Position numbers and translations under genes: made by a program. From Cornus controversa (taxonomy: Eukaryota > Streptophyta > Magnoliopsida > Cornales > Cornaceae), in the NCBI GenBank assembly GCA_026545225.1, contig CM048845.1:51064033-51128032 (forward strand): a stretch of 64,000 bases of DNA, written 5' to 3'. The first letter of the stretch is position 1, and the number at the start of each line of letters is the position of its first letter. The notes beneath the pieces are model-generated. The model saw only the letters and a list, made by a program, of their open reading frames with translations. It was not told the origin of the DNA and searched no databases. This document shows, one piece after another, positions 1-64,000 of this stretch.

Positions 1-161
1 CAAATATAAAGGTATTCCATAAAGATGAAAATGCGTTTCAGTACAAAGGGTACATGTAGGCGGAATACGCAAAAAAGAAACTAAACATGGCCAACATGGC
101 CTATCAAAAATAAAGAAAGTAAAATACAGAAAGTAAAGTATAAAAGGTGAATAAAGTGCAG

Positions 162-1370
162 CTACTCGAGGGCGGGTGGTGGTGGTGGTGGCTCGGTGGG
201 AGCAGAAGTGGAGGTGGAGGCTCGACCTGCGAACAAGAACTGCAGATCCTGCCGGAAGGCTCGGAACTCATCTAAGATCGCTCTCTGGCCCTGCACCAGA
301 GAAGAAATGTCCGTCCGAATACCCGCCAGCTGACTCTGCGTCACCTGGACGTGCTCGTCAAAACCCTGCTGGAGCCGCTCTACGTCAGCCGCCAGGCAGG
401 AATAGCCTGTCGCTAAGATATCATGCCGCTCTGCAGCGACATCCATCTCCTCGTCCTCCATCTCAGCCCCTGCTGGCTCTCCCTCATCCATCTCCACCGG
501 GGCATCCATATCTACATCGTCTGGTGGATCACCCTGATGGTGCTGTCGCTCTAAGTGTCGCCTCACCCGATCCCACTGAGTAGATGTGAAGCGGGTGGGC
601 GGTGCCAACTGAACGTCAGTCCGACTGACTGGTATACTGGCACTGCTGAGAAAAGCGGCGATCAGGAATGGAAAGGGAAGATGCCAACTCGCTGCTCTCT
701 TCTTCCTCTTGTCGACAAGGCCATCCCAAACTTTGTGCATCTGCCCCCAGATAAGCGATGGGACAGAAAACCAAGTGCCCGTATGGAAAGCATAGAGGCA
801 ACGGAGGAGGTCGCCCCTGCGCTCTGCCACGTGCTGCAGCGGACACGCGTTCTTGAGGAGAACGGTGTCCAGGAACCAATATCTGCTCGGGCACATCGAT
901 TTGGACGTGCAGTTGCGACGGGGTGTGGTAAACTCCCCGCCACACATGTCCATCACCATCGAGAAGAGCGTAGTGTCGGCTGGGAGCGCGGCTCTATAAA
1001 GTGGCTGACCGTCCGGGCCAACCATATCCGTCGGCTGCTGGTGAGGAATGCCGAGCATATGAGCAATCCGGCTCGGCGTAATCGTGATCGTGACAGTGGC
1101 CACGGTAGTCTCGAGTGTATCTGGCGCTGTGCAGGAGTAGGTCATATGCTCGTAAAAGACCTGCACTAGGTGCTCATGTGCCACGTCTGTGGGAGGCACA
1201 CATAGCCGATCGAGGCGACGCCTCCTGAGCTCGGCAACCGTCCACTCGGTGTCGGGACGCCTCTCAAACTCGGCTAAGTCGAAAACCTGCTCCGGGTGGA
1301 ACTTCCGAGACCGGAAGGCTCGCCCGGGCACGTCACGAACAGCACCGGCGGCGTTCTTCACTCTTGCCAT
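162..1370 (-). CDS. Athila additional ORF (aORF), putative plant transposon protein
   Basis: About 402 aa from the ATG at 1370 (MARVKNAAG). A longer reading needs a TTG start and crosses a likely splice acceptor, so I reject it. It lies downstream of pol, where Athila elements carry their extra or env-like ORF. I see no signal peptide or membrane segment, so an envelope role is not supported. It resembles the family annotated as 'putative plant transposon protein'. Landmarks shared with the copia aORFs at 20388-21440 and 62982-64000 are an MAR[V/K] start, a block ending in (M/I)LG(I/V)P, a later LPFP...SIP block, and a C-terminal helical segment (FDEHVQ...). The C-terminus is acidic and then Ser/Thr/Pro-rich. 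Function is unknown. The ORF is open throughout. Confidence 0.75.
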   Translation of the reverse strand: MARVKNAAGAVRDVPGRAFRSRKFHPEQVFDLAEFERRPDTEWTVAELRRRRLDRLCVPPTDVAHEHLVQVFYEHMTYSCTAPDTLETTVATVTITITPSRIAHMLGIPHQQPTDMVGPDGQPLYRAALPADTTLFSMVMDMCGGEFTTPRRNCTSKSMCPSRYWFLDTVLLKNACPLQHVAERRGDLLRCLYAFHTGTWFSVPSLIWGQMHKVWDGLVDKRKKRAASWHLPFPFLIAAFLSSASIPVSRTDVQLAPPTRFTSTQWDRVRRHLERQHHQGDPPDDVDMDAPVEMDEGEPAGAEMEDEEMDVAAERHDILATGYSCLAADVERLQQGFDEHVQVTQSQLAGIRTDISSLVQGQRAILDEFRAFRQDLQFLFAGRASTSTSAPTEPPPPPPALE

Positions 1371-1384
1371 GGCCGCGGAACAGT

Positions 1385-1791
1385 CTGCACTGGATTCCAA
1401 AAGGTACGTAAATAAAAGATGAATAAGAAGAAAGTTAAACTACTACTAGACTAAAAGAATAAAATAAAAATAAAAAAATAAAAATGAAGTCCTAGTCCAA
1501 GGTACTGACAAAAATGCAAAAAGTTGCACTCGAAGAGGCAATGTGAACGGGCGCAACCGAAACGAAGGTGCCACGGTTATACACCGAACACTAAGCGTTT
1601 GAAATGAAGAAAATGCCAAATCCCACTCCTGCTTGAATTCCTACCCCCCCCCCCCCCGAAACCCACAAAAACTGGATTCGGACATCGCACTCGCAACCAT
1701 CCACCCCAACATGATCTAACTATGTTTATTCCGCTGTAAAACTATCAAAAATGGCGAGAGACTAAACAAAAAGTAGCCATGCATCACTTAC
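1385..1791 (-). other. Predicted 5'-UTR intron of the Athila aORF
   Basis: On the minus strand a consensus donor (CACGAG/GTAAGTGATG, intron starting at 1791) faces an acceptor with a pyrimidine-rich tract ending in CCAGTGCAG/AC (intron ending at 1385). Removing the 407 bp puts the aORF ATG (1370) 14 nt into the second exon. The placement between a promoter-like region and an ORF start supports a real intron. There is no transcript evidence here. Confidence 0.55.
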
Positions 1792-2012
1792 CTCGTGAGG
1801 AAGAAGATGAACGGCTCAACCGAAGAAAACTCCACGCGCAGCCGCGAAGAGAAGATCGCGCAGATGCTTGCGGCGGATCGGACTGCGTCGGATGGCGGCG
1901 GATGATCGGGAATGGAAGATCGAGTGCTCGGGAGTGCTTGGATAGGGCTTGGATCGCACAGAGGGAGAGAAGAAGTCGGATGGTCTTTTAAAATGGGAGG
2001 GAAGCCCAACGG

Positions 2013-2037
2013 TTTAAATAGATTTTCGGCTCACGTG
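2013..2037 (-). promoter_or_regulatory. Predicted internal promoter of the Athila aORF (G-box and TATA box)
   Basis: On the minus strand CACGTG (2037-2032) is followed by TATTTAAA (2020-2013), then a C/T-rich leader (about 1980-1792) ending at the GTAAGT donor. The dyad array at 2053-2433 lies directly upstream, as it does in the LTR. The arrangement is that of a plant core promoter. Independent transcription of the aORF is inferred. Confidence 0.5.
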
Positions 2038-2052
2038 CAGGCTCCGCGTGCA

Positions 2053-2433
2053 TTTCGATTGATCGAAATGTGCATTTCGATCAATCGAAATTTCGATTGA
2101 TCGAAATCTTGCTTCGATCAATCGAAACTAACTTCGATGGATCGAGATTGTCTCTTCGATCAATCGAACATTCCTTCCCTAAATCACATTTTTACTTCGA
2201 TCAATCGAACATTTAATTGATGCAATCGAACTTTTAGTTCGATCAATCGAAATCCAATTTCGATCAATCGAAAGTTTCGATCGACCAAAGACCTATCGAA
2301 GTGCAATCGAAGAATATCACCTCTCGGGACTTTGGACTTGGCAAATCTCTGCAATTTTTCGATCAATCGAAACCAAAATTTCGATCAATCAAAATTTTCG
2401 ATTGATCGAAATCTTGGTTTCGATCAATCGAAA
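2053..2433. repeat. Array of 16-bp dyad repeats TTTCGATYRATCGAAA upstream of the aORF
   Basis: I count about 13 good copies plus degenerate ones, starting at 2053, 2075, 2091, 2112, 2132, 2154, 2195, 2237, 2258, 2275, 2357, 2379, 2396 and 2418. Successive starts are mostly 20-22 bp or 16-17 bp apart, with some gaps of about 41-42 bp (two steps). Each unit is a near-perfect inverted repeat, and both orientations of the central TG/CA occur. The same motif recurs in this element's LTR and in the LTR at 54401-55766. Confidence 0.95.
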
Positions 2434-2603
2434 TGCTCAAAAACAGTCAGTTTAAAATATGCTTCAGAGACTTGGATATTGGGGAATTAGATACTACATT
2501 GCTTAGATACAAACCTACTTTGGATTAAAGGGACACCATGGAAGCTTGATAGCGACCATGGCGTCGCCACCTTACACGTCTATGGCGCGACGTCCGGATC
2601 GGC

Positions 2604-5519
2604 TCACGAGTCAAAATACACGGGATCCGTCAAAGTGACGACATCCACGTATTCGGTGGTGACTTGGTCATCCACGCACACTTTTAAGCGCTGCCCGTTT
2701 ACTTTGAACATCGAGCCATCTTTCAAGTCCTTCAATTCCACCGCTCCGTGGGGGGCGACGGAATTAACCAAAAATGGTCCATCCCAACGGGAGCGAAGTT
2801 TTCCGGGAAACAAATGGAGGCGCGAGTTGTACAACCAAACTTTTTGGCCCGGCGAAAATGTTTTGACTCGAATATTACGATCATGAAAGGCTTTGGACCT
2901 TGCCTTATAGATTTTCGCATTCTCATACGCGTCATGTCGCAATTCTTCCAATTCATTTAATTGAAGCTTTCGATTAGAGCCGGCCTTTTTCATGTCAAAA
3001 TTGAAGGTCTTGGTGGCCCACATAGCTTTATGCTCCAATTCAACCGGAAGATGGCACGCCTTGCCATAAACTAACCGATAAGGTGACATTCCAATGGGAG
3101 TTTTGTATGCGGTTCGGTATGCCCATAATGCGTCGTTTAGTCGCAATGACCAATCCTTCCGGTCAGGCCGAACAGTTTTCTGAAGAATGTTCTTAATCTC
3201 CCTATTGGATACTTCTACTTGGCCACTAGTTTGAGGATGGTAGGGGGTGGCTACTTTGTGTGTGACGGAGTATTTGAGAAGCAAGGTTCGAAGGAACCGG
3301 TTACAGAAATGCTTACCTCCGTCACTGATGATGGCCCGAGGCGTACCAAACCGGCTAAAAATGTTAGCTTGTATGAATTTAACCACGACTGCGTGATCGT
3401 TGGTTTTGGTAGCAACGGCCTCTATCCACTTAGATACGTAGTCCACCGCCACAAGTATGTACTCATGACCAGTAGAGGGTGGAAATGGTCCCATGAAGTC
3501 AATGCCCCACACATCAAATATTTCAATGACAAGAATAGGGTTAAGAGGCATCATGTCCTTCCGAGACATCGCGCCGAGGCGCTGACATCGCTCACACGAG
3601 CGGCAGAATGAATATGCATCCCGATGAAGTGTCGGCCAGAAAAATCCGCATTGAAGAATTTTTGCTGCGGTTTTCTTAGCACTAAAGTGTCCCCCACAAG
3701 CGAGTGTATGACAAAATTTAAGAATGCTTTGGAATTCACTGTTGGGTACACACTTACGAATTATTTGATCGGGGCAGTATTTGAACAATTGAGGATCGTC
3801 CCAATAATATGATCGTGATTGGGAGAGAAAACGATCCTTCTCTTGTTTGGTCCAAGAAGATGGTATTTTACCGGTTGCCAAATAATTAACCACATCCGCA
3901 TACCAAGGGATACTTTCTTGAGAGATGACAAAGAGTTGTTCATCCGGGAAGGATTCACAAACTGGAATGGAATTATGGAGGGATTCAACAAGAATTCTAG
4001 AAAGGTGGTCAGCTACCACATTTTCAGTTCCCTTTTTGTCTCTAATCTCAAAATTGAACTCTTGCAACAAGAGTATCCAGCGGATCAACCTAGGCTTGGT
4101 GTCCTTTTTCGTCAAAAGATGCCGGAGGGCAGCATGGTCCGAATAGACAATGATCTTTGAACCTAATAAATAAGCTCGAAATTTGTCTAATGCAAATACT
4201 ACCGCAAGCAATTCCTTTTCCGTTGTGGTATAATTGATTTGAGCTTCGGAAAGGGTTTTACTTGCGTAATAGATGACATGTGGCAGTTTGTCTACTCGTT
4301 GCCCCAAGACCGCACCCATGGCATAGTCGGATGCATCACACATAATCTCAAATGGGAGAGTCCAGTTTGGAGGGATTAGAACTGGAGCGGTTGTAAGCAT
4401 GGCGCGGAGTTTTTCAAAAGCGTCAAGGCACGCTTCATCAAAGGTAAAGCAAGACTCTTTTTCAAGAAGGCGACACAAAGGCCGAGAAATCTTGCTAAAG
4501 TCTTTGATGAAACGGCGATAAAATCCCGCATGCCCAAGGAATGAACGAATCTCTCTCACCGTGGATGGTGGAGGAAGTTTGGAAATGAGCTCAACCTTGG
4601 CTTTATCAACCTCTATTCCTCGCTTAGACACAATATGCCCTAGGACAATACCCTCTTGAACCATAAAGTGACTCTTTTCCCAACTAAGAATTAGGTTGGT
4701 TTCTTGACATCTTTTGAGAACACAAGCTAGATTTTGGAGGCATGATTCATATGAAGGTCCAAAAACGGAAAAATCATCCATGAACACTTCTAAGAATTTT
4801 TCCACCATGTCCGAGAAGATAGACATCATACACCGTTGAAAAGTTGCCGGTGCATTGCACAACCCAAAGGGCATGCGTCTATAAGCAAATGTGCCGAAGG
4901 GACATGTAAAGGTGGTTTTCTCTTGGTCCCTCGGGTCTATAGCAACCTGATTATAGCCGGAATATCCATCCAAAAAGCAATAAAAGCTTTGCCCGGCCAA
5001 TCTCTCCAATATTTGATCAATGAATGGGAGGGGGAAGTGATCTTTCCGAGTGGCTGAATTTAATTTCCTATAATCAATGCACACTCTCCATCCTGTGGTG
5101 GTGCGTTGGGGAACTAATTCACCCTTATCATTAGGTTGCACCGTAATACCAGACTTCTTTGGAACCACTTGAGTGGGACTAACCCACTTGCTATCAGAGA
5201 TGGGGTATATGATCCCCGCATCTAGTAACTTCACCACCTCCTTCAGGACAACGTCCTTCATATTTGGATTTAATCGACGTTGTGCCTCCCTTGAGGTCTT
5301 TGCATCCTCTTCCAAGTGTATGCGATGCATACAAACAGAAGGGTCTATTCCCTTAAGATCTATCACACTCCATCCTATTGCTTCTTTGTGCTCTTTGAGC
5401 ACCTTTATGAGTTCCAATTCTTGAGCATTTGTGAGATTGGAAGCAATAATGACTGGAAGGGTCTCATTTGCGCCCAAGAAAACATACTTGAGTGTAGCTG
5501 GAAGAGGCTTGAGCTCAAG
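2604..5519 (-). CDS. pol: Athila pol: reverse transcriptase, RNase H, integrase
   Basis: Open from just after the gag-protease stop (5520-5522) to TGA at 2604-2606, in the same frame as gag-protease. Domains in order: RT with the catalytic motif in the form FMDDFSVFG; Ty3-type RNase H ([13 protein letters not shown], then [16 protein letters not shown] and [11 protein letters not shown]); integrase zinc finger ([14 protein letters not shown]...CRSCERC); integrase core with [17 protein letters not shown] and the catalytic Glu in [12 protein letters not shown]; and a GPF-like tail ([10 protein letters not shown]). There is no chromodomain, as expected for Athila. The roles are cDNA synthesis and integration. 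I see no frameshift. With no ATG at the upstream end, translation would depend on the upstream ORF (readthrough or fusion), or the copy is simply broken there. Confidence 0.93.
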
Positions 5520-8237
5520 TTATGGTGGGGAAATTAAAGAAGGAGTTTGGGGAGTTTTGGACAAAGGGGGCAAGGGTTCTCTCGGAACTCTCCACTTAGG
5601 CAAATCCATGACAGTATTAACATCGAGCATGGAATTGACTTCACATATGGATTGCTCAATGTCAAAATCGTCATGGTTAAAATGATTTAGGCATGCCTCT
5701 AAGGGGTCCGTGGAAAGAATAGAAGGAAGTGCTTCTTGAACAAGGTCGTCCACTACATCGACACAAAAGCACTCACTTTCATCGTCGGGTGTGTGGTGGG
5801 AAGCATTGAAGATGTTCAAGCGGACTTTCATATTCCCAAAAGAGATGTCCATCACTCCAGTACGGCAATTAACGCAAGCGTTTGCCGTGGCCAAGAATGG
5901 ACGACCTAGAATGATAGGAATATGATGATTCGGATTTTGAACCGGTTCCGTGTCAAGGACTATGAAGTCCACCGGAAAATAGAATTTGTCCACTTGAATG
6001 ATGACATCCTCAATGATGCCACGTGGTTGCTTCACCGAACGGTCGGCAAGTTGCAACACAACCGTGGTATGCTTGAGTTCCCCCAAACCTAGTTGTTGGT
6101 AAACTGAGAATGGAAGCAAATTGACACTAGCCCCTAGGTCAAGAAGTGCTTTTTCAAAAGATTGATTTCCGATAGTGCACGAAATGGTCGGAGCACCCGG
6201 ATCTTTGAATTTAGGAGGGGCTTGATGTTGGAAAATGGAGCTTATGTGCTCAGTTAAGAGGACTTTCTTAGGAACATTATTCCTAGATTTGCGCTTTTGA
6301 GTGCATAAGTCCTTCAAGAATTTCGCATAAGAGGGAATTTGTCGAATAGCATCAAGGAGAGGGAGATTGATCTTTACTTGTTTGAAGATCTCCATCATGT
6401 CTTGGATTTTCTCTCCTTGCTTCCCGAAATGAGAAGGTTCCTTCAATCGTTGAGGAAAAGGAACCGGAGGTTCATAAGAGGTGTCAAGATTTGGAATCGA
6501 TGGTGACATAACTTCACTTGCCTTTCCTTTTGGATTTGAAGGGGTATTTTGCAAATTTGGATTTAACGGCAACAATTTTGGATTTAATTGGGATTCTTTT
6601 GAATTTTTAGGTTGCTCTTGAAATTCTTTTCTCTCTTCCTCCCCTACCTTGGAGTTAATGATTTTTCCACTCCTCAAGGTTGTGATTGATTGAACTTGCT
6701 CTGGAGGAGCATTACAAGTTGAAGATGATGGATCTTCAATCATATGCACACCCTTGGGATTCGCCACCGGTTGACTTGGCAACTTACCTTCCTCCCTTCT
6801 ATTTAAGGCATTAGCTAGTTGCCCAATTTGAGCTTCTAACCTAGCCATAGATTGAGCATTGGCTTCTAGCTTAGAGATTGATTGAGAATGAGTTTGCAAT
6901 AAGCGGGTGTTGGCCTCAAGATTGCTTATCACTCGATCTTCAAAGCTTTGGCTTCTCGGAGGAGGTGGTGGTTGTTGGTAATTAGATCTTTGATTGTAAG
7001 GTTGAGGGTTTGGCCTATAATGCGGCTGTTGAGATTGGGGATTAAAAGAATTTTGCCCTTGGAAAAGGGGACTTGATTCTTGATTCTTCCATGAAAAAGC
7101 CGGATGATTCTTGTAACCAGGATTGTACGTGTTCGAATATGGATCATTCATTTGTTTAGCGTACAAGGCATTCGCTTGCTCTTGAGCATAATCGGGAGAT
7201 TGCCCGGCAATAGGGCAATCTCGCACAAAATGCGAAGTGCTATAGCAAAACGAACATCCCTCCTGATTTTGGACAGATTGGTTAGGAGTAGGCAGCCCAT
7301 TTTTCATGATTAAATCCATTTTTCGGGACAAGGCTTCTACTTGCATGGCTACCTCATCTACCCGTGAAATCTCATGCACTCCTCTACAAGGTTGGGTGGC
7401 CTTCCCTTTCCTAGTGGAGGAGCGTTGAGCTGAATTGTTGCTTAGGGTTTGAAAAAGTTTCCATGCCTCATCGGGGCTTTTCAAAAGGTACCCACCCCCA
7501 CACGCGGAGTCTATCATTTGTCTATGTTGCTCACTCACCCCATCATAAAAACTTTGCACTAGCTGCCATTTTGGGACAGCATGATGCGGACAAGATTTTA
7601 AGAGATCTTTTAACCTCTCCCACGTCTCATGGAATTGTTCTTGGTCAATTTGGGTGAATCCGGTGATTGCTCGCCGAATATCACTTGTCTTACCCATTGG
7701 GAAGTATTTTTTTAAGAACTCTATTTGCATTTCCGCCCAAGAATGGATTGAGTTGGGTTCTAGGGAATTGAACCAACTTCTAGCCTTATCTTTTAGGGAA
7801 AATGGAAACATACGTAGCTTTAGATCATCCTCCGTAAAGTGTGGTACACGAATGGTGGAACACACGGAAAAGAAGTAATCTAAGTGCCGGTATGGATCCT
7901 CATTAGGAAGACCGTGAAAGCTGTTAAGAAGGTTGAGGGTGGAGGACTTTATTTCAAATTGATTTGCCGCTATATCCGGAAATTGAATACACGAAGGTAC
8001 TTCAAATGTAGTCGGAAGGTAAAAGTCCATAAGCAACTCTCCTTGAGGAGGTGGTGGTGGAGGCGGTTGTTCATGATTAAAAGGAGGTAGACCGGGAGGT
8101 TGTCTCTCATTTGGATCCATGTTTTCAGTCCTAGGCAAAATAGGGTCCCTAGAGGTTCCTCTACGTCGTCTAAGTGTTCGTTCAAGTTCACTATTACAAG
8201 GAAGCAAAGGAAGTGACAATGACCGTCTACCTAGCAT
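5520..8237 (-). CDS. gag-pro: Athila gag-protease
   Basis: 905 aa on the minus strand. The N-terminal third carries the retrotransposon gag (capsid) domain (FPFSLKDKARSWFNSL, LKKYFPMGKT). A CX2CX4HX4C zinc knuckle (CSFCYSTSHFVRDC) lies near the middle, followed by a Gln/Asn/Pro-rich low-complexity stretch. The aspartic protease is near the C-terminus, with DLGASVNLLP as active site and a flap-side IILGRPFLATA. The order gag, knuckle, protease fits Ty3/gypsy. The ORF ends in TAA (5520-5522), and the next codons in the same frame read [12 protein letters not shown], so pol continues in frame. The stop is either a nonsense mutation in this copy or a readthrough stop. Confidence 0.92.
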   Translation of the reverse strand: MLGRRSLSLPLLPCNSELERTLRRRRGTSRDPILPRTENMDPNERQPPGLPPFNHEQPPPPPPPQGELLMDFYLPTTFEVPSCIQFPDIAANQFEIKSSTLNLLNSFHGLPNEDPYRHLDYFFSVCSTIRVPHFTEDDLKLRMFPFSLKDKARSWFNSLEPNSIHSWAEMQIEFLKKYFPMGKTSDIRRAITGFTQIDQEQFHETWERLKDLLKSCPHHAVPKWQLVQSFYDGVSEQHRQMIDSACGGGYLLKSPDEAWKLFQTLSNNSAQRSSTRKGKATQPCRGVHEISRVDEVAMQVEALSRKMDLIMKNGLPTPNQSVQNQEGCSFCYSTSHFVRDCPIAGQSPDYAQEQANALYAKQMNDPYSNTYNPGYKNHPAFSWKNQESSPLFQGQNSFNPQSQQPHYRPNPQPYNQRSNYQQPPPPPRSQSFEDRVISNLEANTRLLQTHSQSISKLEANAQSMARLEAQIGQLANALNRREEGKLPSQPVANPKGVHMIEDPSSSTCNAPPEQVQSITTLRSGKIINSKVGEEERKEFQEQPKNSKESQLNPKLLPLNPNLQNTPSNPKGKASEVMSPSIPNLDTSYEPPVPFPQRLKEPSHFGKQGEKIQDMMEIFKQVKINLPLLDAIRQIPSYAKFLKDLCTQKRKSRNNVPKKVLLTEHISSIFQHQAPPKFKDPGAPTISCTIGNQSFEKALLDLGASVNLLPFSVYQQLGLGELKHTTVVLQLADRSVKQPRGIIEDVIIQVDKFYFPVDFIVLDTEPVQNPNHHIPIILGRPFLATANACVNCRTGVMDISFGNMKVRLNIFNASHHTPDDESECFCVDVVDDLVQEALPSILSTDPLEACLNHFNHDDFDIEQSICEVNSMLDVNTVMDLPKWRVPREPLPPLSKTPQTPSLISPP

Positions 8238-8472
8238 GCATTATCAATTGAACAACACCTCTATACACAAAAGTAACAAAAATATATACAAAAGAATGTG
8301 AATGAACTCAAACCACCAGTTTTTGAAGTTATACTCACAAAGGGTTCCAATTTGAATTCTTTTAGATGCCCGCAATGTGGTATACCTAAAATCAAGAAGT
8401 TTAAGATATAAGAACAAGAAATATATACAAAAAGAATGAAAGAATTTCTAGCCTAAGAATTAAACCAGATTT

Positions 8473-8492
8473 AATCCCCGGCAACGGCGCCA
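8473..8492 (-). other. Primer-binding site (tRNA-Asp type) of the Athila element
   Basis: On the minus strand TGGCGCCGTTGCCGGGGATT starts 6 nt after the LTR end (8499). It is complementary to the 3' end of plant tRNA-Asp, the classical Athila primer site. Confidence 0.92.
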
Positions 8493-8498
8493 AAATTT

Positions 8499-9923
8499 TG
8501 ATGTGGTCGGAACTAAATTATATTGCAAGCTTAATTTTGCCCTTTTTATCAAAATATAATTTAACCACTCGCAAGAGCACGAATCTTTGCAGATAAGGTT
8601 CTATATAGAGGGTATCGATCCCACGAGGACTAGTCGTTAATTGTCATAGAGAAAGATTAATTCTACTTTAATTCAAACAAAACAGATTTTTGGTTTTGTG
8701 TTTAGAAACTATTGCATAAAGGAAATGACAATAAAATTAAAGAGTAAAGTTGGGAGAGAGAACTAGGGTTGGTTTCCACCCCTAGCCATTCACATGTTCA
8801 TAAGTGTAGCAAGCAAGGGATTCATTAATTAAATGCCTAACAATGACATTAGGCTTGTGACCTCAATGACATATCAAAAGATCAATGTGTGTGCTAACCT
8901 ATCATAATCCATCTTCAACAAGCATAGCTCTTCAACCTAACTAACTACCTACTTACTCTACTCTCTAAGTGAACACTACATGCATCCAAACTACCTTGTC
9001 TTGGCATGGTCTATACAAACTAGCATCACACATTCATTTAAACACCATTATCTAGCCATCATTTGCACTTCTTGTGGAATATGCAAATGTTGTGCATTCA
9101 AGTGACAAAACCTACTCTAAGACAAGAATAAATTCCAAATCAAATGAATATATAAAAGAAATGTATTTGTGTACATAATCACTAGGCTAAATAATCAACA
9201 TTTAATTACAAGTCCCAAGAGCTACAAAGATGAACAAGTTTACATGGCTAGGGGTTGAAACCAACACCCTAGTAGAAGAGTTAGTTGCTCATGGTTGCCT
9301 TGCACCCTTCCATTGATGAAGAGAATGAAGCTTCTTGGTCTGGTTCAGCCCTTCCTCTTCCTCTCCCGAAGGTCTCTCTCTTCTTCTTCCGATTTGTATG
9401 TGTTGAGAGATCTATGAGATATGTGGCTTTTGGTGCTTTTTGTATGCTTTTTGGCTCCTTTGGGCCCACCATATATATATATATATCATTATATATATCT
9501 CTTGTATCAAGAAGGCCCCCAAAAGTCTTGTTCAAGTCAGACAATCCCCTTAAGTCGTGCAAAAAGGGGGATTTTGTTGCAAGTGGGAGAGCAGGTGAGC
9601 AAGTGGCCAAGTGGGCTCTGCAGCATTTCGATTGATCGAAATTGCATTTCGATTGATCGAGATTTTGATCAATCGAAATGAGATTTCGATCAATCGAAAT
9701 TTCGATTGATCGAAATCCACATCTCGATTGATCGAAATGCCTTGGCAACAGTTTCTGATTTCATCTCTTGACTGCAGAAAGCTTCCAACTTTGCTCCATT
9801 TACTCCAATACCTGCAATACATCAAAAACACAAAAATACCGTAAACATATCTCGGTAAACGCAAAAACGGAACTAACATATGCAATAAAGAGGGTTCAAA
9901 TGCATAGAATTGAACACTTATCA
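8499..9923 (-). repeat. 5' LTR of the Athila element
   Basis: 1425 bp. On the minus strand it begins TGATAAGTGTTCAATTC and ends CCACATCA, with the primer-binding site 6 nt beyond. The LTR at 54401-55766 has the same termini and is alignable throughout. It contains a TA-rich stretch near 9470-9500 and a dyad array at 9626-9737. Confidence 0.92.
9626..9737. repeat. Dyad array TTTCGATYRATCGAAA inside the Athila LTR
   Basis: Six copies start at 9626, 9647, 9663, 9684, 9700 and 9722. The spacings 21, 16, 21, 16 and 22 bp make a 37-bp composite period. The motif is the one found upstream of the aORF at 2053-2433. Confidence 0.95.
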
Positions 9924-10133
9924 GTAAGGGCAAGGAAATTTTTGAGGAAGAAAAGAGTGTTTTGGCCGCTTTGGAAGAAAAACATGCTCAAGATTTGCTA
10001 AAAAGGAAGTCACTTGAGTGTCCTTCTGCAGCTGAAGGACAGAGCACTCCTGCTTAGAAAGTTGCCCAAATTTTTTCTTGTTTGGCTTCTTCTGCTTCCA
10101 ATCAGACCGTTGTTGTAATTACCGAAAAAATAT

Positions 10134-10171
<38 letters not shown>

Positions 10172-10860
10172 TGGTGAGATACATATATTGTATGTATGGT
10201 GGATGCCTTTAGTTAAAACTAGTGGACCGAAAATGGTATTTATAGGTGATACGAATCCTTCAAATGCTGAGAGTGGGATTCTTTTAAATAAATGTATGTC
10301 TTATGAAAGTTAATAAAAAGGGGAATGGGCCAAAAGAAAAGCTAGAAAGAGAAAAACCCTAGAGGGAGAAAAGAAAAGTTTTAGGGAGAGAAAGAAGAGC
10401 CGAGATAGAGAGGGGACAACAGTTGTGGGCTATTTGAGTTCATGGTGGTGATGCTCGGTGGTGGCAGCGGTTGAACAAGAAGGTAGATGGAGGCTGTAGG
10501 CTCAATTGTGGTTGTCGTCATCGGGGTTCATGGCTGGGTAGTTGATGTTAGAGTGACAGTTTTGGCAAGGCTAGGTGGGTTTCTCTCTCTCTGATGGGTC
10601 TTCGGGTGATCTTATCTTCCGAATTCATTGGTGGGTTTTTCTTTTATACTTTGTCCCAAATTCTTTCCATCTTCCGTGCACACGGAAGTTGGAGAGAATT
10701 TCTTTGCAGTTATATATTTTGATGGTTGGATTGGTGCCATTTCTTGAGTGTCATGCTTATACGATGCATTGGTTCACAATCGTTTCATTCGTTGAATTTT
10801 TTTTTTTGAAAAATTTGGTGTCCATTATTTATTTATTATTGTACTGCTTTATTTAATTTA
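9924..10860 (+). repeat. Old relic repeat, target of the Athila insertion
   Basis: 9924-10105 matches 58586-58767, and about 10618-10795 matches 57296-57475, both on the plus strand and both clearly diverged. The block order differs between the loci (A then B here, B then A at 57-59 kb). In the 58-kb copy the sequence runs continuously across the position where the Athila LTR ends here, so this copy was interrupted. No protein family is recognised. A TA microsatellite sits at 10141-10168. Confidence 0.7.
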
Positions 10861-10983
10861 TGTTATGAATGTCTGTTTCATATTGAGATTAAAAATTGTA
10901 TAGCAATATTTAATCAAATGAATTGAAACAAGTGAATTTAATTAGTTAAACCAAAGCCAAACCAAATTTTATATTGTTTTACA

Positions 10984-11450
10984 AGACTCTAGGAAGTACT
11001 GATACGGATACGGGTACGACACGACACAGACAAAGCAATACGAAAAATTCTAAAAAAAAAGGACATGGAGATGACGATACGAGAAATTCTAAAAAAAACA
11101 GGACATAGACACAGCAAAAATACGGTTATAAAATAATAATATAATATATTAATTATTCAACAAAAAAAAATTATCATCAAGCAATTAAGAACCAAACAAA
11201 CTTATAAACAAAAATAGATTAAAATAGATTAAAAAACAAGACTTATTTAGTCCTCTATATATATTTAGCTTAGATTTTTAATCATAATTCAGTTGCATAT
11301 AATTTTCTTCTCAAATACTTGAATATACATCACTGCTACGGACACTTTTACAAAGTGTCCGACACGTATCTAAGGAGTGTTCGAGTGTCCGACATGAATA
11401 CGACACCTTCAATAAAATGTCCGTGTTTTATACACAAGACCTATGCACCT
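10984..11450. repeat. Degenerate repeat with CGACAC/GTGTCCG-rich ends
   Basis: The left part holds gatacggatacgggtacg and repeated 'gaaattctaaaaaaa...ggacat' phrases. The right part (11340-11430) holds several GTGTCCGACA motifs, partly complementary to the left. The interior is AT-rich. It interrupts sequence that is continuous in the related relic at 36340-36785, so it may be a separate insertion. The class is unknown. Confidence 0.3.
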
Positions 11451-11454
11451 TATT

Positions 11455-11765
11455 TCAGAGCATCGACTTCTAATTATAGTAGATCCACGCTAGTAAAATA
11501 CACGAATGTAAGCTCTACTAGCCAAGATTTGCCCGGGGATGTTTTCCTTATTTGTTGAAGAATTTTATCTCTTTCATCTATTCCTAAATTAGGATCTTTA
11601 TATATTTCTCTCCAATAATCTAATTCCCTCGCTATTGCTGCAGAATCGCACGGTCTAGTAACTGTTATTTCATTATAGTCACTTTCAAGGACTTGATCAA
11701 CTCTGACAAATTAAGTTCCGGACCAGAAAAACGTTATAGGGCACTTCATTTTTATAAACTGTTTG
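11455..11765 (+). repeat. Relic shared with 36485-36785
   Basis: Blocks such as 'gtaagctctacta', 'attccctcgctattgct' and 'gggcacttcatttttataaac' recur in the same order at 36545-36720. The preceding stretch 10890-10985 also matches 36356-36470. It is a diverged dispersed repeat with no recognisable protein. Confidence 0.55.
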
Positions 11766-11792
11766 ACGCATATATATAGAATAGTAGTAGTA

Positions 11793-11828
<36 letters not shown>

Positions 11829-12749
11829 TAGGGTATTGCCCATGCCTACGACACTATAAAATAAAAAATTATTGAACTGAAATAGAAATTAATTTCATAT
11901 AATCAACGTGTCAATAAACACCATTTGCATTAAATGAAACTGTTATACGTGTCTTATACACATCTTTTACAATACAAACGTACAAAGTCTTACAGACCCA
12001 GAACATACCCAAAAGGTATTAACTCTTGCTCCTCACTGTCAGGTAGTTGATTCCACTTTTCATCGTCTCCCAACAGTTTTGACCAATCAAATGATAATGG
12101 ATCGTCTGCATCCATACTTGCAAAAGTCCCTTATGGATTTCCAAAGTTATCCAGTTCGACTGGATCTCCTAACTATTCATCCTATTCTAGAGTCACAAAA
12201 TTTTTCAGCTCAACTAGATTTACCCACTGTCCTTGGTTATCCGACATGGTATTTACCCAACTGTAATATAAATATGTATATCTATATCTATATACATCTC
12301 CTCCACGTCATTTCCATTGTCCACTCTCTATTTCTTTTCCATTATTGAACTGACACAACATCTATTTGTCATTGAGGTTGGAGTGATTTTAGGTGTAAGT
12401 GAAAGTTTAAATTTGAATTTAGGTTGGAGTGACTTTGAATTTAAATTTGAATTAGATTTGGATTCAGGGTTAAAAAATTTGAAAGTATGTGATGTGAAAG
12501 ATTTAAAAATAAACTAAAAATAAAACGAAAAAAATATATACAATATTGATAGTATTTTCTTAATCAACTTGCCAATTAAAATATATACACTCATCCACTA
12601 CCAGTATTGACATTCAAAACCACCAATACAAAAAATAAATTTTAGTTCCAAAGCTATGTAAATACTATTTTGTTTTAACATTACAAAAAGCAAACAAAAT
12701 TTAGATTAAAGTCAAGTTGAATAACCGTTTGGATTTTAACCGTTGGATC
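11766..12749. other. AT-rich spacer with TA microsatellite and a low-copy repeat
   Basis: A TA tract lies at 11798-11824. 'Acactagggtattgcccatgcc' directly after it resembles, in reverse, a Helitron 3' end (CTAGT), but I could not find a matching 5' end. 12370-12460 ('gtttaaatttgaatttagg', 'ggagtga') resembles 25385-25450. No gene is seen. Confidence 0.3.
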
Positions 12750-13601
12750 TGTTGAACCAAGGTTTCCAATCAAGGTTATCTCAATTATTTTAATGATAAC
12801 AAAACATTGTGAATGTTAGAATTTAATGTCTACTTGAGTTTGTGCTTAAACAGATTACGTTCTAACAAGACTCAAAGTAAGACAAGAGGATCAATGGCAC
12901 CTTGCAAAGGTATCTAAAGCTCACATTGATCATGTCCACCTATGTTAAAAAGCTCATATCAAGGACATGAGAAAAGGATGAAGGCAATAAGATCAAAGAA
13001 AGAAGACTTCACCCAATGCACATCAAGATCAATGAAGATATTGAAGATTAGGTAATTTAGTCTTGGTGAGTGTATAGGTAATCTTTGTAAAGTTACTTTG
13101 ATGTTCTCACTTGAAAGCTCTTGGACCAATGCATTTCATGCATATCATTCATAAGTCCTTAGACCATAAACAATAGGCCATGTACTTCATTTATATCTTT
13201 TAGAATGGTTTCTAGGAATTAGAGAAATAAGACTTTGAACTTATATGTTTAAATCATGAAAAGCCTTAAGTAATATTGAGAGGATCTCTAATTGGAAATA
13301 TATTTAATTCTCAATATTTGCATTTAGTGAAGTATAAAGTCAAGGACCTTGGATCAAATTGATTTATCTATAAAGGCCATAGTTGACTTTGAGGAGGTTC
13401 AAGTTTGTCAAAATATTCAAAGAACCTACCTCGTAACTTAGTTGACTATAGGACCCAATGCAACTCATGCATATCATTTTAATGGTGTCTAGAGATGTAA
13501 AAATAGGACTTGATCTTATTTGAATCATTTCTTAAAAGTCCTAGATGATTTAGGCTTTATTTGGATGTCAAAACTATGTTTTTCAATCTTCAGCTTGTAT
13601 C

Positions 13602-13914
13602 AGTCGACTTATGCAATCCCATTAGTCGACTAATAGAGATTGTGAGTTCTTGGCATTCCCAGAGGGACATATTAGTCGACTTATGAAAATGCATCAGTCG
13701 ACTTATGCCTTGAAATAATTTTTTTAAGAAATTTCTCACAGTCGACTATGCATCGTCTAACGTTGACAGAACTTTTTAGCCATTTATAGAGGGGTAAATT
13801 AGTTGACTTATAGAATTACATTAGTCGACTTATATTGGTTCAAAACTCATTTTTGCCTTGAAAAGACTCATCAGTCGACTACTGCTAAATGACCAGTCGA
13901 CTAACCAGTCGACT
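13602..13914. repeat. Array of AGTCGACT palindromes in the solo LTR
   Basis: Nine exact AGTCGACT copies start at 13602, 13624, 13674, 13696, 13740, 13823, 13873, 13895 and 13907, plus a degenerate AGTTGACT at 13801. Pairs are 22 bp apart (13602/13624, 13674/13696, 13801/13823, 13873/13895), and neighbouring pairs are offset by exactly 72 bp twice. The array lies about 90-400 bp upstream of the TATA box. Confidence 0.95.
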
Positions 13915-14000
13915 AACATTACAGGAACAGATCTGAAATGGCTAGTTTTTGTATTTAATTATTCCCAACCACTTCCAAACGGCTAGAATTCTTTCTTGGG

Positions 14001-14008
14001 CTATAAAT
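14001..14008 (+). promoter_or_regulatory. TATA box of the solo LTR
   Basis: CTATAAAT, followed about 35 bp later by 'acaagtgagagagacc', a plausible transcription start and leader. The AGTCGACT array lies just upstream. Confidence 0.55.
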
Positions 14009-15451
14009 ACACATTGTATATATATATTATACAAGTGAGAGAGACCACCAAACATATTGTTGATCATCCATTATTGGTTGAATCTATTATTAAGCTTAGA
14101 ATTCATATTCTATAGAAATAGTCACCACACTTGACCATATTCTTCCAAAGATCAATCTATTTATGGTATTTCATTCATCATTATAGAGTAGAGCTTTCTT
14201 ATTGATTCATCAAGTGTAACTCTAGATTTGAGAGAGCTTTGAATTTATATATCTTGTCTATTTGAGAGACACTCATTCTACACAAATTTCTTATTCTTGA
14301 GAGAAGAAGACCAAGAGGTTCTCTTGCCATGGGTAGCTTGAAGAAGCTTTGTAAGGGTTTTTCTCCAAGATCGAAAAAGAGAAAGGTTCATTCTCTACCT
14401 TAAAAGGAGAAGGATTGGGTAGTGCTCTCCACCCTTAAGAGTGAGCAATGGGTATCTCTTAACCGTTAAAAGAGGGAGGAAGCCCAAGTCATGAGCTTGG
14501 CAAAGAAGTCTTGGTGAGATTTTCATTGTGCAAGGAAGCCCAAGTAATTCACTTGACAATTGTATAGTTTGCTTTCCACTCTTAAGGAAGACTTTATAGT
14601 GGATACCTCAAGATGAGCTCTTGAGGCATGGACATAGGCCGGATGTGCCGAACCATATAAAAATCATGGTGTCAATGTTTGCATTTCTATATCCTTACTC
14701 TCTTTACATTATTATGTTCATTATATTTGTTAAATGTCTTTATGTTTTGAATAAATATCAAGAGCATAACTGTGTAGAGATATTGCACACCATGTATTTG
14801 ATGAAATATCTTTATGAGCTTTAATTTCATTTTTAGCATTGATAGACATATATCCACTTAACTCATTTCATTCCTTTTTTAATGAACCACTTTGTGAATG
14901 AATGAGTAGCACTCCAAGTGCTTGATTAATTGCCTATGTAAGTGTTACTTTCTATATCATATCGATAGGTAATTGTTCAAGTACCCTTTTGATAGGTTTA
15001 CTCCTTTATTTTTGCTACCATTTATTTTATAATTGTTTAGTTAATGAATGTTGTTTAAATGCTTCATATGAGGAGGATGGGATGAATGCTTGGAGTATAT
15101 TGGTTGAGTTGTGGAATTAATGAAATTGCTAATTGATTGAGTATTTGTTTGATTATCTTCTTGCCAATCAATTTGCATATCACGTGTTTGATAAAATGCG
15201 CTATCAACATTTTCATACACTTCAAGCGTGATATGTTATACTTACATGAACACGTCATTTGTTGTATTCACTAGATCATTTAAGTGCATAATAGATGGAG
15301 CATTCTCATTCCCACTTGTTGAATAAATAAGTTTATCAAGTGTTTGACAAAAGTCCTAACAAGCCTACTTTTGTCAAAATGAGCTAAACCGAAAAAGTTT
15401 CATCATTTGCCTATTGTCCCTATTCACCCCCCCCCTCTCTAGGGACAATTC

Positions 15452-16647
15452 TGTGACATATAAATTTGTAATTGGCATATTTTGGTGATCAAAACCTGAA
15501 TGATCGAGTTGTAAGTTTCATGATATTTTATGTAACCGATCATCGACATCTTCGAGCTGACACTCAAGTGCATAGAAGTCGACAAATCAGTTAGAACACC
15601 ATATAGTACAGGTAAGTATGGTGAGGACACTCTGCACTTTTTAGTTCCGAGCCTATTTTGAAAAACCAGGGGTTAAATGAAAAGTTTAGGGTTTTTCAAA
15701 GTAGGACCGGTCCCCAATATTTAGGACCGGTCCAACTTTTCTCGGTAAGATGGGTTCTGCAGGTTTTCAAAAAGTCCCACCGGTCCTATTTATTTGGCAC
15801 CGGTCCAACTTAGCCTATTCCAAATAGGAAATAAATTTTGACGAAAATTCTGATTCCTATTGGGTTTGAAACTTCTAGGAAAGTTCTATTTTGGTATTTA
15901 ACTTCTTTTCCAAGTAGAATTAGGACTTCCTTGCCTATATATATGTATCCATATTTTCTCTACAAGAGTGTGAAAAAGAAGCCCTGAAATATTAGTTTTA
16001 AAGAGAGAAAGTATATACATAATAATTAGGGTTTATATATTTTTAAGAACACACATCTATACTACACGAGTGATTTTTAGGATGGTGTTCTACTTCTGAT
16101 TAGCTGCTCAGAGACTGCATCAAATCTATTTGCTGATCAGAACATTGGATTGAAGGTTCTTCGCTTGCTTGCTTGCTGAGGAAGAAAGGTGACCAGATTG
16201 CACTACGAAGGGAACAAAATACTTGCTGAGTATTTTGGTTCTTCCAGCAATCTTTCTGTAAGGGTGGTGACGTTAGCCGGAAGTCTGCAGCAGTTGGACG
16301 TGTTGTCGCAATCATAAGCCTGAGGTGTTCCGCATCAGATCCTTGACAGAGTGAAGAGGGGTGTGAGACTGAGACAGAGTCTGTTGTACTTTGCTTCATC
16401 ATAGTGAATTGGTTCCCTGAGGCGTGCCGCCTCCCTCCGTGGTTTTTCCCACCTTGGGTTTCCACGTATATCTGGTGCATTCTTTTCTTTACTTGCACTT
16501 TACTTATTTGCTTGCTTTAATTGTTTAATTAATTGGACTTAAAATTGAATTAATTAAAAATTAAGCAAACGAGCAAGTGATCCTATTCACCCCCCCTCTA
16601 GGTTCTAAAATACTTTTCGCAACCGCTTCCGCACCGCGCAACTCACA
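15452..16647 (+). repeat. 5' LTR of the pol-less copia-type element
   Basis: 1196 bp, identical in length to the 3' LTR. The differences I see are at or near 15579 (T/C), 16251 (T/C) and 16450 (A/G). It contains four ACCGGT sites and a TATA-like TATATATATG near 15936. Confidence 0.95.
15706..15804. repeat. ACCGGT dyad array in the 5' LTR
   Basis: ACCGGT, mostly within GGACCGGTCC or CACCGGTCC, starts at 15706, 15726, 15779 and 15799: pairs 20 bp apart, with a pair-to-pair offset of 73 bp. The same four sites recur in the 3' LTR (22209-22307) and in reverse orientation in the related LTR at 62121-62219. Confidence 0.95.
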
Positions 16648-16649
16648 AT

Positions 16650-16661
16650 TGGTATCAGAGC
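16650..16661 (+). other. Primer-binding site (initiator tRNA-Met type)
   Basis: TGGTATCAGAGC begins 2 nt after the 5' LTR end (16647). It is the standard initiator-Met primer site of plant copia elements. Confidence 0.95.
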
Positions 16662-16738
16662 AGTGTTCTCTAATTTGTGAGTAGTTCCTTGCGAAGTATT
16701 TTTAAAATCAAAATTTATTTTTGTTTTCAAAAATTATC

Positions 16739-18799
16739 ATGGAATCTAGTATGAAAGAGGGTGGATCGATTCAGCGAACTCCTTTGTTTGATGGTTCAAA
16801 TTATACTTTCTGGAAGTCTCGCATGAAAGCCTTTTTAAAATCTCAAGGAGAGAGAGTTTGGATGGCTGTAGAGAATGGCTATAAAATTCCTACCATTACA
16901 ACTGGAGATGGTGATGTTGTTGTGACTGTAGAAAAGGATAAGGCAACATGGTCTAATGCTGAACATGAAGATGCAAATAATAACAACAAGGGTTTATATG
17001 CTATATTTAATTCTGTTGTTCCTTCTGAATTTGCTAGAATTTCTGCGTGTTCCACTTCGAAAGAAGCATGGGATATTCTACAGGTAACTCATGAGGGTAC
17101 CACCAAGGTAAGGAGATCTAAGCTACAAATGCTTGCCACTAAATTTGAAACAATTAGAATGGATGAAGATGAGATGTTTTCTGATTTTTATTCTAGGCTT
17201 AATGATATTGTTCAAAGTAGTGCTAACCTTGGAGAGAAAATTCCTTCTTTTCAGATTATTAGAAAAATCATGAGATCATTGCCTGATAGGTTCCAAGCTA
17301 AGTTGGAAGCCTTAGATGAAAGCAGAGATGTAGATTCTATGGAGGTGGCTGAGTTAGTTGGATCAATTCAAACTTTTGAGATGAAATATCCAAAGCTTCA
17401 GAAATAAAAAAATTTGGCTTTAAAAACATCAAAGACTTCAAAGTCTTCAAGTTTGTCAAATTGTTCAAATTCTTCAAAATCTGAAGTTGAAAAAATTGAA
17501 AGGTTTGAATATGATTCAGATAATGATGTTGCACTCCTTGCTAGAAAATTTAGAAAGATTCTTGAATATGAAAAAGGTAAAAATTTGAGAAAAGGAAATC
17601 CTTCTAAATTCCGGAATCAAAGCTCATCATCCAAAGGTAAGGAAAGGAAAGAGAAAGAAGAGGACTCTAAGGAAATTGAGGTTACATGTTGGACATGTGG
17701 TGGTAAAGGACACACATCTAATCAATGTCCAAGTCCTAAGAAAAATAGCTTTAGTGCAAAGAAAATTTCAAACAAGAAAGTTATGAAAGCTATTATTTCT
17801 GAGTCTGAATCTTCTAACTCTGATAGTGATTCTTCTGTTGAAAATGATTCTTTGGCTTTTGTTGCTTTATTGAATGATGATACTGCTAATGATTCTTCTT
17901 CTGATGTAGGTGAAACAGAGATGTACACTACTCTCAGTCAAGTAGGGTCTGACGATTCAGAAGTTGAGCAGTCTGATGAAGAACCATGTGAAAGCAAGCT
18001 GCCAGAACTTTTTGAGAAATTGCTGGAAGCTTATAATAAAAAATCTGAGAAGCTGAAGCAAGAAAAATCTGAGAAAGAGACATTGAAGAAAAAGAATGAA
18101 GATCAAGTGAAGTTGATTGAAGAAAGTAAAGTTGAAATTCTGAATCTTCAAGGCAAAGTCAAGTTTCTCGAAAGCGAGGTAAGTCAAGCTATTTCTGCTA
18201 AAGATGTTCTTATTGCTAGAATTAATTTTCTTGAGTCTGAATTGAGAAAATCACAAGAGAAATTAATTGCTTTTACTTCTAGGCAGATTAAGCTTGATAG
18301 CATGATTAGTGTTGGTAAGCCTGTAGGAGATAAAACTGGATTAGGTTTTGTTGGGTCATCGTCTAAGGGAAAAACTATTTTTGTTAAACCCAAGAATTTG
18401 ATTGTGTCAGAACCCAAACCTAAGTCTCAAGTTGAGTCTGTGCATGCTAATGTTGTGTCCAATGTGCTTTATTGTTCTTTTTGTGATAAGAATGGACATA
18501 GTCAACACTATTGCTATAAAAAGAGAAGACATTCTAATTCTAATTTTTATGTGCATAATTCTTTTGCTAAGAATAGGGTTCATGCTAAAAAGCCACATTA
18601 TTGGAACAAACCCAAAAATTCTCAAGGTAAAAAGAATTCAAATAAAAAGAAGAATGTTTTTGTTTCTCCACAAGTATTTTCTGATAAATTGCATGTTAAA
18701 ACCATCTGGATGAAAAAGGAAGATTTGGAGAAGTTTGTGCCTGTTGATACTATGGGATTTATTCCTAATAGGTCTTTGGGTGCAAAACCCCCTAACTAA
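16739..18799 (+). pseudogene. gag: copia-type gag with one in-frame stop
   Basis: Starts at the ATG at 16739 (MESSMKEGGSIQRTPLFDG). The first 220 residues hold the plant copia gag domain (FDGSNYTFWKSRMKAFL, AWDILQ, VRRSKLQML, DFYSRLNDIV). A TAA at 17405-17407 interrupts the frame, and the same frame then stays open to 18799. The second part has a zinc knuckle (CWTCGGKGHTSNQC), an acidic Ser-rich stretch, a long Lys/Glu-rich coiled coil, and a second knuckle (CSFCDKNGHSQHYC). Two knuckles separated by a coiled coil fit the long gag of SIRE/Maximus-like elements. The ORF stops before any protease. Since the LTRs are nearly identical, the TAA is either very recent or present in the mobilised source. 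Confidence 0.85.
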
Positions 18800-19947
18800 G
18801 TCTTTGAGGACTTTGATGGTCATGGATTGAGCTTCTGTTCATTATTTGTTTTCCATTGGACCAGGTTTTTTTTTGGTTAGGTTTTGTTTATTTTTAGTAA
18901 TAATCATATGAGATTATGATAATTATATTTTTCTGAGAAATGATGTGATTTCCTTATATTTCTTTTTAATTTCACTTTAATTTGTGAATGCATAATTGGG
19001 ACACTCAGCTTGTCAATGAATGAAGTACTTGATTTTATGATCTAAACATTGATGACCAATATGCTTTATTTATTTCTTTTTAGAGGTAAATCTTCTGAGT
19101 CCATACAATTTGTGCACTAGTCCAACTCTGAGAGAATTGATTGAAAACTAATGTGAAGTTGACTAGAATATATTGTATGAGTACCATTAAAGCTTAAATG
19201 ATCAATGAAAAAAATGAAAAAAAAATTATATATGTTTTTATTCAGCATGAAAAGAAAAAGAAAATAGGAAATTTGCTGAATATCTAAGACAAAAGGAAAA
19301 GGCTACCTTCGGGATGTGTTCGTAGCTTCCACTACAATGTAAATCTCCAATGAGATATCTTTAAAAATTTAAAGAGTTGTTTTGAGGAAAATAGCTGGCT
19401 GCCCGTAAGAGTGAAAGCCACCGTCTTAGAAAAAGAAAAAAAAACATGATGAATGAAAAATAAATGATGGATCTTGTGGAGTTATATTTGCTTATTATCC
19501 AATATGTTTTAGATGATGAATCAAAGGAATTTGATTAATTTTTGATGAAGTTGGATTGCACACACACACATGGATTTATTAGATGAATTTCTAAATTTTT
19601 ATAAATATTTGTGTGTTGGAAGTTGTGTCATGATCATGAATTTGAGAATGAATTTTAAAGACAATCTATGGGTTTTAAAATTCTGCATTTATAAATAATT
19701 GAAATTGTTCAGAAATTTTAGAACTCATGTTATTCTCTGAAAAATGTGTTTTGATTATTCTCATGAGATTATTCATGTTTAGTATTTTTTTTCTCTTGAA
19801 AAATTTCAAAAAATTCAAAAATATATTTATTTTGATTTTGTGTTTATTTTTCACTCTTTTGTGCTAAATTGCTAAATCAGATTGAAAAGATGTGTTTTTG
19901 GTGAATTAAAGGTCCAAAGTGTAATTTTTCATAATTCACAAAGTTGG
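18800..19947 (+). other. Non-coding interior where pol is missing
   Basis: About 1.1 kb of AT-rich sequence with no open frame and no RT, integrase or RNase H motif. 19300-19440 ('ggctaccttcgggatgtgttcgtagcttcc', 'gagtgaaagccaccgtc') looks like non-coding retrotransposon sequence rather than decayed pol. I see no pol scar. Confidence 0.6.
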
Positions 19948-20094
19948 ACCGGTCCCCATTATTGAGCACCGGTCGCACTTCTGCAGGTTCTGAGGAACAG
20001 AAAGAAGTTGGACCGGTCCCCAAATATGAGGACCGGTCGCACTTAGCGAATGCCCAGAATGTTGATTCTGCGCGCGCGCGTTTTGGCTTAAAAT
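19948..20094 (+). promoter_or_regulatory. Second ACCGGT array and promoter-like region upstream of the aORF
   Basis: ACCGGT starts at 19948, 19968, 20012 and 20032: pairs 20 bp apart with a 64-bp pair offset. Surrounding words (GGACCGGTCCCCA, CTGCAGGTT) match the LTR array, so this looks like a partial copy of the LTR control region. A CG run (20071-20080), a weak TATA-like TTAAAAT (20088-20094) and a C/T-rich leader follow before the aORF ATG at 20388. Promoter function is inferred from position. Confidence 0.5.
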
Positions 20095-20387
20095 CCCTCA
20101 TTCACTCTCACAAGCACACACACTCATATCTCACTCTCTCTCAAACTCTCTTAAAAACACTCCAACTCACACACATTTCTCTTCATCTAAATTTCTTTGT
20201 GATTGATTGATATTGGAGGTTGGGATTGAACTTTTGGAGTTTGGGTTGATTGAGTATTGATTTGGGAGAAATTGTGCAAATAAATTGTTTTGAAAATTGA
20301 GGTTTAAAGACTTGCACACAAAGTGTTCGACAAAAAGTCTCAATGGAACTCTTGTCTATATTTTTGATCCCATTCATTGTGGTATTA

Positions 20388-21440
20388 ATGGCACGCAAAC
20401 GGGGACGAAATGATGCGTCCACAAGTGCAGATAATCGAATTGTGTTTACTAGAAACATGTTTGAAGATGATTTTAACTACAACACTTTCATAAACATCAT
20501 TGGATGTCGAGCTATGAGGATATAAAGGAAAGTGAATCTTGTGGCGATTAAACAAGAATGGGAATTGGATTTTGTGCAATATTTTGAGGATAATGGTTGG
20601 GAGTCTCTATGTGATCTTCGGGAGATTGTCAAGCCGGACATGGTTCGATATTTCTATGGTAATATCATTACATCGAGCCTGGATGACCTCACTTTTGTGA
20701 CCAAATGTTATGGTGTTCGGGTTGAGGTTACCAAGGATATAATTGCCAATATCTTGGGAGTCCCAGAGATTGAAAATGGCTTAGTTTTGCCATATCAAAT
20801 TGAGGATCCAAACCGACCAACCATGGATGACATGATTAGGGAGTTATGCATACCCAATGCCCCTAGACTTGTTGATAGGTTGCCTTCACTTTATATCACA
20901 CACAATGTGTCGGCATAAAATTTGGTGGTCTCCTACAACCTTGATCCTCATGATCATAAAGGTAATTTGATCAAGAGTCGAGCCGAGCTACTATATCATA
21001 TTGTTCGAGAGGATCCCATCAATCTTCCTGCAACAATCATGCGTACCATGATTCTAGCTACTCGACACTCTAGGTCATCATCAGCCTTACCCTTCCCACA
21101 GATTATCATGGCTATTCTGAGAGGTGCAAGGGTTTCTATTCCTGATGGAGCAGATGTTGAAAGACCGAAAGGGATAATTGATGCTACCTCAATTACTCGT
21201 TCAGTCAACAAGAAAGAGAAGGATAGGAAAGCTTATGAGCTCAGTCAAGGAGCTGGTCAGGCTGTGTCTGGGGGTCGTGGAGTTTTCCAACTTCCTGCTA
21301 CTGACACACCTGTGACGGCCAATCAGATGAACCAAGTTCTCAGGTTCATTCAGCAAGGGTTCGATCGTTTACATACTAGGATAGACAAGCTTGACCCTAC
21401 TGCTTCTGATGAGGCTGCTGATGATGCAGATGATGATTAG
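20388..21440 (+). pseudogene. aORF of the copia-type element, two in-frame stops
   Basis: Starts MARKRGRNDASTSADN at 20388. Frame-preserving stops occur at 20523-20525 and 20916-20918. Otherwise the 350-codon frame is open to TAG at 21438-21440. It is closely related to the aORF at 62982-64000, which has neither stop in the part visible. Blocks shared with the Athila aORF (162-1370) are FYG...DDL...EVTKDIIANILGVPE, ALPFPQIIMAILRGARVSIP, and a C-terminal helix (FIQQGFDRLHTRIDKLD). It fits the 'putative plant transposon protein' family. There is no membrane segment, and function is unknown. Confidence 0.8.
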
Positions 21441-21645
21441 ACTTTAGGTCTTAATATATTTTTGTTCTAGACTATGGTTGATTTCTTTATCTTTGATGTC
21501 TAGATTATTTATTTTGGTTTATTCCATCAACAGATATGTTTTGGATATTTATTTGATCAGTGATGATGATTATGTTTGTCTCTATGTGCTTCATGATTTA
21601 TCTGTTTATCTAAATCTCTTTGCTAGTTCTTTGTCAATTTGTTCC

Positions 21646-21956
21646 AAAAAGGGGGAGATGATACTGTTATATGCATATGACATGATATGAGGTTCTTTGA
21701 CAAAGGGGGAGATATTTTTTTAAGGGGGAGATATATATGATTATATTTCTTTATTAAGCTTTTCACAGGTTGTGTTGTTTAAGAGATGTGCAGGTACAAC
21801 AGGTTTTTACTAACCGTCTTGAACACACAAGTAAAGCTTCTGATGATCAGTTCTATATTTCTGTGTATTTGGGCAAATTTGTAATCTAATTTTTCCAATG
21901 GGTTAGGTTATTGATTGTCTAAGTGGTTTTGTCACGAAATTGCCAAAGGGGGAGAT
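21646..21956 (+). other. Cluster of four polypurine-tract-like motifs
   Basis: AAGGGGGAGAT occurs near 21649, 21704, 21722 and 21946. The last abuts the 3' LTR at 21957 and is the functional polypurine tract by position. The related element at 62472-62790 keeps the cluster in reverse orientation in part-degenerate form. Confidence 0.85.
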
Positions 21957-23152
21957 TGTGACATATAAATTTGTAATTGGCATATTTTGGTGATCAAAAC
22001 CTGAATGATCGAGTTGTAAGTTTCATGATATTTTATGTAACCGATCATCGACATCTTCGAGCTGACACTCAAGTGCATAGAAGCCGACAAATCAGTTAGA
22101 ACACCATATAGTACAGGTAAGTATGGTGAGGACACTCTGCACTTTTTAGTTCCGAGCCTATTTTGAAAAACCAGGGGTTAAATGAAAAGTTTAGGGTTTT
22201 TCAAAGTAGGACCGGTCCCCAATATTTAGGACCGGTCCAACTTTTCTCGGTAAGATGGGTTCTGCAGGTTTTCAAAAAGTCCCACCGGTCCTATTTATTT
22301 GGCACCGGTCCAACTTAGCCTATTCCAAATAGGAAATAAATTTTGACGAAAATTCTGATTCCTATTGGGTTTGAAACTTCTAGGAAAGTTCTATTTTGGT
22401 ATTTAACTTCTTTTCCAAGTAGAATTAGGACTTCCTTGCCTATATATATGTATCCATATTTTCTCTACAAGAGTGTGAAAAAGAAGCCCTGAAATATTAG
22501 TTTTAAAGAGAGAAAGTATATACATAATAATTAGGGTTTATATATTTTTAAGAACACACATCTATACTACACGAGTGATTTTTAGGATGGTGTTCTACTT
22601 CTGATTAGCTGCTCAGAGACTGCATCAAATCTATTTGCTGATCAGAACATTGGATTGAAGGTTCTTCGCTTGCTTGCTTGCTGAGGAAGAAAGGTGACCA
22701 GATTGCACTACGAAGGGAACAAAATACTTGCTGAGTATTTTGGTTCTTCCAGCAACCTTTCTGTAAGGGTGGTGACGTTAGCCGGAAGTCTGCAGCAGTT
22801 GGACGTGTTGTCGCAATCATAAGCCTGAGGTGTTCCGCATCAGATCCTTGACAGAGTGAAGAGGGGTGTGAGACTGAGACAGAGTCTGTTGTACTTTGCT
22901 TCATCATAGTGAATTGGTTCCCTGAGGCGTGCCGCCTCCCTCCGTGGTTTTTCCCGCCTTGGGTTTCCACGTATATCTGGTGCATTCTTTTCTTTACTTG
23001 CACTTTACTTATTTGCTTGCTTTAATTGTTTAATTAATTGGACTTAAAATTGAATTAATTAAAAATTAAGCAAACGAGCAAGTGATCCTATTCACCCCCC
23101 CTCTAGGTTCTAAAATACTTTTCGCAACCGCTTCCGCACCGCGCAACTCACA
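21957..23152 (+). repeat. 3' LTR of the pol-less copia-type element
   Basis: 1196 bp, nearly identical to 15452-16647, with ACCGGT sites at 22209-22307. It is followed directly by the target duplication AATTC. Confidence 0.95.
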
Positions 23153-23167
23153 AATTCTTGGGTAACA
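23153..23167 (+). mobile_element. Solo LTR, terminal part
   Basis: AATTC (target duplication of the nested element) then ttgggtaaca, completing the LTR interrupted at 15451. The CA end is at 23167. Confidence 0.6.
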
Positions 23168-24540
23168 TGATCTATTTAATTGTAGCTACCCTCTCCATCT
23201 TAAAACTTAAAACAAACCCAATAGAAAATGATGTGAACAGTTTTTATTATTCGACAATTATTGAAATAAATACGACTCTAATTGTTCGCACAAAATTATG
23301 ATCACCACACTAGAATTATGTGGGACCAACCTTATTTTCTATTTCAATGAAAATATTATATTACAGTTAAAGTTAAATGTAATGTTTTAAACTTCACTAT
23401 ACATATTTTAGATGTGATTTTTTGGGGAATTGTTTGATATATCTAATTTATAATTAAATTAAAATTTTACAAAAAATATATATAAAAAGAATAAAAATGA
23501 TATTGTTAGAAAATAAAATGAATAAAGATATAGACTTCAAAAAGGTAATTAATAGTAGAGTACAATAAAATAATAATAATAATAAAGTAAGTCTATTATT
23601 ATTATAAATGAAAAATCTGTATAGAAGTAGTTGGAATACACAACATAGCAGACTGAAAAGAAAAAAAGTGTAGCAAAGTCTTCAACTAAGTCTCCAAAAA
23701 TCAATTCCAAATTATGTCCACAAAATGTAAACTAAGGATCTCCAAATTTTTCTTTGGCAATCAATCTAGGCAAAGAAAAAAAAAGTACACAGAGAGTTGA
23801 GAGAGAAAGAGTGGACTCCACAGTAGAAATAATATGTTATTTGTGTGATTTCTCACTGATATTTATCAAAATTAATTTATGGATCTCATATAAGGCCACA
23901 GATGCATAAATCACAGTGGCTGTCACATGGGAGGATTTCTCGAATTTTTTCCATTTGAACATATTGGACCAAAACACAGAATTTATCCCCTAAACTACAA
24001 CATATTTTCATTTACATAGAGAAGGCAATATGTTTGCTTGGCCGCACTACCCAAAACACCCGCCCATCTGCTACACACACATGCACACAAAAGGAGAAAG
24101 AAAAGAAGATGGAAAAGGAAGGAGATATGACATATTTCCATCTCCATGGCACAACATTTTCTCTACCCGAAAGTGACAAACACAGAGACAATCCAACCAA
24201 TAAACCAATCAAAAATAGAAAACTTAAAAAAGCAAAAGCTGCAAACTCACACCAACCCGAAGCACCATTGAAGCACCACCAAAGTTTTTTGTTGATAACG
24301 AAAGTGTAACTAATGAAAATAAAAATAATCAACAACAATCTAGATTTAAACAATATTACAAAAATCTTATCTATAAGCACTAATGAAATAATACACTAAT
24401 GAAATAAGTATAGCACAAACCAAGGAATGGGAAGGCATCACTCTACAGAAACAATCACAACAACCAATTAAACCATAGCCAGAGACATCTGGGTAACTCT
24501 TAGATCTGCTACTCCACCACTCACACCTGTAAAGATAAAA
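23168..24540. other. AT-rich spacer, no gene recognised
   Basis: Low-complexity AT sequence with short TAA/ATT runs around 23570-23600. Short ORFs near 24012-24380 on both strands have no recognisable domain. Confidence 0.5.
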
Positions 24541-24544
24541 TTCA

Positions 24545-25190
24545 TTCACATTTGTATGGGGCTCGGCATAGGAGCTTTGGCAGTAGCGACACTTCGGACG
24601 GCGGAGTAATTAGTGGATCTGGTGGGGAAGTCGACCGGTGGGGAGAGAAAGGGGACACAGAGAGGGTGGGGAGCAACTATGGTGGTACAACGACTCTTCT
24701 TCCAACATTTGTGATTGTTGATTCGATCCCGGTGAAGACCATTGCAATGAAATCATAAACTGACCTCACCTACACTTTTTTGATCTGGAGAAAATGACAC
24801 GTACAAGCTCGGTGAGGTCATCAGAGGGCTCAGATTTGCCTGTAGATGAGCTGATCGATATGCCTCCCAAGGTATGTGGCGCCATCGATCTGAGATCGTG
24901 TTCGGCGAGGTCACTGGATAAATTGGATCTGCTACCCTTGTAGGTGCATCGAGAGGGATCTGGCCATTCAAGAACAACTCATCACCGTCAACGTACTCGA
25001 AGGAGTGCCGGCGAGGGGTGGGCCACGGCTGGGGCTGAACCTCCATGGTCGTTCACTCTCGCACACGAACCGGTTCGTGGCCATCAGAGTCCAAGGAGCG
25101 CCGCAAGGGGTGGGCCACGGCTGGGGTTGAACCTCCGTGCTCGTTCGCTCTCACATATGAACCGGTTTGTGGCCATCAGAGTCCCCGATG
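24545..25190. other. GC-richer island with a 93-bp tandem duplication, possibly a captured gene fragment
   Basis: Sharply higher GC than the flanks. A 97-codon minus frame (24753-25046) includes HSFEYVDGDELFLNGQI, which looks coding but which I cannot assign. 25000-25092 and 25093-25184 are diverged tandem copies (shared 'ggggtgggccacggctgggg', 'gtggccatcagagtcc'). Flanking AT-rich repeat-like sequence (25380-25590, similar to 12370-12460) is compatible with a transposon carrying a host fragment. Confidence 0.35.
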
Positions 25191-25635
25191 ACAAAGTGAG
25201 TATTGGATCAACAATATATCAAAAAAAAGGAGAGAGAAGAGAGAGTGATCTGGATCAAAGATATAACCAAAAGATAGAGATATAAAATAGGAGAGAGGAG
25301 AGAGAGAGAGATAAAAGAGGAGAGTGAAAGTGGAAGATTGTAATATAGGAAATAGTGGGGTGGGTTAATAATGAGATAGATATGATGTTTAAATTTGAAT
25401 TTAGGTGGGAGTGAGTTGGTGTATGTTTAAATTTGAATTTGGGTGGGAGTGAATCGTGACCGTTGATTGAAGATAGGAATAATAATTTTAGACCGTAGAT
25501 AGACATAGATATTTTGAACCGTTAGATGAGTTTTTTAAACATTTTTGACCATTAGATGATGAAATTATTTTGGAGGGAAATTCAAATACAAAGCTGAAAT
25601 GTAATATAGATATATATATATATATATAATAGTAG

Positions 25636-26010
25636 TAAGTTTGACTTGATTGATACCTGGTAGTCTCCCAACTAATTCCGTGATGTGGTCGTCATAAGGT
25701 TGATTAAATCTCAAAGAAAATTGCTGGAGGAATAAACAAACAACATCTAAAGTTCGGATCAAAGTTGCGCTTACACTTTTTGGATAATTAAGTGAGAGAA
25801 ACAATAATAAAAGATAACAACAGATATAGACATTGATTGAAGACTATAAAACCAATATATATAGAATAAATTATGGGACCAAAATTTGGACAGAAGCGAG
25901 AGAATCAAACCTTGCGCACACGTGAATCTGTCCAGTACCTAAGGATGTATTTGCAGAAAGTTAGTAATGGAGAGAAATTTTTGTGCGCAAATGACAAAAA
26001 GCACCAAGCC
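25636..26010 (-). pseudogene. Fragment of an NBS-family gene (3' exons and introns)
   Basis: Aligns over about 370 bp with 37970-38335, the region downstream of the NB-ARC exon. On the minus strand it keeps the short-exon peptide FNQPYDDHITELVG (FNQPFDDITIELVG in the 38-kb copy) and the microexon sequence, but the microexon donor is changed (CG instead of GT). No NB-ARC exon lies upstream (higher coordinates), where a TRIM element sits instead. Confidence 0.65.
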
Positions 26011-26118
26011 GATGTGATAATATTTTGAAAAACCTAGATTTAAGTGATCAAAATTAAAGATAATTGTTCTATAGTGACCATAAAGTTACAAAAAGACAAA
26101 TAATTACCAATTGTAAAA

Positions 26119-26368
26119 TGTAGTAACCCTTGTGGACGGGTGTGAGTGGGCGGGTGCGAAGACAGACACTGGGCTGAGCTACCACACTGACAGGGTGCAG
26201 GGTGCTCAATCCCACATCGCTTGGGTGTGGAAAAGGGGATGTGCTTATATGTAGTATGTTCTCTTCAAATGGTATGAGGCCTTTTGGGATAAAACCTAAG
26301 AGCAAAACCGTGCGGGCTCAGGCCCAAAGCGGACAATATCATACCATGTGTTGGAGCGGGGTATTACA
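26119..26368 (+). repeat. 5' LTR of the TRIM
   Basis: 250 bp, TG...CA, followed by gt and the primer-binding site. Confidence 0.95.
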
Positions 26369-26438
26369 GTTGGTATCAGAGCCTGAACCCAGCCGGAGGT
26401 GTGCCGACGAGGACGTCGAGCCTCGTAGGGGGGTGGAT

Positions 26439-26688
26439 TGTAGTAACCCTTGTGGACGGGTGTGAGTGGGCGGGTGCGAAGACAGACACTGGGCTGAGCT
26501 ACCACACTGACAGGGTGCAGGGTGCTCAATCCCACATCGCCTGGGTGTGGAAAAGGGGATGTGCTTATATGTAGTATGTTCTCTTCAAATGGTATGAGGC
26601 CTTTTGGGATAAAACCTAAGAGCAAAACCGTGCGGGCTCAGGCCCAAAGCGGACAATATCATACCATGTGTTGGAGCGGGGTATTACA
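26439..26688 (+). repeat. 3' LTR of the TRIM
   Basis: 250 bp, preceded directly by the polypurine tract and followed by TAAAA. Confidence 0.95.
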
Positions 26689-26889
26689 TAAAAGGGTTGC
26701 GATATGCGCACTCCCATTTTCTACGTTTGCATTCCCATCTTAGAAGAAATGTCACTTCTAACCTTTACTTCACATATGAATGATTAACTTTTTTTTCAAA
26801 ATACTAAACTACCTTTCAGACATCTTCTTTGTCTCTTATTTTTAATGTTTTTTGTCTCTTTCAATCGAATCCAAAAAAAATACTCAAAA

Positions 26890-27450
26890 AAAAAAATTCT
26901 CTCTTTTTACGAGACCCAAAAAATGTTATTTATGTTAATAAATTAATTTTTTTAACAAGACCAAAATATATATAGATATATATCAGTTGAAGAAATTATA
27001 TCTTTTGTTATGAGATAAAAAAAATATCTCTGTTAAATAAATTATTTCTTTTGGTAGGAATTAAAAATTAAAAAGTACCCAAAAAATAGTTATGCATGTT
27101 AAATAAATTCTCTCTTGACACGACCCAAAAAAAAATATATAAAATTTTTTATTCTTGTTGAATAAGCTATATACATCAAGAGTACCCCAAAAAAAAAATT
27201 ATCATTATTGAATAAATTATATCTTTTGATAGGTTCAAAAAAAGAAATTATCTCTATTGAATAAATTATCTCTATTGCAAGAAACCCAAAGAAAAAATTA
27301 ATTTTGTTGAATAAATTATCCATTTTGAGAAGACAAAAAAAAAACTATGAACAAGTTATCTCTTTTGACAAGATTAAAAAAAAAAAGTAGTGAAGAAAGT
27401 AAAAAAGGTAAAATAAATTATCTCTTTCGATAAGACTAAAAACAAAAACA
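26890..27450. repeat. Degenerate AT-rich minisatellite
   Basis: Roughly ten imperfect units of about 45-60 bp with the theme 'gttgaataaattatctcttttga.aagaccc' followed by an A-run. The theme is visible near 27000, 27040, 27100, 27200, 27250, 27300, 27350 and 27410. 23168-26118 shows nothing similar. Confidence 0.7.
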
Positions 27451-28007
27451 TAATAAAGAAACTAAAGAAGGAAAAAAAATAGTTTAACTTTAAAGTATAA
27501 AGGGTGGTTGTGGTATAATGAAATAAGGGGTGATGTATTAATTAGTTTATAGACCTTCTTGTCATCTTCTTTTAAAAAAAAAGATAAGTGGAGTGCAATT
27601 GTAGAAAAGAGGAGTGCCGCCTCCCATTCTAAAACTATATTACTCTTTAGTGATCAATTTAGCTCAATTACAAAAATACCCTTCCCCCATCTCTTATTCC
27701 CTCAACTGAAAAATTGCCTATACATACCACTGCATATACTGTGTATATCAAATACTAATAATATAAATATGGTGAATCTAAATTCTATAAAAAACTTCAA
27801 ATCATTCATTTTTTTTAACTTTCCCTCATATGATACTTATCCATTATTACATTTTTTTAACTTTTCCTCACATAGTACTTATTCATTATTAACTCTCTAT
27901 TGTTCAATTGAACTTTTAAATATGATGAATATACATTGAAAATTTATGTAATTTTGAACTATTGGCCTCAACTGTATATCTCAATAAAATACAATCAAAA
28001 CTCTAAC

Positions 28008-28050
<43 letters not shown>

Positions 28051-28074
28051 AGCAAAAGGACCCAAAACTCCCAT

Positions 28075-28270
28075 GAATACAGTACTATCACAACAATACC
28101 CATAAATTAAATTTGACAAGAAAATAATAATCTACTACTGCAAAAATGAAAAGCCACACAAATCACAAATGAGAAGCAAAGAATACAGTACTATCACAAC
28201 AATACCCATAAATTAAATTTGACAAGAAAATAATAATCTACTACTGCAAAAATGAAAAGCCACACAAATC

Positions 28271-28276
<6 letters not shown>
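28075..28276. repeat. Perfect 96-bp direct duplication between TA microsatellites
   Basis: 28075-28170 and 28181-28276 are identical by eye and separated by 10 bp. TA runs lie immediately before (28018-28046) and after (28277-28304). It is a recent local duplication. Confidence 0.95.
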
Positions 28277-28304
<28 letters not shown>

Positions 28305-28308
<4 letters not shown>

Positions 28309-30064
28309 CCTTTAAGAAAACTATAATGCTAACAACAAATGGTATTGTCTGCAAAAAAAAATAGCACAAATTAAAAAGGAATGCAATCAAACCATTAATG
28401 CTGGCTTTCATTTGTTATAAAAAATAAAATTATGTCTAAACCACAACCAATAACCAACATATAAAGAAGAAAACTGCAGGGAGATGCTGATTATATCTAT
28501 TCACTAAATAAAGTTAACCATCTTGCTTTTCTTGACTACAGAGAAACTGAATAAAAAGAAAAATACAAACAGAACATTAGACTATAACAAAATAATAATA
28601 ATAATAATAATTACTAAACTAAACTTGAAAAATGACAAATGCTTCATCAAATTAAATTTTCCATTTCAAATATAAAGCAAAATAAAAATTAAAAATGGAT
28701 GAGATCAGAACTCCTCTTTTCATTCTTTTTCCTTAGTTTGTCATGAAACAAAACAAACAAAGATTTGACATATGCACAGTTGTTAAAGGGGGACAATGTA
28801 CATAAAGAAACAATATAAAAAAAGTGATATACAACTCAATAAACAACAGATCTAGAATTTTCTCTTTTGAAGCCTGATTTTTAGAGTCTTTCATAGTCGC
28901 AAATCAGCTTTTGAAACTTTACTTGTTGCTCTGAAATTGTTGAAGCGTATATATGTGAGTGTACTTTATTCATGTTTTGAGTGGGCATGAGTTACTGTTG
29001 TATCAGAATTTGGCACAGGTTCATACTAGGATTTTCATATTAGTCTGCTAAAGAGATCATTAAGTTAATTGAGGGCTTTCTTGCTGTCAAAAGTAAGGGA
29101 AAGCTAACTTGGATTCCATGGAGTAGAGCTTGCCAATCTAGTCATCATTGATTAAAGTAACCTGAATCACTTTGTATACATCTTATTTGATTGTTGCACA
29201 TTACTTGGGTAGACTTAGCAGAATTGAGGAGAATGATGTTGTCACAAAGCACAGTGAACTTATGATAACTTGGTTGAAGATCTTACAAGTAATTTGTGCT
29301 GAATTCAAACTTTGAGTACTTAAATGGATTTAATTTTGTATTCATTGAATTGTACTTCATTCAATTCTTGTAGTCTAAGCGTAGGGTTGGCTCTCGCTTC
29401 AAGTTTAGGATTTTGTGAAGGGGAGATAACATGATAAGTATCGGTAGAATAATATAGAAAGAAGAAAGGAAAAAAAAAAGAAAAGTGGAAGGAAGAGAGA
29501 GAAAAGGGGATCCGAGAGTTTTAAAGAGGGGGAGAGAGTGGAGAATTAGGGTATGTTGTACATAGATATAGAGAGAGAAGTTAGGAGGTAGGGGGAAGGA
29601 CTGATTTTCAATTATAGAGAAAACATTTATAAGATAGCCCAAAGGAATTAGAATCTTGACAACTCTTTCAAAACTTCAGCATAGTACTTTTATATATACT
29701 CATACATACATATATATATATATATATAAATAAAAGGGGGAAAGAGGCTCGGCTGATTTGACTGTTGTAGATAGTTCACGGTGGGGAGTGGTGGTGTGCC
29801 GACATGAGCTGGTGGATCTATTGTTGGTTGTGGTTGGAGCCGGCAGAAGGTGGTTGCTGGAAGAGGGGTTCTAGGTGGCTGTGAATTGGATGGCATCATA
29901 ATGATGGTCAGTCCATGGTGATGGGTTTTGGGCTAGTGGTGGCTAGTGGATTTCATCTGTGATAGAAATCATAGTACTGTGAGTCTTTCCATGACCAAAA
30001 TGCTCATTCAAACTCAGACACCCCTTGGGTTTGTTCTTCTTGTCGTGTATAGATTTGTGTTAAC

Positions 30065-30105
<41 letters not shown>

Positions 30106-31074
30106 AGATTTTGGTTGATTTTGTGAAATATTTAGTTGGATATTTTTTAATGGTTTGCTTTAATGTCAGAATTCTTGATATATATATATATATACATATA
30201 TATTTTGATAAGTAGTCTAATTCTTGATACTAGTTATCATACATGTTATGATTGCTATGCCTTCATGATTTTGGAGATTTTGGTTCATATGTTGGAAGTA
30301 TTTTGAAATTTATGTTGATTCTTGTTAATTATGCTCCTCCTTGATGACAGTTTTACGGGATTCAAGATGGGAGTTCATTAAAGGCTTTTATGTTTCCGAA
30401 ATTAGTGTTGTATCATGCATGAAGATCACATTCGAGTTTACTCATGCTTGTAGTACATGAACTTATTTTGTTGATTAAATGAGATCTTTTAATTGTACTG
30501 CTATTATCCACCATGGATTGATTCCTTGGATATTTATCTTTATATATTTCATCTAACACTATCATAATTAAATATATATTTTTTAAAGTCAAGTAAGATA
30601 ATCTGAATTTTTTTTTGTCCGCGCTGAATTTAAAGTTTATTTACCTTCGCTTTAAAAGTAGCCCTTTTACAACCTAGTTTTGGTTCTTTTGCATTGTCAT
30701 AAATCAGATTCATAAATTGTTTTTACTGCTAAGTAATTGCTGAGTTTTAAAATGCTTACGAACAGGTTTAAACTTCCAATCACATATTTTGCTCTAGTTA
30801 GTATACGATTACCATTTGAGCAGAAATTTGTTTTGGTTTTACTAAATAAATTTTGCTAATGTTTAGACCATAGAGATTTCTTTTGGCAATTGCATTTATG
30901 ATTAAATAATCATTGGTTGCATATATTTCATTTAGAGACTAGATTTGAGCTGAGCATCTAATTTCGTGGTATGCCTTTGATTACTTGCTGCCATTGAATA
31001 TATTTAATATTTGTGAAATAAATTGAGAACTGATTTAATAGTGTCCCTAGTAAGTGTTTTTTTTTTTGTTGATT
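28305..31074. other. AT-rich region without recognisable genes
   Basis: Contains TA microsatellites (29709-29727, 30065-30090, 30180-30200), purine-rich 29450-29600, and a slightly GC-richer patch at 29745-29950. Short ORFs are low-complexity. Composition and pyrimidine runs would fit introns or a non-coding transcript, but nothing specific is visible. Confidence 0.4.
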
Positions 31075-31497
31075 ACCGTTATAGAAAGAATAGGTTCATA
31101 TATGCAATTAAACTAATAATTTATCTCTTTTTGTAGATTGCATGTGGTCGGGATTAGCTTTTTGATCTCTTTTTGGTGCAATCCCAATGGCTATCTTTTT
31201 TGTTTCATATGGGTCTAGGATAAACTCACTTTTGTACCTTCTGTTTCACACGGGATTAGATTTATGGATCTCCCAGGTAGTATCATTGATGATGGTTACT
31301 GTTATAAAAAGAATAGGTTCATCTATACAATTTAACTAATAATTTTATTTTTTTTTGCAGATTACATGTGGTCGGGATTAGCTTTTTGATCTCTTTTTGG
31401 TGCAATCCCATTGGCTATCTTTTGTTTCATATGGGTCAAGGATAAACTCACTTTTGTACCTTTTGGTTCACATGGGATTAGATTTATGGATCTCCCA
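31075..31497. repeat. 200-bp direct duplication (31075-31275 and 31297-31497)
   Basis: The copies share 'gtggtcgggattagcttttt', 'ggtgcaatccca' and 'ttagatttatggatctccca' and are about 90% identical by eye. Each has a pyrimidine run and TGTAG or TGCAG just before ATT(G/A)CATGTGGTCGGG, resembling a splice acceptor. Confidence 0.85.
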
Positions 31498-31724
31498 TCT
31501 TCTCTATATGTATGGATCTCTTTTTGATCTTTTATTTGGAAGATGTATCGATCTTTGGATACATAATAGAATATTTTACTTTTAAATTTGTAAATATTAG
31601 TTTGGATAATTTGTTTGACATATGCTTTATATAATTTGTAAAATTTCAGGTTTGTTCAATTGGCATGTTTAATATAAGTGACATGAAAAAGTAAGTTATA
31701 AAATTATTGCTTTATTGAGAGGTA

Positions 31725-32451
31725 AAGAAAAAAAAGAATAGTGACAAAAATTTGTTGCAACTAAAGAATTTTATTTGTTGATAAATAAATACATTTGTGA
31801 CAGTTAGTTTTGTTGCAAAATATATTATTTTTAGCGACAATGTATATTTTGTCTATAATTTTTCAATTTTTAAATGAAAACGTATTTTGAATCAAATTAT
31901 ATATTTTTTTTAGTGACAAATTCAACTTTGTCGGAAATCATATTTATTTTTTAGCGACAACAAAGTTTTTGTCCCAAATATTGCCATTTTTAGAGACCAA
32001 TATAATTTTGTCGCAAATTATATTCATTTTAGCGACAAAAAAGTTTTTGTCCTAAATAGTTCCATATTTAGCGACGAATATAATTTTGTTGCAAATCATA
32101 TTTATTTTTAGCCACAAAAATGTTTTTGTCCCAAATAGTTCCATATTTAGCGACTAATTTAACTTTGTTGCGAATTATTATATATTTAGCGACAAAATTT
32201 TGGAGAAATAGTGACAAAAAATTTGTCGTGACAAAAAATTTGTCGCTAATTATCATACGTTTAGGGACAAGTAAATTTTTGTCACAAAAGCATACACTTT
32301 TTGTGACAAATTTGTGGCATAATACCTTTCGTGACGGGCTTTGGGGGACAACCTCGCGACAAAATAATTTTGTTGCTAAAAGTTATTTGCGACAAATTCC
32401 CTATGTTTAGAGAAAAAAAATTTGTGGCAAAACACCAAATATCTTGTAGTG
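31725..32451. mobile_element. Non-autonomous CACTA-like element, right terminus preserved
   Basis: The right end reads ...AAATATCTTGTAGTG (32451), the reverse complement of a CACTACAAGA terminus. The interior is a dense set of subterminal-type repeats ('ttagcgacaaa', 'tttttgtcccaaatagttcc', 'aattttgtcgc') in both orientations, as in plant CACTA elements. I could not find the left CACTA terminus, so the left boundary is approximate. Confidence 0.6.
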
Positions 32452-33034
32452 TGTCGTTGTAATCGCTAAGATTCTTCAACAACAGGTGAATCATCATTGC
32501 CGATATGTGAAAGTCCTTGAACCGAACTTGGGGTCGTCGCTACATTAATTAGTTGATGGAATAGATGGCCCCGAGTAAGTAACATGCTCATTAATATCAA
32601 TCTAGAATCCACACTTCTTTGGTTGTTTCTTCTTTTTGTTTTTCTTATTTTCCTCAGCATAATGTGGAATCCATTTTTTGTTATGCCTCAGAATTAACTA
32701 ACAGTTATCATACATAATTTTCACGTTTTCAATTGCATACAGATATTTTGCTACGTTTATCTATATGTTTAAAATTAACAATAATTAGAAGCTGAATGTT
32801 TAAAATAAATAAGACTTAAATTTCACACTGTAAAAACTTATCGAATCATCATTGTTGTAGCCACTGATCTGATTTATTTCGATCTTCTTTAAACATCCAG
32901 AGAATTTGCTAATTTTTGTTTGGAAGATTGATCAACGATTCATCATGAGTTTGAGTAGATGGAGCACCACTAAGATGTTCTTGCTAATTTTCAAGAATTT
33001 GGATCCATAGCCGACCTCCTTTAGTCTGTATTGG
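32452..33034. other. Spacer, no gene recognised
   Basis: A short minus frame (32466-32660) rich in Arg/Lys has no recognisable domain. The rest is AT-rich. Confidence 0.4.
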
Positions 33035-35300
33035 TGTAATACCCTGAAAATTTAGACGTCTACTATTTTAAAGAAATTGAATTTCTTTATATTATTACTT
33101 TATTTTATTAATTCATGTGAAATGCCTTATTTCTATAAATTATCATTTTAGGTGAGTTGCTTTTCTTTTATATGCATTTTATCATTTTATGTGGATTGCT
33201 TAGTTTTTATAGATTCCATCATTTCATGTAAATTGCTCTGTTTATTTTTATCATTTTATGTGAATTGTTACTGATTATATGTTGTTGTATTTAAATCTTT
33301 TAAATGCTTTGGTTTGGGCTAGGGAGGAATTTGGGCTGGAAGGATTGGGCTAAGGATATGTTTAAATTGTTGGGCCAGGGTTATAATTATATTATCATTA
33401 TTATTATTGTTATTATTATTATTATCATTTTTTTATTATTTTATTTAGTTTTAGAAAAAAATCAATAATAGAATAATAATTAAGACAAAAAGGAAAAAGA
33501 AGAAATTAGGGTTTTTGGCCGTTGCTTTACGCACAGAACTGAGAGAGTAAATGAAAGAGAGAAGGGAGTGATAATCGGGTGAACAAGTTGATTCGTCAAA
33601 GAGGTAAGTTTGATTCTTCTCTTCCCCTTTGAATCCGTATGCATAGTCTAGGTTTAAGAATTTGGTTTATATTAAAAATCTGTTTATCATTGTATTTTGC
33701 TTTGTTCCTTCTTGTGGATAAATTTCGTGGGAATTTATTATGCTAAATTGTATATAAGAATATAGATATATATATGTAAGAATATATGCATATATATATT
33801 TCATGTATGTGTAAATTGTATAGCAATCTGTTTATGCATGAATTTAGGATGAGAAAAGATGTTAATTCGTAAGCCTTCTCTGTTGTGATTGTCTACAAAA
33901 CAACCCTTGATCTTTAATAAAATAGATCATGAGAAATTTGAGTTGAATTTTTTAAATTTTGCGAAGAACCCTAGAACTTGTGAATTAGGGGTTTTTTATT
34001 CGGGCAATTTTTGATGGGGTTTTTTATACCAATGGGTAGAGGAGATCAAGAGGAGAAGAACGGTACAAAAATCAGGGTGAACGGAGGTCGGGAGAGGCCG
34101 AAAATAGCGCCAGAAAATCCCTCAGCGCACTGCCATGCGCGCTGGGGAAGACAGCCTAGCCGGCGCGTGTTCCCCATGCGCGCCGCCAGTGCGTGGGGGC
34201 GCGTCCTACCGGCGCCGGCACCGGCAGGTGGCCGGAAAATTGTTTTTGGGCCCCACTCGCGGGGGCCCACCTCTGGGTCCAATACGGGCCGATTCCGAAT
34301 TGTTTTGGTATTTATTTTGTATTTTTGAAATTTTTGGGAAAACTTGAAAATTTGGAAAAATCATTTTTTAAAAATACTTTTATAATTCTAAAAATTCCCA
34401 AAATTTTATGTCAACTTTCTGGGAGCTTAAGGGGCTTGGGGTTTAAATTTCATATTGAAAGGATTTACCATTGTCTTTATATTAATTTTCAAAGTGTCTA
34501 AAAACTTATTTTTTTGGCCTCTTTAATTTTAGAAAATAGTTAGAAATTTCCAAAAATTCCAAAATTTTTACTATAACTCTCTGGGGGCTAAATACACTTG
34601 GTTTAAATTTTCAACTCAAAATAATCTTTCCTTATTGTTCAATTGATTTTTAAAGTGTCTAAAAGTTGGATTTTCACCTTCTTTTATTTTTAGAAAATAT
34701 TTTAAAATTCTAGAAAATTCTGGAAAAATTTAGGTAACTTTATAGGATTAAAATGCATCTGGGTTTTAAATTTCATGTATAAGATGAGTTTTACTTTGAA
34801 AACATGAACTGAATAAGGAATATTCTGAATGGTTGCACCTATAATTATTTCTTGTGTTCCTCACACTGAGGGTATGTGTATTGGTTCTCTGATTGGGATA
34901 TAGTAGATAGAACTTGCTCGTGGGTTTAACCCACTTTGTTGATATTTCAGGTCCTAGGCAGTTTCCCCCGCGAGGATAGAGTACTAGGGTTGATTGTGAC
35001 AGACATCTACTCTCATCAGTCACAGGGTAGGAATCTAATAAACGAGGATAAAGTACTAGGGTTGATTGTGACAGACATCTACTCTCATCAGTCACAGGGT
35101 AGGAATCTACTTTTTATTCAGGAGTTAAACTATGAACTCATTTAGAGGTTTTGGTTATTGGTTTTTAATTAAAGTCTTAAAACTTTTGTTCTTTCTGGTT
35201 AAGGGGTCCTTGGGTTACGGGACTTCCAAATTGTATTACTAGACATATAATTATTTATTTATCAATTATTTCAATTCAATGGGATTTCTGTTAAGCTTTT
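33035..35300 (+). mobile_element. Probable old gypsy-type LTR sequence (boundaries uncertain)
   Basis: Begins TGTAATACCCTGAAAATTTAG, a form common at the start of chromovirus-type LTRs. It contains a GC-rich island (34040-34300), then about three imperfect repeats of roughly 160-180 bp (34370-34790) with the words 'taaatttca', 'aaagtgtctaaaa' and 'tttagaaaat', then the 72-bp duplication at 34971-35110. No terminal CA with primer site, no second LTR and no coding sequence were found. The assignment is tentative. Confidence 0.35.
34971..35110. repeat. 72-bp tandem duplication
   Basis: 34971-35042 and 35043-35110 share 'tactagggttgattgtgaca' and 'cacagggtaggaatcta' almost exactly. Confidence 0.95.
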
Positions 35301-36339
35301 AGTAGGTATTTTATTTCTGTCTTTTGCCTCCATGCTTGTTGCTATCAGTTGTTAACATTCCTCAGGTTTTGTGTATGAGACTGGCCACCTCATGCGCGAA
35401 ATTTTCTGGGGGTATTTCAATTGGTTATTGCATCGAGTTAATGTTCAACCATGTGTGACACAAAGTTTCATCTTCAATCGTGGTCCAATTGGGATTCCAG
35501 AAAGATGGTTGCTTTCGAAGAGGTTGGAAGAAACTGGATTGCAGCACTTTACTAGGACCAAATTAGGATGGTTGATGAAATAAAAATTGTGATTCTCTGT
35601 AGGAGAATTCATAATTCATGTTGAATAGTGCTTGTGAGTAAGATGGAAAACCTGTATTATTTCTATCGAATACCAAAACTCATCACTTGATTTATTGAGT
35701 TGGGGGTAGATATAATAAAATAGATTTGTAACTTGAAGGTGTAGAGAAGATAGATAAATTTGATGTGAGGTGAATGGCTGTGGGGTTCATGTATTTATAG
35801 AGGTGAAAAGAAAGAAAGGAAAAAAATTAAAAGAAAATACTTCTTTACACATTTTTTAAAAAAATTATTTATTTTGGCCCATTGATTGTGCAATATAGTC
35901 ATTAGGGTCAAAACCATTTTAAAGCAGTTTTGACATTTCATCGTTGACAGAAAAAAAAAAAAAAAATTGAGGAGGGGTGTGGGCTGGCTTCACGCACCTG
36001 TATTTAAAAAAAAAAAAAAAAAGATCGGCTCATAGTTGGTTTCCCCGACTGGAAAAAGGCTGGGAAAATTACCTCAGCCCTATTGGGAGCCCCAAGTGGG
36101 GCCAGCCAATCCAGCGTGCCCAATGGGAGGTTTAGCTCGCGAAAATGCTAAAAATGGGGCTCTTTGAGAGCCCATGTTGAAGCTCTTAGATTTTTTTTAT
36201 GGCTGTATGGGAAAATAAAGTTGAACTTCACTAATTTCAAGAGCAGTCCATGACTGCACCATGTATTATACTATTATACCTAATTTGTCCATGATTGTGC
36301 TTATGTTTGATCATAGTCAGCTGTAGAAGTACATAGTAT
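35301..36339. other. Spacer with A-runs and a GC-richer patch
   Basis: A 70-codon frame at 35371-35583 has no recognised domain. A-runs lie at 35949-35966 and 36006-36022. 36020-36190 ('ccccaagtggggccagccaatcc', 'gggctctttgagagccc') has small hairpins and could be a MITE fragment, but no paired termini were found. Confidence 0.3.
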
Positions 36340-36785
36340 GCTCATATTTAGATTAATAATTGCATAATATTTAATCAAATAAATTGAAACAAGTCAATTT
36401 AATTTGTTAAACCAAAGCTGTAATCAGATTAATTGAAACATAATTTTAAATTATTTTACAAAACCCATTCATCCTTCTCTAATTTTGGATCAAGCCATGT
36501 TGCACAACTTTATTTCAAATCCTGAACCCCTGGTGGTAAACGGATGTAAGCTCTACTATCCAAAATTTTCCCAATTCCCTCGCTATTGCTTCAGGATCAC
36601 ACGTTCCCACAACTATTATTTCATCATGACAGTCAAATCGATGAAAGACTTTATCAACTCCTACAAATTAAGTTCCGAACAAGAAAAAGTCAAAGGGCAC
36701 TTCATTTTTATAAACAATTTATCAATGCTTGTAAAAGAGAGCTGGTATTTGCACTCCATCAGTATTTTCTAGCACTTCACTCCCA
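36340..36785 (+). repeat. Relic repeat, second copy of 10890-10985 plus 11455-11765
   Basis: The same order of shared words as the 11-kb copy, but without the CGACAC-rich insert. A 95-codon frame (36485-36772) has no recognised domain. Confidence 0.55.
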
Positions 36786-37960
36786 TTTTTTTGTAAAGTA
36801 AAATTAAAAGGTATCCCTCTGCTATACAGTTTTGGATTCTTATATTTTTAATACGCTAATTGCCATTATTTGATGAGATTAAAATTCTTAACCCCAAATT
36901 GCAACTTCTCTCTCTCTTTCTCTATCATTTTTTGCATGAAAAGATTTCAGAAATTTATGAATCACACAACCCTAATTTTGTAGACTATATTGTTTGAATT
37001 GATTTTAAAAATATTATTTCTTGTTGTTGAATCAATTTATCAATATTTATTTTAGAAGTAGAAAAGTTTATGATTTCATATAATGATTCAGAGAGTATCA
37101 ATCAAATGCATGTGATTAGGATAATAAAAGTTACGTGATTAGATAAGTTGGGAAGACGTTAATAATATATTACCTAGATAAATATTTAAAAATGTATTTG
37201 AGTTAGAAACAAACATTATATCAATGAATAAAACTTATTTGAGAAAAAAAATTAATTATATTTAAAATCAAAAGAAAATTTAATTTCACTTAAATAAAAA
37301 TTATAATATATAGTGTTTTAAGGAAACTAGGGAAACCTTTTTTATTTTAATAGGGAACTTCTAGAAATTAAAAGATGAAAAGAGAACCATAACTTTATGA
37401 AATCCTTTTCCAATTGTAGTTGTCTTAATTTAACTAAGGAGCTTTTGCACCAAAATTTAAAAAAAAAAAAAATTAATATATTGTTTTTCTTCCTTTGTTT
37501 TTTATTTTTCTCTCCTTCCTTTCTGTTTTGTTTGTTCACAAATTGATGATATGTTTCTAATTTTTAATTTATGTTATTTTATAAATAAGACACATGAAAA
37601 ATAAATTACACGTTTGGTGAGTAAAAAATAATATTTCAAAATTTGGATTCTTTTAATTATATAGGATAGGGACACGAACAATAAGTTTCAATTGAAAAAT
37701 GCCTAAACTATAGTATCTGAGTGGTAATAAATGAATTGTGATATTATAAACTTAAAGTAAAAACAAAATCAATCACAAATTTTTTGGGATAACAAGGATG
37801 TAATTGAAAAAACTTTTTTTGTTTAGGAAAGATAAAATAGAATTAGAATTGAGTTTTGATTTAATAAAGCAATTAGAGTACTAAAAATATAAAAATCAAA
37901 GATGATATAATATAAGACCACTTTTATAATTTTATTTTTAGAAAAGTTAAAGTAGAGTGC
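36786..37960. other. AT-rich spacer downstream of the NBS gene
   Basis: No leucine-rich-repeat coding sequence is visible here, although this is where one would lie if the NBS gene were full length. Confidence 0.5.
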
Positions 37961-37985
37961 CAGATAGTAAAATTTGACTTGATAC

Positions 37986-38052
37986 CTGGTAGTGTCCCAA
38001 CTAATTCTATGGTGATGTCGTCGAAAGGTTGATTAAATTTCAAAAAAAACCG
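37986..38052 (-). other. Predicted 67-nt exon of the NBS gene
   Basis: Acceptor TTTGTTCTTCCAG and donor CTACCAG/GTATC flank a peptide (FNQPFDDITIELVG) that is conserved in the 25.7-kb fragment although the surroundings have diverged, suggesting coding constraint. Confidence 0.5.
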
Positions 38053-39584
38053 CTGGAAGAACAAACAAACAACATCTAAAGAAGTTGAGATCACATTTTT
38101 TGGACAACTGAGTAAAACTATAAAAGATTCGACAAAATTACTGTAGATATATTGACATTGATTCAAGACTATAAAACCGATATATATAGAATAAATTATG
38201 GGAACAAAATTTGGATAGAAGCGAGAGAATCAAACCTTGACCACACGTGAATCTGTCCAGTACCTAAGGATGTGTTTGCAGAAAGTTAGTAATGGAGAGA
38301 GAATCTTTGCAAATGACAGAAACACCATGGCGATTTGGGAAAACCCACAGGTAGACAAACAGTGAAAAAAATTATGTATGCGTGAGTAGAAAAATGGATT
38401 ACTTACTCTTTGTCGGCGAGTTTAAGGGAAATAATCTCCGCCAACGATTTTGCTGCAAAAGGAAGGCCATCGCACCTGTCAATAATATCCTGCTTCATTC
38501 TTGAAATCATTAGGTCATGATCTGAGGTTAAAAATGTCTTCCTTGGAACTGAATCCATAAATATGGACCAGAGTGTCTCTTCATCGAAAGTAGGCTCAAG
38601 TCTCAGCAAATTTTGCTCACCTACCATGCTTATGACTACGTCTTCGCTACCGGTGACAATGACAGCACCCCCACAACCCTTTGGCAAGCTGTCAGAAAGA
38701 TTAGGGTGGTCCGAACCCAAATCAGAGTACCGGTCCGAACCCAAATCAGAGTACCACTCACTCACATGCGATACATTGTCCAATACGATCAAATACTTCT
38801 TAGCAGACAGTCGATCATGCAATTCTCTGAGCTGCTTTGATAGATTGACTGCTTGTGCGTCGACATTGTCATTGTAAAGGTAACCCAATGTTTTCAACAA
38901 GCGTCTCACAATTTCTGAGGGATTCATTATTTTTTCAGATAAAGTGACCCAAATAATGGGTGAGAACACTTTCGGAGCTTCATTATTGACAAACAAGTAG
39001 GCGAGAGTAGTTTTACCTACACCCCTCATTCCGACGATTCCCACCGTCTTGATATGATCAGAAGGATTAGGTTGTTGGAGGAGAGAAGATTTGATCTTCA
39101 GCAACTGCTCATCGAACCCATAAATCTGGGATGCAAATATCCTATAATCCCATGAAGGATTCCACACAGAACAAGCTATGACAGAGCTTGTCACTAAACA
39201 ACCTTCAGCTTCTGCATCAACATCCTGCATTTTTTGCAACTTTCTTCTGATTTGAACTAGTTTCAAACCAGTTTTACAAAAAAACCACAGCTTTTTCACT
39301 GAAAGTCGATCCAAGTGACTTTTCTTGTTCTGCGCCTTGCGCTCGCGCTCCTTCTCTGCTAATATGATGCAGTCTGCTAATGCAAACTTCAGTGTATACA
39401 GCCAGTTCCTCATCACAATAGGCGTGGATGGACTGATGATCTTCTCTCCCAACACCTTTTCGATCTCCCGAAAATGGAGGAGGAGGGGAAGTTCAACCCC
39501 GAATTCCTCCTCTGCTTCTTTGAATTCAAGCATGAATTTTTCATTCAGAAATTCTATGTAATCCGCTGCCAAGCCTGCTGCCAT
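37986..39584 (-). CDS. CC-NB-ARC resistance-type protein, LRR not seen
   Basis: The main exon starts at the ATG at 39584 (MAAGLAADYIEF); an upstream TTG adds six codons and is unlikely. Features: N-terminal helical, charged region (about 1-130); P-loop GMRGVGKTTLA (about 185-195); kinase-2 KYLIVLDNV (about 263-271); RNBS-B-like GCGGAVIVTGSEDVV (about 303-317); GLPFAAKSLAEI (about 373). The unspliced frame ends LADKE-stop after 393 codons, but that TAA lies inside a consensus donor (GA/GTAAGT, intron from 38406). A 22-nt microexon (38263-38242) and a 67-nt exon (38052-37986) keep phase: two bases left over plus 22 restore phase 0, giving EYWTDSRV then RFFLKFNQPFDD. Known function of the class: intracellular ATP-binding immune receptor or helper. 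An internal duplication gives YSDLGSD twice. No MHD motif or LRR was found, so it may be an NB-ARC-only type or truncated. Confidence 0.8.
38242..38263 (-). other. Predicted 22-nt microexon of the NBS gene
   Basis: Flanked by CATCCTTAG acceptor and GTCAAGG donor on the minus strand. Its length restores reading phase between the main exon and the 67-nt exon. The sequence is conserved in the 25.9-kb fragment. Confidence 0.45.
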
Positions 39585-40799
39585 TTCAACTAATTTAACC
39601 AATATTCTTTTTCTTTTCCCTCTCGATCTCTCTACAACTACATATATTGTTAAGAGACAACTCTCTCTCTCTCTCTAGAAACGTGTATAACTCGATCGAA
39701 TTCACACTCTCTCCCTTTAGAAACCGCGTAGAACACACGTCATTGCAGTAAGGTTAATATTCTTTCCGTGTCAAGCCTTAGCAGTCAAAAGCTACTATGG
39801 GTCATGTTTATCACTTTCCTTAACTTATATTCCCCTAATAATAATTCCGTTCATACTAACTCATTGTTTGGGAATAAAATCCTCTCCAATTAGGAGGCCT
39901 ACTGTCAAGTTTGCCAAAAACAACCACGTTTGGATAAATTTCAAGTAAATGGATAATTAATTTCCCTTACCAACTGTTCGATCAATTAATCAACTGAGCA
40001 AGTCAATTATATTGTCAGCATGTATGCGGACATGCTAGAATTGTTCAATTGGCTCAATATAGAATCAATTGGTCGAATACAATATTTTTTTTGAATATTA
40101 GGTTAGATCAGACGATTGCCTAGGAAGAGAGAATACACAACTCTCTATTGAGTTCTTTTTTGCTTCAATAAAGGGGCTTTAGAATGCGCAAAGAATTACG
40201 AGATTGAATCATATCAAGGAGGGAGGTAGAAGGAATGAGATAGGAAGGAGGGAGATAAAAAGCGAGGGAGATGTAGACTGAGAGATTGATTAGAGGAGGT
40301 AGGAAACAAAAAATTTAAGATAGAGATGTAGAGTAAGAAGATATAAGAGCAATATTGTTTGAGAATATTGTGTTTGAGAAGAATTTCCCGTGATGCAATA
40401 TTTGTGAAGTGATTGTTGAACCCTGAACTAGGACTTCCTTTCTTTTATTTATAGGAATTTAGTACAACTAACTTCCTAAATCTAGGTTACAAATTAATAA
40501 TCGAATAAAATAATTATATAAAAAGAAATAAACAAAACATATCACAATGCTCTATGTCTTCAAGCCCCAACAACATAGCGTATCATTCCAAACTTTTAGA
40601 TTCCAAATCCCACTTGCACTTATCCACAAAGCCAACTTTTAATCAGTCTGTCATAGTCTTCACAGAGTCCTACTCCTACTCAACTTCATCTTCATGTCTT
40701 CAGTATAGCTGATCTTACAACAACCCTATTTGTGCAGAGTCCACAATATATCAAAGTCTTCAACTTAATATTAATACATCTCAGACTTATATATATCTG

Positions 40800-40848
<49 letters not shown>

Positions 40849-40970
40849 TTTCACACATAAGAGTCCATAATATCCAAAGTCTTCAAATGTACCTTTAAGA
40901 GTTCAAAGTATCCATAACTCTATCCTGTGATCCTTCACAGAGTCCATAGTTCAACAAATACCTTCCCATT
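39585..40970. other. NBS upstream region and spacer up to the LARD
   Basis: 39585-39830 (CT-rich leader, 'gggtcatgtttatcac') aligns with the region upstream of the 56-kb NBS fragment, so promoter and 5' UTR were duplicated with the gene. 40550-40960 holds loose repeats of 'cttcacagagtcc' and 'caaagtcttcaa' and a TA tract (40807-40838). No other gene. Confidence 0.5.
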
Positions 40971-43900
40971 TGTCACGCCCCGGTTCCCGAGGCCCGGAAA
41001 CTGAGGTGTGAACCCCGTGAAATCACCCTCACGACATAACCTCCACCTGATCATACAATTCAATTTCCTATTATTTTTACGAAAATCGGGCATGACCCAT
41101 TCTAAATAATCAGCTCCTGGCATATTACACCTGCTTTACAATTCATATGGACACTTCTGGGCACGTGTCCCCCCAGCATTTATATCTAACAATAAATATG
41201 GACACTTCTGGGCCCGTGTCCCCCCAATATTTCTACAACATGCATAAACAATTATAAATATACATGCCTCAGTCCTTGAATATCCGTATTAAATACATAC
41301 ATCACATGAATAAATACAGCTGAAGGAACTGAATCTACGTAATCGCCTCATACATTTAATCCAAATGTAATACCTCTATCTATCCAAAATCCTGAACATA
41401 AATTAGATTCTAAGGAATCTAATTACTACCTCTGTAACTGGTGCTATCAGTTTCCCCAACTGACTCCAAAACCAGCAACACCTGCAAAACCTGGGAGGGG
41501 GTGAGCTCAAAGGCCCAACAAGGTATGTAGAACCATACTATCACTGCTGCAGCAGGTCGATCCTCACATATTCTCAAAAATATACTTATGCACTTAAATA
41601 TATCACAATATTTAAGACCATGCCCCACCTAGCATGCATGAACTAATGATGTATATGGCTACTCTAGCACATATGAACATACAAAATCCAATACACATGA
41701 TTTTAGAAATCATTCTCAACATGCTTGAAAGCAGTAAACATTCAGCACCAATATGTATAAAGAACATATATGTCTATTTACATAAAACAATGTAAATCAA
41801 TCACCACATCTCCTACTCATCAAGTAGCAATCTCAAATGCAATGAAGATGCATTTAAACCATATAACATGCTCAAAAGCAAAAGATATCCAACATATATC
41901 ATGTTCTGTCACAAGCAACGCATATATATGAATGCGTTTAACACGTAGCATTCCTCACAATGGATAATGTAAGCAATCTCACACACTTGTCTCTCTCTCG
42001 GACTCAACCCGATATCCTAACATGATTCTTAACCAATCATGTGACCGAGACACTTCAGACACAATTGCGGAACCCATCACCGAGTATTCTCTACTCCGAG
42101 GTGATTGAACCGCTGTCGAATCTGCCACCGAGTATTCTCTACTCCGAGGTGATCGGACCGCTTCAAAATATGTCACCGAGTATTCTCTACTCCGAGGTGA
42201 TTAGATCATTTTCGAATTCGTCACCGAGTATTCTCTACTCCGAGGTGATCGAACCATCACCGAGTATGCTCTACTCCGAGGTGATTAGATAAATTTTAGA
42301 ATTTTGTCACCGAGTATTCTCTACTCCAAGGTGACTCAACCACTCCAACGCCCTCACCGAGTATTGACCTACTCTAGGCAACTCAACCACTCTTCCCCGT
42401 CTCCTCACAACGGGCCCATATATGCATTTCGAACATATAATAACTAAACATTTCAATGTTCATGCCTCACAATGCCTAAGCTAGTTAAAAGTACATAGCA
42501 TGCATTTCATCTCCACATAAACCCACCTATAACCATATATGTGTCATTTCCCTCCTATACATGCAATATGGATGCATATATACACAGCATAATGTTTTCA
42601 TGCATCAACCCATGCTTATGAATACTAAAAAGAAGCATCTAGCATGCTTTTTCTCACATTCCAACACATATAGCACATATATGTTCAAAACCTGCATAAT
42701 ACCTCATATATGCAAACAACTCCAACTTAGCACATTTTTATCATGCTATGACCAATGCATATATTCGATATATAAAGACAGTATACCTTTAACTCACATA
42801 AGCCCACATATAATCACGTATATGTCAAATCATGCATATACATTACATATGCACATATACTAGCATAAATACAGTCATGCTCTCATTCAATGCATGTATT
42901 CACTACAAGTAACTAACATGCATTCCAATCACAATATATATACACATATATATTACATCACCCACGTATGTATCAAGAACATATAAAACACTTAGCACAT
43001 TTCATGCTTTTCAAATGTTCACCAAAGGTTATACCCAACTTAGCATGCATTTCTACCACCGCAACTATATATATAACCACCTATATATATATACTGAACC
43101 TCATGCATAAGAGCCACATATGCATACAAGACAACACATAGTCAAACGTGCATTATTTAGCATACTTTTCATAGACTTTAATCTATACATACGTGCATAT
43201 CACAATGCAAAAAGGCGATAAATTTAACATGTTATCGCTCCCCAACCCACACATATATACATATATACACATATATATACACATACATTCTCTCACATCC
43301 CATGTATATACCGCGTCCCCCTATACACATATATATATAAGCGCCTACATATATATGTATATACACATCACATATGATCAAATTAATAACATATGTAAAT
43401 TACTCAACGTACGTAAAAGATATGTACGAGATAGAGGCAAGATTCAACTTGCCTTAGGTCCAGCTTTCGCCAGGTCTGCGCTTGCAAAGCGATCCTTGTT
43501 CCATGTCCGGTCCGGTCCAGTCCTGTGTCAAAACCCACCCGAACAATCCATCGGGTTACTTCACTTTCTTTTTTTTTTTATTTCCATGTTTGGATCAACC
43601 CAATTCACAAACTATCTTCAGTTCACACCCACACCTAGCACCAGCCACCTCAACCGTGACCACTCCCATACCATTCACAAACTATACCCGAAACCACCTC
43701 GAGCCAAAGCTGAACCATCATCATCCGTAAATATATATATATATATATATATATCTTCTGCCAAATGCCCACTGTCCAAGCCGTGAGCTCCACCCATGCT
43801 CACCATGAAACCAGCCTCAGCCGCACCATCAACCCGCAAACCAACCACCACCATGATCGGACCCTTGCCAACGAGCAAAAGTCACCCAAACTCAACTGTA

Positions 43901-44819
43901 GTGAACCCACAACCAAACACCTCAATCAAACACAAGGCCACCGCTGGAAACCACCACCTGCTGCCACAAACCCGACAGCCCAGCACGGCCCGTGCACCAG
44001 CCAAAGCCAAACAGATCCCATCACCAAGTCTCGGCACCTTCAACCCGAGGCACCACCATCTGACCTAGCAGGAACCATCACAGCCCCGGCTTCCACCTGA
44101 AACTGACCCAAGCCGAGAACAAAGGAGCCAAAACCGAACCCCCTTCGCAAACGGCTCGGCCGAACCGAGCCACCACGCGCACCTCCTCCAACCCGAAACA
44201 TCTTCAGCCGCTAGCGCCGATCACAGTCGCCGGCGCCGATCACCGGGCTGTCCTCACCATGGGCCGCCGCTAACCGCCCCACGACCGAGCCGCCATCGGA
44301 GCACCGCCGGAGCACCGAAGCTCCTCCTCCTCTCTCCCGATCTCGGCCTCTCGGTTCTCTCTCCCCGATCTCCTTTCCTCTCTCCTTTTTCTTTTTCTTT
44401 TTCTTTTTCTCTTTCTTTTCTTCCTTTTCTTTCTCTTCGGCTGACCACTACTTGGTCTTCCTTCTCTTTCTTTTTGAATTAAAATCCCACTTTTAATCTA
44501 CACCACAAGATCCTCACCCACATATGTATATATACATTATTTATATATATATACATTCCATCACACAATACATGTATTCACATGTATTTTCCCACACTTA
44601 CCCATAATTGCGTAAAAGCCCACCATATATTTATAATTAAATATAAATATAGGCACTATATATATATATATAGATATATATATATACATATACACACACC
44701 TTCCACTTGGATGGAAACAGAAATGTCCCTACCCTTTCCGGAATTTTAATTAATTCGAAAAAATTTTAATCCGGTCAAAATTCACCCGGAACCGGTCAAA
44801 AAAATTTCCGGTCCTTACA
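40971..44819 (-). repeat. 3' LTR of the LARD (left copy)
   Basis: 3849 bp. Contains a hairpin array (42077-42381), many ATATAC-type stretches, a GC-rich block (about 43830-44330) and a CT-rich tract (44340-44480). ORFs inside it repeat exactly in the other LTR and are not credible genes. Confidence 0.95.
42077..42381. repeat. Regular array of 28-bp hairpin repeats in the left LTR
   Basis: Units start at 42077, 42125, 42173, 42221, 42257, 42307 and 42354 (the last degenerate), so the period is 48, 48, 48, 36, 50 and 47 bp with unrelated spacers. The core has nested arms TCACC/GGTGA and GAGTA/TACTC around a TTCTC loop, with a CGA bulge. It lies inside an LTR, not in a CRISPR locus. Confidence 0.95.
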
Positions 44820-44833
44820 ACCTCCCCTCCTTC
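44820..44833 (-). other. Polypurine tract of the LARD
   Basis: GAAGGAGGGGAGGT on the minus strand, directly abutting the 3' LTR start TGTAAGG. Confidence 0.85.
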
Positions 44834-47220
44834 AAGGAATTTCGTCCTCGAAATTAGCACAGTCATGGTCTTTCGAAAACTAATCCATACCGGACATCAT
44901 TCTCGCTAATGATCGTCACTTTCTCTTTCCACGTACCCTAGGCGCTACACTTGCAACGCCTAACTCATAACACTCAAGTCTGGCACAATCAATGTGTCTC
45001 AACTGCTCTAAAGCAGTATAACCACTTCCGTGACATGGCTGAGTGACTCCTAAGCCCATGTACGGTTCACTCACGAAATCCTCCGAAGCACTTGCTTCCT
45101 AGAGTCCACAGTCTCTACCTCAAGACCTATCCAGTCCATCTCTATCTCTAGTCTAAGGCAACACCTTTGACTAATCATTCCTATCACTCACAGTGATATA
45201 TCCCCTATAATTCGGGATCATCAATACTCAAAGTCATTCTTTTATTATCAAACATGACTTTCAATCTCTGGCATACCATTCCCGGGCTTAGTCTAATATC
45301 CTGGGCATCATCACAACACAATCCACATCAATCCAGTGCACATCACAAGCGCACTCATCAGCAAGGCACATGACAGTGTACTCGCCGATAAAAACAACAT
45401 AAATAGTGCACTTGCCGCAGCAAGCCACATGATCCTGCCCAGTCTCATAGACTACAACCCACTGGAATCCAATGCCAAGTCCATGATCTCACATCCCACT
45501 GATTTCACAATCTCATTACTCAAGAGGAGAAACATTTCCCATTTTCACCCTTCACACCAAGGAGCCAGTTGACAATTAGAGAGAATTCCTTTCATATCAG
45601 CACTTCACTTTAGACAACCCTTACTAATGAAAGTTTGAGGTCACCTACAGTAGCCAAACAGCAGCCATACAGTGGCCGCAGCCCACTACGTCTACACGTC
45701 CACTGCGTCCACCTCTCCCCTTCACGGTAAGAAATTATCCTCACTTCAGATACCATATGTCAGGATCCTCGTCCACTATCAACCCATCCTTCTCTTAACA
45801 TCATATCCACACTATGATCCAACTGCATCAATCATGCGTATATCACAGTACACCGCTGAGGTCAAGGCACATAAGGAGTGCACTTGTCAAAACAAATCAT
45901 CCAGTCCTGTCCATTTTTGTGGACTACATTCCATTCCTTTCCAGCATCTCACTTGACACTCTAAGATCCTGACTGCTTCGTCTAGGACCCCACAGATCTT
46001 TCCATGCATCACTATTGCATTAATTAGCATCTAAGCATCACGATGCATCGCCAATGCATCGTCAAAGTCATCACAAGTCCGCTGACTCCAAGAATTGGGT
46101 CAATTCCAAGTCCTCATCGTTGTGCAATGATTACAACGTAATTCTGAATCACCAAACTCTTGGTTTGGGAAACTACAAGGTAAACCATACCTTTCTCCAC
46201 AATTCCAGACTTACTTTCAAAGCCTATCACTACATGTCTATTTCAACATCACAGTCCACTCGGTTTCAAACCTCTACCCAGGTTTACCAATTCTCAAAAC
46301 CAGAACTCCTAGGTGACTACATGTCACTACTAGTCATACGCAAAATGAAACACTAAAGTGCAATATTCAGTTACATGAATCACATAGACCACATAGCACA
46401 TAACACACAACATGCTAATCAAATAAACACATACCATGCATGATATGACATATGATGCATAAATCAAACCCCTAGCCCTCGGGCTAATACTAGGAAAATA
46501 CCCCTGACCATACACGGTCCTGGTACTTCCTCTGCCTGAGCAAGCGTGTAAACACGGCCCAGTCCCCCTAGTATACACACATACTAGAACACAAAATCTA
46601 GAGTGGTTCAAACCAACCTACTCTCATCCTCTGTACCCATTGGTAAACACCTACCAATCTATCCGCCTCTATAGTCTAAGGTAGCAACCTTGACTATCAA
46701 TACCAACCACTTTCAGTGACGTATCCCTACTATTGGGAATCCTTTATCTATTGTCATCCAGACGAAACAACTCAACATCCACAAGAGCCGGCGTATTGTA
46801 AGAGAAACGCTAATCCAAGAAAAATGTCTGGCCAGGCCACTTTTCCCAGTTAGCCCAACTCCGGCAATATGCCTTCCTTGTATCTCATCTCAATCCCAAT
46901 TGCCAACCCCGGTAAAACACTTACCAATCTCATAAGTCCCTAAGTATTTCTAAGGACTTAAACACTCGCAACCTTCCTTGCGGTATCTCTCTATTGCTCA
47001 CTAATGAGACTTAATCACCAAATCAAAGGTCTAAACTCAACCAGTTCTGGGAGTTTTACCAACTGAACTCTATTTCATACCAACACTTTGTTCTTTCATT
47101 AGGATTGCTCACACCGGGCAAGTCATTCCACTATCATCCATATGTAATCAAACATATCATCTAGACAACTATCAACCATTGCCTATCTCCAAATCACCAC
47201 GTGATTTGATCATCCGTCCT
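44834..47220 (-). other. LARD interior, non-coding
   Basis: No open frame with a recognisable domain on either strand. Degenerate internal repeats: 45150-45225 resembles 46665-46745 ('tagtctaagg', 'cagtga..tatcccc'), and 45340-45450 resembles 45860-45920 ('aaggcacat', 'gtgcacttg'). Confidence 0.7.
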
Positions 47221-47466
47221 TAGGTATACGAACCTACAACTTTGATACCCTAGGTTTTCAAACCTAATGCCTTAACAGCAATCCAGGGTTCCTCAATTCC
47301 TCAACTCTATCCCGTCGCCCCTAGGTATTCCAACCTAGTGCTCTCATAGCATTCTGCTATTAGGTACATAATCCAACCTTCTTGTATCAGGTAATCCATA
47401 GTTTCACACGTAGTATGACCACTACCCGTCGTCCCTAGGTTTTCTAACCTAGAGCTCTGATACCAT
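47221..47466 (-). repeat. Four degenerate copies of the primer-site module
   Basis: On the plus strand the theme TAGGT.TTC.AACCTA followed by a GCTCTGATACC-like segment begins at 47221, 47250, 47321 and 47435. Only the last, next to the LTR, has the exact primer-binding site (47454-47465). Each has a short inverted repeat (CCTAGGT/AACCTAG). Confidence 0.75.
47454..47465 (-). other. Primer-binding site (Met-type) of the LARD
   Basis: TGGTATCAGAGC on the minus strand, three bases inside the 5' LTR end at 47469. Confidence 0.95.
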
Positions 47467-47468
47467 TT

Positions 47469-50400
47469 TGTCACGCCCCGGTTCCCGAGGCCCGGAAACT
47501 GAGGTGTGAACCCCGTGAGATCACCCTCACGACATAACCTCCACCTGATCATACAATTCAATTTCCTATTATTTTTACGAAAATCGGGCATGACCCATTC
47601 TAAATAATCAGCTCCTGGCATATTACACCTGCTTTACAATTCATATGGACACTTCTGGGCACGTGTCCCCCCAGCATTTATATCTAACAATAAATATGGA
47701 CACTTCTGGGCCCGTGTCCCCCCAATATTTCTACAACATGCATAAACAATTATAAATATACATGCCTCAGTCCTTGAATATCCGTATTAAATACATACAT
47801 CACATGAATAAATACAGCTGAAGGAACTGAATCTACGTAATCGCCTCATACATTTAATCCAAATGTAATACCTCTATCTATCCAAAATCCTGAACATAAA
47901 TTAGATTCTAAGGAATCTAATTACTACCTCTGTAACTGGTGCTATCAGTTTCCCCAACTGACTCCAAAACCAGCAACACCTGCAAAACCTGGGAGGGGGT
48001 GAGCTCAAAGGCCCAACAAGGTATGTAGAACCATACTATCACTGCTGCAGCAGGTCGATCCTCACATATTCTCAAAAATATACTTATGCACTTAAATATA
48101 TCACAATATTTAAGACCATGCCCCACCTAGCATGCATGAACTAATGATGTATATGGCTACTCTAGCACATATGAACATACAAAATCCAATACACATGATT
48201 TTAGAAATCATTCTCAACATGCTTGAAAGCAGTAAACATTCAGCACCAATATGTATAAAGAACATATATGTCTATTTACATAAAACAATGTAAATCAATC
48301 ACCACATCTCCTACTCATCAAGTAGCAATCTCAAATGCAATGAAGATGCATTTAAACCATATAACATGCTCAAAAGCAAAAGATATCCAACATATATCAT
48401 GTTCTGTCACAAGCAACGCATATATATGAATGCGTTTAACACGTAGCATTCCTCACAATGGATAATGTAAGCAATCTCACACACTTGTCTCTCTCTCGGA
48501 CTCAACCCGATATCCTAACATGATTCTTAACCAATCATGTGACCGAGACACTTCAGACACAATTGCGGAACCCATCACCGAGTATTCTCTACTCCGAGGT
48601 GATTGAACCGCTGTCGAATCTGCCACCGAGTATTCTCTACTCCGAGGTGATCGGACCGCTTCAAAATATGTCACCGAGTATTCTCTACTCCGAGGTGATT
48701 AGATCATTTTCGAATTCGTCACCGAGTATTCTCTACTCCGAGGTGATCGAACCATCACCGAGTATGCTCTACTCCGAGGTGATTAGATAAATTTTAGAAT
48801 TTTGTCACCGAGTATTCTCTACTCCAAGGTGACTCAACCACTCCAACGCCCTCACCGAGTATTGACCTACTCTAGGCAACTCAACCACTCTTCCCCGTCT
48901 CCTCACAACGGGCCCATATATGCATTTCGAACATATAATAACTAAACATTTCAATGTTCATGCCTCACAATGCCTAAGCTAGTTAAAAGTACATAGCATG
49001 CATTTCATCTCCACATAAACCCACCTATAACCATATATGTGTCATTTCCCTCCTATACATGCAATATGGATGCATATATACACAGCATAATGTTTTCATG
49101 CATCAACCCATGCTTATGAATACTAAAAAGAAGCATCTAGCATGCTTTTTCTCACATTCCAACACATATAGCACATATATGTTCAAAACCTGCATAATAC
49201 CTCATATATGCAAACAACTCCAACTTAGCACATTTTTATCATGCTATGACCAATGCATATATTCGATATATAAAGACAGTATACCTTTAACTCACATAAG
49301 CCCACATATAATCACGTATATGTCAAATCATGCATATACATTACATATGCACATATACTAGCATAAATACAGTCATGCTCTCATTCAATGCATGTATTCA
49401 CTACAAGTAACTAACATGCATTCCAATCACAATATATATACACATATATATTACATCACCCACGTATGTATCAAGAACATATAAAACACTTAGCACATTT
49501 CATGCTTTTCAAATGTTCACCAAAGGTTATACCCAACTTAGCATGCATTTCTACCACCGCAACTATATATATAACCACCTATATATATATACTGAACCTC
49601 ATGCATAAGAGCCACATATGCATACAAGACAACACATAGTCAAACGTGCATTATTTAGCATACTTTTCATAGACTTTAATCTATACATACGTGCATATCA
49701 CAATGCAAAAAGGCGATAAATTTAACATGTTATCGCTCCCCAACCCACACATATATACATATATACACATATATATACACATACATTCTCTCACATCCCA
49801 TGTATATACCGCGTCCCCCTATACACATATATATATAAGCGCCTACATATATATGTATATACACATCACATATGATCAAATTAATAACATATGTAAATTA
49901 CTCAACGTACGTAAAAGATATGTACGAGATAGAGGCAAGATTCAACTTGCCTTAGGTCCAGCTTTCGCCAGGTCTGCGCTTGCAAAGCGATCCTTGTTCC
50001 ATGTCCGGTCCGGTCCAGTCCTGTGTCAAAACCCACCCGAACAATCCATCAGGTTACTTCACTTTCTTTTTTTTTTTATTTCCATGTTTGGATCAACCCA
50101 ATTCACAAACTATCTTCAGTTCACACCCACACCTAGCACCAGCCACCTCAACCGTGACCACTCCCATACCATTCACAAACTATACCCGAAACCACCTCGA
50201 GCCAAAGCTGAACCATCATCATCCGTAAATATATATATATATATATATATATATCTTCTGCCAAATGCCCACTGTCCAAGCCGTGAGCTCCACCCATGCT
50301 CACCATGAAACCAGCCTCAGCCGCACCATCAACCCGCAAACCAACCACCACCATGATCGGACCCTTGCCAACGAGCAAAAGTCACCCAAACTCAACTGTA

Positions 50401-51319
50401 GTGAACCCACAACCAAACACCTCAATCAAACACAAGGCCACCGCTGGAAACCACCACCTGCTGCCACAAACCCGACAGCCCAGCACGGCCCGTGCACCAG
50501 CCAAAGCCAAATAGATCCCATCACCAAGTCTCGGCACCTTCAACCCGAGGCACCACCATCTGACCTAGCAGGAACCATCACAGCCCCGGCTTCCACCTGA
50601 AACTGACCCAAGCCGAGAACAAAGGAGCCAAAACCGAACCCCCTTCGCAAACGGCTCGGCCGAACCGAGCCACCACGCGCACCTCCTCCAACCCGAAGCA
50701 TCTTCAGCCGCTAGCGCCGATCACAGCCGCCGGCGCCGATCACCGGGCTGTCCTCACCATGGGCCGCCGCTAACCGCCCCACGACCGAGCCGCCATCGGA
50801 GCACCGCCGGAGCACCGAAGCTCCTCCTCCTCTCTCCCGATCTCGGCCTCTCGGTTCTCTCTCCCCGATCTCCTTTCCTCTCTCCTTTTTCTTTTTCTTT
50901 TTCTTTTTCTCTTTCTTTTCTTCCTTTTCTTTCTCTTCGGCTGACCACTACTTGGTCTTCCTTCTCTTTCTTTTTGAATTAAAATCCCACTTTTAATCTA
51001 CACCACAAGATCCTCACCCACATATGTATATATACATTATTTATATATATATACATTCCATCACACAATACATGTATTCACATGTATTTTCCCACACTTA
51101 CCCATAATTGCGTAAAAGCCCACCATATATTTATAATTAAATATAAATATAGGCACTATATATATATATATAGATATATATATATACATATACACACACC
51201 TTCCACTTGGATGGAAACAGAAATGTCCCTACCCTTTCCGGAATTTTAATTAATTCGAAAAAATTTTAATCCGGTCAAAATTCACCCGGAACCGGTCAAA
51301 AAAATTTCCGGTCCTTACA
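47469..51319 (-). repeat. 5' LTR of the LARD (right copy)
   Basis: 3851 bp and nearly identical to the left LTR. Differences seen: 47515 G/A, 50051 A/G, 50511 T/C, 50698 G/A and 50728 C/T, plus 2 bp in a TA run near 50230. Confidence 0.95.
48575..48879. repeat. Hairpin array in the right LARD LTR
   Basis: Same seven units as 42077-42381, displaced by 6498 bp, with no difference seen. Confidence 0.95.
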
Positions 51320-51399
51320 CCATTAATATAACATACCCCAATTTTGTAATAGTCCATCTTCAATATAAACTGATCATATATATATATACACACACATAC

Positions 51400-51584
51400 T
51401 GTAATACTCCGCTCCAACATATGGTATGATATTGTCCGCTTTGGGCCTAAGCCTGTACAGTTTTGCTCTTGGATTTTACCCCAAAAGGCCTTATACCATT
51501 TGAAGATAACATACTACATATAAGCACATCCTCTTTTCCACACCCAGGCGATGTGGGATTGAGCACCCTGTACCCTGTCAGTGA
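51400..51584 (-). repeat. Truncated TRIM LTR
   Basis: Reverse complement of about 185 bp of the TRIM LTR at 26119-26368, from its 3' end (TGTAATACTCCGCTCC here) to the 'cagggt' region. The rest is missing and no partner LTR is visible. It is more diverged than the complete TRIM. Confidence 0.85.
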
Positions 51585-52155
51585 GGAGGTGAACACTAAA
51601 GAGAATAATGTGAGTAGTTTAACGAATGTTTTGATTTAGACTACTTGACAAGTCATTGTGGGTAATCTAGCTTATTCCACTTATACTCATGTGGTTGATG
51701 TTGCATTACAGCACTGTCAAATAAGGAGGGATTAGAGGAAAAGATAGGGGGAGAAATGAAATGATAGATACTTCGCTAGCCATATAGTGGAAAAGAAAAA
51801 CAGAAATAGTAGGGTAATTTGTTTAATTGATGAACTATGGGAGGGTCTACAATGTCATACCATATAATGTGCAGGCTCTTCGGAGATCGAGGGTAGGGTT
51901 CCGATAAAGGGTAACTTTAATCATGTTTTTATTTAATACTAGGGCATCTCACTCTTTTGTGTCTCAGTTGTTTGTTAGGATAATGGGTATACTTACTCAG
52001 TCGTATAGTTCTCCACTTACTATAACTACACCATTGGGAGTTAGTACGTTATTAAGGGAACGCTGTAGTTAAGTCACTATAGGCATTGGCAGACTAAGAT
52101 TCATGGCAGACCTATTGGTCCTAGACATAAATTCATATGATGGCAGACCTATTGG
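51585..52155. other. Spacer, no gene recognised
   Basis: AT-rich with no recognised repeat. 'Atggcagacctattgg' occurs twice (52101-52117, 52139-52155), just before the Athila fragment. Confidence 0.5.
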
Positions 52156-52614
52156 CCCACCCGCTTCACATCTTCTCAGTGGGAGCGGGTGAGGCGACAC
52201 TTAGAGCGACAGGACCACCAGGGCGATCCTCTAGACGATGTAGATATGGATGCCCCGGTGGAGATGGAGGAGGGAGAGCCTGCAGGGAATGGGTCTGAGT
52301 CTGAGGAGATGGAGGAGGAGGAGATGGATATGGCTGCAGAGCGGCACGACATCCTGGCGACGGGCTATTCCTGCCTGGCGGCTGATGTTGAGCGGCTCCA
52401 GCAGGGTTTTGACGAGCACGTCCAGGTGATGCAGAGTCAGCTGGAGGGCATTCGTTCGGACATTTTTTCTCTGGCTCAAGGTCAGAGGGCGATTCTCGAA
52501 GAGTTCCGAGCCTTCCGGCAGGACCTACAGTTCCTGTTTGCAGGACGAGCTTCCACCTCCACTTCTGCTCCCACCGAGCCACCACCACCACCACCACCAC
52601 CCGCCCTCGAGTAG
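52156..52614 (+). pseudogene. C-terminal part of an Athila aORF
   Basis: Open frame of about 152 codons to TAG, starting PTRFTSSQWERVRRHLERQ without a start codon. It aligns with the last 40% of the aORF at 162-1370, including the acidic stretch, the helical FDEHVQVMQSQL segment and the Ser/Thr/Pro-rich tail. The N-terminal domain is lost by truncation. Confidence 0.88.
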
Positions 52615-53328
52615 CTATTTTTATGTGTCTTTTCTGTTTTACTTTATGTATTTCCTGTTCTTTCTTTATGTTTGATAGGCCAAGTTGGCCATGTTTTCTT
52701 TCATTTTTAGTTTCTTTTTGAGTATTCCACCTACATGTACACCGTGTACTAAACTCATTTTCCCATTTATGGAATTCAGTTATTTTTCTTTTTTCTGTAC
52801 TACCATTTGTTATCTTTACTGTCTTTATTTCTGCTTTCTGTCAATATCTCTGTTCTCTATACTTTGACAATGTATGTAGTACCACTTGTCTAATTGTTAT
52901 ATGCGATTCAGTTGATGATTTCCGTTTATTACCGCCTGGTTTAAATTCTCAATACTGTTGAGATTGCTTCAACACAGTATGGCCTTAATAAAGAAAGGCA
53001 GCCCCTTTGCGTGCTATACGTTAGCGTGTCTGAATAGTCAATATCTTATCGCATAGACCTCTTAGACAATTGGGAAACACCAGTTCGGACCCTTAGATAT
53101 ACAGTGATATTAGCATTGTCTATTTGTGCATAATTATTTCATTATGTTCTGTTTATCTACTTTTTGTTCCTTTTAATGCTCGTGGTATCCAGTTGGTGCT
53201 CTGTGCAGGTTCTTCTTACTTGCAGGATGACCGCTACTGTGGAATACCATTTTTGTCGCATTCAGCAATCTCGGTAACTTCTTTCCTTGTTCTTCTTGTC
53301 CAAACATTGAGGACAATGTTGCATATAC

Positions 53329-53338
53329 GTTTGGGGGT
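53329..53338 (+). other. Internal polypurine-tract-like TTTGGGGGTG
   Basis: The same ten bases as the tract next to the LTR (54391-54400), about 1.06 kb upstream, preceded by 'attgaggacaatgttgc', a phrase recalled from Athila-like elements. Confidence 0.6.
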
Positions 53339-54390
53339 GCGGTATGCTATACCACTTGAGTGTCATTGTAGAGCAGTTTTCTTTTTCTTGATATTTTTGC
53401 ATGCTTGCTATGATGTCTTGCTTTTTTAAAGGAAGATCATTTGAATAAATGTCCGAGGTAAATGCAGTAGGTAGTTAAGAACTTTAACATTGTAAATACC
53501 CGCACTTTTGCAAGCTATACAGTAGGCTAGAACGGTCTACATTTTTGTCTAAATTTGAGCAGGTATGGTTCTTGCCCTAAATTTGTCCTTAACCGCACAA
53601 ATTCGCACACATGCATTTTAAACTGTGGGGTATAAGTCTGAGGGATAATTTTGTAAATTTCTGTTTTTATCTGAACAACTTAAAGAATAAGTTCTTCCAG
53701 TTGTTGTAAAAAAAAAAGAGAGAAAAAGTGAAAATTTGCAATAAGCCTTCTCACTCAATAAACCGAATTTCTATGCCTCAAAGCAGGGAATATTCGCGTA
53801 TAAGTGTGCAAGGTTGAGCAATAATAAGTGGGTGGCTTGCTTAAGCTCATCGCTTTGTAAGCTCGGTTATTAAGTCCGAGGGGTGTTTTTTCACCTAATG
53901 CCCTAAAACCAATTGGTTTGGGAGTCATTGGCCCAATGCCGCTACATGGGCTTACAAGAAAGCAAAAAGAGCTAAGCATTGCACGGTCATCCGCACATGA
54001 GCAATCATGAATGTTTTGCGATAATGAATAGCGGTGTCGAACGTTTTCAATGAGTTTTTCTCTTAAAAATAGATTTGTTCGTTTTCTTCTCTGAATATGA
54101 CAAAAGCCACGCGTTAGAATGAATGTTCACTTTTTAAAGAGGATTTTGTGGTCAGAATTGGTATGTTTGTTCGGACTGGCCATTATGTGGGGACCGTCGT
54201 TTATTTATAGCTTGTGCGAGTCCATTTTTGCTAATGACCACATAGTTCTGTAATACTTTTTGCATTTGCCAAATGTGAAATGAACGGATGATCGCCCTTT
54301 ATCTATGACTAAGCATGATTCAACTTTTGTATAAGATAGTTAATTTCATTTTTGTAATATTGCATTGCTAAGGGACTAGCAATATGTAAG

Positions 54391-54400
54391 TTTGGGGGTG
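54391..54400 (+). other. Polypurine tract of the second Athila element
   Basis: TTTGGGGGTG directly abuts the LTR start TGATAAGTG at 54401. Confidence 0.85.
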
Positions 54401-55766
54401 TGATAAGTGTTCAATTCTATGCATTTGAACCCTCTTTATTGCATATGTTAATTCTATTTTTGCGTTTACCGAGATATGTTTATGGTATTTTTGTGTTTTT
54501 GATGTATTGGAGGTATTAGAGTAAATGGAGCAAAGTTTGAAGCTATTTGCAGCTGAAGAGAAAAAGTCAGAATTACAGCCAAAGGCATCTTGATCAATCG
54601 AGATTTTGATCTTGATCAATCGAGATCTCGATTGATCGAGATCTCATTTCGATTGATCAAAATCTCGATCAATCTCGATTGATCGAGATTCTGCAGAACC
54701 CACTTGGCCACTTGCTCACCTGCTCTCCCACTTGCAACAAAATCCCCCTTTTTGCACGACTTAGGGGGATTGTCTGACTTGAACAAGACCCTTGGGGACC
54801 TTCTTGATACAAGGGATATATATATTGATATATATATATATATGGTGGGCCCCAAGGTTGAAAAGGAAGCCAAAAAGCACACAAAAAGGGCCATATCTCT
54901 CATATCTCACATATCTCTCAAGATACATCAGACCATCCAAGGAGAGACCTTCGGGAGAGGAAGAAGAGGAGCTGAACCAGACCAAGAAGCTTCACTTTCT
55001 TCATCAATAGAAGGGTGCAAGGCTGCCATGACCAACTAGCCACACCTAGCCATGTAAACTTGTTCATTTTTGTAGCACTTGGGGATTTGTAGTTAAATGT
55101 TGATTATTTAGCCTAGTGAATATGTACACAAATACATTTCTTATATATATTCATTTGATTTGGAATTTATTCTTGTCTTAGAGTAGATTTTGTCACTTGA
55201 ATGGACAACATTTGCATATTCCACAAGAAGTGCAAATGATGGCTAGATAATGGTGTTTAAATGAATGTGTGATGTTTGCTTGTATAGACCATGCCAAAAC
55301 AAGGTAGTTTGGATGCATGTAGGGTTCACCTAGAGAGTAGGGTAATTAGGTAGTTAGTTAGGTTGAAGAGCTATGCTTGTTGAAGATGGATTATGATAGG
55401 TTAGCACACACATTGATCTTTTGATATATCATTGAGGTCACAAGCCTAATGACATTGTTAGCCACTTAATTAATGAATCCCATGCTTGCTACACTTATGA
55501 ACATGTGAATGGCTAGTGGTGGAAACCAACCCTAGTTCTCTCTCCCAACGTTACTCTTTAATTTTATTGTCATTTCATTCATGCAATAGTTTATAATCCA
55601 AAATTCAAAAACCTGTTTTTAGGATTAAAGTAGAATTAATCTTTCTTTAAGACAAGTGCAACTAGTCCTCGTAGGATCGATACCCTCTATATAGAACCTT
55701 ATCTATAAAGATTCGTGCTCTTGCGAAAAATTAAGCTTACAATTTAATCCGAGTTTAGCCACATCA
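54401..55766 (+). repeat. 3' LTR of the second Athila element
   Basis: 1366 bp, TGATAAGTG...CCACATCA, alignable over its length with 9923-8499. It carries a dyad array (54588-54688) and a TA-rich segment at 54818-54843. Confidence 0.92.
54588..54688. repeat. Dyad array in the second Athila LTR
   Basis: Copies of [T/C]T[T/C]TGATYRATCGARA-type start near 54588, 54610, 54626, 54647, 54663 and 54673: spacings 22, 16, 21, 16 and 10 bp, matching the first Athila LTR. Confidence 0.9.
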
Positions 55767-55974
55767 ACTCTTTTGCATAATGAATAAGAGAGTCCTTGCC
55801 CAATAAAAAGTCCATCAACACCTATCTTCAATCTCTGCAAATTAGTTGGTCATTACAAGAAGAGTCCTACACCTTTAGAAACTTATCACTACCTAACTAA
55901 CTCCATCTATCTTCAAATACACACTTATTTCAAATATGTTGCATGTAGGGGCTAAATTATCACCCGGTCCAATG

Positions 55975-56350
55975 GGTTGAACTGGTATAGAAAATGGACC
56001 AGGCCACTTCTTCATCACGATAGGTGTGGATGGATAGATGCTCTTTTCTTCCAACACCTTTTCAATCTCCTCAAAATGGAGGAGCAGGGGAAGTTCAACC
56101 CTGAATTCCTCCTTTGCTTCTTTGAATTCACTCATGAATTTTTCCTTTAGAAATTCTAAAGGATCTGCTGCCATTTCAACTAATTTAACCAATATTCACT
56201 TTCTTTTCTCTCTCTCTCTAGAAACCTCATATAACTTGATTAGATTGATAAATTGTATTCTTACCAGACCATAAGTCGTTGTAGTAAGGTCAAGGTCTTT
56301 CCACGTCTGGTCTTGGAAGTCAAAAGCTAATTTATGGGTCATGTTTATTA
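55975..56350 (-). pseudogene. NBS-family gene fragment, N-terminus and upstream region
   Basis: From the ATG at 56174 (MAADPLEFLKEKFMSEF) about 65 codons match the N-terminus of the 39-kb gene (VELPLLLHFEEIEKVLEEK, STPIVMKKW), then similarity stops near 55985. No NB-ARC follows. 56191-56350 aligns with the leader and upstream region of the intact gene. Confidence 0.8.
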
Positions 56351-56651
56351 TTGAGTAATGCTATTGTGAGGGGCTCTCATGGCTCTTATCACGAGCTCTT
56401 TCTCAAAATAAATATTTTTAAATAAAAAAATATATATAAGCACGTAATCAATACTAAAATCATCTTACACAAAAAAGGGTACCTCAAAATATCATAAATT
56501 AAATTTATAGAAGATGGTCAAAGTTTGATGTAAATAAATGTAAAGGAAATAGGATGTAAATTTTGAATCATCTTCCATAAATTCAATTTACGATATTTTG
56601 GGTTTGTTTATTTATTTTTTGTGTGAGAACATTTTAGTATTAGCTATGTGA

Positions 56652-56694
<43 letters not shown>

Positions 56695-56754
56695 ATTTTT
56701 TTGTGGTTAAAAATTTTTATTTTGAGAGAGACAAGAGCAATAAGAACCCTCTTT

Positions 56755-56890
56755 GTAGCATTTCTCTTTATCATTTTCCAACATGTATGTATGTTCAGAA
56801 TTTGTTTGCAAAGTCGGTGGTCACGACTTAATGAAATATAAATAAGAGACTTTTGGGTCTCTCGTCTCCTCCTTCCATTGGGATCATATA
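56755..56890 (-). repeat. Upstream block shared in inverse orientation with 60415-60530
   Basis: Reverse complement shares 'gagacccaaaagtctctt' and 'cgactttgcaaac' with 60427-60480. Each copy lies upstream of an NBS fragment, with a TA tract beside it (56655-56691; 60369-60399). Confidence 0.75.
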
Positions 56891-57151
56891 TATATATATT
56901 ACAAAGAGTTTTTTTTTTTTTTTTGAGTTTCAGTACTATTTTTTTTAAAATTTTTTTAATAAAAAAATTAGAGATGTGTTGGTACACAAAATTTCCAACT
57001 AAATGAAATTAATGCTCATATTCAATTGCAAGTCAACAATCTGGTAAGGAATTCACTTTGGCCTTCTTATGGCCTTTTTTCCTTTATTTATATTTCTTTT
57101 TTAACAACTCATGCAGATTTTTCTCAGTGAATCAAGAGATTACATTATCAT

Positions 57152-59100
57152 ATGAATTTTGAGTTTGAAATATATTTGACTGCTAGGTTAGTGGGTAAGT
57201 TGAATGGGTTAATAATAACTTGTGTTCTGTCACTCCAACATCTTATGCTGACATGGAACCATGCCTTGTGTACACTGACTTTTAATATGTCTTCTCTTCA
57301 TTGGTGGGTTTTTTCTTTTATACTTTGTCCCAAATTCTTTCCGTCTTCCGTGCACACGGAAGTTGGAGAGAATTTATTCGCAGTTATATATTTTGATGGT
57401 TGGATTGGTGCCATTTCTCGAGTGTCATGCCTGTATGGTGCATTGGTTCCCAATCGTCACCTCCGTTGGTTTAAACATCATGCCAAAGAACTAGAGTACC
57501 ACTTTCCCAAATTTGGCTTCTTAGAGAATCAGAGGCATCAGAGAGGGATTGCTGTCATCAAATTTGTATCTTAAGCTTCCTTGCTTCTTCTATGTTGAAT
57601 CGTGATGGTTTATCTTCTAACCTCCAAAATCAGTCAGGCGATCATTTCTTCTCCATTTTTATTCTTCAGTGTTTTGATTAGTTTATTATAAGTAGTTGTG
57701 GAACAATCAAAATAGTTGATAGGTTTGAGGATGTTGAAAATGTTGAGGATGCTCTTAGTGGAAATGAGAGCGAACTAGAGTAATCTAACCCTGAAGATCT
57801 GACCCTTGTGATCATATTAGGGTTTCAGTTAATTTAGAAAAGCTTCGGAGTGAATGTTGCATTCCTTCTAACATTTTGTCGAAGTCGTATATATCCTTCG
57901 GTTTGTAATTTTTGTTTTGGGGAAAAGATAGGCGAGGGTGAAATAATTTTTTCAACAAAAGCATTTTCCTGCATTCCGATTTCTCCTTCATTCATTCTAC
58001 CATCTTGTTCTTTTTCATATGCATCTGGCTCCTCTGCAAGTCAACCCCAATTTCTTTAAGGTAGTTTCGAGTTTCTTGGCTTTAAATCAAATGAAATCGC
58101 TTGAGTTAGAATTCGACAATCTGTTACTTTGCTACAAGGTAAGCAGGATCAAGTTTGAGCGACATCGCTATCATTTCTTTCCCAGAAGTAGGAGTTCTCT
58201 ATGTTCTGGACACCCTTCCTTAGACAAGGGTTGGAAAGAGTAGTTGGTTGTTGTAGGAGGGAAATGGATGGTTCCTCTCTTAGAGAAGTACTCGATCCCC
58301 AAAAAATTCACTTCCATAGGTATACCCCAATTTGATTCCTTTTTCGCTCCTCATTGTAATTGTTTGGTACGTGAGGTTATGCTCTTTCTCATGTTTACTC
58401 TTACCTTGGTGTAGTTAAGGACTCTCTTTCTCATTCTAAAGTTGATCCTTGGCTTCAAACCCTTTAGCAGCAAGTGTAGAGTAACCGCCCAATTTCAAAG
58501 GTTCTCCTTAGTCTGGGAAATCTTAAGCTCATCGCAAAAAGTGCCTCCGAAGTGGTGAAGATGAGCATGCCTTCAACCACCCATCGTAAGGGCAAGGAAA
58601 GTTCTGAGGAAGAAAAGAGTGTTATGGCCTCTTTAAAAGAGAAACATGCTCAAGATTTTCTAAAAAGGAAGTCACTTGAGTGTCTTTCTACAGTTGAAGG
58701 ATTGAGCACTCCTGCTTAGAAAGTTGTCCAAATTTCTTCTCATTTGGCTTCTTTTGCTTCCAATCAGATTGTTGTTCCATCTGCTGCCTCATCATCTTGC
58801 TCGATTCCAGTGCCAAAATTGATTTCTGGGGCTCACACAACTCCTCTTGCTCTGGGCAATGGAAATGCCCCTGATGGATCTTCCGCTTAATGGATTACTC
58901 TATGGACTTCTAAGCTAATTAAACCTGGTGGGGTACCACTTTCTGTTGATGACTCTATTATTCAGAATCAGACTTCGATGTGTGCTTTCATTAATGGGAT
59001 GTGACCACCAAAGGATGTTCAAACTCTGTACAATGTTCAATCCTTTGAACTTGGGAATTCATGCCAAAATTTTGCTATGAGGGTAATTCCCATCCTATTA
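57152..59100 (+). repeat. Degenerate relic, unassigned, containing blocks shared with 9924-10860
   Basis: A 140-codon frame (57152-57574; VGENLFAVIYFDGWIGAI, FPKFGFLENQRHQRGIAVI) and several shorter frames broken by stops suggest decayed coding sequence, possibly a LINE first ORF, but no domain is certain. 57296-57475 and 58586-58767 recur near 10 kb in the opposite order. Confidence 0.5.
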
Positions 59101-59520
59101 TCTATCAAATTTTCTTTGTAATACCTTTGCTTATACTGACTTTCACTTGATTTTTGTTCTCAAAATCTATTTGGAGTGGTTGCCATGGTTAAGTTTGTTG
59201 AGATAACAATCAATCACATCTATGGACAACACAATATTTTACATAGTTCACCCAACTCTAAGGCTACGTCCATGGAGAGAGATTTCACTATAATTGAAAA
59301 AAAAATATACAACACGCGAAAAGTATGCCTACCACACACACTCTTTCACTCCTTATCTTGACATCTTACACCTGGAATTATATATACTCTCATCTCTTCA
59401 TAGCAGTACTCACCAACCTATTGCATCTTTCCTCTCTCTCTACCATTTTTCTTTAACCCTACTTTTATTTATAGAGTCTCCACACTCATTACTTCTTGCA
59501 CAAACACTACAATTTCTTAG

Positions 59521-60238
59521 TGCCTATTTGGGGGAGCTTCCTGAGCCCCCCAAAAGTCCTTCCAAGCATTAAAAGTCCTTTTAAAAAAATTTGTGACATT
59601 TGGTTACACATATGTAAATGCCTTTCCGAAGAAGCTATTGGTCAGGAAGTCCACATCAGAGAAGTAAAAAAATATTACTTTCAGAACCTCCTTTTAGGAA
59701 GCCAAATTTTCTTTTTAAGTAAATTTGTTATTTTACTAATTCGTCCATGTACTTTTTATATATTAAAAAGATTATGCAATATTATCTCTTGGTCCTTTAT
59801 TCCTCCATCGTTGCTGCCTTCGACCACCACCAATACTACTGCCACCTCCACCACTACCATCGCTACCTCCATCGTCATTGCCACTAGCACCACCACCGCC
59901 ACCTCCATCGCTACCTCTACCGCCGTCACCACCACCACCACCACCACCTCCACCTCCACCGCCACCACCATTACTGCCAGCACCACCACCTCCATTGCCA
60001 CTGCCATCTCCACAATTGCCTTTCACTACCATCATCTCCACTTTTATTGCGAACTTTGCTTTTTCTAAGGATATGGGATAAGATTGTCAAGAAAAAATAA
60101 TTTAAAAGTTAAAATATATTTAAAAAATGCTTCGCCAAACTTCTTTTTTCTTCTAAATTCCTTTTAACAAAAATCATTTTATAAAAGCCTTATCAATGAA
60201 TTCCTTTTGATATTAAGAAGCTCCCCCAAACGGGGCGT
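59521..60238. mobile_element. hAT-like/MITE-type element with imperfect terminal inverted repeats
   Basis: The left end 'tgcctatttgggggagcttc' and right end '...aagctcccccaaacggggcg' are inverted repeats of about 20 bp with a few mismatches, a motif style common in plant hAT MITEs. There is no transposase. Target duplications are unclear (TAG on both sides at most). It carries the triplet tract at 59815-60025. Confidence 0.55.
59815..60025. repeat. CCA/CCT triplet-repeat tract
   Basis: About 210 bp of CCACCA-rich triplets. Open frames through it encode only Pro, Thr/Ser, His, Gly or Val runs on either strand, so these are not credible genes. Confidence 0.9.
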
Positions 60239-60363
60239 AGAGTCCAAAATATCTTGTCTTCTAAAAATTATCTACAGAATTAAAATACAACTTATAATTA
60301 TGTTAGAAATATGAGCAACAATTTCTAGCAATTATGCTCCGAAAAACTTGACAAAAATTAAAT

Positions 60364-60402
<39 letters not shown>

Positions 60403-60835
60403 ATTCCACTCCAAGACGGAGACCCAAAAGTCTCTTTTTTTCATAGTTGATTACAAGTCATGACAATCGACTTTGCAAACTATTCTCAATCATACATGTA
60501 GCCAGAGAGTGACAAGATTGGGCTAGGTAGAAACGGAATCAGTATCATGCTCGTATAAATTAATACTGACAGAACATGGCCCTTGTTTAGACGAATCATT
60601 GCAAAAGTAAACATTTTTTTCAGTTAAAGTTATATGATAAAGTTTGCGCTCCAATGTCCTTTACTTGGCATGTGAAATTACTAACTTGCCCATTCTTCCA
60701 AATTTTTTATTTATTAAAACAGACCATGAAATAATATTCGGTGGTGTAGGGATAGAGAAAAATTTGAAGTTGTGAGCGAGTGTTGTCTCTTAACAATACA
60801 TGTTGTTACTAAGTTAGAGAGAGAAAAGAAAGGCA

Positions 60836-61297
60836 GCAGATTATCTAGAATTTCTTAATGAAAAATTCATGTGTGAATTCAAAGAAGCAAAAGAGGAATT
60901 CGGGGTTGAACTTCCCCTCCTCCTACATTTTGAGGAGATTGAAAAGGTGTTATAAGAGAAGAGCATCAGTCCATCCACGCCTATTGCGATGAGCATATTG
61001 CATCATGTTCGCAGAGAAGGAGCGGGAGCACAAAGCCCAGAACAAGAAAAGTCACTTGGATGCACTCTCTGTGAAAAAGTTGCAATCTATGAAGGATGTT
61101 GATGCAGAAGCTGAAGCTTCTTTAACTACGGGCTCTGTCACAGTTTGTTCTGTGTGGAAACGTCGAAGGAAATTTGCATTCTAGATTTATGGGTTCGATG
61201 AGCAGTTACTGAAGATGAAATCTTTTCTCCCCGAAGAACCTAATTTTTCTGATCATATCAAGACGGTGGGAATCGTCGGAATGAGGGGTGTAGGTAA
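60836..61297 (+). pseudogene. NBS-family gene fragment interrupted in the P-loop by a retrotransposon
   Basis: Aligns with the 39-kb gene from ADYLEFLNEKF to GIVGMRGVG. It has a TAA in place of Gly in the EKVLGEK region, a TAG near 61181 and internal deletions. The frame ends within the P-loop, before the catalytic Lys, where the copia LTR begins (61298). It was probably already dead before the insertion, given the extra stops. Confidence 0.9.
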
Positions 61298-62471
61298 TGT
61301 GAGTTGCGCGGTGCGGAAGCGGTTGCGAAAAGTATTTTAGAACCTAGAGGGGGGTGAATAGGATCACTTGCTCGTTTGCTTAATTTTTAATTAATTCAAT
61401 TTTAAGTTCAATTAATCAAACAATTAAAGCAAACAATAAATAAAGTGCAAGTAAAGAAAATAATGCACCAGATATACGTGGAAACCCAAGGCGGGAAAAA
61501 CCATGGAGGGAGGCAGCACGCCTCAGGGAACCAATTCACTATGATGAAGCAAAGTACAACAGACTCTGTCTCAGTCTCACACCCCTCTTCACTCTGTCAA
61601 GGATCTGATGCGGAACACCTCAGCCTTATGATTCCGACAACACGTCCAACTGTTGCAGACTTCCGGCTAACGTCACCACCCTTACAGAAAGGTTGCTGGA
61701 AGAACCAAAATACTCAGCAAGTATTTTGTTCCCTTCGTAGTGCAATCTGGTTACCTTTCTTCCTCAGCAAGCAAGCGAAGAACCTTCAATCCAATGTTCT
61801 GATTAGCAAATCAATTTGATGCAGTCTCTGAGCAGCTAATCAGAAGTAGAAAACCATCCTAAATATCACTCGTGAGGTATGGATGTGTGTTCTAAAAATA
61901 TAAAGCCCTAATTATACTGTATATATTTTCTCTCTAAAAATCTTATTTCAGGGCCTCTTTTGTAGAGAAAATATGAATACATATATATAGGCAAGGAAGT
62001 CCTAATTCTACTTGGAAAAGAAGTTGAATACCAAAATAGAACTTTCCTAGAAGTTTCAAACCCAATAGGAATCAGAATTTCCGTCAAAATCTATTTCCTA
62101 TTTGGAACAGGCTAAGTTGGACCGGTGCCAAATTATCAGGACCGGTGGGACTTTTTGAAAACTTACAGAAACCATCTTACCTAGAAAAGTTGGACCGGTC
62201 CTAAATATTGGGGACCGGTCCTACTTTGAAAAACCCTAAACTTTTTATTTAAACCCTGGTTTTTCAAAATAGGCTCGGAACTAAAAAGTGCAGAGTGTCC
62301 TCACCATAGTTACCTATACTATGGTGTTCTAACTGATTTATCGGCTTCCATGCACTTGAGTGTCAGTTCGAAGTTGTCGATGATCGGTTACATAAAATAA
62401 CATGAAACTTACAACTCGATCATTCAGGTTTTGATCACCGAAATATGCCAATTACAAATTTATATGTCATA
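61298..62471 (-). repeat. 3' LTR of the second copia-type element
   Basis: Reverse complement of the 15452-16647 family; ends ACTCACA at 61298. The four ACCGGT sites (62121, 62141, 62194, 62214) keep the 20-bp and 73-bp spacings. Confidence 0.93.
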
Positions 62472-62981
62472 ATTTCCCCCTTTGGCAATTTTGTGACAAA
62501 ACCACTTAGACAATCAATAACCTAACTCATTTGAAAAATTAGATTACAAATTTGCCCAAATACACAGAAATATAGAACTGATCATTAGAAGCTTTACTTG
62601 TGTGTTCAAGACGGTTAGTAAAAACCTGTTGTACCTGCACATCTCTTAAACAACACAACCTGTGAAAAGCTTAATAAAGAGATAAAATCATATATCAATA
62701 TCTCCCTCTTAATCTGATAAATATTGATCCCCCTTTGTCAAATAATCTCATATCATATAACAATATTATCTCCCCCTTTTGGAACAAATTGACAAAGAAC
62801 TAGCAAAAAGATATAGATAAATCATGAAGCACATAGAGATATTAAGATAAACATAATCATCATCACTGATCAAATAAATATCCAAAACATATCAGTTGAT
62901 GGAATAAATATCTAGACATCAAGGATAAGTAAGTCAACCATAGTCTAGAACTAAAAAAATATCAAGACCTAAAGTCTAAGT

Positions 62982-64000
62982 CTAGTCAGCCTCATCAGCA
63001 GACTCATCAGAAGCAGTAGGGTCAAGCTTGTCTATCCTAGCATGTAAACGATCGAACCCTTGCTGAATGAACCTGAGAACTTGGTTCATCTGATTGGCCG
63101 TCACAGGTGTGTCAGTAGCAGGAAGTTGGAAAACTCCACGACCCCCAGACACAGCCTGACCAGCTCCTTGACTGAGCTCATAGGCCTTTCTGTCCTTCTC
63201 CTTCTTGTTTACCGAGCGAGTAATTGATGTGGCATCAATCATCCCTTTCGGTTTCTCAATATCAGCTCTCTCTGGAATACGAACCCTAGCATCCCTCAAA
63301 ATAGCCATCACTATCTGTGGAAAAGGTAATACTGATGAAGACCTAGAATGTCGAGTGGCTAAGATCATGGTACGCATGATTGTTGCGGGAAGATTGATCG
63401 GATCTCCTCGAACAATGTGATAGAGAATCTCAGCTTGACTCTTAATCAAATTACCCTTGTGGTCATGAGGATCTAAATTGTATGAGACTATCAAATTCAA
63501 TGCTGAGACCTCATCGGTAATGTAGAGTGAAGGCAACCTATCTACTAGCCGTGGGGCTTCGGGTATACACAACTCTCTAATCATATCATCCATGCTCGGT
63601 TTGTTTGGATCCTCAACTTGATATGGCAATACAATGCCATCTTCATTCTCTGCAATACCTAACATATTGGCAATTTTGTCCTTGGTGACCTCAACACGAA
63701 TACCATAACATTTAGTCACAAACATTAGGTCGTCCAAGCTTGATGTAATCATATTTCCATAAAAATATCGGACCATGTCGGGCTTTACAATTTCTCTAAG
63801 ATCACAAAGAGACTCCCAACCATTATCTTCAAAGTATTGCACAAAATCCATCTCCCATTTGCGCTTGATTATTGCAAGATTGACTCGCCTTACAATCCTC
63901 ATAGCCCGGCACCCTATGATATTCACAAAATTATTGAAATTGAACTCATCTTCAAACATGTCTAATGTGAATATAATTCGATTCTCATCACTGGTAGACG
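62982..64000 (-). CDS. aORF of the second copia-type element, 5' end off the window
   Basis: At least 339 codons, open to the right edge. Upstream of the internal Met at 63959 the frame continues in homology with the copy at 20388 (STSDENRIIFTLD versus STSADNRIVFTRN), so that Met is not the start. It has no stops where the 20388 copy has two. Landmarks: DMVRYFYGNM, EVTKDKIANMLGI, VLPFPQIVMAILRDARVRIP, and C-terminal FIQQGFDRLHARIDKLD. Putative plant transposon protein family; function unknown. The intact frame in an older-looking element suggests the ORF was maintained while the family was active. Confidence 0.82.
   Translation of the reverse strand, partial: STSDENRIIFTLDMFEDEFNFNNFVNIIGCRAMRIVRRVNLAIIKRKWEMDFVQYFEDNGWESLCDLREIVKPDMVRYFYGNMITSSLDDLMFVTKCYGIRVEVTKDKIANMLGIAENEDGIVLPYQVEDPNKPSMDDMIRELCIPEAPRLVDRLPSLYITDEVSALNLIVSYNLDPHDHKGNLIKSQAEILYHIVRGDPINLPATIMRTMILATRHSRSSSVLPFPQIVMAILRDARVRIPERADIEKPKGMIDATSITRSVNKKEKDRKAYELSQGAGQAVSGGRGVFQLPATDTPVTANQMNQVLRFIQQGFDRLHARIDKLDPTASDESADEAD

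What the first reader, a model, noticed from the sequence alone, without database searches (positions are those of the whole stretch)
13602..15804. Unrelated LTR families share a dyad-array architecture with common spacing
Three families here use different palindromes, yet their sites are paired at 20-22 bp and the pairs repeat at 72-74 bp. AGTCGACT (solo LTR): pair spacing 22, pair offset 72. ACCGGT (copia): pair spacing 20, offset 73. TTTCGATYRATCGAAA (Athila LTR): spacings 21 and 16, so 37 per pair and 74 per two pairs. The LARD has a fourth array, of hairpins at about 48 bp. Every motif contains CG, which normally decays quickly in methylated plant transposons. Spacing near two helical turns suggests dimeric proteins bound on one DNA face, or a nucleosome or silencing interaction. 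The palindrome would be the variable part and the spacing rule the conserved part. I do not know this described as a general feature.
Basis: seen in the sequence. Interest (0 to 1): 0.9.

Follow-up and report, generated by a model that had tools for sequence, protein, structure and literature searches.

The report
Palindrome arrays before retrotransposon promoters
Several plant jumping genes carry short mirror-image DNA motifs, spaced about two turns of the double helix apart, before the likely promoter in their ends and again before an extra gene; such motifs were known in one group, and finding them in a second group with a related extra gene suggests that the extra gene's protein may recognise them.

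Summary
The arrays are real. AGTCGACT has 22-bp pairs with 72-bp offset, ACCGGT 20/73, and the Athila motif alternates 21/16. The 20-23 bp spacing reappears in other families of the same genome, including GATCGATC at 23/49/23 and F2 at 20/21/21. The 72-74 bp offset is not general: the internal ACCGGT array of the same element has 64, and Athila, F2 and LARD do not follow it. Palindromic motifs of this kind, before the LTR TATA box and before ENV, were described for Sireviruses in 2010, so the core finding is not new. What appears new: Athila (gypsy) elements have the same layout, and in both superfamilies the second array lies before a gene of one protein family, Transposase_32. All 12 such genes whose upstream side could be read in the sampled 364 kb, in three families, carry an array. 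My best reading is cis-regulatory binding arrays for a symmetric factor; that the factor is the element's own Transposase_32 protein, as VANC is for VANDAL transposons, is an inference, not shown. New variant of a known kind.

The parts
13602..13914 (+). AGTCGACT array in a Sirevirus-like copia LTR (about 12750-15446): four 22-bp pairs (first site of the third is AGTTGACT) plus single sites; TATAAA 87 bp after the last site
15452..16647 (+). 5' LTR of copia element 1 (Sirevirus-like; target site copy AATTC)
15704..15806 (+). GGACCGGTCC array in the 5' LTR: 20, 53, 20; TATATA 129 bp downstream
16706..18799 (+). gag of copia element 1 (Retrotran_gag_2, zinc knuckle); no long pol frame seen after it, so the element is probably non-autonomous
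19946..20039 (+). second, internal GGACCGGTCC array of the same element: 20, 44, 20, upstream of a weak TTAAAA box and the extra ORF
20301..21440 (+). extra ORF of copia element 1, Transposase_32 (PF20167), broken in this copy
22209..22311 (+). same array in the 3' LTR (LTR 21957-23152, 99.7% identical to the 5' LTR)
62119..62221 (-). same array in an LTR of a second copia copy (61299-62469)
62982..63998 (-). extra ORF of the second copia copy, Transposase_32, E 8.6e-24; its internal array lies beyond the window (L035:394-487)
8498..9926 (-). 5' LTR of Athila element 1 (starts TGATAAG; gag-pol 2604-8240 follows on the - strand)
9626..9737 (-). Athila LTR array TTTCGATYRATCGAAA: 21, 16, 21, 16, 22; TATATA 128 bp downstream
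2053..2433 (-). internal Athila array, 14 sites, between pol and the extra ORF; weak TTTAAA box 34 bp downstream
165..1370 (-). extra ORF of Athila element 1 (402 aa from its first M), weak Transposase_32 match (8.5e-9, 36 bits, under the curated cut-off of 45)
54401..55769 (+). second Athila LTR with diverged array (54588-54688), several sites with both arms changed to TCTCGAT..ATCGAGA
42077..42380 (-). LARD LTR array of TCACCGAGTATTCTCTACTCCGAGGTGA hairpins at 48, 48, 48, 36, 50; same in the other LTR (48575-48872)

Best explanation
The arrays are cis-regulatory (operator or enhancer-like) arrays of LTR retrotransposons, read by a symmetric, dimeric DNA-binding factor. Each family has its own palindrome. 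In two families with an extra gene (copia-ACCGGT and Athila-1) the same motif is used twice: in the LTR before the promoter that drives gag-pol, and before the extra gene, which probably has its own promoter. In a third (L044) only the array before the extra gene was seen. The basic spacing of 20-23 bp, about two helical turns, would let neighbouring dimers contact each other. Arrays grow, shrink and change by copying whole units, so palindromes within an array change together. Shown here: the arrays, the double use with the same motif, unit gain and loss, and the tie to Transposase_32 genes. Supported but not proven: a place before promoters. Inferred: binding, a dimer, an effect on transcription. 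Inferred more weakly (about 0.3): the factor is the element's own Transposase_32 protein.
For: LTR and internal arrays share the motif within copia-ACCGGT and within Athila-1, and motifs differ between families. 12 of 12 Transposase_32 ORFs whose upstream side was readable in 364 kb have an array (3 families; 3 ORF pieces without a 5' part not testable). A TATAAA/TATATA-type box lies within 150 bp after the array in 10 of 19 arrays tested, that is 5 of 6 LTR kinds and 1 of 3 internal kinds; random places have one in 21%, LTR places in 16-44%. Basic spacing is 20-23 bp in 7 of 8 array families against 20 of 126 background tandem arrays. Athila outer arm letters: C..G 60, T..A 84, C..A 30, T..G 11, other 3, of 188 sites. 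Units move whole: an LTR array with one extra 37-bp unit (L042), one lacking a unit (L036), an internal copia array with a single 20-bp pair (L040). CpG kept 159 of 169 inside Athila LTR arrays against 162 of 199 outside, 15 copies.
Against: No binding, methylation or expression data. With weak boxes (TTTAAA, TTAAAA, TATAC) counted, all 19 arrays have a box within 209 bp, but so do 52% of random places; the internal copia and Athila boxes are only of this weak kind. Relatedness of copies inflates the arm and CpG counts. Array identity is no higher than that of the rest of the LTR (0.949 against 0.945; 0.881 against 0.906 and 0.932 against 0.958), so there is no plain sign of purifying selection. 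The copia LTR arrays are hardly CpG-enriched (0.77 against 0.63; 0.69 against 0.65). No GATCGATC array was found in an LTR for the L044 element. Athila's 16-bp spacing is out of helical phase and LARD uses 48 bp. The F2 motif is only an imperfect dyad in direct repeats.
Confidence: 0.55

Rival explanations
1. Element-encoded self-recognition: the Transposase_32 protein of each family binds its own palindrome and activates or un-silences its own LTR and its own gene, as VANC proteins do for VANDAL transposons. Palindrome and protein co-evolve, while the spacing is fixed by the protein's assembly.
For: Array and extra gene go together in two superfamilies (12 of 12 readable cases, 3 families). 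The extra ORFs of copia and Athila are homologous (BLASTP E 7e-7; all 8 proteins scanned match PF20167). C-terminal heptad pattern, no strong membrane segment (crude scores). Motif private to each family. An Athila-like element without a Transposase_32 hit (L033) shows no array in its 3.7 kb after pol. Athila LTR and internal variants tend to agree per element (Pearson 0.71, p 0.12; Spearman 0.55, p 0.26; n 6). VANC targets are likewise short motifs in expanding tandem repeats in noncoding parts (passages of PMC5735166).
Against: No binding shown. LARD and F2 have arrays but tblastn found no Transposase_32 in them, so they would need a helper. No DUF1985 or DUF287 match as in VANC. L058 copia against L044 is only E 0.019. 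The protein's fold could not be predicted (pLDDT 33.5).
Confidence: 0.32
2. Host transcription factors (stress, hormone or cell-cycle) bind the arrays; families have captured different host sites, and spacing reflects ordinary cooperative binding.
For: U3 repeat enhancers bound by host factors are the usual case in plant elements (recalled; passages of PMC10760457 cite such arrays). Bousios 2010 mainly recovered stress-factor sites when comparing Sirevirus motifs with a plant database, but no common factor.
Against: The same motif is repeated before the element's own extra gene in two families; motifs differ widely between families in one host.
Confidence: 0.35
3. Neutral amplify-and-decay: slippage and gene conversion multiply a short unit; palindromes are by-products and the spacing is the slippage unit.
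For: Spacers within AGTCGACT pairs (three of four) and within ACCGGT pairs are similar, so pairs are duplicates. Arrays gain and lose units. Identity inside arrays is not raised.
Against: It does not explain palindromes in family after family, the match between LTR and internal arrays, or the 20-23 bp mode (0 of 22 background arrays with 2.8 or more copies).
Confidence: 0.18
4. RNA hairpins or silencing bait: the palindromes act as structured RNA that feeds small-RNA silencing.
For: Maize Sirevirus palindromes are small-RNA hotspots (Bousios 2016, not held; seen through passages of PMC5311732 and PMC10760457). The LARD hairpins could fold (not computed).
Against: Perfect 8-10 bp palindromes should make poor RNA hairpins (judgement, not computed). 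This would be a cost to the element rather than a reason to keep the arrays.
Confidence: 0.12

Closest known systems
Palindromic repeated motifs (RM boxes) of Sirevirus copia elements, Bousios et al. 2010 (PMC2829016)
   Same: Palindrome differing between elements, clustered upstream of the LTR TATA box, CG-containing, with extra copies before the ENV gene only in elements that have one
   Different: They call it Sirevirus-specific and give no spacing rule in the parts read (passages; sections 9, 10, 19, 20); ENV is not proposed as the binder there. Here also in Athila (gypsy), with a homologous extra gene and 20-23 bp spacing
VANC anti-silencing proteins and their tandem motifs in VANDAL DNA transposons (PMC5735166, PMC10398659; passages read)
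   Same: Family-specific short motifs in tandem arrays in noncoding DNA, expanding and contracting, motif differing between related families
   Different: DNA transposons; protein has DUF1985/DUF287, not Transposase_32; motifs of VANC21 and VANC6 are not palindromes; binding and loss of methylation are proven there and not here
Athila extra ORF with Transposase_32 in active sunflower elements (PMC11728184; passages read)
   Same: Same protein family in the same place (3' side, sense strand), predicted nuclear
   Different: No link to palindromes or to copia elements in the passages read
U3 repeat enhancers of plant retrotransposons such as Tnt1 and Tto1 (recalled)
   Same: Repeated, sometimes symmetric, motifs upstream of the TATA box
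   Different: As far as I recall, not shown to be shared with an internal promoter

Membership tests
Sirevirus (copia element 1, 15452-23152) | PBS TATCAGAGC next to the 5' LTR | tested here: met
   TATCAGAGC at 16653
Sirevirus (copia element 1, 15452-23152) | several polypurine tract copies before the 3' LTR, AT/TG attachment site | tested here: met
   purine runs ending GGGGGAGA at 21646, 21702, 21722, 21945; the last is followed by T and the TG of the LTR; the published octamer's letters were not seen
Sirevirus (copia element 1, 15452-23152) | inverted repeat around the PPT/3' LTR junction | tested here: met
   TTGCCAA ... TTGGCA, read by eye
Sirevirus (copia element 1, 15452-23152) | polyC-rich signal | tested here: met
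   ATTCACCCCCCCTCTAGG at 16585; the published signal's letters were not seen, so the match is by description and recall
Sirevirus (copia element 1, 15452-23152) | palindromic repeated motif with CGG-CCG core, at least 8 copies | tested here: inconclusive
   4 in the 3' LTR plus 4 internal copies, palindromic with CG, but core is CCGG; one of the 13 published motifs also lacks the core
Sirevirus (copia element 1, 15452-23152) | pol phylogeny | not testable with these tools
   no long pol frame seen in the element
VANC-type anti-silencing system | family-specific short motif in tandem arrays in noncoding DNA, unit gain and loss | tested here: met
VANC-type anti-silencing system | encoded protein with DUF1985 or DUF287 | tested here: not met
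   8 of 8 proteins match Transposase_32; DUF1985 and DUF287 are not among the five families listed at E up to 10 (HMMER's filters lose most matches above 0.1)
VANC-type anti-silencing system | protein binds the motif and removes methylation | not testable with these tools
   no binding or methylation data
Transposase_32 (PF20167) | score over the curated cut-off (45 bits), copia extra ORFs | tested here: met
   83-85 bits in three copies; the two pieces of the broken copia 1 ORF give 34.6 and 42.6
Transposase_32 (PF20167) | score over the curated cut-off (45 bits), Athila and L044 extra ORFs | tested here: inconclusive
   36 and 27.4 bits (Athila), 41.7 bits (L044): clear E-values (8.5e-9, 3.6e-6, 1.5e-10) but under the cut-off

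The most novel reading that the evidence does not exclude
A single family of retrotransposon accessory proteins (Transposase_32), shared by copia Sireviruses and gypsy Athila elements, is a set of sequence-specific self-recognition factors. Each binds its own private palindrome, in pairs two helical turns apart, before its own gene and in its LTR, and protects or activates its own family, the retrotransposon counterpart of VANC. The 'env-like' genes of Sireviruses with such motifs would then be transcription or anti-silencing factors, not envelopes.
Probability: 0.3. Interest if true: 0.85.

Novelty: new variant of a known kind. Interest (0 to 1): 0.55.

Why it matters
The job of extra genes between pol and the 3' LTR is an open question: the 2020 review (PMC7264820, parts 1 and 2 of 3 read) calls the role of sense, 'env-like' ORFs unclear and that of antisense ORFs unknown. 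If arrays and extra genes form lock-and-key pairs, each family names its own predicted binding site, and the question becomes a simple binding test. It would also show that sequence-specific self-recognition by transposons arose in retrotransposons as well as in DNA transposons, and give private DNA-protein pairs for plant research.

Tried and rejected
Rejected: the 72-74 bp offset as a law; a common face of the helix for Athila; an RNA hairpin reading for the short palindromes; the repeat pairs of L039, L041 and L046-L048 as LTR pairs (L039 looks coding; the others were not resolved); the polyC match of L048 as an LTR end. Three more polyC matches (L038, L042, L056) were not resolved. L040 is a mixed locus (ACCGGT-type extra ORF, then LTR sequence like the AGTCGACT family) and that LTR appears to lack its upstream part.

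Limits: families L054 and L049 have motifs like the AGTCGACT and Athila families, so only GATCGATC and F2 are new motifs. Counts over copies are not independent. In the background, arrays overlapping the known ones and units over 90% A+T were dropped. In one search, 15 LTR copies that include the array and the stretch after it were kept and 14 partial or internal hits left out.
Full report
What was checked. The window is plant DNA (judged from its elements), part of contig 1 of a 771.7 Mb genome. I verified each array, found the elements they belong to, then read 300 kb more of the same contig, giving 364 kb in all, to test the claims on other copies and other families.

Anatomy in the window. 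AGTCGACT lies in a copia-like LTR (about 12750-15446) beside whose end copia element 1 has inserted (15452-23152, target site copy AATTC). Element 1 has gag but no long pol frame that I could see, and carries GGACCGGTCC arrays in both LTRs and a third one inside (19946-20039). Downstream of the internal array is an extra ORF that matches Transposase_32 (PF20167; the homologous ORF of copy 2 at 62982-63998 scores 8.6e-24). Athila element 1 on the minus strand (LTR 9926-8498, gag-pol 8240-2604) has one array in the LTR and a longer one (14 sites, 2053-2433) between pol and its own extra ORF (1370-165), a weak Transposase_32 match (8.5e-9, under the cut-off). The copia and Athila extra ORFs are related to each other (25% identity over 204 columns, E 7e-7 for one comparison).

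Same layout in other copies. In the 364 kb, Transposase_32-like ORFs with readable upstream DNA number 12: four of copia type (window 20421; window 63995 with L035; L040; L058), seven of Athila-1 type (window, L036, L042, L043, L050, L051, L052) and one of another Athila-like family (L044, 407 aa, 41.7 bits). All 12 have an array upstream; in L051 only three sites remain and in L040 one pair. Three more ORF pieces (window 52156, L041, L059) lack their 5' part and could not be tested. These are three families, not twelve independent cases. The L044 array uses GATCGATC with spacings 23, 49, 23, 39 bp before TATAAA; no LTR array of that motif was found in the sample. As a contrast, contigs in two bacterial drafts (L033/L034), which I take to be plant contamination, hold an Athila-like gag-pol without a Transposase_32 hit; the 3.7 kb after pol shows no palindrome array, but no LTR pair is on the contig. 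This is one case.

Spacing. Basic spacings are: ACCGGT 20; AGTCGACT 22; Athila 21-22 alternating with 16-17; GATCGATC 23; F2 (LTR pair L057 8846 / L056 3085, motif GCGCANNTGCCACTTT, an imperfect dyad in direct repeats) 20, 21, 21; L054 20; L049 22 (22, 89, 22, 24, 22); LARD 48. Seven of eight fall in 20-23. Among 126 other tandem arrays of period 12-60 in the same DNA, 20 do, and 0 of the 22 with 2.8 or more copies do. This is post hoc and should be read as such. The 72-74 bp offset holds for AGTCGACT, for ACCGGT LTRs and for GATCGATC, but not for internal ACCGGT (64 in three copies, a single pair in L040), Athila (37), F2, L049 or LARD. Residuals from a 10.5-bp helix are within 2 bp for the pair spacings of ACCGGT, AGTCGACT, GATCGATC and F2, but 5 bp for Athila's 16 and 4.5 for LARD's 48.

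Evolution of the arrays. Spacers inside pairs are similar, so pairs are copies of a pair, and whole units are gained or lost (L042 one more 37-bp unit, L036 one fewer; L040 one pair). Outer letters of the Athila palindrome mostly match on both arms: 144 of 188 sites symmetric, 41 mixed, 3 other (20 plus 8 of 40 distinct sequences are symmetric). CpG is kept in 159 of 169 cells inside Athila LTR arrays and in 162 of 199 outside over 15 copies (Fisher 3e-4, cells not independent). On single pairs of LTRs it was 8 of 10 against 8 of 15 for Athila and 4 of 5 against 22 of 26 for copia, so copia shows no difference. CpG observed/expected is much higher in the array than in the rest for the AGTCGACT LTR (1.04 against 0.20) and Athila LTRs (3.42 against 0.28; 2.36 against 0.23), partly by construction because the motif holds CG, and little higher in copia LTRs. 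Overall identity inside arrays is not higher than outside. This fits concerted change with symmetry kept, not strict conservation.

Position. A TATAAA/TATATA-type box lies within 150 bp after the array in 10 of 19 arrays: in five of six LTR kinds (AGTCGACT, ACCGGT, Athila, F2, LARD; L054 has it at 209 bp) and in one of three internal kinds (L044). With weak boxes all 19 arrays have one within 209 bp, but 52% of random places do too, so the internal promoters of copia and Athila rest mainly on the ORF that follows.

What is known. Bousios et al. 2010 (PMC2829016; passages and sections 9, 10, 19, 20 read) described palindromic repeated motifs in 13 Sireviruses, upstream of the LTR TATA box, forming CpG islands in most of them, with further copies before ENV only in ENV-bearing elements, and argued for an internal ENV promoter. 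That is the copia half of this finding. Maize Sirevirus palindromes are also small-RNA hotspots (Bousios 2016, not held; seen through passages of PMC5311732 and PMC10760457). Transposase_32 in Athila was noted in sunflower (PMC11728184, passages). A 2019 survey names other extra-ORF domains in Ogre, Retand and Athila (PMC6317226, one passage). VANC proteins of VANDAL transposons bind short motifs in tandem arrays and undo silencing (PMC5735166, PMC10398659, passages). Searches for Transposase_32/PF20167, VANC21, Athila with palindromic, Sirevirus palindromes with siRNA, Athila ORF1 names and env-like with palindromic listed no paper whose title or shown start of abstract joins the palindromes, Athila and this protein; most listed papers were not opened, and five other searches timed out, so this is weak evidence of absence.

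Reading. I hold the arrays to be binding sites for a symmetric factor (0.55). Whether the factor is the host's or the element's own Transposase_32 protein is open; the repeated pairing of private palindrome and Transposase_32 gene in two superfamilies makes the second reading the most interesting one that the data allow (0.3). Structure prediction failed and no binding or methylation data were at hand.

Noticed in passing
L033 and L034 (NZ_QPKJ02000021.1, NZ_JABGCL010000066.1): Two bacterial draft assemblies from different genera hold contigs, 99.6% identical over 9.0 kb, with a plant-type Athila gag-pol: probably plant contamination.
   Followed up: partly
G000 genome: PF20167 search scored 150 matches of 4447 first-look candidates, all 150 over the cut-off: Transposase_32 genes seem very abundant in this plant.
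   Followed up: partly
window 31907-32197: 39/78-bp array of GCGACAAA...TTTGTCGC inverted motifs, perhaps subterminal repeats of a DNA transposon.
   Followed up: no
L042 7099-7443 and L054 6156-6291: Tandem arrays of 67-69 bp units with a gapped palindrome ATACC-N6-GGTAT, not tied to an LTR promoter here.
   Followed up: no
L040 506-3150: An ACCGGT-type extra ORF is followed by LTR sequence like that of the AGTCGACT family: recombinant or nested copy.
   Followed up: partly
window 40969-44819 and 47467-51319: LARD with 3.85-kb LTRs, 99.8% identical, PBS TGGTATCAGAGC on the minus strand, so a recent insertion in reverse orientation.
   Followed up: partly
L049 1206-1398: Decayed TTCGATTAATCGAA array with 22-bp pairs, whose element was not identified.
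   Followed up: no
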